Positions 1 to 64,000 of a stretch of DNA of 64,000 nt are shown here, in pieces. Position 1 is the first letter of the stretch; each line of letters begins with the position of its first letter. The DNA comes from Tubulanus polymorphus. Lineage: Eukaryota > Nemertea > Palaeonemertea > Tubulaniformes > Tubulanidae. Under the pieces are notes generated by a model. That model worked only from the letters and a program-made list of their open reading frames with translations. It had not been told where the DNA came from and made no database searches. Where the stretch lies: positions 777,501 through 841,500 of the forward strand of contig NC_134029.1 of NCBI RefSeq assembly GCF_964204645.1, read 5' to 3'. A program made the translations under genes and the position numbers.

Positions 1-402
1 AGCAACACCTAGGCAAAAAGTATTCAGGGATGCAGCAGGCACTATTACTTATCGATTTACATCTCAGAGATATTACATAAATATACATATATATATATAT
101 CACACACTATGGGGGTAGGGGGAAGGGAAGGGGTGAATGTATACAGTGCTCCTAGTATATTATGACTGTGAGTGTCTTATGGAGTGTTTAAGGAGTGTCC
201 GAACGAGTGTGTGATATTTACAGAATCTGAGACTGCATTCCCTATGTTTACACGACCCTCCGATTATAATCCATCAAACTTCACATTTCAATCGCATATT
301 TTTCGAAATTCGTCAAAATCGTTTAATAGATTTTCAGAGTCAATTATGAAATATACAGATTGAACGCGAGTTGAGGGTCAGTGTATTAGTAATAGTGGCC
401 CC

Positions 403-652
403 GGCTATCTGGCAGGTAGTGTGGATCGCACTATCCTGTCGATAGGGCGACCCCGGGCGGCTATCCGGCAGGTAGTGTGGATCGCACTATCCTGTCAATA
501 GGGCGACCCCGGGCGGCTATCTGGCAGGTAGTGTGGATCGCACTATCCTGTCGATAGGGCGACCCCGGGCGGCTATCCAGCAGGTAGTGTGGATCGCACT
601 ATCCTGTCGATAGGGCGACCCCGGGCAGCTATCCGGCAGGTAGTGTGGACTG
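403..652. repeat. 56-bp minisatellite in the CSNK1G 3' UTR
   Basis: About 4.5 copies of a 56-bp unit begin at 403, 459, 515, 571 and 627. The unit contains GGCAGGTAGTGTGGATCGCA and CTATCCTGTCGATAG, the latter with a short internal stem. The array starts about 35 nt after the CSNK1G stop codon, so it should be transcribed as 3' UTR. Confidence 0.9.
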
Positions 653-686
653 CTGGCAGTGATTTCTGGGGATATTTTTCGGGGTT

Positions 687-1393
687 TCAATTTGTTCTTG
701 TCTTCTTCTTCTTTTTCCTTCGAAAGAAACAGCACCTGTGAAAAAAAGGAAAGTAATGCAAAGATGTGGCGCGACAGCAAAATAAACAATGAAGGCTTTG
801 AAATCCATTAAAACACGGGCTGGCTGACTGGCCGGCTGGCTGGTAGCCAGCGGACAGCGTAGGGGTACAGCAATTAACAAGCGATTATAGTAAAAACAGC
901 CAGTTTTATAGACCAATTCTAACTTGACAGAACCCCACGAGTCTTATGATTAGTAAATTGAGTTTAAAGTTAAAACTGGATTCAGTTTCAAAGCCGTAGT
1001 TCGAGTTTCTCTCTAGTTTCAATGTTTTAACCGTGTAGTTATCCGGGAGAACTGAGGAACTGGGTCCTGGTCTATACAACCGGACTTCGGCTTCAGTTTC
1101 ATAGTTGTAAGTTAGATTCACAGTCAAAATTCGTCTTTTAGTGTCAAATCTAACTTACAACGAGCAACCGAGTCCCGCTTTATAAACTGGTTACTGACTC
1201 CAGGGAGTTACTGGTATCAAACCCAGTCTATAAAACCAGCCCCAACATCACAGGCTTTTAAGAAAATTTCAAAATGATATGATGGAGTTAGAATAACAGT
1301 AAAAACAACCCGACAAGCAGCAAAAAACAATCAACATATTTCATCATATGACTAATCGAAAGAGGCTAATTTCAGACGGACAGACAGACAGAC

Positions 1394-1445
<52 letters not shown>

Positions 1446-4400
1446 CACGCCTAAAGCAAAAAAAAAAAAACAATCAACATTAGTACGAAGGGAATGAACC
1501 ATTAAACGAATAAATCTGAATTCCATAAACGAAAATCATGAATTTCGAATCAAAATAACGATAATTCAAGGTCAGACGACTCACGTTGCCACGAGACACT
1601 TTGAGCATCTGAAATATTCCACATTTATGATAGACACAAAATTAATGTACGTAAAATAGAAATACAGCCGAAAAACAAGTTTCTGGTTCAAACCGTTTAC
1701 ACTAATGAAAGGCAAACTGATAATATCATAATACTGTTATTACGAACTATGTTCAACATTCAGTTGAACATAGTTTAACAGTATAGAAACCCAGCCGGCC
1801 GGCCAGCCCAGTGAAACCTTTCAAAATACACAACACTAATGGCTCGATGATTAGATACACAGTCACCCCCCCCCCCTTCTGGGCATCTGTATTCCTGAGC
1901 CCCCAAAGCCTCCCACAAGGCACCTGTAATGTGGACCCCCAGAGGCTCACGTCCATTAGGCCTCTAACTACTACTAAAATAAAGATTCTTCATGAAATAC
2001 AACATATTATCGATTATGTGTACAACAAATTTACCAACAAATAACAACATAAATCAATCAACTCCCCTCACCCTCACCCCTCACCCCTCACCCCTCACCC
2101 TCTAAATAATCAGTTTTAATGAATCAGTAATTATGAGCGTAGATGAATCCTTTCAACGATTCGATGGGAAAGCATGATTTAAAAGTGGGTGGTGAATGGA
2201 AAGGGGTTTAAGCGAGGGTTATAACCAACTACCCCCCCCCCCCCCCAAAATAAAACCAACACCTAAATAGTTTTACGTGACAACACCAGGAGGCAGCAGT
2301 GTACGCTCTAGTCCAGGGCCGATAAACTACCGTGGATAAAGGTTTCAGAAATAAAGCAATTGAAACTAATACTGGACTAGAGTTAGCGTAAGAGAGGAAG
2401 CCAGGGGGAGGGGCTGAGAAGTGTCAATCACTCAATATTCACTACGCGATGAACTAATATTCAAAGTATCAATTTAGAGATAAAAAATATGAAATTATTG
2501 ACAAATGATTGATGAATTTGTAGCGAATTTCGGAAAAATCTCAGCCTGAAAATTTGAAGTAGGGAAGGGAGAGAGGAGAAAGAGGGGCGTGTCACTAACA
2601 TAGAGCCAATACGTATTGATGTATATAAAACAGAGTTTTCAACATACTTAGTGTCATCGACTACATCAACATCAGCTGGAGTAGTGAAGGGCACTGTAGA
2701 CCGGCCGGTAGGGTCATCGGGTGCAAGTTCACCGTTCGTAGAACTGACGACCTACAGAGAATACAATCAATTAGAATCATAGAATAGAAATAGATTCATA
2801 CTTCACGTCATCGACAACTTCAACTTCGGTTTTAGTAGTGATCGGAGCGCTGGAGCGCGTCGTAGGTTCTTCTACTCCGACTCCGACATCTCCGGAGCTT
2901 ACAACCTGTACACAATATATACAACTATATTACAGTACATTTACAATAAACCCCCGGACCCAGGATCCTTTAACCGTCTCAACCCTGTTACCCTCGACAT
3001 AACCCTGACAGTCTGTTCGACAATCTTGAGTTAGAAGCCACCGTCAAAACCCCCAAACTACCAGAACCCATTTAACCTACGGAAATATTACAAACTCAAA
3101 CACATGAACTTTCTATACGGTTAAACTCCCTACTGAAACCAACCTCAAAATATCAACTACCGGGTCTCGGCTAAATAAAATCCCAAGCATGAAGCTTTAT
3201 AAGACTCTAGTAGCATCTGCAGTTTGAACCAATGGAGTTTATTACAGTGTTACAGAGTTATTGACTAATAAACAGTAGTGTTATCAATAGAGTTTATCAA
3301 AGAATGATGTTAACAGTAGTTCTACAGTAGTCCCACTACAGTAGTCCTACTACAGTAGAGGTAGTCCTACTCAGTAGTTCCACTACAGTAGTCCTACTAC
3401 AGTAGAGGTAGTCCTACTCAGTAGTTCCACTACAGTAGTCCTACTACAGTAGAGGTAGTCCTACTTACGTAGTTCCACTACAGTAGAGGTAGTCCTACTT
3501 ACGTAGTTCCACTACAGTAGTCCTACTTACGTAGTTCCACTACAGTAGTCCTACTACAGTAGAGGTAGTCCTACTACAGTAGTTCCACTACAGTAGTCCT
3601 ACTTACGTAGTTCCACTACAGTAGTTCCACTACAGTAGTCCTACTTACGTAGTTCCACTACAGTAGTCCTACTACAGTAGTTCCACTACAGTAGTCCTAC
3701 TTACGTAGTTCCACTACAGTAGTCCTACTACAGTAGAGGTAGTCCTACTTACGTAGTTCCACTACAGTAGAGGTAGTCCTACTTACGTAGTTCCACTACA
3801 GTAGAGGTAGTCCTACTTACGTAGTTCCACTACAGTAGTCCTACTTACGTAGTTCCACTACAGTAGTCCTACTACAGTAGAGGTAGTCCTACTTACGTAG
3901 TTCCACTATAGTAGAGGTAGTCCTACTTACGTAGTTCCACTACAGTAGAGGTAGTCCTACTTACGTAGTTCCACTACAATAGTCCTACTTACTTAGTTCC
4001 ACTACAGTAGTCCTACTACAGTAGTTCCACTACAGTAATCCTACTTACGTAGTTCCACTACAGTAGTCCTACTACAGTACCAGTGTAGTCCTACTACAGT
4101 ACCGTTGTAGTCCTACTGCAGAACTAACAACTCTAAAATCAGTTTAATTTCGGGGTTAAAGAGAATTAGTTTTTTTGTAAGAGAGGAAGAACTTAAATAA
4201 TCATTGCGGAATGTTTGTCATTTTTAGAAGTTTAAAGCCGGCTCATGCACAGCGCAGGCTTAGTAAACATTCTAATAATTTCTCAAGTGTTTATCGGGGT
4301 AACACAGTGGTGAAGCTATAGTTCACATCTCAAACAGACAATGAACTTTGTTATATATCGTCGCCGTTTGTTGTAGTTGTTGTTTTATTAATATTGCGAG

Positions 4401-7400
4401 GTGAATTTAGAATTGTGCAAGAAAACGACCGTTCTTTTTACCTGTCCGTAATATTTATTATTGAGAAGATTATCTTGAGAATTGACGGGCTACGAACGAA
4501 AGCAGAGCAAAATCAAACACGAGTTTCGTGATATATACAATCGAGAAATCTGTGAGGGATGAGTTTTTACACACCTGTACAGAACCACCGTGTCTGTCGG
4601 TTAATGGATTTAACTGATTGCCTCCTCCACCTCCTCTCTGAGGTTCGGCCCAAGCTGTACCTCTCGCGGCTGGATTGTTCGCGTTCATCTACAAATTAAA
4701 CAATTCATCGATCGTTATAAATTACTTCATCCCACGTTCTTACAGATATTTCCCCGACGCTTGATAAAAACGTCCCTGATTAGAATATAAGATATATCCT
4801 CAGTGGGGCGGTTCTTTTTTTAAGTGGTTCCTCGTTAAAAATTCTCTGACTATTTTCTGATTTCCAAGATAAGTCATAATTTAATGTTAAAGAATGTTCA
4901 AGTAAAGAGTCATAATTCCCTGATCTTAAAGAAACCTGTTTATAAATAGCCCTTAAATATCACAGAATTGGACAAGGCCGATTACTCATATTTCTCTTTA
5001 GAGCAATGAAATAAAATGTCGAATGATAAAAATTTGCATAAAGCCACAGTTAAGAGATAAATACAACAGGTGATATTCAAACAACTGGGTCATGATTATT
5101 TCACTAAGTGGAAATTTAAAAACTATTCATTGTGTCATAAAGAGGCGTAAAGTGGCAAACCTTTCCGGGATGACGAACTCGATTTCTATCTGTGTTTGGT
5201 GACAATGCGTCAGGGGCTGCGACGGATCCCGGAGTAGACTGCAATAAAATTCAAATATACCATTATAAGAGAGTGAGTGAGGGGTATGAGTGGAGTGAGC
5301 GAGGGGTATGAGTGGAATGAGCGAGGGGTATGAGTGGAGTGAGCGAGGGTGGGGTGAGGGGTCCACCGTTCAAAATAAACCCCTGGAATAACAAAAGAAA
5401 TTCCAGAAATATCGACCACCAAAATATTACACAGTTATCTTGATAAGGGACTGAATAACTGAACCATGAACGGGGCCGAATAATTCTAATATCGGTCGAT
5501 GAGTCTAAAAACACTGTTTTTATCTCTTTATCTTCAGCCGTTAAAATTCATGACATTTTAATGATTATTTTCAACACAATAGAATCAGATATCATATTAT
5601 TGTCTTGTAAGGTTATATTTATCACTGATATCAAAATGAAATGACGTGTTTTTGAGTACATTAAATAAATAGTCGATCTACATTTCTGTGTACAGGGTGT
5701 TTTTAAGCTGTAGGTAAAGAAATATCATTCATCGTCATATAATAATCTCTGATAAATTCACGTCTAATAATAAATATAACAAGTACAACATCTACGAAAC
5801 ACCAGTACATACTGCTGGAAGCTATTAGCACCTGTTTACAGAACTGCAGGGGGCTGGCGAGTGAGGGGCTAATATACGTACCATTTGACGACCGGTCCAA
5901 TCAAATTCCCAATCAGAATCCCAGCCTTTCTTCTCCATCAGATCTTGGAATAACTTCCGAAGATAGTCGTAATCTGGCGTTTCGAAAAAATCTAAACTTC
6001 GGACATATTTGAGATATCTCGCGAGTTCTTCTGTAATAATATCAATTCAATGATAGTTGTGCAGTTCTAATTCATCAAGGGATAGTGAGTCAAGGGGTTT
6101 GTAGTACTAGTATGTACATGGTTAAACTCACTTTACGAGTTTTTTCTGAGGGTCGGACGTCCTATGGCTTGTACAGGTTTTATCAACGTTAAAAGGTTTT
6201 TTATGATTTGTGTGTCAAAACCAATCAGAACATATTTGTTTACATCAGGTGACCAGCTTTAGACCAATGAGAAGCTAGGGTTTCGAGCCATGTGCTAACC
6301 CTAGGTTGGATCTATTTGTAAATATCAGGTGACCAGCTCTTGACCAATCAGAAGCTAGGGTTAGGGTTATTGTTATGCAGATTCATTGACCAGCTATAGA
6401 CTCATTTGCATAAAGTGCCAGCTCTAGACCAATGACAGGTTAGGGTCAGGGTCACAGTGATTGAGTGACCAGCTATAGTCTCATTCATAATACTCTCTGC
6501 CATACACAACTACTATGATAATTGTTTACAATATTAAAATCCCTCAGTTTACCACCCAGTTTAATGGGTGTGAAGTGTGAAACCATCTCTGGCAGGTGAC
6601 TCTAGTAAGAGATTATTTACCTGGAAATCCTTCACATAATACTTCTATTGGTGTCGCTCTTTTGGTATCACCGATCTTTTGATAACGTTCTTTAAGGTTA
6701 TCAGCTTTTAAGCCTTGCCATGGTAAACTGCCCCGCAGGAAATACATAAACATGTGACCTAACGCTTCCAAGTCGTCTCGGCGACTTTGTTCTGAAATCA
6801 ATTATAACACACATATATTACATATACTCATGCGATTTCATGCTGAAGACTCAGTTCCACAGTTCTGGATCCAGTTCCTCAGTTCTGAACCCAGTTCAAC
6901 AGTTCTGGACTCAGTTCCACAGTTCTGGATCCAGTTCCTCAGTTCTGAACCCAGTTCAACAGTTCTGAACCCAGTTCAACAGTTCTGAACCCAGTTCAAC
7001 AGTTCTACCCCAGTTCCAAAGTTCTGAACCCAGTTCAACAGTTCTACCCCAGTTCCAAAGTTCTGAACCCAGTTCAACAGTTCTGGACTCAGTTCAACAG
7101 TTCTACCCCAGTTCCAAAGTTCTGAACCCAGTTCAACAGTTCTGGACTCAGTTCAACAGTTCTACCCCAGTTCCACAGTTCTACCCCAGTTCCACAATTC
7201 TGAACCCAGTTCAACAGTTCTGAACCCAGTTCAACAGTTCTACCCCAGTTCCACAGTTCTACCCCAGTTCCACAGTTCTACCCCAGTTTCACAGTTCTGA
7301 ACCCAGTTCAACAGTTCTGGACTCAGTTCCACAGTTCTGAACCCAGTTCCACAGTTCTACCCCAGTTCCACAGTTCTGAACCCAGTTCAACAGTTCTGGA

Positions 7401-10400
7401 CTCAGTTCCACAGTTCTACCCCAGTTCCACAGTTCTACCCCAGTTCCACAGTTCTACCCCAGTTTCACAGTTCTGAACCCAGTTCAACAGTTCTGGACTC
7501 AGTTCCACAGTTCTGAACCCAGTTCCACAGTTCTACCCCAGTTCCACAGTTCTGAACCCAGTTCAACAGTTCTGGACTCAGTTCCACAGTTCTACCCCAG
7601 TTCCACAGTTCTGAACCCAGTTCAAGATTATTTTGATTCATGATTAAGTATATGAGATTTAGATTGATTGATGCATGACGCAAGTCTTTATACAATCAGT
7701 AGAGTGTGAGAGGGGAACTAGATTCCACCGGTAGAACGAACTGTAAGATGATAACCAGGACCTGTGGTTTATATCAGAAATATGTGAGACATCTCATAAG
7801 AATGAGCAGTAGTGCCTACTGAGTGATTAGTGCATCTGACACTGAATAAAGGCTCAGACTGCGATGATGAAATGAAGGTTTAGACTTTGATGAATTGAAT
7901 CTGGTTCAGATGTTTGATTAGTTTCAGTTTGTCTACAGTAAATATCACATACTGGACTCAGTGCACCATCATAGAGACACACTAGTAACCACCAGGCACG
8001 TATGACATTTCAACCATCTATCTATCTATCTGACATCCCAGGTGCAACGATGACTTCACTAACTATTCATATCGAACTTCTCAGAAGGTTAATACCACGG
8101 TCAGTCTCTGAGCGGCTGCTGCAGATAATTCACATGCAGCGGTGCGCGAAGGATGGACCGTCAATGAGACAGGGTTTTTACTTTCGACGACCTCTGATAA
8201 TCAACGTAATGTTGAGCGTTATAAACACAGGGCGAGGTCAACATTCTCAACATCGAGACAATTGAACAATGATCGAAATTAAGGGTGATACGTACCTTTA
8301 CCTAAATGTGTATTGATACTCATATATCGTGCTGTACCAGTTAAACTCTTATGTTCCCGGTACGGTATATGTTTACTAGTCTCTGGATCTATATATTCTT
8401 TCGCCAGACCGAAATCGATTATATGAATTATATGTTGTTTTTTATTAGATTGCCGGCCTATTAAAAAGTTCTCTGGTTTTACATCTCGGTATATAAGATG
8501 TTTGGAATGCACATATTCCATACGAGTTAACTGAAAAATATAATCATAGAAAACAACATCAGAGAGGACAGGTTTACAGTAGAACCAACTTCATTTAGGA
8601 GTGATATCTGAGTTGGATGATACAGTAGACTCCGCTCAAGTCTGATCTTTTGACTTGAGAGTGATATCTGAGTTGGTCGGTATAGTAGACTCCGCTCAAG
8701 TCTGATCTTTTGACTTGAGAGTGATATCTGAGTTGGATGATACAGTAGACTCCGCTCAAGTCTGATCTTTTGACTTGAGAGTGATATCTGAGTTGGATGG
8801 TACAGTAGACTCCGCTCAAGTCTGATCTTTTGACTTGAGAGTGATATCTGAGTTGGATGATACAGTAGACTCCGCTCAAGTCTGATCTTTTGACTTGAAA
8901 GTGATATCTGAGTTAGATGGTACAGTAAACTCAGCTCAAGTCTGATCTTTTGACTTGAGAGCGATATCTGAGTTGGATGATACAGTAGACTCCGCTCAAG
9001 TCTGATCTTTTGACTTGAGAGTGATATCTGAGTTGGATGATACAGTAGACTCCACTCAAGTCTGATCTTTTGACTTGAGAGTGATATCTGAGTTGGATGG
9101 TACAGTAGACTCCGCTCAAGTCTGATCTTTTGACTTGAGAGTGATATCTGAGTTGGATGATACAGTAGACTCCGCTCAAGTCAGATCTATTGACTTGAGA
9201 GTGATATCTGAGTTGGATGGTACAGTAGACTCCGCTCAAGTCGGATCTTTTGACTTGAGAGCGATATCTGAGTTGGATGGTACAGTAGACTCCGCTCGAG
9301 TCTGATCTTTTGACTTGAGAGCGATATCTGAGTTGGATGGTACAGTAGACTCCGCTCGAGTCTGATCTATAGACTTGAGAGTGATATCTGAGTTGGATGG
9401 TACAGTAGACTCCGCTCAAGTCGGATCTTTTGACTTGAGAGCGATATCTGAGTTGGATGGTACAGTAGACTCCGCTCGAGTCTGATCTATAGACTTGAGA
9501 GTGATATCTGAGTTGGATGGTACAGTAGACTCCGCTCAAGTCTGATCTTTTGACTTGAGAGTGATATCTGAGTTGGATGATACAGTAGACTCCGCTCAAG
9601 TCAGATCTATTGACTTGAGAGTGATATCTGAGTTGGATGGTACAGTAGACTCCGCTCAAGTCGGATCTTTTGACTTGAGAGTGATATCTGAGTTGGATGA
9701 TACAGTAGACTCCGCTCGAGTCTGATCTTTTGACTTGAGAGTGATATCTGAGTTGGATGGTACAGTAGACTCCGCTCGAGTCTGATCTTTTGACTTGAGA
9801 GTGATATCTGAGTTGGATGGTACAGTAGACTCCGCTCAAGTCTGATCTTTTGACTTGAGAGTGATATCCGAGTTGGATGATATAGTAGACTCCGCTCAAG
9901 TCAGATCTTTTGATATGAGAGTGATATCTGAGTTTGATGATACAGTAGACTCCGCTCGAGTCAGATCTTTTGACTTGAGAGTGATATCTGAGTTGGATGA
10001 TACAGTAGACTCCGCTCGAGTCAGATCTTTTGACTTGAGAGTGATATCTGAGTTGGATGGTACAGTAGACTCCGCTCAAGTCAGATCTTTTGACTTGAGA
10101 GTGATATCTGAGTTGGATGGTACAGTAGACTCCGCTCAAGTCAGATCTTTTGACTTGAGAGTGATATCTGAGTTTGATGGTGCAGTAGACTCCGCTCGAG
10201 TCTGATCTTTTGACTTGAGAGTGATATCTGAGTTTGATGATACAGTAGACTCCGCTCAAGTCAGATCTTTTGACTTGAGAGTGATATCTGAGTTGGATGG
10301 TACAGTAGACTCCGCTCAAGTCAGATCTAGAGTTGTATCTCCAACATGAAAATGGTTGAAGGATATCGACACAGTGTGAGTTGATCCGATCACGGAACCA

Positions 10401-13400
10401 CTGCTCATAAATAAACATAACGTGTGTTGTGTTGACTGAGAAAGAAAGTTGTTTATGAAGATTAATGATTTCGCGTGACAAACACAGAGTTTCTTTTTCA
10501 ATTAACACAAATCTTTTCCGACTAGAGTACTGGATTACATACAGCAGGTAGAGTGTCGAGCACTAGCCTCAATTTTACCCGGGTATCCAGGTAGACACTG
10601 CCACAGAAATAAGTCGGTCAAGAGGTTCATTGTATGAAGAGCCTTTAGAAAAACCAAATTCACAACACTTATTAATCTAAATGTAATATAAATATGAAAT
10701 GTTGGGTATAAAGAGCTGATGACACCAGATGTGTACGATCTGATCTATCTCTACCAGCTCAACCTACTCAGTTTCAATAACACACATGTGCACTGTGTAG
10801 GCATATATGTTCGTTCGTTCGTTGTTTGTTGATATTCCAAGAATTCAATCACTTTTTTATTTCATGGAATCTCATCATAAGAGACAGCGTTACAGTACCT
10901 GATACACTGTCAGTACCTGACACAGTACCTGATATACTGTCAGTGCCTGAAACAGTACCTGATATACCGTCAGTACCTGAAACAGTACCTGATATACTGT
11001 CAGTACCTGAAACAGTACCTGATATACTGTCAGTACCTGACATACTGTCAGTACCTGATATACTGTCAGTACCTGAAACAGTACCTGATATACTGTCAGT
11101 ACCTGAAACAGTACCTGATATACTGTCACTACCTGACAAAGTACCTGATATACTGTCAGTACCTGAAACAGTACCTGATATACTTTCAGTACCTGAAACA
11201 GTACCTGATATACTGTCAGTACCTGACACAGTACCTGACACAGTACCTGATATCTGGAACAGAACAACACATGCACGTATAAATAAATACTTACTAATTG
11301 CACAGCAATCATTAACACGGTTTTCAATGAAAACTTTCTATCGCAGAGATCAAATAAATCCTCTAAACTAGGACCGAGCAGTTCTATCACTAATGCATTG
11401 TATTTCCCACATGGTCCGAAATAGAAAACTTGTGGAACTCCTTCTGAAAAATATAAATTATCATTCACAATCATCGCTAACTTAATCACTTACATGATTT
11501 GATCGAGCTTTTATAAAGTAGGGTTATTCACTAAAGGGGTTAATCCATACCCCTCATCACCGGGGCTAGTACCCCCTCCTCACCAGGGCTCTTCCTGCAC
11601 CCCTCCTCACTGGAGCTAGTACCCCCTCCTCACCAGCGCTCCTCACCGGGGCTAGTTCCCCCTCCTCACCAGGGCTCTTCCTGCACCCCTCCTCACCGGG
11701 GCTAGTACCCCTCCTCACCAGGGATCCTCCCACACCCCTATTATGTATGGTATGTCATCAGTAAGATCTGTGATATTGTTGTAGTTGATATTTAGTGATG
11801 ACACTGAATTCAGTGTCATCCATCAATGTTACAGATATTGATCATAGTGAGAGACACTGCACAACTAGACTGACTGCACCTTATACTTATTACTATACCG
11901 AGCCAGTCAATATACCATCTAATACCCAGCCAGTCAATATACCATCTTATACTCGGCCAGTCAATATACCATCTTATACCCAGCCAGTCAATATACCATC
12001 TTATACTCGGCCAGTCAATATACCATCTTATACTCGGCCAGTCAATATACCATCTTATACCCAGCCAGTCAATATACCATCTTATACCCAGCCAGTCAAT
12101 ATACCATCTTATACCCAGCCAGTCAATATACCATCTTATACTCGGCCAGTCAATATACCATCTTATACCCAGCCAGTCAATATACCATCTTATACCCAGC
12201 CAGTCAATATACCATCTTATACCCAGCCAGTCAATATAACATCTTATACCCAGCCAGTCAATATACCATCTTATACTCGGCCAGTCAATATACCATCTTA
12301 TACCCAGCCAGTCAATATACCATCTTATACTCGGAGAGTCAATATACCATCTTATACTCGGCCAGTCAATATACCATCTTATACCCAGCCACTCAATATA
12401 CCATCTTATACCCAGCCAGTCAATATACCATCTTATACTCGGCCAGTCAATATACCATCTTATACCCAGCCACTCAATATACCATCTTATACCCAGCCAG
12501 TCAATATACCATCTTATACTCGGAGAGTCAATATACCATCTTATACTCGGCCAGTCAATATACCATCTTATACCCAGCCACTCAATATACCATCTTATAC
12601 CCAGCCAGTCAATATACCATCTTATACTCGGCCAGTCAATATACCATCTTATACCCAGCCACTCAATATACCATCTTATACCCAGCCAGTCAATATACCA
12701 TCTTATACTCGGCCAGTCATATACGGATTATCTTGAATATCATCAGGAACCCATGTTCTACTGACTAAATGGATTATGTTGCTAATGGTAACAGACTTAA
12801 ACCGACTGACAACAAAACAACCGCCGCCAAATATAGCAATCGTCTGTCCTTCGATCGTGATTTATTGTCAAGGACAGCAGAGAAAACAACATCAATAGTG
12901 AGACAGTTAAGGTTTGGTTTCTACATCGTTGAACTGATTCCAAGTCAAAGTCCTTTGAACTCAATATCAACCATGTTCAAGTTGATATTCCCAAGAGTAG
13001 ATTATAAGAATCTTATTTTTAACTCGAAATATTTGACATTTTGAAACGTGCGTGTAAAAAGCAACTGAATACATAGTAGAAAATCAGGCCTAAAGTCACC
13101 AGCCTACAGTCGCCAGCCTACGGTCGCCAGCCTACGGTCGCCAGCCTACGGTCGCCAGCCTACGGTCACCAGCCTACGGTCACCAGCCTACGGTCACCAG
13201 CCTACGGTCACCAGCCTAAAGTCACCAGCCTAAAGTCACCAGCCTACGGTCGCCAGCCTACGGTCGCCAGCCTACAGTCACCAGCCTACGGTCACCAGCC
13301 TACGGTCACCAGCCTACGGTCGCCAGCATACGGTCGCCAGCATACGGTCGCCAGCCTACGGTCGCCAGCCTACGGTCGCCAGCCTACGGTCGCCAGCCTA

Positions 13401-16202
13401 CGGTCGCCAGCCTACAGTCGCCAGCCTACAGTCACCAGCCTACAGTCACCAGCCTACAGTCACCAGCCTACAGTCACCAGCCTACAGTCACCAGCCATTG
13501 TGAGAACTATTTATAATAAAATCAATCATATTTAAAACTACATCAAACGTAAAATAAAGCTTCAGTTTTTATAAATACATTGATTTCTGTGAGATCTAAA
13601 CACAGTATTAGTTACACACGTCGATGTGACTGACATTCAAGTCCACAATGATGGAACTCAGCAGGATTAGTCCTTGGTTTAGTGATACCCGGACCGGTTA
13701 AAGAACACAATCCCGTCCAACCGCTATCGGTTTAGATTTTACTGAAACACTTGAAATGAACTGATTTCAACTGTAGAGTTAAACTATAGGAAACACCTAT
13801 GTACGGTATTTTTAAGACTATTTTTTTGGAAAGATTGATGATGATGATATTTTTTTTAAGGTAAACAACTGAATTCATGGGAAAAGAGAATGTCACTGAT
13901 TTGTGTAATAGTGAGTCATTAGAGAAGGATGGAGGAACAACCTACGCAACACCCTCCCTCCCTCCCTCCCTCTCTCCTCTCACATTCCAAAAAAACAGCA
14001 GGATGTTATTCATTTCTCCTCACTTTGTGGCTACTCCATATAACAAGCATTCTTAAAAACCCCTCACTTACTCACTGACTGACTACCTCACTGACTGACT
14101 GAATACCTCACTGTCTGACTGACTACCTCACTGACTGACTGACTGACTACCTCACTGACTGACTGAATACCTCACTGTCTGACTGACTACCTCACTGACT
14201 GACTGACTGACTACCTCACTGACTGACTGACTGACTACCTCACTGACTGACTGACTACCTCACTAACTGAATACCTCACTGACTGACTGACTACCTCACT
14301 AACTGACTGACTGACTACCTCACTGACTGACTGACTACCTCACTAACTGAATACCTCACTGACTGACTGACTACCTCACTAACTGACTGACTTACTACCT
14401 CACTGACTGACTGACTACCTCACTTACTGACTGACTGAGGGTCTCATTGACTGGAACTAGAGAACTAAGATAATGACTAGACGACTTTAGAATTTAAAAC
14501 AACTAGAACTAGAATAATGACTAGACGACTTTAGGATAACGACTAGGAGTAGGTTTAAGCGCAACACATTGTAAATATTGATCAGGAAAATAGCAGCAAC
14601 GAGCAAACGAATAAACGAACGAATGTTGTGTTATTCGGAGTAGAGCTTAGTAACAAAACATCAACACACGATGTGTTATATAAATACCACTAAAATCAAT
14701 GAAATATCTCATTTATTTTCAAACAGTTTCGAGATTTTGACTCTTAATCCAATTATAAATCATGATATTTCATCAACAATTACGATGGATTTTGATTCTA
14801 TTTACAAAGTGAGGCACATAACAGAATTGAGTTCATTCCTCAGTTGTGAGTTCAACTCTGAATCAAGATTAGTCGTTTTCCATGGTTTCAACTGAAGTCC
14901 ACTCAGCAGGTCACACCCCTGACCACTGAAAGGTGTCGATGAAGGTCGTGAAATAATAAAGTCTACTGACTGCTTACCTCTTAATTCACCGGCCTGTCCT
15001 AACTGTTTATAAAATCGATATTCCAGATGTAATTGCGGCGCTCTTGATTTCATCGGTTCCAATTTAATCGCAACGTGTTCATTGTTATATAAATTTTTAC
15101 CTGAAAACAAACGAATATTTGAAATTTAGGACAAAATTTACATTCACTTACATCATACCCTACCCTCCTCACAGGTATAGTGCTGGGGGATCCATTAATA
15201 CTCTGAGTCCGTGTGACCCTACCCTCCTCACAGGTATAGTGCTGGGGGATCAATTAATACTCTGAGTCCGTGTGACCCTACCCTCCTCACAGGTATAGTG
15301 CTGGGGGATCCATTAATACTCTGAGTCCGTGTGACCCTACCCTCCTCACAGGTATAGTGCTGGGGGATCCATCAATACTCTGAGTCCGTGTGACCCTACC
15401 CTCCTCACAGGTATAGTGCTGGGGGATCCATTAATACTCTGAGTCCATGTGACCCTACCCTCCTCACAGGTATAGTGCTGGGGGATCCATCAATACTCTG
15501 AGTCCGTGTGACCCTACCCTCCTCACAGGTATAGTGCTGGGGGATCCATCAATACTCTGAGTCCGTGTGACCCTACCCTCCTCACAGGTATAGTGCTGGG
15601 GGATCCATTAATACTCTGAGTCCGTGTGACCCTACCCTCCTCACAGGTATAGTGCTGGGGGATCCATTAATACTCTGAGTCCGTGTGACCCTACCCTCCT
15701 CACAGGTATAATGCTGGGGGATCCATTAATACTCTGAGTCCGTGTGACCCTAAGCTCCATTAATCTGAGTCCGTGTAATGAAGGATTAGATTTCCACACA
15801 AGGAATGAAATGTTTCCTTGAGCTAAGTGTAGTTTATTCAACGATTCGACTTAATCCTAATAGTCATATTCAGGAATTGGAATAGACTACTGATTCTTTC
15901 TTTAGGTGGTAGTTAATGAGGGCTGGGAGGGTCAGCTTGTAATGTAGGGTCTGAAGCCAAGGGTAATAAAGGATTACAACCCAAACTAAACTCTTACCTA
16001 ATCTCAATTCTCCGAAGTTTCCGCAGCCAATTTTCTTGCCGACTCTAAAGTTCGGGCCAACCATTAATATGCCCGTGCTGCCCGGGTTATTAGGGCGGCC
16101 GGCGTGACCGCTGTGCATCCTCTGATTACCACCACTAGCGGCCCGTGAGGTCCGGCGTGTGTCCTCTGAGGTACCACCTCGTTCACGCTTTTGTTCACTC
16201 AT
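687..16202 (-). CDS. CSNK1G: Casein kinase 1 gamma (membrane-anchored Ser/Thr kinase)
   Basis: Coding exons, 5' to 3' on the minus strand: 16202-15998, 15100-14978, 11443-11295, 8530-8296, 6791-6621, 6030-5882, 4688-4575, then 2905-2802 or 2751-2648, and 735-687. All junctions keep frame and give 432 aa, close to vertebrate CK1 gamma. The kinase domain starts near residue 52 (Gly-rich loop GCGNFGE). VAIK Lys is about K81, the catalytic loop YRDVKPEN has D175, and the DFG motif has D198. The CK1 signature SINTHLG is present. The C-terminus ends [16 protein letters not shown]. Family knowledge: this Cys-Cys plus basic tail is palmitoylated and anchors CK1 gamma to the plasma membrane, where it phosphorylates LRP5/6 in Wnt signalling. 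The start is the first ATG of an exon ending at GELRLG. Introns are filled with tandem repeats, listed separately. Confidence 0.96.
1375..1443. repeat. (GACA)n microsatellite in the last CSNK1G intron
   Basis: A near-perfect GACA/CAGA tetranucleotide run, followed by a poly-A stretch. Confidence 0.95.
2648..2751 (-). other. CSNK1G: CSNK1G alternative C-terminal exon 8b (104 nt)
   Basis: The exon is bounded by ctgtag and a GTATGT donor. It encodes [18 protein letters not shown] and ends DVDVVDDTK. This is the version closer to the vertebrate CK1 gamma tail. It has the same length and phase as exon 8a and lies 50 nt from it. Confidence 0.88.
2802..2905 (-). other. CSNK1G: CSNK1G alternative C-terminal exon 8a (104 nt)
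   Basis: The exon is bounded by tacag and a GTATGA donor. It encodes [16 protein letters not shown] and then an acidic VEVVDDVK end. It starts in phase 0 and ends in phase 2, exactly like exon 8b just downstream. Either one joins correctly to the last exon (K-CC-FF). Confidence 0.85.
3297..4115. repeat. Compound minisatellite, CSNK1G intron 7
   Basis: Interleaved units such as TAGTTCCACTACAGTAG, TCCTACTTACG and TCCTACTACAGTAGAGG fill about 820 bp. CTACTACAGTAG is nearly palindromic, so the array can fold on itself. Confidence 0.9.
5270..5356. repeat. 22-bp minisatellite, CSNK1G intron 6
   Basis: About four copies of a unit built on GAGGGGTATGAGTGGAGTGA. Confidence 0.85.
6160..6490. repeat. 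Degenerate repeats around GACCAGCT..AGACCAAT, CSNK1G intron 5
   Basis: Four to five diverged copies of a segment of roughly 50-90 bp contain GTGACCAGCT, AGACCAAT and AGCTAGGGTT. A related piece lies near 47650, so the unit also occurs elsewhere in the window. Confidence 0.6.
6846..7625. repeat. 20-bp class minisatellite, CSNK1G intron 4
   Basis: About 38 copies of units such as CCCAGTTCCACAGTTCTGAA, CAGTTCAACAGTTCTGGACT and CAGTTCTACC. The units match the end of a dispersed fold-back repeat seen elsewhere in the window (CCCAGTTCCACAGTTGTGAG). Confidence 0.92.
8597..10326. repeat. 60-bp minisatellite, CSNK1G intron 3
   Basis: About 29 highly similar 60-bp units run head to tail, containing GATATCTGAGTTGGATGGTA and CAGTAGACTCCGCTCAAGTC. 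Because 60 is divisible by three, long repetitive open frames appear on both strands. The array lies inside an intron. Confidence 0.97.
10900..11258. repeat. 30-bp minisatellite, CSNK1G intron 3
   Basis: About 12 copies of a unit containing GTACCTGATATACTGTCA and GTACCTGAAACA. It ends about 40 bp from the exon 3 donor. Confidence 0.93.
11555..11740. repeat. CCCTCCTCACC-type repeats, CSNK1G intron 2
   Basis: About five imperfect copies alternate CCTCCTCACCGGGGCTAGTA and CTCCTCACCAGGGCTCTTCC. Confidence 0.8.
11897..12718. repeat. 27-bp minisatellite, CSNK1G intron 2
   Basis: About 30 copies of a 27-bp unit containing CAGTCAATATACCATCTTAT. The unit length gives a 9-residue periodic open frame on the plus strand (PVNIPSYT), which I do not regard as a gene. 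Confidence 0.96.
13088..13496. repeat. 14-bp minisatellite, CSNK1G intron 2
   Basis: About 29 copies of CAGCCTACGGTCAC and its variants with CG or AA exchanges. Confidence 0.95.
14064..14440. repeat. GACT/ACCTCACT compound repeat, CSNK1G intron 2
   Basis: Runs of CTGACTGACTGA are separated by CTACCTCA. Higher-order units are duplicated. Confidence 0.93.
15160..15750. repeat. 59-bp minisatellite, CSNK1G intron 1
   Basis: About ten near-identical units with CTCCTCACAGGTATAGTGCT, GGGGGATCCATTAATACTCT and GAGTCCGTGTGACCCTAC. The spacing of successive CTCCTCACAGG motifs is 59 bp. Confidence 0.95.
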
Positions 16203-17538
16203 TTGTATTTAGGGGGTGGGATTTACTTCACCGTTTATCCAAAAGAACGTTCATTATCATCCGAGCGTTTAACTGTTCAACACTTCACACTATACCAATC
16301 ACTAAATAAATCCTCTAGCTCTCAATAAATCCTCTTCTTTCAGCTTAAAATATGAAAATCTACAATAAAAATGATATATTTGTTAATTGTTTACTTACTG
16401 ACTAAAAATAGGCTGTTACTGACTAAACCGCAGTCGTTCAACTGACTAAAAAAGGTACACAACTTCTTAATAAATTAATTCGTCTTAAAATCCAAAATAG
16501 TCCAAGACAAGTATCGACATAAGTCATTTCCTACGACATATAAAATAAAGGGGTGGCTAAAAACCTGAAATAAACAGTATTCTTAACCTTAACCATCATA
16601 ACTATTTTCTATGATCAACATCCAAAATAATAACAAACAACAAACACTGAAGATGAACTGTGATTTGTTTGTGAAGTGAAGGAAGGACGAGTTTTTTCTC
16701 CTCCCAAAAACCGGTTCTTTTTTGGAACTAAAAATGCTACCTAGAAAAAAGTAAACATAATCAGGGGTCGAGGAAAGAGGTGAGACTGAGAGAGACACAC
16801 CGGTAAATAAACACTAGCGATTCATCTAATCATCCGCGGGTCCAGAACAGTTTTTACTCCATGAAATTTTAGTCCGTTTTTTCGTCGAAGGAGCGGCGAA
16901 TCACATCACAAGATTCCGAAAATTAATCCGCATCGGCAGAAAAGTGGATATCAACCGCGATTCGATCAATTATCGAGACATTGAAACAGTATAGATCGAA
17001 TCGTTGAAATATTTACCCGTTATTGTCGAATATACAGGATCTTGAATGAGATAATATTTAGAACTATTTGTGCAAATTTCAGGAAGTGTATCGCCGCCAT
17101 CGAAACCACTGCGCATGATCGGAAGTGATAAACTCTCGATTTACCGTAAATCAGTCGTGATCTGATAATGTCGTAAATCATACAAATTTTCCAAAAAATA
17201 ACTTAACTGTTCCTCAAGCAGACGATTAAAAACTGATCGATTTTACAAATATTGCAATATTTCAGTCGTGGTAGGATTTGAACTGAGCCGGAGCAGGTGC
17301 GAGTGTGAAGAAACAAACACTTCATAGGTGGCAGCACTAGCTAGTGACCAGCTGCACCCGCGAATATTCCCATATTACAATCCTCTAAATAGATACTTGG
17401 TCCGTTATACAGCTATAGCTATTGCCCGAGAGCTTTTCAAAATAGATTTATATTTTTATCTACGAATATGATAATAAAATATGATTTCCGAAGAAAATAC
17501 TGTTTCATCGTTTCATCAACGAATTACATATAAACAAC
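16203..17538. promoter_or_regulatory. Divergent intergenic region, CSNK1G / VPS33B
   Basis: The region separates two divergent start codons by 1.3 kb and must hold both promoters and any 5' UTR exons. It is non-repetitive, unlike its flanks. A CGGAAGTG (ETS-type) and a GCGCATGATC (NRF1-like) site lie near 17110-17125. No TATA box was identified. The site calls are inference. Confidence 0.5.
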
Positions 17539-20500
17539 ATGGCGGGTGTCGAAAGTGGAAATACGAATTTTCCGGCAATAAAAGTGTTCGGGAGTTTCGC
17601 TAGAGACGAATTGATACAGCAATTGAAATCGGTAAGAAAGTTTCATCTAAATGGATCAGATATCAGTCGAGTTTGAGTTAAATAAGCTGGTAGTTTCTGT
17701 GTAATACGCATTTTACTGGTCTATTTTTACACACCCCACTCCCCATCATCGGCGGGTACGGACGGGTGTAGGTTCGGATCCTATCGTGGACGGAAGTGAT
17801 TATTTTTTTTAAATACCGATACCAATCAGTTTTAAAGCGTTTGATTGAATGTTAACACAGTAAAACTGTAAATTCTTTCATTGTTGATGTGAATCACTGA
17901 CCAAAATTTGAAAAACTATTAAAAAACTTTCTACACTATTTCTACAATAATGTCACAATGCGCATATCATTTTATAGGTTCGTGGAATGAAAGATTTAGT
18001 TCTCGAAGGTGAATTGATGCGACCTTTAGACAGAATAGCAGGAGCATCAGTTCTTAAGGTAAGCAAAAACGTAACAACAGAGTGGGAACTTACCGAGGCA
18101 TCCAGCACCCGATCGTTGACAGTATCTCCTTGATTCCTATCAGTTTAAAATGGCAATAATTGTTTCTCGAATGCGATTTTTTGTATTTGTAGGAAAATGG
18201 AGTTGATCGAATATTCAAACTAGAACCAGTTCAATCATTACCAGGATGTGAACAGTTTGTATTAGTTAACTAAATATCAATATAAATATCCATTGATGAA
18301 ATGCTCTTGAGTTAACATTTCGGACACTTGTGGGATTGAAAATAGACTCACATCGTTTCATTGATGTTAAACACTTATTCAATAACCTAAGGCTAAACAA
18401 AAATGATACCTTGTTTCTCCGCAGCGGCCGGGTCATTTTTGTAAAATATGATAAAATTTATAAACAGTTCATTTCTATAGCGGCCGGGTCTGTTATGGTA
18501 AAATTGATCACAATTTTAAAAAAAAGTAATGTATAGGGTAGATTGGCGGCCGGCCGGGTCAACATTTAAGCTCAGCAGAGCGGAGAAACAAGGTATCAAT
18601 TTTTTTTAGCCTAATTCAACAATGTTAAACTGGACTCTGAATGGGTTCATTTTCAATTAGTAGACTATAATAAAATAATAACCTAAAACTGAGTATTTTA
18701 TCTAATTGTTTCAGACATTTCTATTTATATAAATCATTTTATATTATCATTACAACCCTTGTTCCAGTTCAACAGTTCTCGGTTAAATTTGACTCTAAAT
18801 TGGTTCGTTTTCAACAAGTAGACACTACTGTCACATCTTAACCGATAGTTTTAGTAAACCATGTGTAATTTATATTGATTATAGATCAGTTTAATATGTA
18901 TTGTTTCAGGCGTATCTATTTAGTTCGTCCAACGATTCCGAATTTGAAAATCATCGCTAACCAGATCAACGCAGATGTCGCCCAGCAACAAATCAGAAAA
19001 TATAAGATCATTTTTACGCCGAGAAAGGTTTGAATTATATTCATTGCGTAGATTCATTCGTTGATTCTGCAGGAATCTGATTCATATATTCATTGCGTGG
19101 ATTCATCCGTTAATTCTGCAGGAATCTGATTTATATATTTATTTCTAGTTACATATTTGTGATCTAGTGCTGGAACAGGAAGGTGTTTTTGGTTACGTTA
19201 CTATCGATGAATTTAGACTGGAATTGTTACCGCTTGAAAAAGATCTTTTATCGCTGGAAATTCCGCAGTTCTTCAAATCGTTCTTCTTGGTATGTTATCG
19301 TGAAATTCTCCAGTTACAGTAGACTCCGATTGTCTGTAATTATCGTATTTCCTGCTAGACTCCAATACATGTAATAATGACCCATCCCTTACAATGTGGA
19401 GGAGTCAGAGAGTCTACCGTAAAACCGATGTCTACGGTTGTGAATTTGTTCGGATTGATATTTGTTATCTATAGGACAAGGATCCAACAATGATACATAC
19501 AGTAGCGCAATCAATACTAGATATACAAGCATTGTTCGGCGATATTCCTAATATATATGGAATTGGAAACGCGGCTAAGGTTTGTTATCGTCTGCTACGA
19601 TGAACATCTGTCAATCATAGTCAGTTTCCTGCAGTAAATGTATATTATTATATTCAGATGACTTATGAAATGATGAAAACTATTTCTGAATTTCAACCCG
19701 ATCACAGAAAAGTTCACCCAGAAATCGGTCACCTATTCCTCATTGATCGAGGTATGAGTTTTTCGTGTACCGTGCGTTTCTTTTGTGTGATTATTTCCTA
19801 TGATGATATCTTGGTTTATTTTACAGATGTTGATTTCGTGACTGCGTTGGCTTCACAGGTTACGTACGAAGGATTAGTCGATGAAATATTTGGAATTCAT
19901 ACCGGTATCTATAATCATTATCGTTCTACAGGATCTGATGAAATTTTCGATGAATTGGCCTTAAATAATTCAACAACTATATTTTCTTCATAGTTGCATC
20001 ACTGCCATGATATCTAAGCCTTATTGATTTACCCTGAAAACTTTAAGACTTCAGATTTTGCCCTGGGTTCGACCCAACCCTTTTCTGTTGCATGTTTGAT
20101 TTGTTTTCATGAAAAAATCTTCCATTTATATAAACACAGGATATGCAGAATTTGGACCGGAAGTGACTGGGACGGAGAAACCGATGAGATTTCTGCTGTC
20201 GGGAGAAGATGAGGTGGAATAAAAATCATTGAATCGATCGATAAATAAACGAATGTTGCGCATAGAACTTTATCGCGTGTTTGAAATTATTCACAGGTTT
20301 ATGAAGAAATTAGAAATCGTCATTTCTCGAATGTTTCCGGATTCTTAAGCGCGAAAGCGAAGGAACTGCAGACCGGTTATGATGTAAGACTTCGATTCAC
20401 TGACTGATCCATTTCTTCAGATTCTACGTGAATTCAATTCGTTTCGATGTTTTTATTTCAGAAACGTCACGGTTTAGAATCAGTTTCGCAGTTGAAAGAT

Positions 20501-23037
20501 TTCGTATCGAATGAATTGAAAGGTTTGAAAGCTCAACACAGATCTTTATCACTGCGTAAGTGATGAAATTCTACTGATGATTAAGGCTAAAAAAATTGAT
20601 ACCTTGTTTCTCCGCTCTGCTGAGCTTAAATGTTGACCCGGCCGGCCGCCTATCTACCCTATACATTACATTTTTGAAAATCGTGATAAATTTTACCATA
20701 ACAGACCCGGCCGCTATAGAAATGAACTGTTTATAAATTTTATCATATTTTACAAAAATGACCCGGCCGCTGCGGAGAAACAAGGTATCATTTTTGTTTA
20801 GCCTAACACTTGAACTTATTAACACTGTATCCTTAATAATCTGTGCTATTTGCAGATATCGGAGCCTGTGAAGTTATACTCAACAAGAAAACAAAACAGT
20901 CCGATTTCCAAGAACATTTACGTACAGAACACAGTGAGTCGTGTTTATTAACGTTATTCCAATCAGTTCAAAGTTTCTTTTATCTTCTCTATCTGAGATG
21001 ACGAGAGATACATTCATAATCCCGAGTCTCCAATCAATCTCAGATCATAGTTCTGAATCCTACTGATTGCGAATTTGATCTAATCTAGATCTATTGAACT
21101 ATATCACAAACTGCACGTTGATCCATTTATTGTTGTTTTTAGGTTTAATTGAATGCGTTGAGACAAAGGAGAATATTTCATACATTGAAGAGGCTATAAA
21201 CAGACAGGTAATAAACAGAGGCATCGATGAGGAGAGTGAGAGGAGGCACTTCTTACTATCTCGTGTAGATAATTCTTATAAACACTGCATAGAACTGGTA
21301 GCAGGGGATTTTTGAAAGGGTGGAAAGTGATCACGACTCTGTTATATCTGCCATAATAATTACTTAAATGCATTGTGTTTTACTGCATTTTTTCAGTATA
21401 ATATGATATCTACGTTGAGATTACTGTGTATACTTTCACAAACACAAGGAGGTTGTTCCAGTTTACTTTATAAATCACTAGTCACTCAATTCTGTCACGT
21501 AAGTATTGATTATTGTTCATCATCGCAATCAAATCGTACATAATCACAGTTTTCTGCTGTAGACTCCTCCTTCCTTACTAGGTGATCCTGACTCAAGAAT
21601 TTTTCTAGAATATATTTGGAAAAATCTTAAAATTCTCTGATTTTCAACTCAGTGAAATATTTACAGCATTCCCAACGCTTCAAATTAAGGAATAGTTCGC
21701 TGCAAATGTGAATTACGAATTTTTCTAACTGTACTTTTGTATTAATTTGACAGAGTCATCGTTTTGAGCACATGTTAACATTCCATAATCTTAAAAAGAC
21801 TGGATTATTCACCGAAAATGATCAAGCGTCGCAGAGTTCGATGGCTATAAAAGCGCTGTCGAAGAGTTCATTCAAAAGTATCAGTAAAAAGCTTCATTTG
21901 GTAATTTCTTATTCAATGTGACTGATTTCAAGGTTTTCAAATGCGAGATGATGATGATGATGATGATGATGATGAGATGCATGTTTCAGGTTCCTAAATT
22001 CGGTGAAGAGATGAATTTGAAGAATCCATCAGACATGTCCTATGTATTCAGCGGTGCTTATACTCCGTTAACGTGTAAACTGGTTGAACAGGTACAAGTT
22101 TGCTGTTACTAGATCAGATATACACGATATCACACTGGACTTTCCCTCAAAGTTGAATTTCCCAATTATAGTATGAACTCTGGACAATCATCTTTTGAAA
22201 GTGTGCTGATAAAATGACATCTGGTGTTTGTTGTTCATTTTCAATTAAAAATTTCTCGGGTTAAGTTCTGAACACATGTGAAGTGTGGACAATAAAAAAA
22301 CATGTGTTCAGGCTAATGGGTATGATGGATACTGGTCTGTACTAACTCAATGTCATATTGATTTGATTTATAGGTTGTAAGCAGAGAAGGCTTCACCGGT
22401 TTAGAAGATGTTATTAAATATATCGATAGTCCACATTTTTGTAATCTGAAACCTAAAACAGCTCGAGGTATGGTTAGAATCAAATAATTTGGGTATCTTT
22501 AAATACTTTATGGTACAGTTAGCTCAGTTGCTTGAGTGGAGGACTGGACACCAAAAGGTCCCTGGTTCGAAACCACCTCTGACATTGGCTATCAAGACAC
22601 TTGGACTAACCTCTGCTAACTTAGTCAAGGCCAGGCTTGGCCGCGTCTCTTAAGACCCACTAGGGTCACACTGTTACTTGAAGCCCGGACGTACAACTCT
22701 GTAGTAAATCTATGTATGTATGAATCGTTTCAGGCACAGCCAGTTCTGAATCTACCAATTCTAAAACGATCCTAGTCTATTTTCTCGGTGGTTGTACATT
22801 TACTGAATTAGCAGCTCTAAGATTTCTCTGCAAACTCAGAGGTAAAAATATCACTTCCATTCTTTCAGTTATTTAAAAGTTGTCCATGTCCTCCGAGTTT
22901 GGAAGCAATGTTTACTGTATTAATTGATCTTACTGTGTTGTGGTTTTTCTGATTTTCTAGGTTGGAAAATACTGGTAGCAACAACTTCGATGATAAATGG
23001 AAACACAATGTTGAAGCAACTGATTGAATACAGCTGA
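17539..23037 (+). CDS. VPS33B: VPS33B, Sec1/Munc18-family vesicle tethering protein
   Basis: Nineteen coding exons: 17539-17631, 17978-18058, 18193-18254, 18910-19027, 19149-19289, 19475-19579, 19658-19751, 19827-19904, 20140-20213, 20297-20383, 20462-20555, 20856-20933, 21143-21207, 21397-21498, 21754-21900, 21990-22091, 22374-22467, 22734-22841, 22961-23037. They give 599 aa in one frame (human is about 617). Characteristic segments are [85 protein letters not shown] and [18 protein letters not shown]. Family knowledge: VPS33B with VIPAS39 forms the CHEVI complex, which acts at recycling and late endosomes. The start ATG (ACAACATGGCG) is in good context. Possible poly(A) signals AATAAA lie at 23781 and 23811. 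Confidence 0.97.
18391..18611 (+). mobile_element. Harbinger-like MITE, copy 1 (VPS33B intron 3)
   Basis: A 221-bp non-coding element with terminal inverted repeats of about 32 bp starting GGCTAAACAAAAATGATACC. It is flanked by a TAA duplication (18388-18390 and 18612-18614). It carries three internal CGGCCGGGTC motifs. A 3-bp TAA duplication with GGC ends is typical of PIF/Harbinger elements. Confidence 0.88.
20585..20803 (-). mobile_element. Harbinger-like MITE, copy 2 (VPS33B intron 11)
   Basis: This 219-bp element is nearly identical to copy 1 but inverted. It has the same inverted repeats and is flanked by TAA at 20582-20584 and 20804-20806. High similarity between copies suggests recent activity. 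Confidence 0.88.
22511..22722 (+). mobile_element. tRNA-derived SINE (VPS33B intron 17)
   Basis: The head carries an RNA polymerase III A box (TTAGCTCAGTTG) and a B box (GGTTCGAAACC) at tRNA-like spacing. A non-tRNA body of about 130 bp follows, ending in a (TATG)n tail. The tail stops about 11 bp before the 3' splice site of VPS33B exon 18. Confidence 0.75.
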
Positions 23038-24469
23038 ATCGATACATCTGATCACCAGTTATTATTGACTGTTCATTACTGACGCTAATTCATTTTAACT
23101 GTTCCGCAATGTGCTATAAAGACTTTATACAACAAAACAGTCAACGCTCGATATATAAATATACCGCACTGAGTGACTGTAAATTTGCAAGGTATCTGCA
23201 ATCTACTATTGGCTAAATATATGTATATTATATGTTAATAATGTATGAATTTATATGTGAAATAGATATTTATTACGAAAAATGGTTGTTTATTGTATTT
23301 ATTGATTGGTCCCCTGGTGTTATCATGATTTGAGTTTTATGTAGGGATGAAGACGATGGGATCCTTGGATGAGTGATTCAAAAGGCAAATTAGATTGGAT
23401 TGGCACAACTTATGAATCACAACTTATAGATTATTGGAATCGATTATTTGATTGGAATGTAAACTGCCAGGGAGGACCATTGGACAAACTACGATCCGTA
23501 CTGTACTGTTGCACCGGTTACAACAACTTCGGGGAACCCCTGCGTATTATTAAGCGATTAATATTTTAGAAGCATAGATCGCCATCTATCAGAATCTCCC
23601 TGAACTGGCCAGTTCTAATTCAGGATTTGCACCATGTTGATTGATGTTAAAATGATAGATCGCCATCTACCGGAATCTTCGAGACCAGTTCATTGAAATC
23701 CCAATAGGTAGCGATCAGATCATAAGATTTTCAAATCTGTTTATATCCTCTCTCTACATACCGACACTTGATCAGAGAGTAATAAACTAAAGTATTTTCA
23801 TTCACCGATTAATAAAGACCCATTTTGTTTTCGGTTGACTTTGGACCGTTGTACAACTGAACCCAACAATCGAACCATGGCAATGTCCATTTCTCGAAGC
23901 CAAGGTGTAATAACATGCTATGACCAAATATCGTTTAATCATTGTTGATTGAAAAATCGGAAACCTATATCGTCAGTTGAGCAGAGACAGGGAAAAATAC
24001 ATTGAAATACCATATTGTAAAATATTATCAGTACAATGCAAATAATAAGATATATCCTACACAGATCTAGATACTGAGTTTGATCAATCACTTTCATGTC
24101 ATGGTTTGTGATAACAGGTACGTAGAGGAATTCATTGTAATCTAATTGGATTTGAGAGGAGCTGGATCGAGATTGGTCATCACAGGTAATGAGTTCAGTA
24201 CACCACCCCTTAACCCACGGGCCGTCTTGTGCGACACCATTGATCACCGATTCAATCTCTGATGTGTGACAATATACGTTTGCAAGTTGCATAAGGGTTG
24301 GGGGATTTATGGAGGCAGCCATCTCTTTCCCAAAAAGGTTGGTCTAATCGTATCAATTTGGATATGAGGGACTTAATGAAAGTAACCAACTTGTTGATGA
24401 AAGACCCGGGAGCAGATCATTTTGTGGAGCAGAGAAAGATCCCTTCAAATATATGCATTTATTTTCAGA
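23038..24469. other. Intergenic, VPS33B to small secreted gene
   Basis: The region holds the VPS33B 3' flank and two copies of a short repeat (ATAGATCGCCATCTA at about 23576 and 23655). Open frames at 23369-23569 (plus) and 23939-24322 (minus) have no splice or domain support. Confidence 0.5.
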
Positions 24470-25854
24470 ATGGAACGGATAATTGTTGTGATTTTAGTGG
24501 TCGTGGGTCTAGTGATAAATGTCTGTAGAACTGAGGTATATACTATAGAATAGAGAGGCGATATTTTCGCCAATTTAACTGATAGTTCGCCATTCAAAAT
24601 AAAGGTGATGTACACCATAGAGACCTCCTTGCTCGCCCAGCGCTCAACAAATCAGTGAATTTTCAAAATTTGATATGAAGAACCATGGACTCTAAAACAA
24701 ATTCGGTTTAGAGTCCGGTTATAGAAACACTACTAAGAAAGGCGTAGTTGGGTTCCGAGTTGGTTGGTAGGTACGTATGTTTGTAAATTTGTGTGATTTG
24801 CAGGATGAAATGAACAAGAATTCAATGTCTTCAAATATAGAACTATCAGTAACTATTCACGATGTTGATAAACTGATCACTGATTAAGGAGTGAATGCTG
24901 ATCTGACTGGCAAAATTAGTGAGTAATATATATCTTGTGTAGACTTGTGTTACAAATGTAAATCTTTTTTCAACCCTCTCCCTCAAGCATGTTCGAAATA
25001 CTGCATGTTCTAAGGGAGGTCCAATCATTGAATGTCCATCTCAGCCACTGGGACGATCGATTGACCATTTGTCAAGACAAATATTCGCCAATTGATATTT
25101 CAGAAAAGTTGGAGAAAAAGATTTTGTCCCAAGTTCAGAATCTTGACGTCGAACTGTCAAAGTTTGGTAATGAATGTAGTAAGTATGTAAGCGTAAATTA
25201 AAACGAGGATGATTCTCATACCAAGACGCAGGTCCCCTTATAGACTACGTACGTGAGTTCCGTGGACTAACTCTGGTACCCCGGAGATTCCCCGTGAAAT
25301 ATCATCAGTAATACTGAGTCCCCTGAAACTGAAATCAACACACTTTACTCATATCATTTAGAGAAAGAGAACTCCAACTTGGAAGCAAAGTTCACAGAGG
25401 AGTTAAAAGAATTTGATCATAATTTAGGTAAGTGATTAAACAACTTGGATCCAGGGCCCAGTTTCACACACAACAATTCAAACTTAACCGTTTTAGGCTA
25501 AAACTTTTTCTTGAAACTATGCCCAATTCTAATGAGTTGTAGTTTCATTAATCGGAGATTGTATTGATGATTGAATCGCTTGGAAGTCGTTTATATATCC
25601 ATCTATTTTGTAGATAATTTCGCTGCGCAAATCGATACTATTTCCGTTTTGATCGGTAAGTTGTTCCACGAATGAAATGCACGAATCACGGATTCCTTTC
25701 ACCAATAATAGAGAAAATATATGATGTATATATTTGTGATGACTCAGGCTCGCTACTTTCAGTGGATTAAGTTCATTGGATATCACAACCGGGAATTATG
25801 ATATATACGTAATAAATCAAATTATTTATTGCAGCCAAGTTGAATGGTGCATAG
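24470..25854 (+). pseudogene. Small secreted coiled-coil gene, apparently interrupted
   Basis: Exon 24470-24535 encodes a clean signal peptide (MERIIVVILVVVGLVINVC). An exon starting at 24804 continues in frame but meets TAA at 24885-24887, after which the same frame is open to a donor near 24918-24922. Later exons run from 24988 or 25015 to 25178, then 25362-25427, 25614-25655 and 25835-25854. They splice in a consistent frame and encode a heptad-like helical segment rich in Leu, Lys and Glu, ending IGAKLNGA and stop. Without the TAA it would be a secreted protein of roughly 150 aa. I do not recognise the family. Either an allele-level lesion, a sequencing error or misread exon 2 could explain the stop. 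Confidence 0.4.
25449..25525. mobile_element. Palindromic MITE, CAGGGCCCAGTTTC family, short copy
   Basis: Begins AGGGCCCAGTTTCACA and ends with TTCTTGAAACTATGCCC. The inner segment AACAATTCAAACTTAACCGT is shared with the copy at 46683. Confidence 0.55.
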
Positions 25855-28296
25855 GTCGCTGGGAAGTGAGATAGGAATGGTATTGAGTAATGGAATACTT
25901 GAAAATAATGTGTCGTTTTTTCGAGGCTAAAATGTGTTTTTGTCCTGTAATTGTTCAAATAAACTACGCAATTTACAATCCAACTTGCGTCATTCTACTT
26001 CCGTCTTGTAACATTTTAATGAATTTAGCATCATTTTACTTAATTCCATCTTGTCTCATTAAGTTCATTAGTTTAGACTCTCGTCCAGCAAGTCTATGGA
26101 GTGGAAAGTTGTTCTACCAGTCGCCCAGATATCATGTCACACCTTAGTACAGTCGGTGGGTTCCGAATCACGTCAAAAAAAGAAGAACCGAATCACTGAT
26201 ATCGTATGGCATGTTCCTACACCCGTCCTTTGCACCATTTACCCCGTATTTTTCACTTGGGCCGATCGACCCAAAGGTAACAATTCCACGTTTTAAGATT
26301 AGAATGTGACTAGTCTGACCGGGCTTTACTCCACGGTTATGCGATGCGCAACTGGTTTTAGTAGGCGAATCAAACTGAAGCCGTACGTAGCTATTCGCGC
26401 TATAAGGTTACTTTGCCGCCTCTTTTGATATTTCCGAGAAATATCAAAAAACAAAAACATTCTGAATGCAAATCTATAATAAATGACACAAAAGATTTTC
26501 TAACTGCTTAGAGTTAAAACTGATTACTAATTTAATCAATGACCATGCTACAGAATACGGATTTGAATTTGTAGTTTCACACAGCTATGGAACAGGCTGT
26601 AGCCAATAGAATGAAAAGATAAAATTTCGAATTCATAAACGATTGTTAATTTCTAAAACTAATTTCATCGCGTTAATTGTAAGTAATAGCTAGAAACCCG
26701 TGATCTTTCCAGTAAAACCAGTTCCACTTCCACCGCCATCAATAAATCCAGCATGCTCTACACCTTCTGTGTCAGCCCTGTCAATATCACAGATCAGCTC
26801 TGTTGGTTGAGTTCCTGGATTATACCCAAACTTCTCCATCATAAACCTGTCTAATTTCGATCCTAATAACCTCAATATTTCATACGCTGTTCTTTTCACT
26901 GTCCGTTTCAAAGACAAGATCTTCTGCGCGTTCCATTCGGCCACGTCTTTCACTTCTCGCAAAATTCTCAATTCTTTCTCCTGATCGGTTTCGTTAACGT
27001 AGCATATTCAGTGTGTTGTATTTCCATATTCCAAATATTTATCGTAGCTATATTTTTAACTTTTAGTTCTTTATTAACCAACTACTACATTTATTCTAAC
27101 ATTCCTTTTTCGTCAGTCACCGACAAGCCTTGCCTTTTTCTGAAACTCACTCTTATTTTACAACATACAAATTGTTTCTAAAATAAATGAAAAATGAATA
27201 ATTTGTTTTAAATTGTTTTGACTATGGGCTAAGCCTGTCCTGGACGGCAGCCACCTCTTATACCTTCCAAGAACCGGCGCGACTCAGTGAAACGAGCCGG
27301 CGATGCGAGACTCAAGTTCCCGAGTCCAATGTCCATGATTTATTCATTGTAATTCCATGTTGTGTGATTTAGTGTTACGGGATTCCGGGGTTTCCCGGAA
27401 GAATGTCAAATCAAACAGGCAACAATTTTGGTTGATGTTGGCCGGGATTCAAGTACTGCGTCATAGTATACCCCAGATCTATTGAGGCATCAGTCGCGAA
27501 AAACATGGTTATTCTATAACTGGGTACCGAACCCATATATATAGAATAGAAATAGAAATCGTATGAATATTAATCGCCGAAATCGATAGCAATAAAATGT
27601 TCAATAAAGTCTTCATTAGAATTTGAGTGGGTACGATACGAAAGACACACTGGTATCACGGACTGGGTACTAGCGGACATACTCTTTTATGACCTCCGAA
27701 GTCTCCGTCCGAAATCTCCGGTTGGCTCCACACAAAATCCAAATCACACCACCTCGACATAAAGGAGGTTTCGGAGACTCCAAAAAGTCACATGACCAAT
27801 AAGAGAGTACGATTGTAGGCAAACGGATTCTCCGATCTGATAAAAGAGTTCGCCTTTGACGTCTCCTATACTGTTGCATTAGCGGCCGATATGTGAAATA
27901 TCTTATTCCTCACATGCCACAGTCGGGCACCTCCGGCTATCGAGTTAGTTCGCATAATCGCCGTCAATGTTGTTTCTAGGGGCAGCACTAGACGGTTATG
28001 ATTATACACTCAATCTGACGCCGGGTCTCTGAATTCCCGGCAACTCGTGCTGACATTAGAATCGCAGAATCTAATAAACCATCTTTTTGTAAAAAAAGAG
28101 AGTTAATTTGTGATATTTTCCACACTGGATTAGGTAGAGAGAAAAAATACTTTTTCAAAAAATCTTTTATTGAGATCTCAAAACTCTTTAGGACCTGATG
28201 CAGTAATTTAAGTCCTCTTTAAAACCATCTGAAAACGTAAAAAAGGTTACAAGTTTTACTACTATTTTGGCTAATTAATAAACTCACAAAATATCA
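25855..28296. other. Intergenic, no confident gene
   Basis: The region is mostly unique AT-rich sequence. One minus-strand frame (27000-26690) is described separately. No spliced gene could be assembled. Confidence 0.5.
26690..26996 (-). CDS. Unassigned possible terminal exon
   Basis: The minus frame is open for about 100 codons to a stop at 26690. Its composition is not random-looking: a charged helical stretch (REVKDVAEWNAQKILSLKR) is followed by a MMEKFGYNPGTQPTELICDI segment and a Gly-rich end. It has no convincing start codon, and a TGA closes the frame about 30 nt upstream. It could be the last exon of an unrecognised gene or a relic. Confidence 0.25.
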
Positions 28297-28472
28297 TTAG
28301 AATCGATTAAAATTACCCGGACATGATTTGACGCAGGTATTACCGAACTGTAGATAGCCGTCAGGGTTGTAACCATCTACATCTGGCGCGGCAGCATATT
28401 TGGACGGGTAACAATACGGGATGCATTTGACGTCACCGTCTGGTTGAACAATCATTACATCTCGGCATGACT

Positions 28473-28514
<42 letters not shown>

Positions 28515-29140
28515 GTAGCAGCAGCAGTAGCAGCAGCAACAGCAACAGCAACAGCAGCAGAGTGAAAGATCGAGAGAAAAAGGATTCAACTTGAACTCTT
28601 CATACCAAATAGAAACAATGCGCATCGTCCGGGACAAGAATCGAGGTCCCAACCTCCCTAGTTTTTTCTACGCCTGATTTAAAGGTTCATATCAAATCAT
28701 TTATTATTTCTCTTACAAATGCCCCAGTCGGGCATCCCCCGAACACTACGTCCACCGTGGCGTAATTTTCAGAAATATTTGAGATGATTACCGTACACTC
28801 CACGTCACTGGGTCCCGTGCAGCCGTCTTTACAGTTGTGATTACAACATTCAGTTTTTGCAGGTCCAAAACAAATACCGTGTTCATAAACTGTTGTACAA
28901 GTTTCATCACATGTTCCAGCGTAGCCTACAACGTGATTGAATTAACAAGAAAAAATCGTGTTTCTGAACTCGGAGAATCCGAACGCACCCCACAAGGATT
29001 GGATATAATCATCCGGGGCCAATGTATTGCAACTTGAAGAACGGACTGTAAAAACTGTGGAACCTTTGTAATCAAATTAATTTACCTTTCACTAAAACGA
29101 TGGAAATCGCTGCTAAGCAAATAAAAACGTCGCGTAACAT
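28297..29140 (-). CDS. Short secreted EGFR domain-II-like (furin-like) protein
   Basis: Exons on the minus strand are 29140-29086 (signal peptide MLRDVFICLAAISIVLVKG), 28925-28792 and 28470-28297. The product is about 120 aa. The mature part is Cys-rich: TECCNHNCKDGCTGP, then ECTSCRDV, and near the end YLQFGNTCVKSCPG. This order matches furin-like domain II of EGFR-family receptors (CCHNQC..GCTGP..C..C..Y.FG..CVK.CP). The frame stops 7 codons after CPG. An AATAAA lies 126 nt further on (minus, 28171-28166), supporting a real end. Domains I, III and IV, the membrane segment and the kinase are absent. A GTAATT at 28316 could splice to an unseen exon. A secreted decoy or a truncated EGFR duplicate are both possible. 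Confidence 0.6.
28471..28562. repeat. CAG/CTG trinucleotide repeat at a splice acceptor
   Basis: About 30 CAG/CAA/TAG-interrupted triplets on the plus strand, read as CTG on the transcribed strand. They end exactly at the CAG acceptor of the third exon of the EGFR-like gene. Confidence 0.92.
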
Positions 29141-30147
29141 CGTGAACCCGCACAAAGGTTAAAGTTTAGAAAACTGCAGTGACTATGTTAAAAATGTATA
29201 ACCAGTTGGTCGACTTTATACCAGTGTGTGAATGATTTACGGAAATGCTATCAGTATCAGTGTTTTGTGAGGAGTTTTGACGCGGTTGTTGACAGTTAAA
29301 TATTGATAATATTGATTGTCTGTCACACCTGCTCTGAGACAGTTGATCTAAATCATGCTTTTGTATCTATTTATTGAAGCGCACGTATCGCTATTCTCTA
29401 TGACGGATGTTTATATCTTATCACTCAAATGATATTCATATCTATCAATGATAGACGAATGTTTGATAATGCATTTCTAGAGCAGGAAACCTGATGAAAA
29501 CGATGTGTTCGTCAGTGTCGATTGTACAGTTGCTTTGCCCGTAGCCAGGAATTTTCGTTGAAAAAATGAGGAAATTTGTCCATTTTCCAAGCAAAATGAC
29601 TGCAGTTCTAAAACTAACCTTGGCCATAGGCTCCTAATGCTAACCGGGCTTACTGTCGGCTCAACTGTCATGCAATGATTATAGCATTGTTGCACAATCA
29701 TTCTCAAATTACATTAGAATTTCTTTAAGAATGCGTCCGGAGGGTGGGCTGCAGATTGATACTGCATTGTGAGTTGAAGTCTAGTCAAGGTTTGATTTTC
29801 CTGGTCCACACCCGCACAGAGAGAATATTCCATAAAATATAAACGAAAATAACTAAATTCTATATTTAAGAAGAACAAATTTTACTTTTCTTCATCCACC
29901 CCAGGAGGAACTAACAGAAATATTCGAGCAGCAAAACGCGACCTCAATATTCTACACGCCATTACCAACAAGCGGCAGCAGTAGTAGTAGTTTAAACACA
30001 CCACCATGCAGTGCACAGCAAAACAAGCACTGAAATTGCATGTGTCTAATAGTTCTTTAACGATGGGAAAACAGATATAAAAAGTACGCAAACGATCAAC
30101 TGAACTCGCACGACTCGAGAGAGAGAGAGAGAGAGAGCAGATGAAAT
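29141..30147. other. Intergenic, no gene seen
   Basis: The region lies between the 5' end of the EGFR-like gene and the 3' end of FKBP8. It contains a short GA run at 30118-30137. Nothing else was supported. Confidence 0.5.
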
Positions 30148-33100
30148 CTAAAGTTTTAATGCGGCGACAACAATCCCAGTCACAACAGCAGCTAAACCCA
30201 CAGCACCAGCGACGACCTGGTACCATCGCACCTGCAGAAAATACAAATCATCTACAATCGGCTCAAATTGGCGTAAATACTTCATGAACGGTTTGATAGT
30301 ACTTACAGAAAATTTACTCTTCTTCGGGGGAGGCTTCGGCGTGGAATCTGAACTGAACATTTTACGATACAAATCTTTTTCTTTCTCTTTCTCAGCGAGT
30401 TGTCGATTGACTAATTTCGACAATTCCTGGTGAATCACCTACAGCAAGAACAGAGGCAGAATAGAGACAGAAAGGATGAGAGAAAATGTATTAAACTTCA
30501 TCGACTGTTTTTTTTCCCTCACCTTCGCTTCGGGTTCAAGTTGAAGAGCTTTCCGTAAACATTTCACAGCCTCATCAGTTTCACCGGTTCCGGTCAGCGC
30601 CTGAAAATCACAATCAGTTAAAACATGAGAACTAGTTCTAGACATTACAGTTAACTCTGAACTCTGGGTCCAGTTGTTTCAAAGTTACCCGTAAGTCACC
30701 AAAAACGAACTGCTGTTAACTCATGAGTTAACTCTTAACTCACATCTGTGGAACCAGGTCTCTTTCATTTCATTTCAATCGAGTCAAATGTGAACACTGA
30801 GGAACTGCGTCCAGATATTCAAACCGAGTTCCACAGTTTCATGTTGAAATTTGATTCTATGGTTAAGACATGAACCTGGCTCCTGGTTTATGGTACTGTT
30901 TATAACTGACTGACCTTTCCTTTGCGGAATAAAGCCTTTACGTCATGGGGTTGAGCCTTCAGAACACTATCACAGGATTTTATCGCAGCATCGAACGCTT
31001 TCAACTACAAACAAACAAAACATCATCACTTATTTTCAGAAAAGCAATTGATAAAGATTTTAAAATTATCTCCAGGACCCAGTTCCAAAGTTGTGAGTTA
31101 GAGTTAATTCTGAGTATAAGTTAGTTCATTTTCGATGAGTTAACTCAGAGTTATGGAACTGAACCCTGAACATTCGGGGTATTAATTATTCAGTAATGAA
31201 AGGGTTTCAAAGATGCTAAGAATGTACCTTCAACTGTGCGGCAGCCAGGTTATTATAACACGTCACTTGTGCGTCTAACATTTTTTGCACATCAGCAGTT
31301 TCAGCATCAGGACTCTGAATACTTTCATCAAGTATCGATAAAGCTCTATAAAATATTGTAAATTAGACATGTTTATGTTATATTCAGGAATCTAAAATTG
31401 ATCTCAAATGAGTTTTTAACTTACTTTGAATAAGAATTCACGGATGAAGCATAGTCGTGTCTGGTGTAATGTTTATTACCAATCTCTCTCTTTTTATCAC
31501 TAAATAAAAACAATTTCATAATCGTCATCATCGCAATCATCCTACGTATACAGGTTACTGTACGGTAATGTGAGGAAATACCAGTAAAATACTGACCCTA
31601 ATTCAAGTCGTTTTGAAATGGGTAAAACAGAATAATCCAGTTTATCACCGATAGCTTCCAGTTCAACTTCATAGATAACAATTGAATCAGGAGGAATGTC
31701 TGGATCTCTGCGAATTAATCATTAATTAAAACAATTACTACTCAGAACTGTAGAAACTGGTCATGATTAATTCATCTGCTCATTAATATTAATTACCTGC
31801 CCATATCACCGAAAGCAAATCTTGGTTGGACGGTCAATTCAGCTTTCTCACCCTTCTCCATCAGAGCGATACCAAGATCTAAACCTGCAATGATAGAATC
31901 AGTGCTCGTGATGTTTTTACGAGTAGCTCCCATAGGATCGGCTCCTGCTGTACGAGAGTGGTTCAAGAAACAGGGATTTTACCTTGAATAACGTCACCAT
32001 CACCGAGCGTAAATTCATAATGCGCCATTTCATCGACTAGAGTTCCATCTGATAAACGACCCTTCATCGTTACAATCACCTGATCGTTCAGAGTCGGACG
32101 AGTTGTGATTCCTTCTCCGGCTGAAATTACCTGCCAAATACACATCGAAAATCAAACATTATTCCTAATAGTCAGTCTCCTATGAAACTATTACACCGAA
32201 ATATTCAAATACGGAGCTCAATTCTCAATTAGATTTAATTCTTTAGAGAATTGAATATTTCACTGATGGACTGAAACTGGCTCCTCTCATAAATTGTCCC
32301 TCGATCGAATGCCTATCATACCTTCTTTTTAATTTGTCCATTTCCGAGCACATCCATAAAGTCTTTATCAGCATCTTCGGTATGTTTGACTATATCCGGT
32401 ATCTCTGGTTTAATTACATCTTCCATTTTATCCGATTCTTCAGATTCATCACCGTTCGCTAATGGAGGATTATCACCATCTAAAACACACCGAAAACAAC
32501 AATGCCGTCAGATTTTTATATTTTTCAAAAAGATTCAAATTTTACAAACGAAATTTGTCCGAATTGAGAGTGGATGATAAAGCAGTTTAACTGCTCAATT
32601 AACAGTGTTAGAAGTTGTCTCATATTTTACCTGATGATGCAGTACTTTTGGCAGTTTCCTTCGGCAAATCGGATTCATCAATACTGTTTCGGTCATCTTC
32701 TTCTTTCACAGTTTTCAGGCCAATATCCTCACTTCCATTGACAGGTGGATCCTGGAAAATTTCACCACAAATAAATCACTTAAAAAAAACCTATAAATTA
32801 TAGGTATCTTTGTCACTACAAAACGCAGAGAATAAGTTGGCCAGTATTTTCAAATTTCAAACTGCAAAACGCGTACGTATTTAAGCGAACTCTTGTTAGC
32901 TCGAGGGAACAAAGCTGAAAACCTACACACAGAACAGCTATAGCTGAGCAGATCCTGAATTCGCCAGTAACCCATGAAACTAAAACCCAACTCAACAGTT
33001 GTGAGGTAAATTTGACTCTACAGTTAGATATGTCTGATGTTTTAACTCCGAGTCAAATTTTAACTGAGAAATTTGAAAGTGTGGCCAGCCCAGAGGTTAC

Positions 33101-34346
33101 TGACTAATCCTGAACCAATGGAATGCATGCACAATATCAGAAAAACTGGGGACAGAAAGAAATAAACCATTATCAGATGTGAAGAGTTGTAATTAACCTG
33201 CACTGACTGACCGACTCCTTACCACCGGGGAGGGACTACAGGACGACATCACGGATAGAGAAGTATACCCATCTCCTATCAATCATCCATCACTTCACAA
33301 TTTACCTCATTGTGCAGTTTACCAGCAGCTGCAGCAGCTGAACAGGTACATTGAATACGACCGTCAGGAGTAAATGTATATAACCCTGCCTCGGGGTAAG
33401 CTGCATAAATCTGTTGTCGATCTGAACCCCAGATTTTCGTAGCTATCGGTCGGATAATGGTTTTATCGCGAGTTATTTTAGCGTTGGGATTTTGAAGTAA
33501 CGAGGCCCAGTAAATTTGACTACATATACATTGACCTGTAGTGGAAGATGAACATACAGGTGCAACGGGTTCCGTAGCAGGTGCAGCTGGTTTTATAGGT
33601 ATGGCTGGTTCTGTAGGTGCAGCTGGTTCTGTAGCTGGTGCAGCTGTTTCCGCAGGTTTGGCTGATTCTGTTGCAGGCTTGGCTGCTTCTGTAGGAGGTA
33701 TGGCTGGTTCTGCAGGTGCAATTGATTCTGTTGCAGATGCAGCTGGTTCTGCAGGTGCAATTGGTTCTGTAGCAGGTACAACTGGTTCCTGCCCCATGGT
33801 GTCATCATCTTGATGGCTTACTTCCCCCTTCGCTGCATCTTCTAGCACAACTTCACCCCGTTTGGTATCTGGTGCATCCTCGTGCAATGCAGATACATCA
33901 TCCTCCGGTGCATCATGTTCTGGTACAATATGTACTGCATCATCAGGTGCAGCATCGCCAGCAGGACCTACATCATCAGGTGCAGTATGATCTGATGCGA
34001 CATCATCCAATATCTGTACAAAAATAATAATTATACTAATTTATAAGGCCTGTTTAACAGAAAACCACCACAAAATTCTCATAGAGATAGCATGGACCCC
34101 TCTCCCCCCAGAACTCCCGTGATGTTACTTTGAGGTGGGTGTGTCAGTTACAATCAACAAGACAATGTTGAGTCATTATCGATTTAAGATCGATTACAAG
34201 ATTATTGATTATTTCGTAATTTCTACTAAATACGCATCAAAACTAAAGATAAAGTTTTACATGTCGACCTGTGTTTTACATACCGATGGCGCTTGTTGTG
34301 TTGATTGAGTTTCTTCAGTTTCAAAATGCTTCACCTCCTCAGACAT
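30148..34346 (-). CDS. FKBP8: FKBP8-type immunophilin (FKBP + TPR + C-terminal anchor)
   Basis: Thirteen coding exons, minus: 34346-34284, 34013-33306, 32751-32631, 32479-32322, 32130-31983, 31884-31797, 31707-31597, 31499-31425, 31345-31228, 31004-30915, 30600-30523, 30438-30307, 30231-30148. They encode 657 aa, against about 412 in human. Order: acidic N-terminus; a 236-aa exon with Pro/Ala/Glu repeats and a Cys-containing block (residues about 180-257); acidic linker ending DFMDVLGNGQIKKK, as in vertebrate FKBP8; FKBP domain, about 351-466 (YEFTLGDGDVIQGLDLGIAL); TPR repeats (YNNLAAAQLKLKAFDAAIKS, VKALFRKGKALTGTGETDEA); and a C-terminal transmembrane anchor (VVAGAVGLAAVVTGIVVAAL) followed by KL. 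Family knowledge: this protein is tail-anchored in mitochondria/ER, binds BCL2 and Hsp90, and acts in mitophagy. Confidence 0.94.
30655..33095. repeat. Dispersed fold-back repeats in FKBP8 introns
   Basis: Imperfect inverted-repeat elements of about 100 bp lie at 30655-30765, 31076-31172 and 32985-33095. They share ends like ACCCAGTTCCAAAGTTGTGA and a mirrored GTCAAATTTTAACT arm. Related pieces occur near 950-1100, 18765-18840, 39727-39790, 41955-42150 and 46970-47020. No coding capacity was seen. Confidence 0.6.
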
Positions 34347-35453
34347 TATCACTGCAGCAAAAAACAACGCAGTTTCGTTTTTATATCGAGGGGTTTGACA
34401 TTCGGTCAATTCAATGAAATATATTGAGAGGATGACTCCGATAATATCACATCCAGTAATAGAAGTCAAAATAGATTTTGGCATTTTTGGTCTCTAATAC
34501 AATTCCTTTTTGTATCATTATAAATTCGTACAGAGGGGTTTTGATTCAATCAGGCGAAATAGTCAAACTATATTAACAGGGAAGACTCCGAAACAAATCG
34601 ATAGGCTTAAGCACTTTCAATATAATTCAATTTATTCTATATTGAAAACCCATTTAATTGTTCTGTGAGCTGATTTGCTAACATGTGCCGACAATATTTA
34701 AAATGAATACGAATGAAATAAATTTGAATAAATAAAAATGCATCGATGTGAAGATTACGTGCCTTTTTAATGCGAACTTTTTCCTGCGCGTAAACTCATC
34801 CTTTCACCATAACGGTGTGTTGTTAGGCGCTGGACAAATTAAATCTGATTTCAGTAAATTTTCTGTACTGTTTCAATCAAGTACTGTTATCTGTTTAACC
34901 CGATGAACTATTCTATCGATGCCCCTCAGGTCAGTCACAGTTCTCAATGGCTGTTGTTATATTTGTTGAACTGAACGCCTTGGTTTATCGTCTAACAGCA
35001 GAGACAGGTCAACAAGAAACAACTTTTCTTCCATCTAATGATCTATTCTAAACCTTCCTTCCTGTTCTCTTCGTAACCTTTCTTTCTTCTTTCCTTTCGT
35101 GACCGTTGCCAAACCCATCTATCCTTTACCTCCCCACTAACTGATTGTATAATATTCAATACTTTTCATGTCACTTCCTAAAAATGACTACAACACATTT
35201 TCCCAATCCCTATCTTGACAATTCTTCTTGACAATCAATCAAAAGACAAGTTAAACCTGGCTTCTCTCTAGCTAGGCCTAGCTCTTAATCAATCGTAGGC
35301 CTCTATCAATTACTAGGTCTATGACTATATGTAATGAACCTATTGTCTGATCTTGATTTTAATTTCAGATGGTAGATACCATACGACTACCTACCAGCTA
35401 TGTTAGCGCATAATTTTGTCGATTCATCATTTCAGATAATAAAACATTGAAAG
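34347..35453. promoter_or_regulatory. Divergent intergenic region, FKBP8 / PP2C
   Basis: A 1.1-kb non-repetitive gap between two divergent start codons should hold both promoters. I saw no clear TATA box or CpG cluster. Confidence 0.4.
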
Positions 35454-38285
35454 ATGGGTCAGACTTTATCGGAACCAGTGACGGCGAAGGAAACTTCGAG
35501 TTGTTCAAATCATTTAGTGAAAGTTGGTTCATCGTGTATGCAGGGTTGGAGAATGAGTATCCTTTACTTTTATACTGAGAGGCATTCCAGCAGTTCTCAT
35601 GTTTTACTGAGCATACGGTAGGCCTAACGAACGGTACCTTTTTTGAATGAAACTGAGTATCGGCGTTATTCATCAAAATTCTCAAAAACAAAATCTATAA
35701 CCAGGGTTAAATGATATACCATTCAATCTAAGAAATTTAATATGATAAAACTTAGTATAAAGTCTTTAACACTGTGATTAAGATATGGAAGATGCTCATA
35801 CTAATCTACTATCATTACCCGGTGATAAAGATGCTTGTTTCTTTGGAGTATTCGATGGCCACGGAGGTGAGAAAATCAAATCATTATAAAATGATTTTTC
35901 TATCATTTTGATTTGTTTTGTAGGAATGATTAATTTTGAGTAAAATTGTTTCAGGTGCTAAAGTAGCTCAGTACGCCGGCGATAACTTACATCAGAAAAT
36001 CATCAACCATCCCGCATACAGTGAGTCATACAACGATTCATTTACACCTCGAGAAATTCATCGTTAAACGGAGATCATTTTCTTATGCCATATTTCAGGT
36101 CAAGGTCAGATACATGAAGCAATAAAAGAAGGTTTTCTATCATTGGATGAAGACATGTTAAAAGGTAAAATTATGCCGGAAAGTTTTCATTGTAGTCAAA
36201 TTATTTGCCCGCAGAAAATCTTTCTTTCTAATTGATTCAATTAATTCAATCATTCAAAAAATATTCAATGAATATTTTTTCTATTTTTCACAGACGATAG
36301 TATGAAAGATGAACTCGCAGGAACCACATCAGTAACAGTGTTATTGAAAGATGGATTACTATACTGTGTATGTGTCTTATCATTAATTTCTTGAACCTTT
36401 ATTTTATTGCTCCATATGATTATAAACAAATTGCATAGGAAATGACACGCAATAAAATATAAACATGAATACAAGAGTACAGGGTACATTAAGACAAAGA
36501 GTGATGAATACATGCGATAAAATAACAAACACAAAATGATAAAAATGAGAAATGCACGGCATGGAAATGACACGAGGTGATAATACAAGCAAGAAAAAAG
36601 CATTACAATGATGAACAGAGGGCATTTAAAGAGTTCAATAATTCACACACATGACCACAGTTTTCAGTTTCTCCATTAAGGATAAGAATACAAATTTATT
36701 GAAAACAGAAAAAAGACTCCTGTGGCTGTAGTTACAGTTTTTTATTGGAAGCCCAGGCTGCACAGATTGATACAGGTCTGTGATATTGATTATCTGTAGG
36801 GAAATGTTGGTGATTCACGTGCGGTAATCAGTGTCAGAGGACGATCAGAAGCTTTATCTCAGGATCATAAACCGAGCAATGAATTAGAAACTAAGCGTAT
36901 AATAGCTGCTGGAGGATGGGTCGAGTTTAATAGAGTTAATGGTTAGTTATTAAACATCAAATTGAAATATAACCCGACTGACTCAAATAGATGGAATTCA
37001 TTGCGAGTGCTCTTTGTCTGTTTGCGTTTTGTAGGTAACCTAGCTTTATCACGGGCTCTCGGAGATTTCATGTTCAAGAAAAATGAGAAAAAACCAGCAG
37101 AAGAACAGATAGTAACGGGTTAGACTTCTACTAAAAACGAGATTCAAATGATTTTCAGCTTCTTTACGTGGTTACTAAGATTACAAATTGATGATGTTTA
37201 TTTTGTAGCTTTTCCCGATGTAACGAATAGAGATCTAAGTCCTGATGTTGAGTTTCTTGTTTTGGCCTGCGACGGTATTTGGGATGTTCTAACGAATCAA
37301 GAAGTGGTCGATTTTGTGCGAGTTCGAGTGGCTCAACGTATGGAACCTGAATTTGTAAGTTCTGTTTAGGGGAAGGGGTGTTGGTTCAGTATCTTGCTGA
37401 TTTTCATCCCCCTCCTTCCTTTTCCCTAATGCTGCACACAATTTTAAACATAAGAACATGAAGTGGCCAATTCTCGCCCTCCTCCCTTGGATGAGGAAAT
37501 ATTTCATGAGTGTGTCTTTCATGGCACATAGGTTGTTTATTGCTGAATGGTGAATGAGAAAAGCCAATGATGACAAGAAAGACTCTGAGAGTAGTGGCAA
37601 TTTTGAAAATGTCTCATAGAATTGAGTCTAAACGTCACTACTCTCTTAGTTTTGAAAATGTCTCATCGCATTGAGTCTGAACGTCACTACTCTCTTAGTT
37701 TTGAAAATGTCTCATAGCATTGAGTCTAAACGTCACTACTCTCTTAGTTTTGAAAATGGCTCAGAATTGAGTCTTAACGTCACTGCTCTCTTGGTTTTGA
37801 AAATGGCTCGTAGAGTTGAGTCTAAACCTCACTACTCTCTTAGTTTTAAAAATGTCTCATAGAATTGAGTCTAAACGTCAATACTCTCTTAGTTTTGAAA
37901 ATGTCTCATAGCATTGAGTCTAAACGTCACTACTCTCTTAGTTTATCTTTATGGTTGAATTTCATTCTTCAGACTGATGCTCGTCTATTGTCCTGTTTAT
38001 TGCTGTTGTTTGTTACTATAAAAGTTTTCGATTTGTTTTTTGTAGATTTGTGAAGAACTGATGACTAAATGTCTTGCTCCTGATTGTCAGGCCGGTGGTC
38101 TAGGATGTGATAATATGACGGTTGTGTTAGTGTGTTTCTTACAGGGCGGTACGTACGACGATCTCGCTGAACGCTGCTCGAACCCGTCGGTGTTAGGACC
38201 GATCCTAGAATTCCAGCAAGCTTCATCTGCTGCTGCTGCCGCTGCCGTGGAGCCGCAATCAGTCGATGAGACCAGAGCCGGATAG
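35454..38285 (+). CDS. PPM/PP2C-family protein phosphatase, ppm-2-like
   Basis: Nine exons: 35454-35556, 35783-35866, 35955-36020, 36099-36164, 36294-36367, 36800-36941, 37035-37118, 37209-37354, 38046-38285. They encode 334 aa. The N-terminus [13 protein letters not shown] matches the C. elegans ppm-2 type and has a Gly-2/Ser-6 N-myristoylation context. PP2C motifs in order: [67 protein letters not shown] and [10 protein letters not shown]. The metal-binding Asp and Glu residues are kept. It is a Mn/Mg-dependent Ser/Thr phosphatase. Family knowledge: ppm-2 regulates DLK-pathway kinases in worms. The C-terminus has a short poly-Ala run. An AATAAA sits at 38288-38293, just past the stop. Confidence 0.95.
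37611..37942. repeat. 49-bp minisatellite, PP2C intron 8
   Basis: About seven copies of a 49-bp unit with GAGTCTAAACGTCACTACTC and TCTTAGTTTTGAAAATG, starting at 37611 and 37660. Confidence 0.9.
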
Positions 38286-38994
38286 AGAATAAATCAACTT
38301 CTCATATCCATCATTTAATACTCAGTGTGACTCGGAATATTATTGGAAACGTTTCCAAATTTATTGATGTACAAAAAGGAGTATTTTCTACGACTAATTT
38401 CAACGGAAAGATGTCGTCATTCATTCCTTTGTGGTGTTTTTATGACGGGAATCAATATCGTTATTATTGCTCACAAAAAACAAAACCATTCAGAGGAGAA
38501 ACTTCATCGTATTCGCACACAGGGTTTGTAGTAAGTCTGGCAACTTCTGAAAATCGTCAACTATCTTAAAATTTGGGATAAGCCTTATAATAGTGATACC
38601 TGGTATGTGAAATCCTGAACGTACTAGAAAGTATTTACTTTTCGGATTAAATTCAATCACAGGAAATTTCTATTGACAAATTTGATTACGAATGCATTTT
38701 CTAATTTCATGGTTTCGAATTATTAATTTAGAAAATTGCCGGGATCTCAGTCAGAAAAACGCGCTTATTTAATTTTGCCTCAGTCCGACTGCTACAAACC
38801 CTGATACAATGTTTCAATGTTATTCTCAATATTGATATTACATCATTGAATTATTGTTTCCTAAACTATCAAAAATCTTCCAAATTATTTCTGTATTCTT
38901 TTTATCCCGATTATAATGATTGAATACTGTTGTCCTAATATAGTCGTACTTATAATGTGCAGCTGAACCTCATGATTTCTTTTAAATAAACGAC

Positions 38995-39437
38995 ATAGCC
39001 CTGCTGTAGCCCTGCTGTAGCTCTGCTGTAGCCCTGCTGTAGCCCTGCTGTAGCCCCGCTGTAGCCCCGCTGTAGCCCCGCTGTAGCTCCGCTGTAGCTC
39101 CGCTGTAGCTCCGCTGTAGCTCCGCTGTAGCTCCGCTGTAGCCCTGCTGTAGCTCTGCTGTAGCCCTGCTGTAGCTCTGCTGTAGCTCTGCTGTAGCCCT
39201 GCTGTAGCTCTGCTGTAGCCCTGCTGTAGCTCTGCTGTAGCCCTGCTGTAGCTCTGCTGTAGCTCCGCTGTAGCCCCGCTGTAGCCCCGCTGTAGCTCCG
39301 CTGTAGCTCCGCTGTAGCCCCGCTGTAGCTCCGCTGTAGCTCTGCTGTAGCCCTGCTGTAGCTCTGCTGTAGCCCTGCTGTAGCTCTGCTGTAGCCCTGC
39401 TGTAGCTCTGCTGTAGCCCTGCTGTAGCTCTGCTGTA
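38995..39437. repeat. 11-bp minisatellite (TGTAGCCCTGC)
   Basis: About 40 copies of TGTAGCCCTGC and its variants (CTC, CCC; TGC, CGC). The array gives an 11-residue periodic frame on the minus strand, which is not taken as coding. Confidence 0.95.
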
Positions 39438-39801
39438 CAGAGAAATCTTTTGAAAATATTGAATTCATGTAATGCAGTAAACCCTGCCTTGTGACTATCT
39501 GGGACAAAAACGAAACTATTTTCTGATTTCCTCTGATTTCATTTTTCGGGAACTCGGACTGATTTTGAAGTGGTCCTAGTTTGTCCAGAGTTAGGTGGGG
39601 TTTACTGTAAGTTGTTGTCGGCCTTAATAGTCATGATATAAGGGCATATTTTATATCAGTGTTCATCAGTGCCATAATTACTAGTCATCAGAGATCAGTT
39701 CATTATCAATGAAATTATAATAATACAGTTAACTGCAGGACCCAGTTCCACAGTTGTGAGTCAAACTGTGGAACCTGGAGCTAGTTCCTAATCTTGTCTC
39801 C

Positions 39802-39925
39802 AGGGCCCAGTTTCACGAAAAAGTTCAACTCAAATATTTGGTTTGATCGCTATTTGTTACTTCATGCTATCGATAAGGCAGATAATTCAAACTTTTTTAC
39901 AACTTTTTCATGAAACCGAACCGAG
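39802..39925. mobile_element. Palindromic MITE, CAGGGCCCAGTTTC family, copy 1
   Basis: The ends are mirrored: CAGGGCCCAGTTTCACGAAA on the left and TTTTTCATGAAACCGA on the right, with matching inner arms AAAGTT and AACTTT. Related copies are at 46683-46806 and 25449-25525. Confidence 0.6.
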
Positions 39926-40380
39926 AGGTGATTTATTGGAATACTCCGTGTGCAATAACATTACATCATACTATGACATATACATGTATAAATAGATTAA
40001 AGATGACGTGAATAGATTTTATTTTTGTCCGATCATCGAAGTGTTTGATATAGAAATGTACGGTTATCATCAATATATTAGGTTGAAGTGCTATTTAAAG
40101 ATAAAGTATTTATTGAATATTGTATTGTATAGGCGTACTACATGACTTTAGGGAGGAACACACTCACTAACTCTTGTCCATATTTGGACCGGGTATTTAC
40201 TGGTTTGTAAGCAGGTAGTCTACTGTCAATCAGTTCATTGCTATTATTTTAATTTAGTTATGAAATGAAAGCGTTGATTCAGTATTTACAGTACACCTGA
40301 AGTGTTGTCTCATTCGGGCTCTATCCTAATCCTAGTCTCCGGCGTTCTTCTTGTCAAATTAATTTACTGCATTTATTCTC

Positions 40381-40526
40381 CTGGATCCAGTTTCATATTC
40401 ATGGCTTAGATTTAAGACCGGTCTGAGACCATCTTAGTTCTGTACTTTATTTAAAACTAGTCTTACTGTTTAAGACCACTTTTGGATTGGACTACAGTCA
40501 TGACTGTTACTGGTCCTTGGATTCAG
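40381..40526. mobile_element. Palindromic MITE, GACCxGTCTxAGAC family, copy 1
   Basis: Diverged relative of the element at 41101: ATGGCTTAGATTTAAGACCG, a central TTAGTTCTGTACT, then TTAAGACCACTTTTGGATTG. Confidence 0.6.
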
Positions 40527-41100
40527 TTGTATAGATATCTCGGTTTGGTGTTCGTTTCCGAGTCAAATCTAAACGGAGAACTATGAAACTGGGTCGTGCT
40601 GTTTAATTATCTATGAGTTCTATTTAATCATTAACTGTCTGACTGTTTTGTGTTGATTCAGTTGTCTGTAAACGTGTGCGTTACGTTCGAAATCGAGTCT
40701 AGTCAATATTAAAGGTGATTTCATTTTGTAAATAATTTGTACATATAGTAGTAATGAGTATTTGTGAATCATTAAGCGGTGTGCAGTTTGTCGACATTGT
40801 TCAGTATTACAGTTTCATTAGTAGTCGGTTAGATTTTTTTCGTTCTCTGAATTGCGTCTAGTTTTCTGTAAAGTAAATGCTGTAGTTTTGTGTTTGAATG
40901 TTGATTGTGATGTCGTTTTACTTGTCTCTCAACATTCACTCTAACCATCGACGTATATAGTTTATACTTCCATGGTATGATTCCGATTTATTCCGAAATA
41001 AGTCAGCTATACAGGTCTTGCACGTGATGTAGTTTTGTCAACCGATGCCTTATACTTGTCATACATAACAACAAGACGTAATCAGGGGATTTACAAACTT

Positions 41101-41244
41101 CAGGGGCCGGTTACATAGTCATGGCTTAAACGTAAGACCAGTCTAAGACTATCTTAGTTCATTAGCTATTCTAACAGCTAAAGACCAGTCTTAGGAGTTA
41201 AGACCACTTTTGGACTTAAGTCTCGACTATGGAACCGGCCCCTG
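41101..41244. mobile_element. Palindromic MITE, GACCxGTCTxAGAC family, copy 2
   Basis: The ends are CAGGGGCCGGTTACATAGTC and, reverse-complemented at the right, CAGGGGCCGGTTCCATAGTC. Complementarity extends a few bases further out (GATTTAC..AAACT on both sides). The ends resemble hAT-type non-autonomous elements; that assignment is inference. Confidence 0.7.
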
Positions 41245-41871
41245 GAGTTTGTCATGTAAATCACTTATAGCGTTCGTCGACCAATATGGCGTGCTCAAGT
41301 CATGCACACGGCTGCAAGACCTCTATACACCTTGCATTGAAACATGCCATGTTTCCTTCTTTCGCGATAAATCTTTGATCCATTAATTTTTCGTGGATGG
41401 AAATAGTTCGAATAAAATGTTGATTGAATATTATATTTCTACGTTCCATGTAAAAGGTAAATAAAATATTGTAAAGTGGGATCTATTTATATTTCCAATA
41501 AAATTATTGATCGTTGATATTTCTAAGAATAGATGTGTCATATGTTTCTTTTGCTGTCTAAACTTCGTTGACGTCTGGACTTACATGGATGGTTTGTAGC
41601 AGTAAGGCTTAACCAAAAGTAAACACTTTTCTGCGTTAGGGGTCATTCATTTATTACGTACGCATTTGGAGAGGGGTAAGTGTAATTGTGTACTGTAATT
41701 CTTGACCTTGACTCAAATCATCTCCCGAATCAGACGAAATTGAAACCTTTGAAAAAAAAGCATACCGGTAAATGATCCAATATAATAATAGTATATTCAT
41801 TCACAATTGTTCATAAGAAATATAAATGATTTAAATTTTATAGAATATAACTTTTGTATTAACATTATTAG

Positions 41872-41957
41872 GCTGCTGAGGGCTGACAGCACCAAGTACC
41901 GCTGCTGAGGGCTGACAGCACCAAGTACCGCTGCTGAGGGCTGACAGCACCAAGTTC
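41872..41957. repeat. 29-bp tandem triplicate
   Basis: Three copies of GCTGCTGAGGGCTGACAGCA followed by CCAAGTACC. Confidence 0.85.
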
Positions 41958-43591
41958 CAGTTCTAGATTGAAATTTGGCTTTCAGTTAAAATATTTGGAA
42001 CTGAACTCTAAAGTTTACCAGTCACGAGTTAACTTCACAAGTGATCTAGTGATTTATTGTTCTCTGCTGTCGTCTGAGACTCTGCAGAGGTAAATTAGTT
42101 CATTTTCAATTAGTTTCACTAGAGTAAAATCTTGACTCACAACTGGAGGATTGGAGCTGGCTACAGGCGTTTAGAAGCTCTCAGTAGCTCAATTATCTAG
42201 ATTTTTAAATCACATGAGTTAAAATTCCTAAATTTGATAAAAACATTTCATAAGAGTAACTGGTAAAAGTACAGGTAATTACATAACAGCAGTGTTAAAA
42301 TGAGACTAAGATCACAGTTCAACATCTACAGTAGACTGCAGTCACGAGCCATTTCCAATCCATTGATTCCTGCTTTCACTGCCCCACGATTCACATACCT
42401 TTGAGAGAATTCTAATTTATTGGAGATATCCGAGGCAAGCAGAGTCTTGTGTTCCATTCATTTTCTAACAGTGGTTGGCTATATCTCTGAGACTTAATAC
42501 GCTGTGAAGTTTAGAGGCGTTCAGCACAAGTGATGAAAATACAACAGAGGTGGAGGGAATTTACAATTCGATTCGATATGACATCATCACAGTAAAAAAG
42601 TAAAAAATAAACAATTTCGATGTGATACAACGGTACATGTAAGTACAAAGACATAAACAGACAATAGTCTCATACAAATACTCAAACACTATCAGTTATA
42701 GCCAGGTTTCCAGCTTCAGGGTTGGGAGCTATGAAATATCTAATTCATTTGTCATAATTTGTTTCAATACGTATTTTACGTGATAATGATCTGATACAGA
42801 TTCACAAATCACTCTAATGCATGTAATCTATCGCTGTACACACTAGTGCATGCACTGTGTTCACATGTCATGTTCACATTTTTTATTATAAAGTTAACAA
42901 GAACTATATACAAATCTACCCTAAATATCACATGATTATAACCTGTATTTGAATTATTACTCGATGATGTATATGTATTTACTGATTAAAATAAAGTACT
43001 GAAAACTTCACCCAAGTCGAATCCGATCAACTCTGATAATCGTTGAACTCTGATGTTTATATTTGGTGACACTATATATGAAATACGTAACATCCAACTC
43101 GAATTTCATTTAAGTCAGACACATTTTTATAGTTTCAAATGACCCGACTTGAGCGAATCTCCTGTCTCTCAGCATGGAGGTGACACCACTGACCACCTTC
43201 ATCACTGACCCTTCTCAACACCTTCCACTGACTGCAGTGTATGAATCAAGTGATCCCTAATAGTTTGTTCACATACAAATAAATACATCTAAACTAAGAT
43301 ACTTAGTCTCTATGTAATACATAAGTATTCATTTTAGTCACATATGATAAGATTAAGGCTTAACTTGTAAATGATTATTACATGATTAAACAAAAATTCA
43401 TTAAAACCAAAAACAATATCGATGACAATCTAAGAAATAATCTAATCTTAGAAGCTCAAGCGGAATATCCTCTAAGAATCCAAGACACTAGGATCCAGAC
43501 TAGCAGTTGTTTGTCGAGTCTGACCCAATAGTTTCTTCAGTCCTGGTTTATATCTATGAGTACAATAGAATGTCCTCCACACTGACAAACA

Positions 43592-43997
43592 TTACACGTC
43601 ACACTCAGTATTTGATGTTGAACTACCAGGAATGTCAACAGTTAAACCGCTACTGGAAGGACTGCTAGATTTGTGTTGTGCGTACCATCCGTTCGTACAT
43701 AATTTACAATTGGCACAATGTTCATTGAAAATCTGCGAGCACGCGTTACACTGGCTGATGTGTCCATCATCTTTATATAGAATGCAGAATACTGGACACA
43801 CGGTGAAATGCTTGGAAAATTCCAAAATATGGAACACTTTCACCACATCAGGGTGTCTTCTGTGAAGAAAGCTCAGAGACTTAACCAATTCGCTCTTATT
43901 GTATTTCCTTAAAATATAAAGATACAGATGATATAAGTTGAAGCAGGTTTCTATCTGCTAACTATATCCTGCACCCCTGGATTATCTGCTATTTGTA

Positions 43998-44082
<85 letters not shown>

Positions 44083-47000
44083 TCTCCCTCTCCCTCTCCC
44101 TCTCCCTCTCCCTCTCCCTCTCCCTCTCCCTCTCCCTCTCCCTCTCCCTCTCCCTCTCCCTCTCCCTCTCCCTCTCCCTCTCCCTCTCCCTCTCCCTCTC
44201 CCTCTCCCTCTCCCTCTCCCTCTCCCTCTCCCTCTCCCTCTCCCTCTCCCTCCCTCTCTGTCTGCTGTCCGCACCCAGCACAGCAGATTGTCTGAAGGGA
44301 TGCAGGATTCACAGCTTCATTCAGTATAGAATTATCATTTGCCATTATAACCACTTACTCAATCATAGAAATGCAATTTTGTGGAGTATCTTCTCCAATC
44401 AAATCCAGCCAAACACTGAAGAAAATCTTCCAAAGAGTCACGTCACGCTTCATGAATTCAAACAACCTTTCATCGATAAGTGCCGGTCGTGCCATACTTT
44501 CATCATACTTAATCACAAATGCTTGTTTTTCTAGCTCACCGAGTATATAGTGCCCCAGGTCACAGGCATTCACTGCACATGTGATATTACCTATGAGAAC
44601 GAAACAAGATTTAATGCGCCACGAATTGAAACGAACATTTAGAGAAAAGGGTGATTGTTTAGATTTGAGAATTATTTTTTCAGAAAATTCCAAAAACTTA
44701 CCAATACTAGGTTTATATCTACCAAAGTCTTCAAATATACCACGATTGACATTGCGATTATAAGCTGAAATAATCACCATTATATTAATTAATTAATCAT
44801 TCAGATTGATTGTTTCATACAGAACTGAATTCAATATCTCACCTGATGACGTCGTTTCTATCGCGTTATTATTTTGAGCGTCTGGAAATTGAAGAATAAG
44901 AGATTTAAGTTCAAACATTTGATCTAATAAATCAGCAGCGTGGAGTCTGAATGTCCACTCTCAGCCTGCACCCTGGAGCCCCCTCACTCTGGAGCCTCCA
45001 GCCACTCAACTAGGATCCGCAGCCCCCTCACCCTGGAACCTGTGCCCCTCAACCTTCACCCAGCATCCCACAAGACATTGATAACTTATCATTACACTGA
45101 TCTTCCACTCTTCACTACATTGTAATATTAAAGGGTGGTTCGGGGCAGCACGACCCTGTTCAAATGATATCTGTCCATTATTTCCATCCTAAAGTCAAAC
45201 ACCCGAGAACTGTTGAACTGGATGATGTATGAATCAAATTCAAACTCACAGTTATCATTCGTAGGTGTAGAATCTTCGTCAACTGTAATCTTTATATCAC
45301 GCTGATCGACAGGTGGTGGGCCGGTGCCATTAGCTGTCAACACTGATTCCCCATGATTCGATGGTGGGCCGCTTCCATTAACTACTAGTAAACAAATACA
45401 TTTAGATATATCAAACTTTGATTCAATCATTCATGCGCACATTTCATACTGGGTACTCACCAACTTGTTTATCACCATTACTAACACTTAAGGGAACTGT
45501 AATACAATACAAGTGTTATTCAAAATAAACTTATGATTCTAGTAATGAATAGTTGTGATCCACAAGAGAAGGTATAATTAATTAGCAACACAACTTAATC
45601 ATTTATTAATTAACACAAAATTTTAAGCAAAGCAATTTACTGATGCATACCTTCTTCGGGACTATCCGATGGAGTAGAAGATAAATATTTTTTCCTAACA
45701 CAGTACACAACAATTATAACTATCAATGCTACTCCTGCAATCACACCTACTGTAATTTCTACAACACGAGATGAGCCGCCATTATCCGAAGCACCTTTAG
45801 AAATAAAAGTGATTAGATTAAAAAGACCGTGCTTTATATAAAACGCAGATTGAATGTGATCTTACCTGAGGTAGGTACAGTACTAATAGGAATCACAGGT
45901 GGAGGTTGATCGGTACCATTTATCGTCTCATTCCAAGTCAACAGTTCATCTGAGCAGGATAACGCCTGTGTCCGGCCGTCCCAATTTCTATCCAAATATG
46001 AAAAATACAGAGTGAGTTTACACAGCAATAACATCATTCTAACATCATTGGGCAGGGCTCGATTTTGGTAGCATCCCAGTAGGCCTATACAAGATTTTTT
46101 GTCACTTTACTAGAAATTGAATGAAATTATCCTGATAGGGTACATGAAATTTCTGATTCAACCAATAGATACCATTCTTTACCATGTTTTCTTGATTATA
46201 TACTTAAATCAAAGGCTGAAACTGGGATACTACGACACAGCGGGATACCAACAATGGAAGATCACACGTATCCAGAGAACACTCTCCAGAATTGTAAACA
46301 TCGATAGGATTGCATAAATCGAGCCTTGATTAGAAAGCCCTCCTCGAGCCAAAGAAATTACAGAATCTCACAGTTCTTTAAACAGCTAATCTTAAACTGA
46401 CCCGTTTAATACTCTTACCTGAATAGAACTGATTGGCCGCTGAAATTATGAGTACGTCCGACTGTCTGTTTTTCAATTTCATGTACCTTCCACGGAGGAA
46501 CATTGGGGCCCTCGCCTACACTAATATTCCATCCGTTGAATCTACTCAGAGTAATCAGCGGCCCGATAGACATCCATCCGTACTCGATACTGCCACCTAT
46601 TGGAATCTCTGATACCAATGACGAACAGGCTGTAATACAAAACGGTATGATTTACTAATAGTTGCTCTGGAAGAATATCTAAGGGCCCAGATTTATGAAA
46701 AGCCAAACTCAGGTTTTTTATATCCTCCGTCTAGCTTATTTCGTGTTTTCAATGAGGACAACAATTCAAACTTAACAGTTTTAAGCTTAAACTTCTCACG
46801 AAACCCCAAAAATCTCTTAAACACATAATATAATCCAGTTCTTCAACAATTCTTTGTCAATATATCGCTCCGCGGTTCATAACTGGTTCGTGGTGAATTT
46901 TCAAGACAGGCATTGAACCCAGGAGTCCCAAGATAGGGTAGATTTAACTTTGATTTGAAATAATTTCATTTTAAATGCTTTAACTGCGGAGTCAAATTTA

Positions 47001-47822
47001 AACCATGGAGAATTCGGTGAACTGGGTCCGCGGCGAACTGGGTCTGCGGCGAACTGGGTCCGCGGCAAACTGGGTCCGCGGTGAACTGGGTCCGGAGCGA
47101 ACTGGGTCCGCGGTGAACTGGGTCCGCAGTGAACTGGGTCCGTGGTGAACTGGGTCCGGAGCGAACTGGGTCCGCGGTGAACTGGGTCCGCGGTGAACTG
47201 GGTCCGCGGCGAACTGGGTCCGTGGTGATTTACGTACCTGGAACTTTTGAAAGATCTCGTATATCCTCCGACATACACTGACGTACATTCTGCGGCCGTA
47301 CAGTGGGATCAACAGGGTACGAGGTCTTACAATGATCATTAAATCTTAACGTTGGATCATACGGGTTTCTCAAATACTTCAGCAAATCACAGTCGATGCA
47401 GTAATTTATACCTCGTTCATTACAGTACAATCTGTAACAGAAAATCAGTTTCACAATTCACATCATGATTTAGGACATTTCATATGTTTAACTAGTTCCT
47501 TTAGTTTCATCTATTATAGATTTCTTAGATGTCATTTGTAAATCATTTAAGGGTACTTTCCGTTTCGACCCAATATGTGGCCAGTTTGTTAATGTCTGGT
47601 GATTAGTTGTAACCCGATCATAAGCTTGTGTTTGCCTGTTTAATGCGGTGACCAGCTTTAGACCAATCAGAACACTGACTCTGTTTGACCTGAATGAACT
47701 ACTTACTGTTTGGGTAAATTTAGATCAAGATGTCGACACTGATCGTCCATTTTCACCGCAGTTATCAAAAGCAATAGGCAAAGGCCTTTTTTGTACAATA
47801 TTTTCACTTCTCCAAGGTTCAT
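43592..47822 (-). CDS. Unrecognised single-pass membrane protein, possible CARD-like cytoplasmic region
   Basis: Eleven exons, minus: 47822-47707, 47431-47238, 46629-46419, 45987-45866, 45794-45651, 45496-45461, 45384-45250, 44881-44843, 44764-44702, 44590-44359, 43907-43592. They keep one frame and give about 535 aa. The N-terminus has a hydrophobic signal ([11 protein letters not shown]). The ectodomain of about 215 aa has a Cys-rich part ([20 protein letters not shown]) and a Trp/Gly-rich part ([24 protein letters not shown]). One transmembrane helix follows ([20 protein letters not shown]), then a Pro/Gly/acidic linker. A helical block ([48 protein letters not shown]) has a death-fold/CARD-like pattern. 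The tail is Cys-rich ([18 protein letters not shown]) and may bind zinc. I do not recognise the family. An innate-immune or adhesion receptor is a guess. Confidence 0.62.
43999..44272. repeat. (CT)n then (CCCTCT)n polypyrimidine tract
   Basis: About 80 bp of pure CT is followed by about 190 bp of CTCCCT hexamers. It lies in the last intron of the membrane-protein gene. It is a long uninterrupted homopyrimidine tract. Confidence 0.97.
46683..46806. mobile_element. Palindromic MITE, CAGGGCCCAGTTTC family, copy 3
   Basis: Begins GGGCCCAGATTTATGAAAAG and ends CTTCTCACGAAACCCC. It shares CAACAATTCAAACTTAAC with the copy at 25449. It lies in an intron of the membrane-protein gene. Confidence 0.55.
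47020..47229. repeat. 16-bp minisatellite (GAACTGGGTCCGCGGT)
   Basis: About 13 copies end 8 bp before the donor side of exon 2 (47238) of the membrane-protein gene. It is CpG-rich compared with its surroundings. Confidence 0.93.
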
Positions 47823-50433
47823 GTTGATTGAATGAGGATCAGTTTGTTTTTAGGTTTAGCTGTAAATAATAGAAAACAACGAGCGTCGGTGAAAATCAAA
47901 ATGTCGAAATTTTAAATCAATTGTTTTGTTCTTTAAACGTTAGGCCTATATCGACGGGATACTTTTCTAAATAGATATAAGCCCATCCATTCGGCAAGTC
48001 CTATTCCAATTGGTATAAGATCTATATTGTCAATTGGGTACAAAAGGCAAAGCAATTTTTCAGGTGTTGCCATTTATTTGACTGAGCTTGAGGTCAAACA
48101 TTTTTCATCACCTCCCCCTCGCGATGACACCATAGCAATCCCTTCTATATACGCAGGGTAATATAGATATAAAACGATGGTCTGTTGTGAGATTTCGTTG
48201 TGAGATAATTGTCGGAGAGTGGTGGTTGAAGGCTCGTTCGAAGCAGAAAGTCTTCTAGGTTGTATTAAAGCTTATTTCGTGTGAATCGGTTGAGAATTTT
48301 TGGAATTACAGTCGATTGAAGTGGAGAAGTCATTGTCAGATTGAAAATTTGTTGCCACCCTTGTTTTTATATTATACAGGGATAGTGGATCTGGTCATTG
48401 ATATTGGTTTTATTCATTCACTATCAATTGTGACAAGTCCCTGTGGCTGTGGTTGTGGACAGTGGACATGACTACTGTCACTGACTCGTGACTGTCACTG
48501 TCACTGACATGACTACTGTCACGTCGGGGAAAGAGTTTAATTCATGAAATAACTATCATTTAGACTCACTTACTGGAAACCTGTTTTATGTATATATTCA
48601 ACTGGTCCAGTACTGATCCATCTATTTGTCGCAGATCGTTCGTTCATGGAAACTTCAAGTCAATTAAATTAAATTCAATTCAATTTCACCTTCGCCAAAA
48701 GTCTAGACTGGTTGCCTGTCCCAAAATATTAGACTAACCAGTCTAATAATGTTTGGACGCTAACAGGGAAACGCTCCGGGTTGGAACTTCTTATCAATAC
48801 TAACCTAATGGCTTTGCTCCATTGACTAGAAATACATGAAGTAGCCTTTTCCTTCCACTTGTAATTCTCACACGCTAGACATTTTTTTTCGCAAATAAAG
48901 ATTTTAATCAGTTTAAAGCCGTGAACGCATTCTCTTCCATGTGACACGGAGCATGACTGACAAGTAGGTGCAATGATGGACAATTCTACTATGGAAGACG
49001 GCATGCCAGTTGCCAGTTGCTAGTTGCCATTTGCTAGTTGGGCTTGTTGCCAATTGCTAGTTGTCAAATGCCACTTGCTAGTTGAAGATTTTTTCGATCC
49101 GTTCACGCTAGCGCCACCTCAATATATGTTTCCTTCCAAGATATTTACCATAAGGCAAATCTATCACGTCATATTTAATTTGATTTTAAGTAAAATCGTA
49201 TAATTAATCCTGGCAAAATCAAATTTGATTTGGTCTAATCTTTGAATTTAACACGGTATCAAATTCAAATCGATTCATCAAATCACTTTAGGTGCAGCAG
49301 TGAATTTGTAGCACTTTTTTAAGTGAGCCCAAAATCTCACCGGTAAAAAATTCCTGATGTAAATAGTAATAAATAGAACAAAATACAGAGAACATAATTT
49401 AAAAAAAAATAAACAAAACTACATAACAAAATTAAAAAAAAAACAAATAAAACTATAAGTAATAAAAAGATAAACAAAACCAACAAACAATAAGTTAATA
49501 TAGGGCTCCGTCATCAGGAATTTTTTCCTATCAACTTAATCTAATTATTAAAGGTTCTTCTTTCATAGAACAACCTTCTCCGTGTTTCCCAACCTCTTGA
49601 GATCCTTTCTGTTGTTGTTTTAAGTGTTCTATCGGACAGTTAGTAATAAACAAAACAAATAACCATAAACCTTAACTAAATCAAACACACTAAAAAATAA
49701 CTGATTCGATAAAATGCTTCGAATAACTGATGAAAGATCACGCGTCCTTTTACCTATATACCACACCCTATCACTGCTGTAACTGTTAATTGTTTTAAGG
49801 ATAATATTTGGGAGATACATTTTACTTTTTTTTAGAAAGAATGTTAAACAGCTATAAACATGATTAGTTATCGATAGTAAAATCATTGTCATGTTTTCCC
49901 TAAAATAACATTGAATTAAATGAGCGAACTGATAATGTTTGAAGATCTTTAGTTAAGACAAGGTGCAGCGAAAATTCTAGTTGTCTAGTACAAATGATGT
50001 TAATGAAAATGAAATTTAGAACGTTAAGTTAATACTAAGCTTTCCACGATGACTTAGTAGGATTTGTCTCTTTTATGTTGAGCTGTTTTTAAAGTGCAGT
50101 TCATTTATTTACTAGGAACTTACAAGATAATTCCTCGATTAAATACCTGTCATTTAGCAAGGTGTAATTTTGTCATGAGAATAAAACGACACATACGTGT
50201 TCATTATTCATCTTAAAACTTTTCAATTGGTCAGTTCAGTTTATAGCAACCATCAAACTGATGTTCTATCAAATAAAGTGGAGCAGTATTTTTTATAAAT
50301 GAGGATATATGAACAGTGTTGATTAGTAAATTGTCCTGTTTTGATTGTCAGTTTTACAATGGCTATTTATAGTATATTTATTTTTCATAACTCATGCATA
50401 CAATGTTGGACCGGTTTTATGTGCGCTATATGG
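47823..50433. other. Intergenic; possible alternative 5' exon at 48805-49004
   Basis: A minus-strand frame (49004-48805) starts with ATG, is Cys-rich (CQSCSVSHGRECVHGF, CEKKCLACENYKW) and ends at a GTTAGT donor in phase 2, the same phase as the first coding exon at 47822-47707. It could splice to 47431. It lacks a signal peptide. The rest is AT-rich sequence with an A-rich stretch at 49400-49470. Confidence 0.3.
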
Positions 50434-50901
50434 TTATAGAGGATCCAGTGCTAGCCAGCTGGCAGTGCTTAGAATTAAGGCACTAGACCATTTCAAATAT
50501 CGAAAAAAGTTGTAGATAATCGCTACTATCAACCACGAACTGCTAGCTCCCATAGATGCCATAAAGAATTCGTAGATTTGACAACTGATCAGTGAATTCA
50601 TCATGAAAAAGAAACCGCTGTTTAGATACAAGAGCAAAAATTGTAAAACAGGCATCAGTGTAAAATCAAAACAGAATACAAAATCACTGATAGACAAAGC
50701 GATCAGATAGTTAGCGTAAGATAAACTGCGGAATCTACGACTTATCATTATCAGAAAAGTAGCTGAATTTCCAAAAGCCCCCAGTAAGAAGATAACCAAT
50801 AGAAATACCAATGAAAACATGCGGTAGCTTCCAGACTTATTCTCTACAGACATCATGATGATATAACTGTGGTACGGTCGACTAACAGTCGTTGAATTCA
50901 T
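50434..50901 (-). pseudogene. Truncated rhodopsin-like GPCR (TM1-TM3 only)
   Basis: A 155-codon frame. The N-terminus has an NST glycosylation site. TM1 contains GAFGNSATFLIMI, TM2 contains LIALSISDFVF (the conserved Asp), and the TM3 region starts at the conserved Cys (CQIYEFF) and reaches SSSWLIVAI. The DRY-type motif expected next is replaced by IYNFFRYLKW, and the frame ends 20 residues later. No TM4-TM7 and no convincing donor were seen, so this is likely a relic or a 3'-truncated copy. Confidence 0.55.
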
Positions 50902-51512
50902 GATTCACCAGCGAGTGAGATATGACGTGTGTGTGTGTGTTGAGGGAAATATATGAAAATTATTTATTTGTTAGCATTAAACTCATATAATCATCAACAC
51001 GCGAAACTGAGTCCAGGAATCAATATATGTAGCTTTATTTGCTGATTTTCAGCATGTAAATTAAATCAGCAACTTTTGATCATTGAATACAATTTACAGC
51101 AGTCGCAATATTCGCAAGAAAATGGAGAAAATGGAGATTGATAACAATTGATCAAAAATTGAGAACTCATAGTGAAGAAGGGTGAAGAAAGTTTAGATAA
51201 ATCATTTCAGTCATTGTCGAACTCAATGTAATCAGATAGAAATCCCCGGACAAAGAAAATTCCCAGATCGAAAAAAAAAACTAAAATGAAAATCATGAAA
51301 TTAATTTTTGATACTTGAATTTTATTGATATTCGTACATATAATATACATATACATATTTACATTGAAGTTATATACTCACATCACATCAAACTAAATGA
51401 ACTACAATTATAGCACCCGATATTTCATCTATATACACCTGGTTCAGTCGTTATCAAATATCACTTCAAACATCCACACGACTTTTTTCAGTTTTTAAGC
51501 AGATATTTCTTT

Positions 51513-52460
51513 CTACCAGTTTTGAAACGGTAGCTGCAGCTGCAGCGGCTGAGTCGTCGTCGTGTAATACGTCGTATTCGCGGACGAAACGATACGCGAA
51601 TGATGCGACGAGAACGCAGCTGTTAACGCAGGTGCGGCTGCTGCAGGTGCCAGTTGTGGGATACAACTGGAGGTACCGGTCATCGCAGCGTATCTATTAT
51701 ATCCAGTTTGTTGGTAAGATCTATAAGGATGGTATGAACTGGGTCGGTAAGTCGGCGGACAGCTCATTTGAACGTAGCCGACGTTGTATTTCTGCGCGCT
51801 ATTTACCGGTATCTCGGGTATATCCAGATCTCTGGTTCCTCGTCGGGCGCGGCGCCGGGCGTTTCGACGACGGAAATCACCGCGAGCGAAATCATCGACG
51901 CAAGCCTGATGAATCGCCCAATAATTCCCTTTACCGTTCTCAGCTCGACCGCACTTAACGAAACATTCGTTCAGGGAGAGATTATGACGTACGCTATTTC
52001 TCCAAGCTTTGTTCGAATTATTGTAATACGCGAAGTTCGTCATGATGTATTCGTAGATATCGTTGAGTACCATGCGTCTATCCGGACGACTGAGTATCGC
52101 CATAGATATCAACGCGATGTAAGAATGTCCCGGTTTATCCTTATTCCTGGTTTGTATCGACGCGGCTTGTTGTTCCAGAGCGAAGATCGTTTCGGCGACA
52201 TCGTCAGAACCGGTCGGCGACGGAGCACTCCTCGGCGAGTCACAGGAAGACGCGATACTCTTACTAGGCGTATCTAAACTACCGTTTAAAGATAACGGTG
52301 ATGGTGTTCGGCGCTGATGTTGATTTTCTTCGAAACCAAACGAATCAGAAATCGGCGATAGACTTCTCAAAGGCGGTAGGTCGATCATCTTACAGCTGGT
52401 TTGATGGTGATTGTGCGGAGTCGTCAAGAACTCGATGCTGAATGGTAGACTGTTGGACAT
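51513..52460 (-). CDS. FOXQ2: Forkhead transcription factor FoxQ2
   Basis: A single uninterrupted exon encodes 315 aa from ATG 52460. The frame is open 88 codons further upstream, but that part is unlike Fox proteins, and the chosen start puts an EH1-type Groucho-binding motif (LPFSIEFLTT) at residues 5-14, typical of N-terminal-EH1 FoxQ2 proteins. The forkhead domain is about residues 108-205: KPGHSYIALISMAILSRPDR, WRNSVRHNLSLNECFVKCGR, NGKGNYWAIHQACVDDFARG, then a basic wing-2 (DFRRRNARRRARR). The RRR wing and the ANxDDF-like segment are FoxQ2 features. The C-terminus is Tyr/Ala/Thr-rich. Family knowledge: FoxQ2 patterns the anterior (apical) pole of bilaterian embryos. An AATAAA on the minus strand (51326-51321) lies about 190 nt past the stop. 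Confidence 0.95.
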   Translation of the reverse strand: MSNSLPFSIEFLTTPHNHHQTSCKMIDLPPLRSLSPISDSFGFEENQHQRRTPSPLSLNGSLDTPSKSIASSCDSPRSAPSPTGSDDVAETIFALEQQAASIQTRNKDKPGHSYIALISMAILSRPDRRMVLNDIYEYIMTNFAYYNNSNKAWRNSVRHNLSLNECFVKCGRAENGKGNYWAIHQACVDDFARGDFRRRNARRRARRGTRDLDIPEIPVNSAQKYNVGYVQMSCPPTYRPSSYHPYRSYQQTGYNRYAAMTGTSSCIPQLAPAAAAPALTAAFSSHHSRIVSSANTTYYTTTTQPLQLQLPFQNW

Positions 52461-54611
52461 CTTCTCTAGTTTTGAGCGAGAAGAATCTGGTAAACGGTTT
52501 ACAGAAAACTGATGACCAGGGCTGGAGTTCGTATGGTATTTATACCGAATGCGCCGGGAATTCGCGGACAAACCCGTTAGAAACAAACTTACAAACAACC
52601 GCGTCACAGCGAACAATGCTTGACGTTTGTTAATCACACTTGCCAGCAATGTTGGTCTCACTTGTATCCACTGCTGGCGAGCGATTTGATAAATATTTAC
52701 GAAAATACTGGGCGAAATTTTCAAACAAAATAGAAAACATTATCTCAAACACAGGGCGAAATAAATATGAAATATCTGAAGTCAATTCCACGTGAAACAA
52801 TATGAAAACATGAAAATCGGGTTAGCATGAGGCAGCTGAAATTAATTCAAGTTTATAATTTCTAAAAAGGACAAATTATTCTATATATATATATTACATT
52901 TTCTGAACCCCGATTGTATCTCTTTTCAAAATTTTGAATGAATTGAATATCTTTATGAAAAAAATATCATTTTCAATCAATTTGTTTCAAGTAAATCAAA
53001 GTCATTTTACATTCATGAGTTCAATCTGTTGTTGTATAGTCCAGTACATTTTTCTCGTGTGCGTTTTTGTGAATTTGTATCAAAAAGCATTCATTTTTTC
53101 ATTTTCTACATTTTGACAATAATAATATAATTAATACTATAATAAATGAATATTATTATCATTTCGATCAGAAACACGAATTTAATACGTCAACAATCAT
53201 TCAATTAGTCCCTTCACTAATTTCAAGTAATTGATAGAAATTTACGTGAAATTATTAAGAGTGTAATTATTTGATCAGTGAATTAATCAATAAACGAAGG
53301 CACTTCTAATTATTACTCTTAAATATGTTGTTTGTAGTAATTGCAGTAATCTGACGCGTGTTTCATGAAATATTTGGCGCAAATATTCGGGTGACAATTA
53401 ACATTAAATGTCAAATACGTCAACGGATGCAGTTTGTCATTAAGATAATACACACTGATTTTAAGATCAACTAATTTATTTCAACAATTTTGAATTCTGT
53501 CTAATATTCCATCTGTCATAGTTGTGGTTTGTTTGTGACGGGTGTCGTAGGATACCGTGTCCCTTAGTTTCACCACGAGTAGCACGTTTTTCACACCTCC
53601 GCTGACTATTTCAGTTCAATAGTAATATCGCAACTACGACATCACTTTACCTTCCAACTGACCTCAATTACAGGTTTTTGTTTTGTTTCGACGATTTTTT
53701 ATGAACCGATGGAGTGATTCAAAAGAGAAATCGCAAATCTTCGTCCGGAGAATGAAATATGATGGAATAAGAAAAAAAATACGCAATCATTTTATCAACA
53801 GACAAATTCCTCATTAATTTGAAACGACCACTATAGGTGTTAATCTTGCACGATCCTCTTTGACCTTAAAAAAGATTCAGATTTAATTTGGATTACCATG
53901 CGACAACCAAGCCGGAACAGATTCGATAGATCATAAGATGATTCCCACTTCATAGAGATTTAAACATTAAAAATGAAATATATCTACGTGTCATGAATTA
54001 AAATCAAAAGTTTATGACACGAGGTTACGGTCTTCTTATTGAAAATGTACTCAATCAACTTGTATTCCTTGTTTATTTTCCCGCTTTTTAGTTTTTTCTT
54101 CACAATTAACGATGGTCTCTTGCATTTTTATTCCTTTTATTTTTAATGAAACGGGTATACTCTATAACTTTCTATTCTATTAGATTTGATAGCTACAGGA
54201 TATTTTTTTATATACGTACGCCTAACGCCCCTGACAATTGACAGATAACTACGTAAGTCACGAATACAGGATGGATTTGGACTTGTTTGCGCATATTTTA
54301 CATGTATCGTATTTCTATATAGATTTCTATACGTCCCATTGCACTTCTCGATTAGAACGATACCGAGTTTCCATATACTATCATCACTTATCCGTATTTC
54401 AATAGCGAACAAGATTTAGTTATTGGCTGTTTTAGTGATACGGCGCGTGTATGTCGGCAAAACCAATTATTCAGACGTACTAGAAATATAGAGCTTTAAT
54501 AGCGATATGCGTTAACACTAAAATCAGGGTCTAGAGAGTAAATAATCGCGTATCCGCGGGCACCGGAAGTGACGCATTCATCGGTCGTCTGGTGTTCGCG
54601 GATGAGTGGAG

Positions 54612-54619
54612 TGACGTCA
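54612..54619. promoter_or_regulatory. Perfect CRE palindrome TGACGTCA
   Basis: A consensus CREB/ATF site inside GTGACGTCATCGTCAC, about 470 bp upstream of the Kv start codon and 185 bp upstream of a TATA-like element. Confidence 0.45.
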
Positions 54620-54803
54620 TCGTCACCGACCGAATCGAAACGTGCCGGGAGGTAGTTTAAACTGAGAGTTCAGGCAGAATCGGCTCGCTTGTTACCATCC
54701 CCCGTGCATTGCGATCAATTCTTCGTAACGACAATTCTGCTAATTGCTTATTTATGCCTTTAACAGGACGGCGACGACAACTGTTCCCGATCGTTGATGG
54801 CTT

Positions 54804-54809
54804 TATAAA
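54804..54809 (+). promoter_or_regulatory. TATA-like element TATAAA upstream of the Kv gene
   Basis: CTTTATAAAGG lies about 280 bp before the Kv ATG in the correct orientation. No initiator could be pinned down. Confidence 0.4.
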
Positions 54810-55087
54810 GGAGATCCAGTCTGTCATTGGACCACGCGACGTCGTGTTAACAGTAGCTTTCAGTAGATCAGAATTCTAATCAGTTGATTCAATGGAACGG
54901 ATATAAAATTGTAATATTCAACTGAATCAGTACCGGATATTCGGAAGCTGATACGCTCTATATCACAGTCAGAATATATACATAGGAACATTAGATAAAT
55001 GCTTACTAAACATGCAATTTGACTCGGGCAGAATGATGACGACGGCATTGATTTAGCCGAATATTTCTGAAATAGACACTATGATAA

Positions 55088-58000
55088 ATGGAAATGTTGC
55101 ATCACAAACCGTACGTCGATCTTTTGAAAATGGAGAAAAAATTGGATAGACGAATAACGATAAATGTGGGCGGTCGGAGACATGAAACCTGGGCGAGCAC
55201 ATTAGAAAGGATCCCGGGAACCAGGCTGGCTTTATTAGCGCATCTGATGGAAGCTGATGAAAGTTACGATTACGATAGAAAAGAATTTTTCTTCGACAGA
55301 AATCCGAACGTTTTCGCCGTGATTTTACACTATTATCGCTCAGAAGAATTACACGTTGATACGAATCTGTGCGGGAATGTCGTCAAAGGGGTAAGAACAG
55401 TAAAGAACAGTAAGAACAGTAAGAACAGTGAGAGCAGTAAGATAAGTAATAGTTGTAGGAACAATGAGAGCAGTAAAAACAGTAAGAGAATAGTAAGATT
55501 AGTAGGAGCGTTAAGAGTATAGTTAGAACAGTAAATGGTTAGCAAAGACAATTAGAGCAGTAAGATCAATAAGAATGGTGAGACTAGTAAGATTAGTAAG
55601 ATCAGGTAGAGAAAGAAGAGTAGTGAGAGCAGTAAGAATATTAGATGATCGCTTTATATCGTGTTAGAGCCTCTATTGATATGTATTATGACGTGTATTA
55701 CGTCATTACGCAGTTTCCAATACGTAATTTTCTCCATTAAGAAAAAAACGAAGAAATTACCGTTTTAGATTCCATGCATTTTATTCATTATATCGAAATG
55801 TAATATGCATAAAGATATGTTATTACGTGTTTTGATTTGATATCAGGTTAATGTGGCTTCTCCACGACTTCAATAATATCGGATAGTTCTTATATCATAT
55901 AATGATGATAATAATCTATTCGTTTATATTGCGCAGATCTATGAACTGAATCACCGCGCTGTACACCTTAAAACAGTAGATACCTCATACGAATTCCATT
56001 CGAATTGAAAATGTATATTAGTCATTCAAAACAAGTTGGATAAAAAAAGGGAAAGCTCCAAAAGTGGGCACACCGTACTCGTGATGAAATTGGGATGTTT
56101 TTCAAACAAATTCTAGGGTTTTTAAAGCATTTTGCCCGTATCGCCCAGTGAGGCGCTTCTTTATGATACCAATCACATTTACATATACTACGTGCTAATA
56201 AATTCAGTTCCCCGAAGTGCTGTTTTCATCGTGTATAAAACCTACATGAGATACAGCGATAAAACGTATTCCTCTCAGTTCGCGTTATTATTACGCAACT
56301 AAAAATCTACCGTAAAGATCATGAATCGGGCGGGAGAGGAACCGGAGAAAATTCTATTTCCGGATTTCGTGACGAATGGAAGAAAATATGAGAATTCAGT
56401 TTGCACTGGTCGACTGGTCGCAGCAGCGCAGTTTGTCGAGGTTTGTGAAAAACCCACGCGTTTCATCAATACGTTTGCGCTTGAAATCCTCGTGATAAAA
56501 CAATTTCGATTCGACTCAATTGTGATTTATGACTAACAAATATTTGTGTAGTCGCTACAACTGAAATAATACTTTATTTTACTCGATCACACAATTCTAG
56601 TCGAAGTCGACAGCGCGTAAATCATTTTTATTCTGTAATGATTTCAATTTCATGAATCTACAGAATAATATTTGAAATTTATCAACGTTATACATATTGC
56701 TGGCATAAATATATCTCGTACCTGCTTAGGGTTAATTCTGAATTGCCAGCCTCACCGAGAAGCCGATAGCCGATTAAACCAATCATTCAAGTTTAACTCT
56801 TTCGTTAAATTGGGACCAGTAAAATTTAGTTCAAATAGTCGCAGGCCCGTTTCTGATATAGGAAGGGGAACTTATTTCGGACACAAGCACCGACCCGATG
56901 AAAAAGAAATTCATCTAGTCTCTTGCTTCGAATGGAAAGCAGCGATATTTACGGGCAAACTATAATTTCTCAAGATTACGAATTAATCCGCGAATTGAAC
57001 AAGTCGTAATGAATAATAAAGAAGAAGACATTGATCCATCTTTGAGATGACAAGACAATTATCACACGAGCTCTCAGCGAGCTGCGTGTCCCAGGTAGTC
57101 CCGGATCCATAGTTACTCATCGAGTTGCTACGCGTTACTAAACATCGAAATCGTTTCAAACCGTATGAAATATGGATTGTATTATTATTGGATTCCCTGT
57201 TATTGTCAAGAATAGATTCTTCACCAGTCACTCTCTCAAACTCTATACAATACTATTCAATTGACTGATCATCGATTCTCATTTATTATTCAAAAGATGT
57301 TACCTCGTTGTCTTCCGCAAAACAAAACGTCATTTGTTTTTTTTACGGCCGTATAATGAATAATTGAACGTGTTATTGTGCGCTTTTCAATAGGAAATCA
57401 CGATTGAATTGTACTCATGTACGTTCCTAGAAATATCAATTAACCTTTGAATTTTGAAATGATATAAAACCCTACGAGCGCATAATGAAACTATACATCA
57501 AAAATATATATAAAACTGCGCATTCTTTCGGCTTCTTTACTTATAACGATATCATCAGATATGAATCAATCATGAGTTGTCATCTTACTTAGAAAGCGAA
57601 ATACATCGAAACGTGGTCGTTTTTCGTCATTTGGACAAGTCATCTCTATTATTCAGTGCCAATCTGTTGTATTTACGAAATGTTAGTCATCATTTGGATA
57701 AGTCGTCAACGTAATGATCGTTACAGCTATGTAGCTGGATGTGTTAAGCGAGTTTGACTGTATCAGGCCCTCCCATTATCCCACTCCCTGGATCAAAATA
57801 GATCTGTTTTACGGAACCGATTCGTTGTATAATGATTAATGAGCCTCTTAGATCCGGTCGTTAACAGTCTCAACTCGGCAATGTTATTCTTCGACCTGAA
57901 AAACGAAGAAAAAATCCACTCATTGCTTCGATGATTCTTTTATTTAGTTATTACTGCGTCGTCAGATTGGGTTCAATTCTCGCCGGTAAGACCGTCCGTC

Positions 58001-59152
58001 ATTTAGTGAATGTTAACGTATGGATTGTAGGAGCTGTAACGAGGTAATGAGGAGGTAATGAGGAGGTAATGAGGAGGTAATGAGGAGGTAATGAGGAGGT
58101 AATGAGGAGGTAGTGGTTGTCAATATCGCGTGCTACGATTCACTCATTACTACTCTCACTAATTGCTTTAATTGTCACTGTGACGCTGTCGAGTGAATCC
58201 GGATGACTTTATTACAAAATGAACTTAACACGCGAAGTGTCCATAGAAACTTGCCATCATCAGTATTTCATTTACTGTTCTACATAATAAGCAGAGGTTT
58301 AACCTTGAATTTCCAAAATGCCATCAGCCGTTAATGAAGGCCAATGGATAGCAGGAACGGAGCCAGTATGTTCCTGGCCTACACTTTTTAGCCAATTCAT
58401 CTTTTTAATACACTTTAACTTCAAACCCATAAGCTTGCTGTATGAGTTTAAGGGTGGAAACGGAATCTAAACAGACAAAGCTTTTAGGACTATCCTAATG
58501 ATGGCATATGTATTTCACATTTTCGCGCCTACAACTTTTAAAAATCACTGAATTGTCGTCGTTTTTGTTTGTGGTGTATGTGACGTGTGGGGCTTTGAAT
58601 TGTTTGTAGCTCCGCAAAAACTAGGACCAATGCCTCCTTCCATCGATGTCCATGCCTCTAAAACCATATGACAAGTCCTAAGCATCATTATACGATACAT
58701 GGAATCCATACAATGTTTATTCTATTTAGTATATAAAATCGGACACTTAATTTTCCATTAACATCAGCAATAAACTTGCAGGGGTCGTATGCGAATGAAA
58801 ATCAGGTATTGAATTAGTTATAATAACATAATACGAATGGAATTTTAAAGTTCATGTGAAACGGCCCCTGGGTACCTGAAGAAAACATCCCCAGAATGAG
58901 CAATCTGCTTATCAAAATATCAAATGTATGTACTGTTTATACTTAATGTGATATATCGAGTTGATATATCGAGTTGCTATTTCATGTGTCTGCGGGTATT
59001 TTTAGATTTTATTAGTCGTTCCTTTTTTTGCCGCTCGAAAATTGAATTCCTAATTGAATTAAAAAACGAACGTTTTCATTAGTTGCGGAATGCTAAATTT
59101 TCCAATATCGGCACAGAATTTCAAGAGCGCGAGAGAGAGAAGAGAGAGAAGG

Positions 59153-59197
<45 letters not shown>

Positions 59198-62100
59198 AGA
59201 GAGAGAAGGGAGAGGAGAAGGGAGAGCGAGAGAGAGGGGGAGAGGGGGAGAAGATAAAGAGAGGGAGGAGAGAGAGAGGGAGAGGGGGAGAAGATAGAGA
59301 GAGGGAGGAGAGAGAGGGAGAAGAGAAAGAGAGAGGAGAGAGAGGGGAGAGGAGAGAGGGAAGAGAGGGGATTAGATGGGAGAAAGAGAGTTAGGGGAGA
59401 GACTGAGGAGAGAGGAAAGCGGTATTAACATTTTTACCAACATGAATAATCGCTCTTTCAATAATCTGCAGACGGCGAGTTGGGGGATATCGATTCGTGT
59501 TGCCACGAGTAACCGCATCGTAAACTAAACTTTAATGGTATCCATTCTATTGTGTAGTTTACATCGAAATGAATTGTAAAACGAGAAAACACGTCTAATT
59601 AGAGTCGAACGCCGTAAACAGGTCTGGTTTTGCGTGGGTCGTAAAATGCGTTAAGGTGGCTAAAAGCCGGGACAATATAGGAAATAATTCAAGCGAAACA
59701 TTACACTCGGTTATTAGTTTCTAGTTTTATGGTTCGGCGGGTGTCTATTCGATGTATTACAAACACCGCAGTGAATTCACTGCCAAATTCAAAAAAATAA
59801 CGGTTAACGGAGACGCAAGAATCGCGCTTGGTGAATACTTTAAATAAAATGTCCGGCATACACTACACTACAAGCAGTTCTTTTCTCTAAGATTATAAGT
59901 ACGGTTACTCCTTTGTGTTCCGCTGAGTAGGTCTATATACTTTGTTAGATTTCTCATTCTCATTTTCAAGTTTGTGTGCAACTGTCCAATTATAACTATT
60001 ATTACACGTATTATAGATTTAACTGTAGAATCAAAATCCACGACCACCATTTTAAATAAAAAGTAATATCCCTAAATAACGTAATGAATGAAAGTTCGAT
60101 ATTCTTTACAAGGCGTGTTCGTTGAAAAAGATGTTGAATGATTTTTATACAGACTCGCTGGCGGTGATACAGGTCCCGGGAAACTGATTATTTATTTCCT
60201 TCGCGTCGCAGTCAGTTGTGTAGGCAAAATATCCGCTATCGGAAACTGAAACAATAGACGTAATAGAAACGGCTTCAGCGATATTAATCACATGAGACAA
60301 TAATCTGGTGTATTCAAGTAATGTCTTCGATGCATCCTGATACGTGACTTTCTCAACGCAACAGTCCAGTATTAATAACAACTATTTTTACTAATCAGTT
60401 TTTGATTGATTTTCGCTGCAACTAATTTTCATGTCGTATTTCTATTATCATTATTACATTTACGTCAGTTTTCTTTGTTTCGGAATCGTTTTCTGCGCGC
60501 GTGAAGTCACGTTGAATCACAATCTCGCATCATCAGCCAGTAGACACTGTATCTAATAATTTATCTTATTCTATTCTATTAACACATTTCAAATTACGAA
60601 GCGAAATTGGTATGAACTATGAAATTTGTTATGAAATTATTCTCATTTCGCCGACGTGATAAAGTTAACCTCACCCACTCAGAGGGAATGGCCAACTCAG
60701 ACTTTACTCGGACAAAAATGAAATAATTATTTTGTGACTTCCAAACGTATTTTCTGATCCTTAACCCGGGCTTCGCTTAGATCGACTATAGATTACAGAC
60801 AATTTATAGGTTAATCGTGAACTAATACTATTGAACTTTTTCACATTTAGGAGTTGTTATTTTGGGGCCTCGAAGAGTCGGATATCGAGCCGTGTTGCTG
60901 GGGAGCTTACAGCAGATTCACCGATCACAAGTCAACCCTGGCGGCCATTGATGAGACATTCGGGGCACATTTAAACGACGCCTGGGAGGAAGAACCGTCG
61001 AAATGGTTACGAACCAGACGGCGTATTTGGGCAGTACTCGAAGATCCATCAACTGGTCGATTAGCCAAGGTAAAAACTAGTGTTTGATTAGTTTTAATGG
61101 AGTCTTGTGTTTCCTCGTTGTTTGCCCAGAGTCAACAGCATACAGTCAGTTGACAGTCATCACAATCGTATTCAGAAATGAGAACAATATTCACAAGTCA
61201 ATCAACCCGAGTATTATATAAAGTAGTATCCACTCGACGAATTTCATATTCGGATCCTCGGCGAATAAGTCGTTATTGTTTTAGTATCGCTACCTTTTTT
61301 TCTGATTTGATGTTATATTCATTATGTTCCCTTAAAGAACCACCTCACACCTGTCAGTAGTGAAACAAGGCGATGGCATGCGGGGCTCAGTTTCACAGTT
61401 ATAGTTTCGATTTAGTGTAAGACCACCTTACTTATACAGCAGATGTAACAACTTGAAACCAGTCTTTTTATTTATTTTTAACACCTTTAGGTATCAAGAC
61501 CGTGGAACTTATCGCGGTTTTTTTTTCGATTTTCGTAGTGTAACAGTTCAATCATTGTCTGTGTTGTTTTTTTTCAGGCCTATGTCGTCGTGTCGATGTT
61601 TTTTGTATTGATGTCGATTGTGATATTCGTTCTGGAAACGCATTGTATGTTCCGTCGAGTGGTGATTCCGCTGAACACCACTCTAACCGCCTGCGAATAT
61701 AAAGATCTCAACTGGAAAGAACGCGAAGGAGTTTACAGAACCGAAGTTAAAGATTACATGGAGTTTTTAGATTACGTCTGTTTCGGTTATTTCGTGTTCG
61801 AGTTGATTCTCAGATTTATATTCGTACCGACGTTCAGGGAGATGGTTACTAAAGTTCACAATATAATCGACTTGATTTGCATCGTTCCGCATTTCGTGTC
61901 CGTTTTACTGAAGATAATCCAATCGGAAAATCAGTGGACGCCGAGCTTGCTCAAAGTAATCATGCTATCACGGGTTATACGCTTGCTGAGAATATTTCGA
62001 CTGATGAAACATTACATCGCCTTCAAAATACTCGTCTACACGATCAAAGTCAGCACGAAAGAACTGATGTTGATAATCGTTCTTCTGTTCACCGGAGTTC

Positions 62101-62921
62101 TAATATTCTCCTGTTTGATTTATATCGTCGAAAAGGAAACATTCGACAACATCCCTATCGGTATCTGGTGGGCTTTGGTAACCATGACTACCGTCGGATA
62201 CGGGGATAAAGTGCCCAAACGTGAGATGGGGTATCTTGTAGGAACGTGTTGCGTTATCTGCGGGGTTCTTACAATCGCGTTCACGGTTCCGATCGTTGTC
62301 AATAACTTCACGTTGTACTATTCGCACGCTACTTCACGGACAAAACTTCCGTACAAGTCCAAACGGAAGATAAAACCGATGAACAGTCCACCGACGACGC
62401 CCGACGATTCCGCTTCGTGTAAATCGGCTCGTCCCAAGTCGGGCAAACGTCCGGGATCGTCGTCGACGAAAGTCGAAAAGTTTAGCGCCGAAAATTCACC
62501 GTCCGATAAAAAATCGAGAAGTAAAGACGCGATGAAAGAACCGTTGAAGGAACCTCACGATTCGATCATTCGCTATCATCCTCCCGAGTACGCCACCAGT
62601 AAACAGGCGCACGCTAGCATGTACCCACCTACAGCACGTGATCCAGCCGTCCGTATCCGTCACGGTGCTAAACCGTCCGGTGGCGCCACCCCTGTAGAAG
62701 AAACTACAATTTATGATCTAGATCAACCTGAGATCGGTAAAACGATGGTATCGTTGGATTCTGGATACAGCAGTAATAGTAAAGTAAGTTTTATTTCACT
62801 AATCCATCATAAGCTAGGATTCGAACCTGATGGGTTCACCAGTCTCGGTGCGCACGCATGCTGCTTAGTTGTTGAAAAAGTGTCTACACCAATCAGAATC
62901 GCTTATGCAAATTCGGAATAA
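55088..62921 (+). CDS. KCNC: Shaw/Kv3-type voltage-gated potassium channel
   Basis: Exons: 55088-55390, 60851-61069, and 61578 to either a donor after 62783 (AAA|GTAAGT) or a stop at 62921. The product is 576 aa plus a further exon, or 621 aa if read through. Exon 1 is the T1 tetramerisation domain (ITINVGGRRHETW, TRLALLAHLMEA, EFFFDRNPNVFAVILHYYRS). Exon 2 has the Kv3 hallmark ELLFWGLEESDIEPCCW. Exon 3 holds S1-S6: S4 is LSRVIRLLRIFRLMK with five to six basic residues at three-residue spacing, the pore is WWALVTMTTVGYGD, and S6 is VLTIAFTVPIVVNNF. The usual Pro-Val-Pro of Kv channels is Thr-Val-Pro here. The tail is Ser/Lys/Pro-rich. It should be a plasma-membrane delayed rectifier in excitable cells. 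Confidence 0.94.
55391..55640. repeat. Degenerate 9-bp AACAGTAAG array at the Kv exon-1 donor
   Basis: The array starts with the first intron base (GTAAGAACAGTAAAGAACAG) and continues about 250 bp with many AGTAAGA copies, each resembling a 5' splice site. Confidence 0.8.
58028..58112. repeat. 11-bp minisatellite (GGAGGTAATGA)
   Basis: About seven copies in the first Kv intron. Confidence 0.9.
59118..59395. repeat. GA-rich polypurine tract, Kv intron 1
   Basis: About 280 bp that is almost entirely A and G, built from GAGA, GGGAGA and GAAGA units. Confidence 0.95.
61386..61515. mobile_element. Palindromic MITE, GACCxGTCTxAGAC family, degenerate copy
   Basis: GGGGCTCAGTTTCACAGTTA at the left and TATCAAGACCGTGGAACTT at the right, with GTAAGACCACCTTAC and AACCAGTCTTT inside. 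It lies in the Kv channel intron before the last exon. Confidence 0.45.
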
Positions 62922-64000
62922 CCCAGGCTAAAACGAAATGTGATTCCTGATTTGCTGATAATGACAATGGGGCATTATTGCGTATGTGTATTACAATATG
63001 TGTAATAAGGGTAGAGTCTGATGATTCCATCATGTTCGAGGGAGGGTCGAAATATCAAAATTCCTTAAATAATTTTGCATACGTCGTCGACATGTGCGCA
63101 CGGTATTAGTTCAGTATAGTACAATACAGTGCGCAGTTGTTTATTTTTCGCCTCTGAAAATTAATGGAAATCGGTGGAAATTTACGCGGCAAATATTCGT
63201 GTGAATAATTAATACGAGTCTGTCCGGCTTTTGTTTAGAAAGAATTACGTGGTGAGGAATACAGGCAAATAGAGAACGGCGGTTTAAGGCAAACTGTTGA
63301 ATGGTAAACATTATTAATAGATTTGCGATGATGTGAGAGAATGGGTCAACTGGTATTTATTACTAATGGAAACCACCCCCTGAAGCCATCCGTTCAACTT
63401 GTGCCATCCTCGCTTGCCAACAACGCACCAACAACGCAATCTCTGGTCGCAGTTCCTTCATTGGTCTATTATATCGCCCAAGATTTCTTGGGCGGAAAGG
63501 TTCCCGCTCGATGCCCACCAGTGTATATATCTAGCCACCAATTAGGTGCGTTGTACTGATGGAGATAATCTACCGGTGAAACGCAATGCATCTAATTGTC
63601 TTCCATCCGATGGAAATATCGAATATGGGAAATCATCAACCAGGGCCTCTCCTGTAAATCACTGAATATGTTGCGAAGTCGAGTCGAAAAAGCAAAAGGC
63701 TGCAGGACCTTTTCTATGCCTAAATTATGTATGTATTTGAACGAAAATGCTGACATGAAACACCGTTTTATAAATAGTTTATTTCGTAAGAGAGTTCAGG
63801 GTTTCAAGAGTGAAGGGTTTTTACATCTACACTAATCAGGAGAGTCGAGGCGAGTGTGAAGTATAATAGGTGTTCGGCTCTATCACAATTTAATCATATA
63901 GATATGAATATTTCAGGTTCGTAGAGTGCTATTCTGCACCAATTAGCGTCAAAATAAGCGGCTGTTGAGAAATGATTTTTTTTCAGCCGCTCTTTTCTAA
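62922..64000. other. Kv 3' flank or next intron
   Basis: If the donor after 62783 is used, this is intron and the final Kv exon is outside the window. Small open frames at 63341-63559 and 63596-63835 have no domain or splice support. A tRNA-like B box on the minus strand (GGTTCGAATCC) lies near 62818-62828. Confidence 0.45.

Follow-up and report, generated by a model that had tools for sequence, protein, structure and literature searches.

The CSNK1G gene of Tubulanus polymorphus probably carries a pair of homologous, mutually exclusive exons, here called A and B, whose alternative use would be enforced by steric hindrance together with the reading frame and would exchange the linker in front of a constant membrane anchor. 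In the scenario that we favour, A and B would stem from a single exon that encoded the residues immediately ahead of the palmitoylation anchor and was duplicated in tandem long ago. U1 bound at the donor of A and U2 bound at the branch point of B could not be accommodated 30 nt apart, which would bar the joining of A to B; each transcript would take one copy, and after a splicing error the frame would remove the anchor. All positions refer to the whole stretch of DNA analysed, 64,000 nt in length and referred to below as the window (Table 1).

Table 1. Positions of CSNK1G, its exon pair and other features in the window
Feature	Position	Strand	Remarks
CSNK1G	ATG 16202 to stop 687	-	Spliced product of 458 residues with either A or B
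CSNK1G exons 1-7 (kinase domain and first part of the tail)	16202-15998, 15100-14978, 11443-11295, 8530-8296, 6791-6621, 6030-5882, 5238-5161	-	
Exon 8, upstream splice partner of A and B	4575..4688	-	Ends ...DRHGGSVQ
Candidate in-frame cassette between exon 8 and A (uncertain)	4442..4489	-	48 nt, open throughout and flanked by AG and GT
Exon A, the upstream copy, which looks derived	2802..2905	-	104 nt; phase 0 in, phase 2 out; AG/GT flanks
Intervening intron	2752..2801	-	50 nt; GT-AG; GTATGAAT...CTCTGTAG
Exon B, downstream copy, conserved	2648..2751	-	104 nt; phase 0 in, phase 2 out; AG/GT flanks
Last coding exon, with Cys pair and polybasic anchor	687..735	-	Read in frame only if A or B, but not both, precedes it
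Minisatellite arrays	about 3360-4120, 6850-7620, 8590-10320, 10890-11260, 11880-12740, 13090-13500, 14060-14460, 15170-15760		Placed by eye
Forkhead-domain open frame	51513-52739	-	
BTB_2 open frame	55088-55522	+	
Ion-channel open frame	61539-62921	+	

The gene product was assigned by comparison with the PDB. Its best match was human CK1 gamma-3 (E = 1e-182), and the top 7 sequences among the best 60 of 1329 matches were CK1 gamma-1, -2 and -3 and Gilgamesh; none of these 60 matches covered the tail segment encoded by A or B. In the PDB alignment, four extra residues were seen at the junction of exons 2 and 3 (14978/11443), where the product reads GQAGELREG and human CK1 gamma-3 reads GSG----DG. 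The predicted anchor contains two C-terminal cysteines and a basic stretch, whereas three C-terminal cysteines are reported in passages on the human (PMC9254030) and fly (PMC4900676) proteins. When the genome was searched with the peptide of exon 4, the exon itself was returned with 100% identity; the other matches among the best 10 of 45 candidates had 68%, 65% and, in one case, 65% plus 61% in two neighbouring pieces, and the rest were weaker. We take these to be different CK1-type genes and CSNK1G to be the single gene at the CK1 gamma level in this genome; for mammals, three CK1 gamma genes are mentioned (PMC4900676).

CSNK1G has a divergent neighbour, a VPS33-like gene on the plus strand that starts at 17539, with about 1.3 kb between the two start codons. 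The assembled product of this neighbour matched the Pfam family Sec1 (1.1e-65) and human VPS33A (7.4e-57), and VPS33A was also its best PDB match. By eye, five out of six introns above 800 nt in CSNK1G contain long minisatellite arrays, with repeat units that differ between arrays, and the 3' UTR of CSNK1G (about 649-402, minus strand) contains tandem copies of a unit of roughly 56 nt (CCACACTACCTGCC.GATAGC...GACAGGATAGTGCGAT). Farther along the window, the BTB_2 and ion-channel open frames probably belong to one voltage-gated potassium channel gene.

The initial annotation had described two adjoining exons of 104 nt that start in phase 0 and end in phase 2, and their coordinates were found exactly as claimed; both exons are flanked by AG and GT. 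It had also described the encoded tails as related. Indeed, 16 of the 34 whole codons specify the same residue in A and B, and the ungapped BLOSUM62 score of the pair was 77, far beyond the scores obtained with 20,000 shuffles of B (-15.1 ± 12.7 [mean ± standard deviation], maximum of 41). A third copy was sought in all six frames of the window (64 kb) and not found, the highest scores elsewhere being 28 with A and 26 with B. A 351-nt DNA query spanning the pair matched the 268-Mb genome once, at the window itself, in a type of search that can miss common sequence. The 50 nt flanking the exons upstream and downstream are weakly alike between A and B (shuffle P = 0.029 and 0.018, respectively), splice signals included.

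Eight splice forms were built from exon 8, the candidate cassette, A, B, the last exon and the retained 50-nt intron. The anchor was kept in four of the eight, namely those that take up A or B but not both, with the cassette in or out, and it was lost only on double inclusion, double skipping or retention of the 50-nt intron. Joining A to B shifted the frame and met a stop, as had been claimed; this stop lies in B, 13 nt upstream of the last junction. When both exons were skipped, with or without the cassette, the result was 72 frameshifted residues and a stop in the last exon at 517, and retention of the 50-nt intron gave a stop 129 nt before the last junction. Under the 50-nt rule for nonsense-mediated decay, the retained-intron form is the only clear decay target. 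The form with A and B lies outside this rule, so that double inclusion, if it occurs, would be expected to yield a kinase lacking the anchor and not a transcript that is clearly degraded. Past the donor of B, the frame stays open for 61 codons (2647-2461, minus strand), ending in ...ISKLIL and a stop, and would encode an anchorless tail if that intron were retained; downstream of this read-through frame, ATTAAA is found at 2120. The candidate cassette lies 85 nt past exon 8 and has a donor of 7.8 bits but an acceptor of -4.4 bits; its open frame is not significant by itself, and with it included, the tail carrying B scored 39.9 instead of 52.1 bits in Pfam.

The two copies have been apart for a long time. 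Codon positions 1, 2 and 3 are identical in 25/34, 24/34 and 11/34 cases, and the method of NG86 gave a dN of 0.42 and a dS of 1.63 for A versus B. Synonymous sites are near saturation while the protein is kept, from which it follows that the duplication is old and that A was coding for much of its history. The exons were also fitted to a pairwise codon model with 12 omega values, a kappa set to 2 and F3x4 frequencies taken from A and B. The log likelihood was -232.2 at an omega of 0.05, the best value tried, as compared with -234.2 at 0.25, -236.7 at 0.5 and -240.9 at 1; an omega of 1.0 was worse than 0.05 by a 2ΔlnL of 17.5. When A was simulated as evolving neutrally from B over the same nucleotide distance, the observed similarity was reached in 0.03% of 20,000 runs, and in 0.015% without a stop; the absence of a stop from A is uninformative alone, as 52% of the neutral runs had none. 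Under a more lenient null, in which A has been neutral since the duplication, B is perfectly conserved and the clocks are equal, the position counts gave a P of ~0.02. These values argue for moderate to strong past constraint on A.

Exon B appears to be the copy that kept the conserved first half, and A looks like the derived one, because B fits the Pfam profile CK1gamma_C (PF12605) better: the tail scored 52.1 bits with B and 27.9 bits with A, with a cut-off of 21.2 bits. The profile ends within the exon and so judges chiefly the first half. With a 50-residue piece, a Pfam match was obtained with B and none was obtained with A. In a comparison with a human CK1 gamma-3 tail, which we treat as a lead only, B matched 13/15 residues in the first half and 9/18 in the second, and A matched 6/15 and 12/18; this hints that A may have replaced its first half and kept its second about as well as B. 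Relatives of the tail were not confirmed in bacterial/archaeal and viral sequence collections, and vertebrate tail peptides were not found printed in the literature. The PF12605 profile had no match in the genome, but it detected 0 of 14 controls as well, which makes this result uninformative.

Splice signals were scored with a small weight matrix from 18 introns, 7 of CSNK1G and 11 of the VPS33-like gene; the latter were placed from the open reading frame and the scores of their splice sites, with one donor ambiguous (intron of 645 or 655 nt). Both donors of the pair start with GTATG, and their scores resemble those of the reference donors, with 7.7 bits for A and 7.0 bits for B (the 18 leave-one-out donors range from -1.8 to 10.6 bits). 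On these grounds, U12/U2 incompatibility was set aside as an explanation. The acceptors are intact and weak: A has 5.8 bits, with 17 of the 18 references higher, and B has 6.7 bits, with 16 of 18 higher. Weak acceptors are frequent in regulated exons. Little sign of a local RNA structure that could act as the switch was seen, since the 361-nt region folds little better than its shuffles (z = -1.30, 13 of 100 shuffles being as stable, for local folding alone); the Dscam class of mutually exclusive exons, by comparison, depends on competing base pairing of one docking site with selector copies next to each exon.

The best branch point predicted from the consensus in the 50-nt intron is CTAAT. 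Its branch A, at position 31 of the intron, is 30 nt away from the donor of exon A and 19 nt before the 3' end; TTGAT at position 35 is a second consensus candidate. Passages of PMC5740500 and PMC7969005 give a steric limit of ~50 nt between donor and branch point, and any branch point within a 50-nt intron necessarily falls below it. From this spacing and the consensus branch point, A would be sterically prevented from joining to B. The placed introns measure 75 to 3534 nt, all 18 of the two genes, a small sample, being at least 75 nt long, versus 50 nt between A and B. For the VPS33-like introns of 75 and 78 nt (after HLFLIDR and GIGNAAK), alternatives of 42 and 45 nt were tried and rejected; they scored 166.9 instead of 196.4 bits against human VPS33A because they insert residues that are absent from VPS33A.

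Short introns were also sought more widely in 184 kb by open-frame continuity, with GT-AG compared with four decoy dinucleotide pairs under five settings. Under setting 1, GT-AG was found 29 times at 60 to 199 nt (decoys, 20, 13, 9 and 10) and 3 times at 25 to 59 nt (decoys, 2, 4, 3 and 5). Under settings 2 to 5, the short class had GT-AG counts of 1, 2, 0 and 0 versus decoy counts of 0/2/2/2, 0/1/0/2, 0/0/0/0 and 0/1/0/0, so that GT-AG (2) was slightly above the decoys (0, 1, 0 and 2) under one of the five settings. In this small sample, no clear excess of GT-AG was seen below 60 nt, and the 184-kb survey thus gave no clear sign, on indirect evidence, that introns of only 50 nt are used in this genome. 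The view that the intron between A and B is probably too short to be spliced is supported by the predicted branch point, the lengths of the placed introns and, indirectly, the survey. Of the proposal that frame and spacing together enforce an either/or choice, the frame logic and the unusual shortness of the intron for this genome stood, while we infer that both exons are used.

Could the gene make the B form alone? Exon A would then be a relic, a formerly functional duplicate that is now rarely or never spliced, which we consider unlikely. An acceptor weaker than 17 of 18 references and a first half that departs from the conserved Pfam profile would suit a relic, and a recent loss would be invisible to a pairwise test. 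However, A has no stop and no indel, its splice sites are intact, and the codon-position bias is strong, with third positions far less often identical than first and second ones. Moreover, a neutral A next to a perfectly conserved B is expected to give an omega of ~0.5, where the log likelihood lies 4.5 units under the best; the version of this argument that is based on position counts is weaker (P ~0.02). Still harder to credit, to the point of being nearly negligible, is the reading that the resemblance is due to chance or to an artefact of the assembly and that a real second exon does not exist. Nothing was found in its favour. Chance was ruled out by the shuffle test and the window-wide scan, the similarity being beyond all 20,000 shuffles and every other place in the window, and the synonymous divergence of ~1.6 and the one DNA match in the genome speak against a recent duplication in the assembly.

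There is also a small chance that the pair is not strictly exclusive and that regulated double inclusion or skipping yields an anchorless kinase with a frameshifted tail, which would make the pair a switch of membrane attachment and not only a linker swap. The stop of the form with A and B, 13 nt before the last junction, and that of the double-skip form, in the last exon, are in line with this, since neither falls under the 50-nt decay rule. On the other hand, none of the 18 placed introns is as short as the 50-nt one, and the constraint on A is explained without such a switch. In a related and similarly improbable version, the number of copies included would be what counts: one copy would give an anchored kinase with one of two linkers, and zero or two copies would give an anchorless kinase with a frameshifted tail from transcripts that escape the 50-nt decay rule. 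If this were true, a single splicing decision would set both the type of linker and the ratio of anchored to soluble kinase. CK1 gamma acts differently once released from membranes.

If A and B are mutually exclusive, as we favour, the two isoforms share the kinase, the Cys pair and the polybasic stretch and differ in a 35-residue linker that is acidic and rich in Ser/Thr. The initial annotation had suggested that the swap could tune membrane targeting or binding; for targeting, this is weakly based, as the Cys pair and the polybasic stretch belong to the constitutive last exon and do not differ between the isoforms, so that the swap would change the linker next to the anchor and leave the anchor itself untouched. 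CK1 gamma is described as the membrane-anchored CK1, with roles in Wnt and Hedgehog signalling (passages cited here, including PMC4900676). Inhibitory C-terminal autophosphorylation is reported for CK1 gamma 1-3 (PMC4032983), the fly protein Gish is described as acting on Smoothened only with C-terminal membrane attachment (PMC4900676), and the punctate localisation of human CK1G3 is stated to depend on such attachment (PMC9254030). The swap may tune partner binding or the inhibitory autophosphorylation of the tail. Because kinase, Cys pair and polybasic stretch are common to both isoforms, and given the reported roles of the tail, we would regard a change in autophosphorylation or in the choice of partners as more likely than a change in targeting. 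Should both forms be made, they would provide a natural minimal-difference test of the 35 residues before a lipid anchor, with kinase and anchor held constant, and the pair would be a highly compact example of steric enforcement, the intron between the exons being just 50 nt long.

In having homologous exons with an intervening branch point below the limit of ~50 nt, the predicted pair resembles alpha-tropomyosin (Tpm1) and exons 4a/4b of OGDH, for which mapped donor-to-branch-point distances of 41 nt (rat Tpm1 intron 2) and 25 to 41 nt (human OGDH) are given in PMC7969005. In these two genes, the branch points were mapped and lie unusually far from the 3' splice site; in CSNK1G, by contrast, the branch point is a predicted one at an ordinary 19 nt from the end, and the whole intron has only 50 nt. 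Frame incompatibility and a short donor-to-branch-point distance are both recognised routes of enforcement: among human mutually exclusive clusters, 377 (60%) have frame-incompatible lengths and 57 (9%) have a distance of less than 50 nt, according to the passages of PMC5740500 that report these counts. The same source places 87% of the human regions in secondary structure elements, whereas the CSNK1G segment belongs to a tail outside the best 60 of 1329 PDB matches.

Variation of the C-terminal region is known within the kinase family itself. As far as the cited passages go, Drosophila Gish isoform F, of the isoforms I and F, has no palmitoylation motif (PMC6768662), in human CSNK1G3 a C-terminal exon is subject to skipping without loss of frame (PMC3158048), and an insertion of 33 residues is found close to the tail in CK1 gamma-3 (PMC9157009). 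In Gish I/F and human CSNK1G3, however, a segment is gained or lost, whereas in the nemertean CSNK1G two homologous exons would be exchanged. An exchange of this kind in CSNK1G, CK1 gamma or gilgamesh was not found in the portions of the open-access literature searched. The term "CSNK1" is absent from the main texts of two human exon surveys and of the Kassiopeia database paper, and "casein kinase" is absent from that of PMC5740500 as well. Thus, isoform variety in the CK1 gamma tail is known, and mutually exclusive duplicated exons are known from other genes, but in CSNK1G such a pair looks new.
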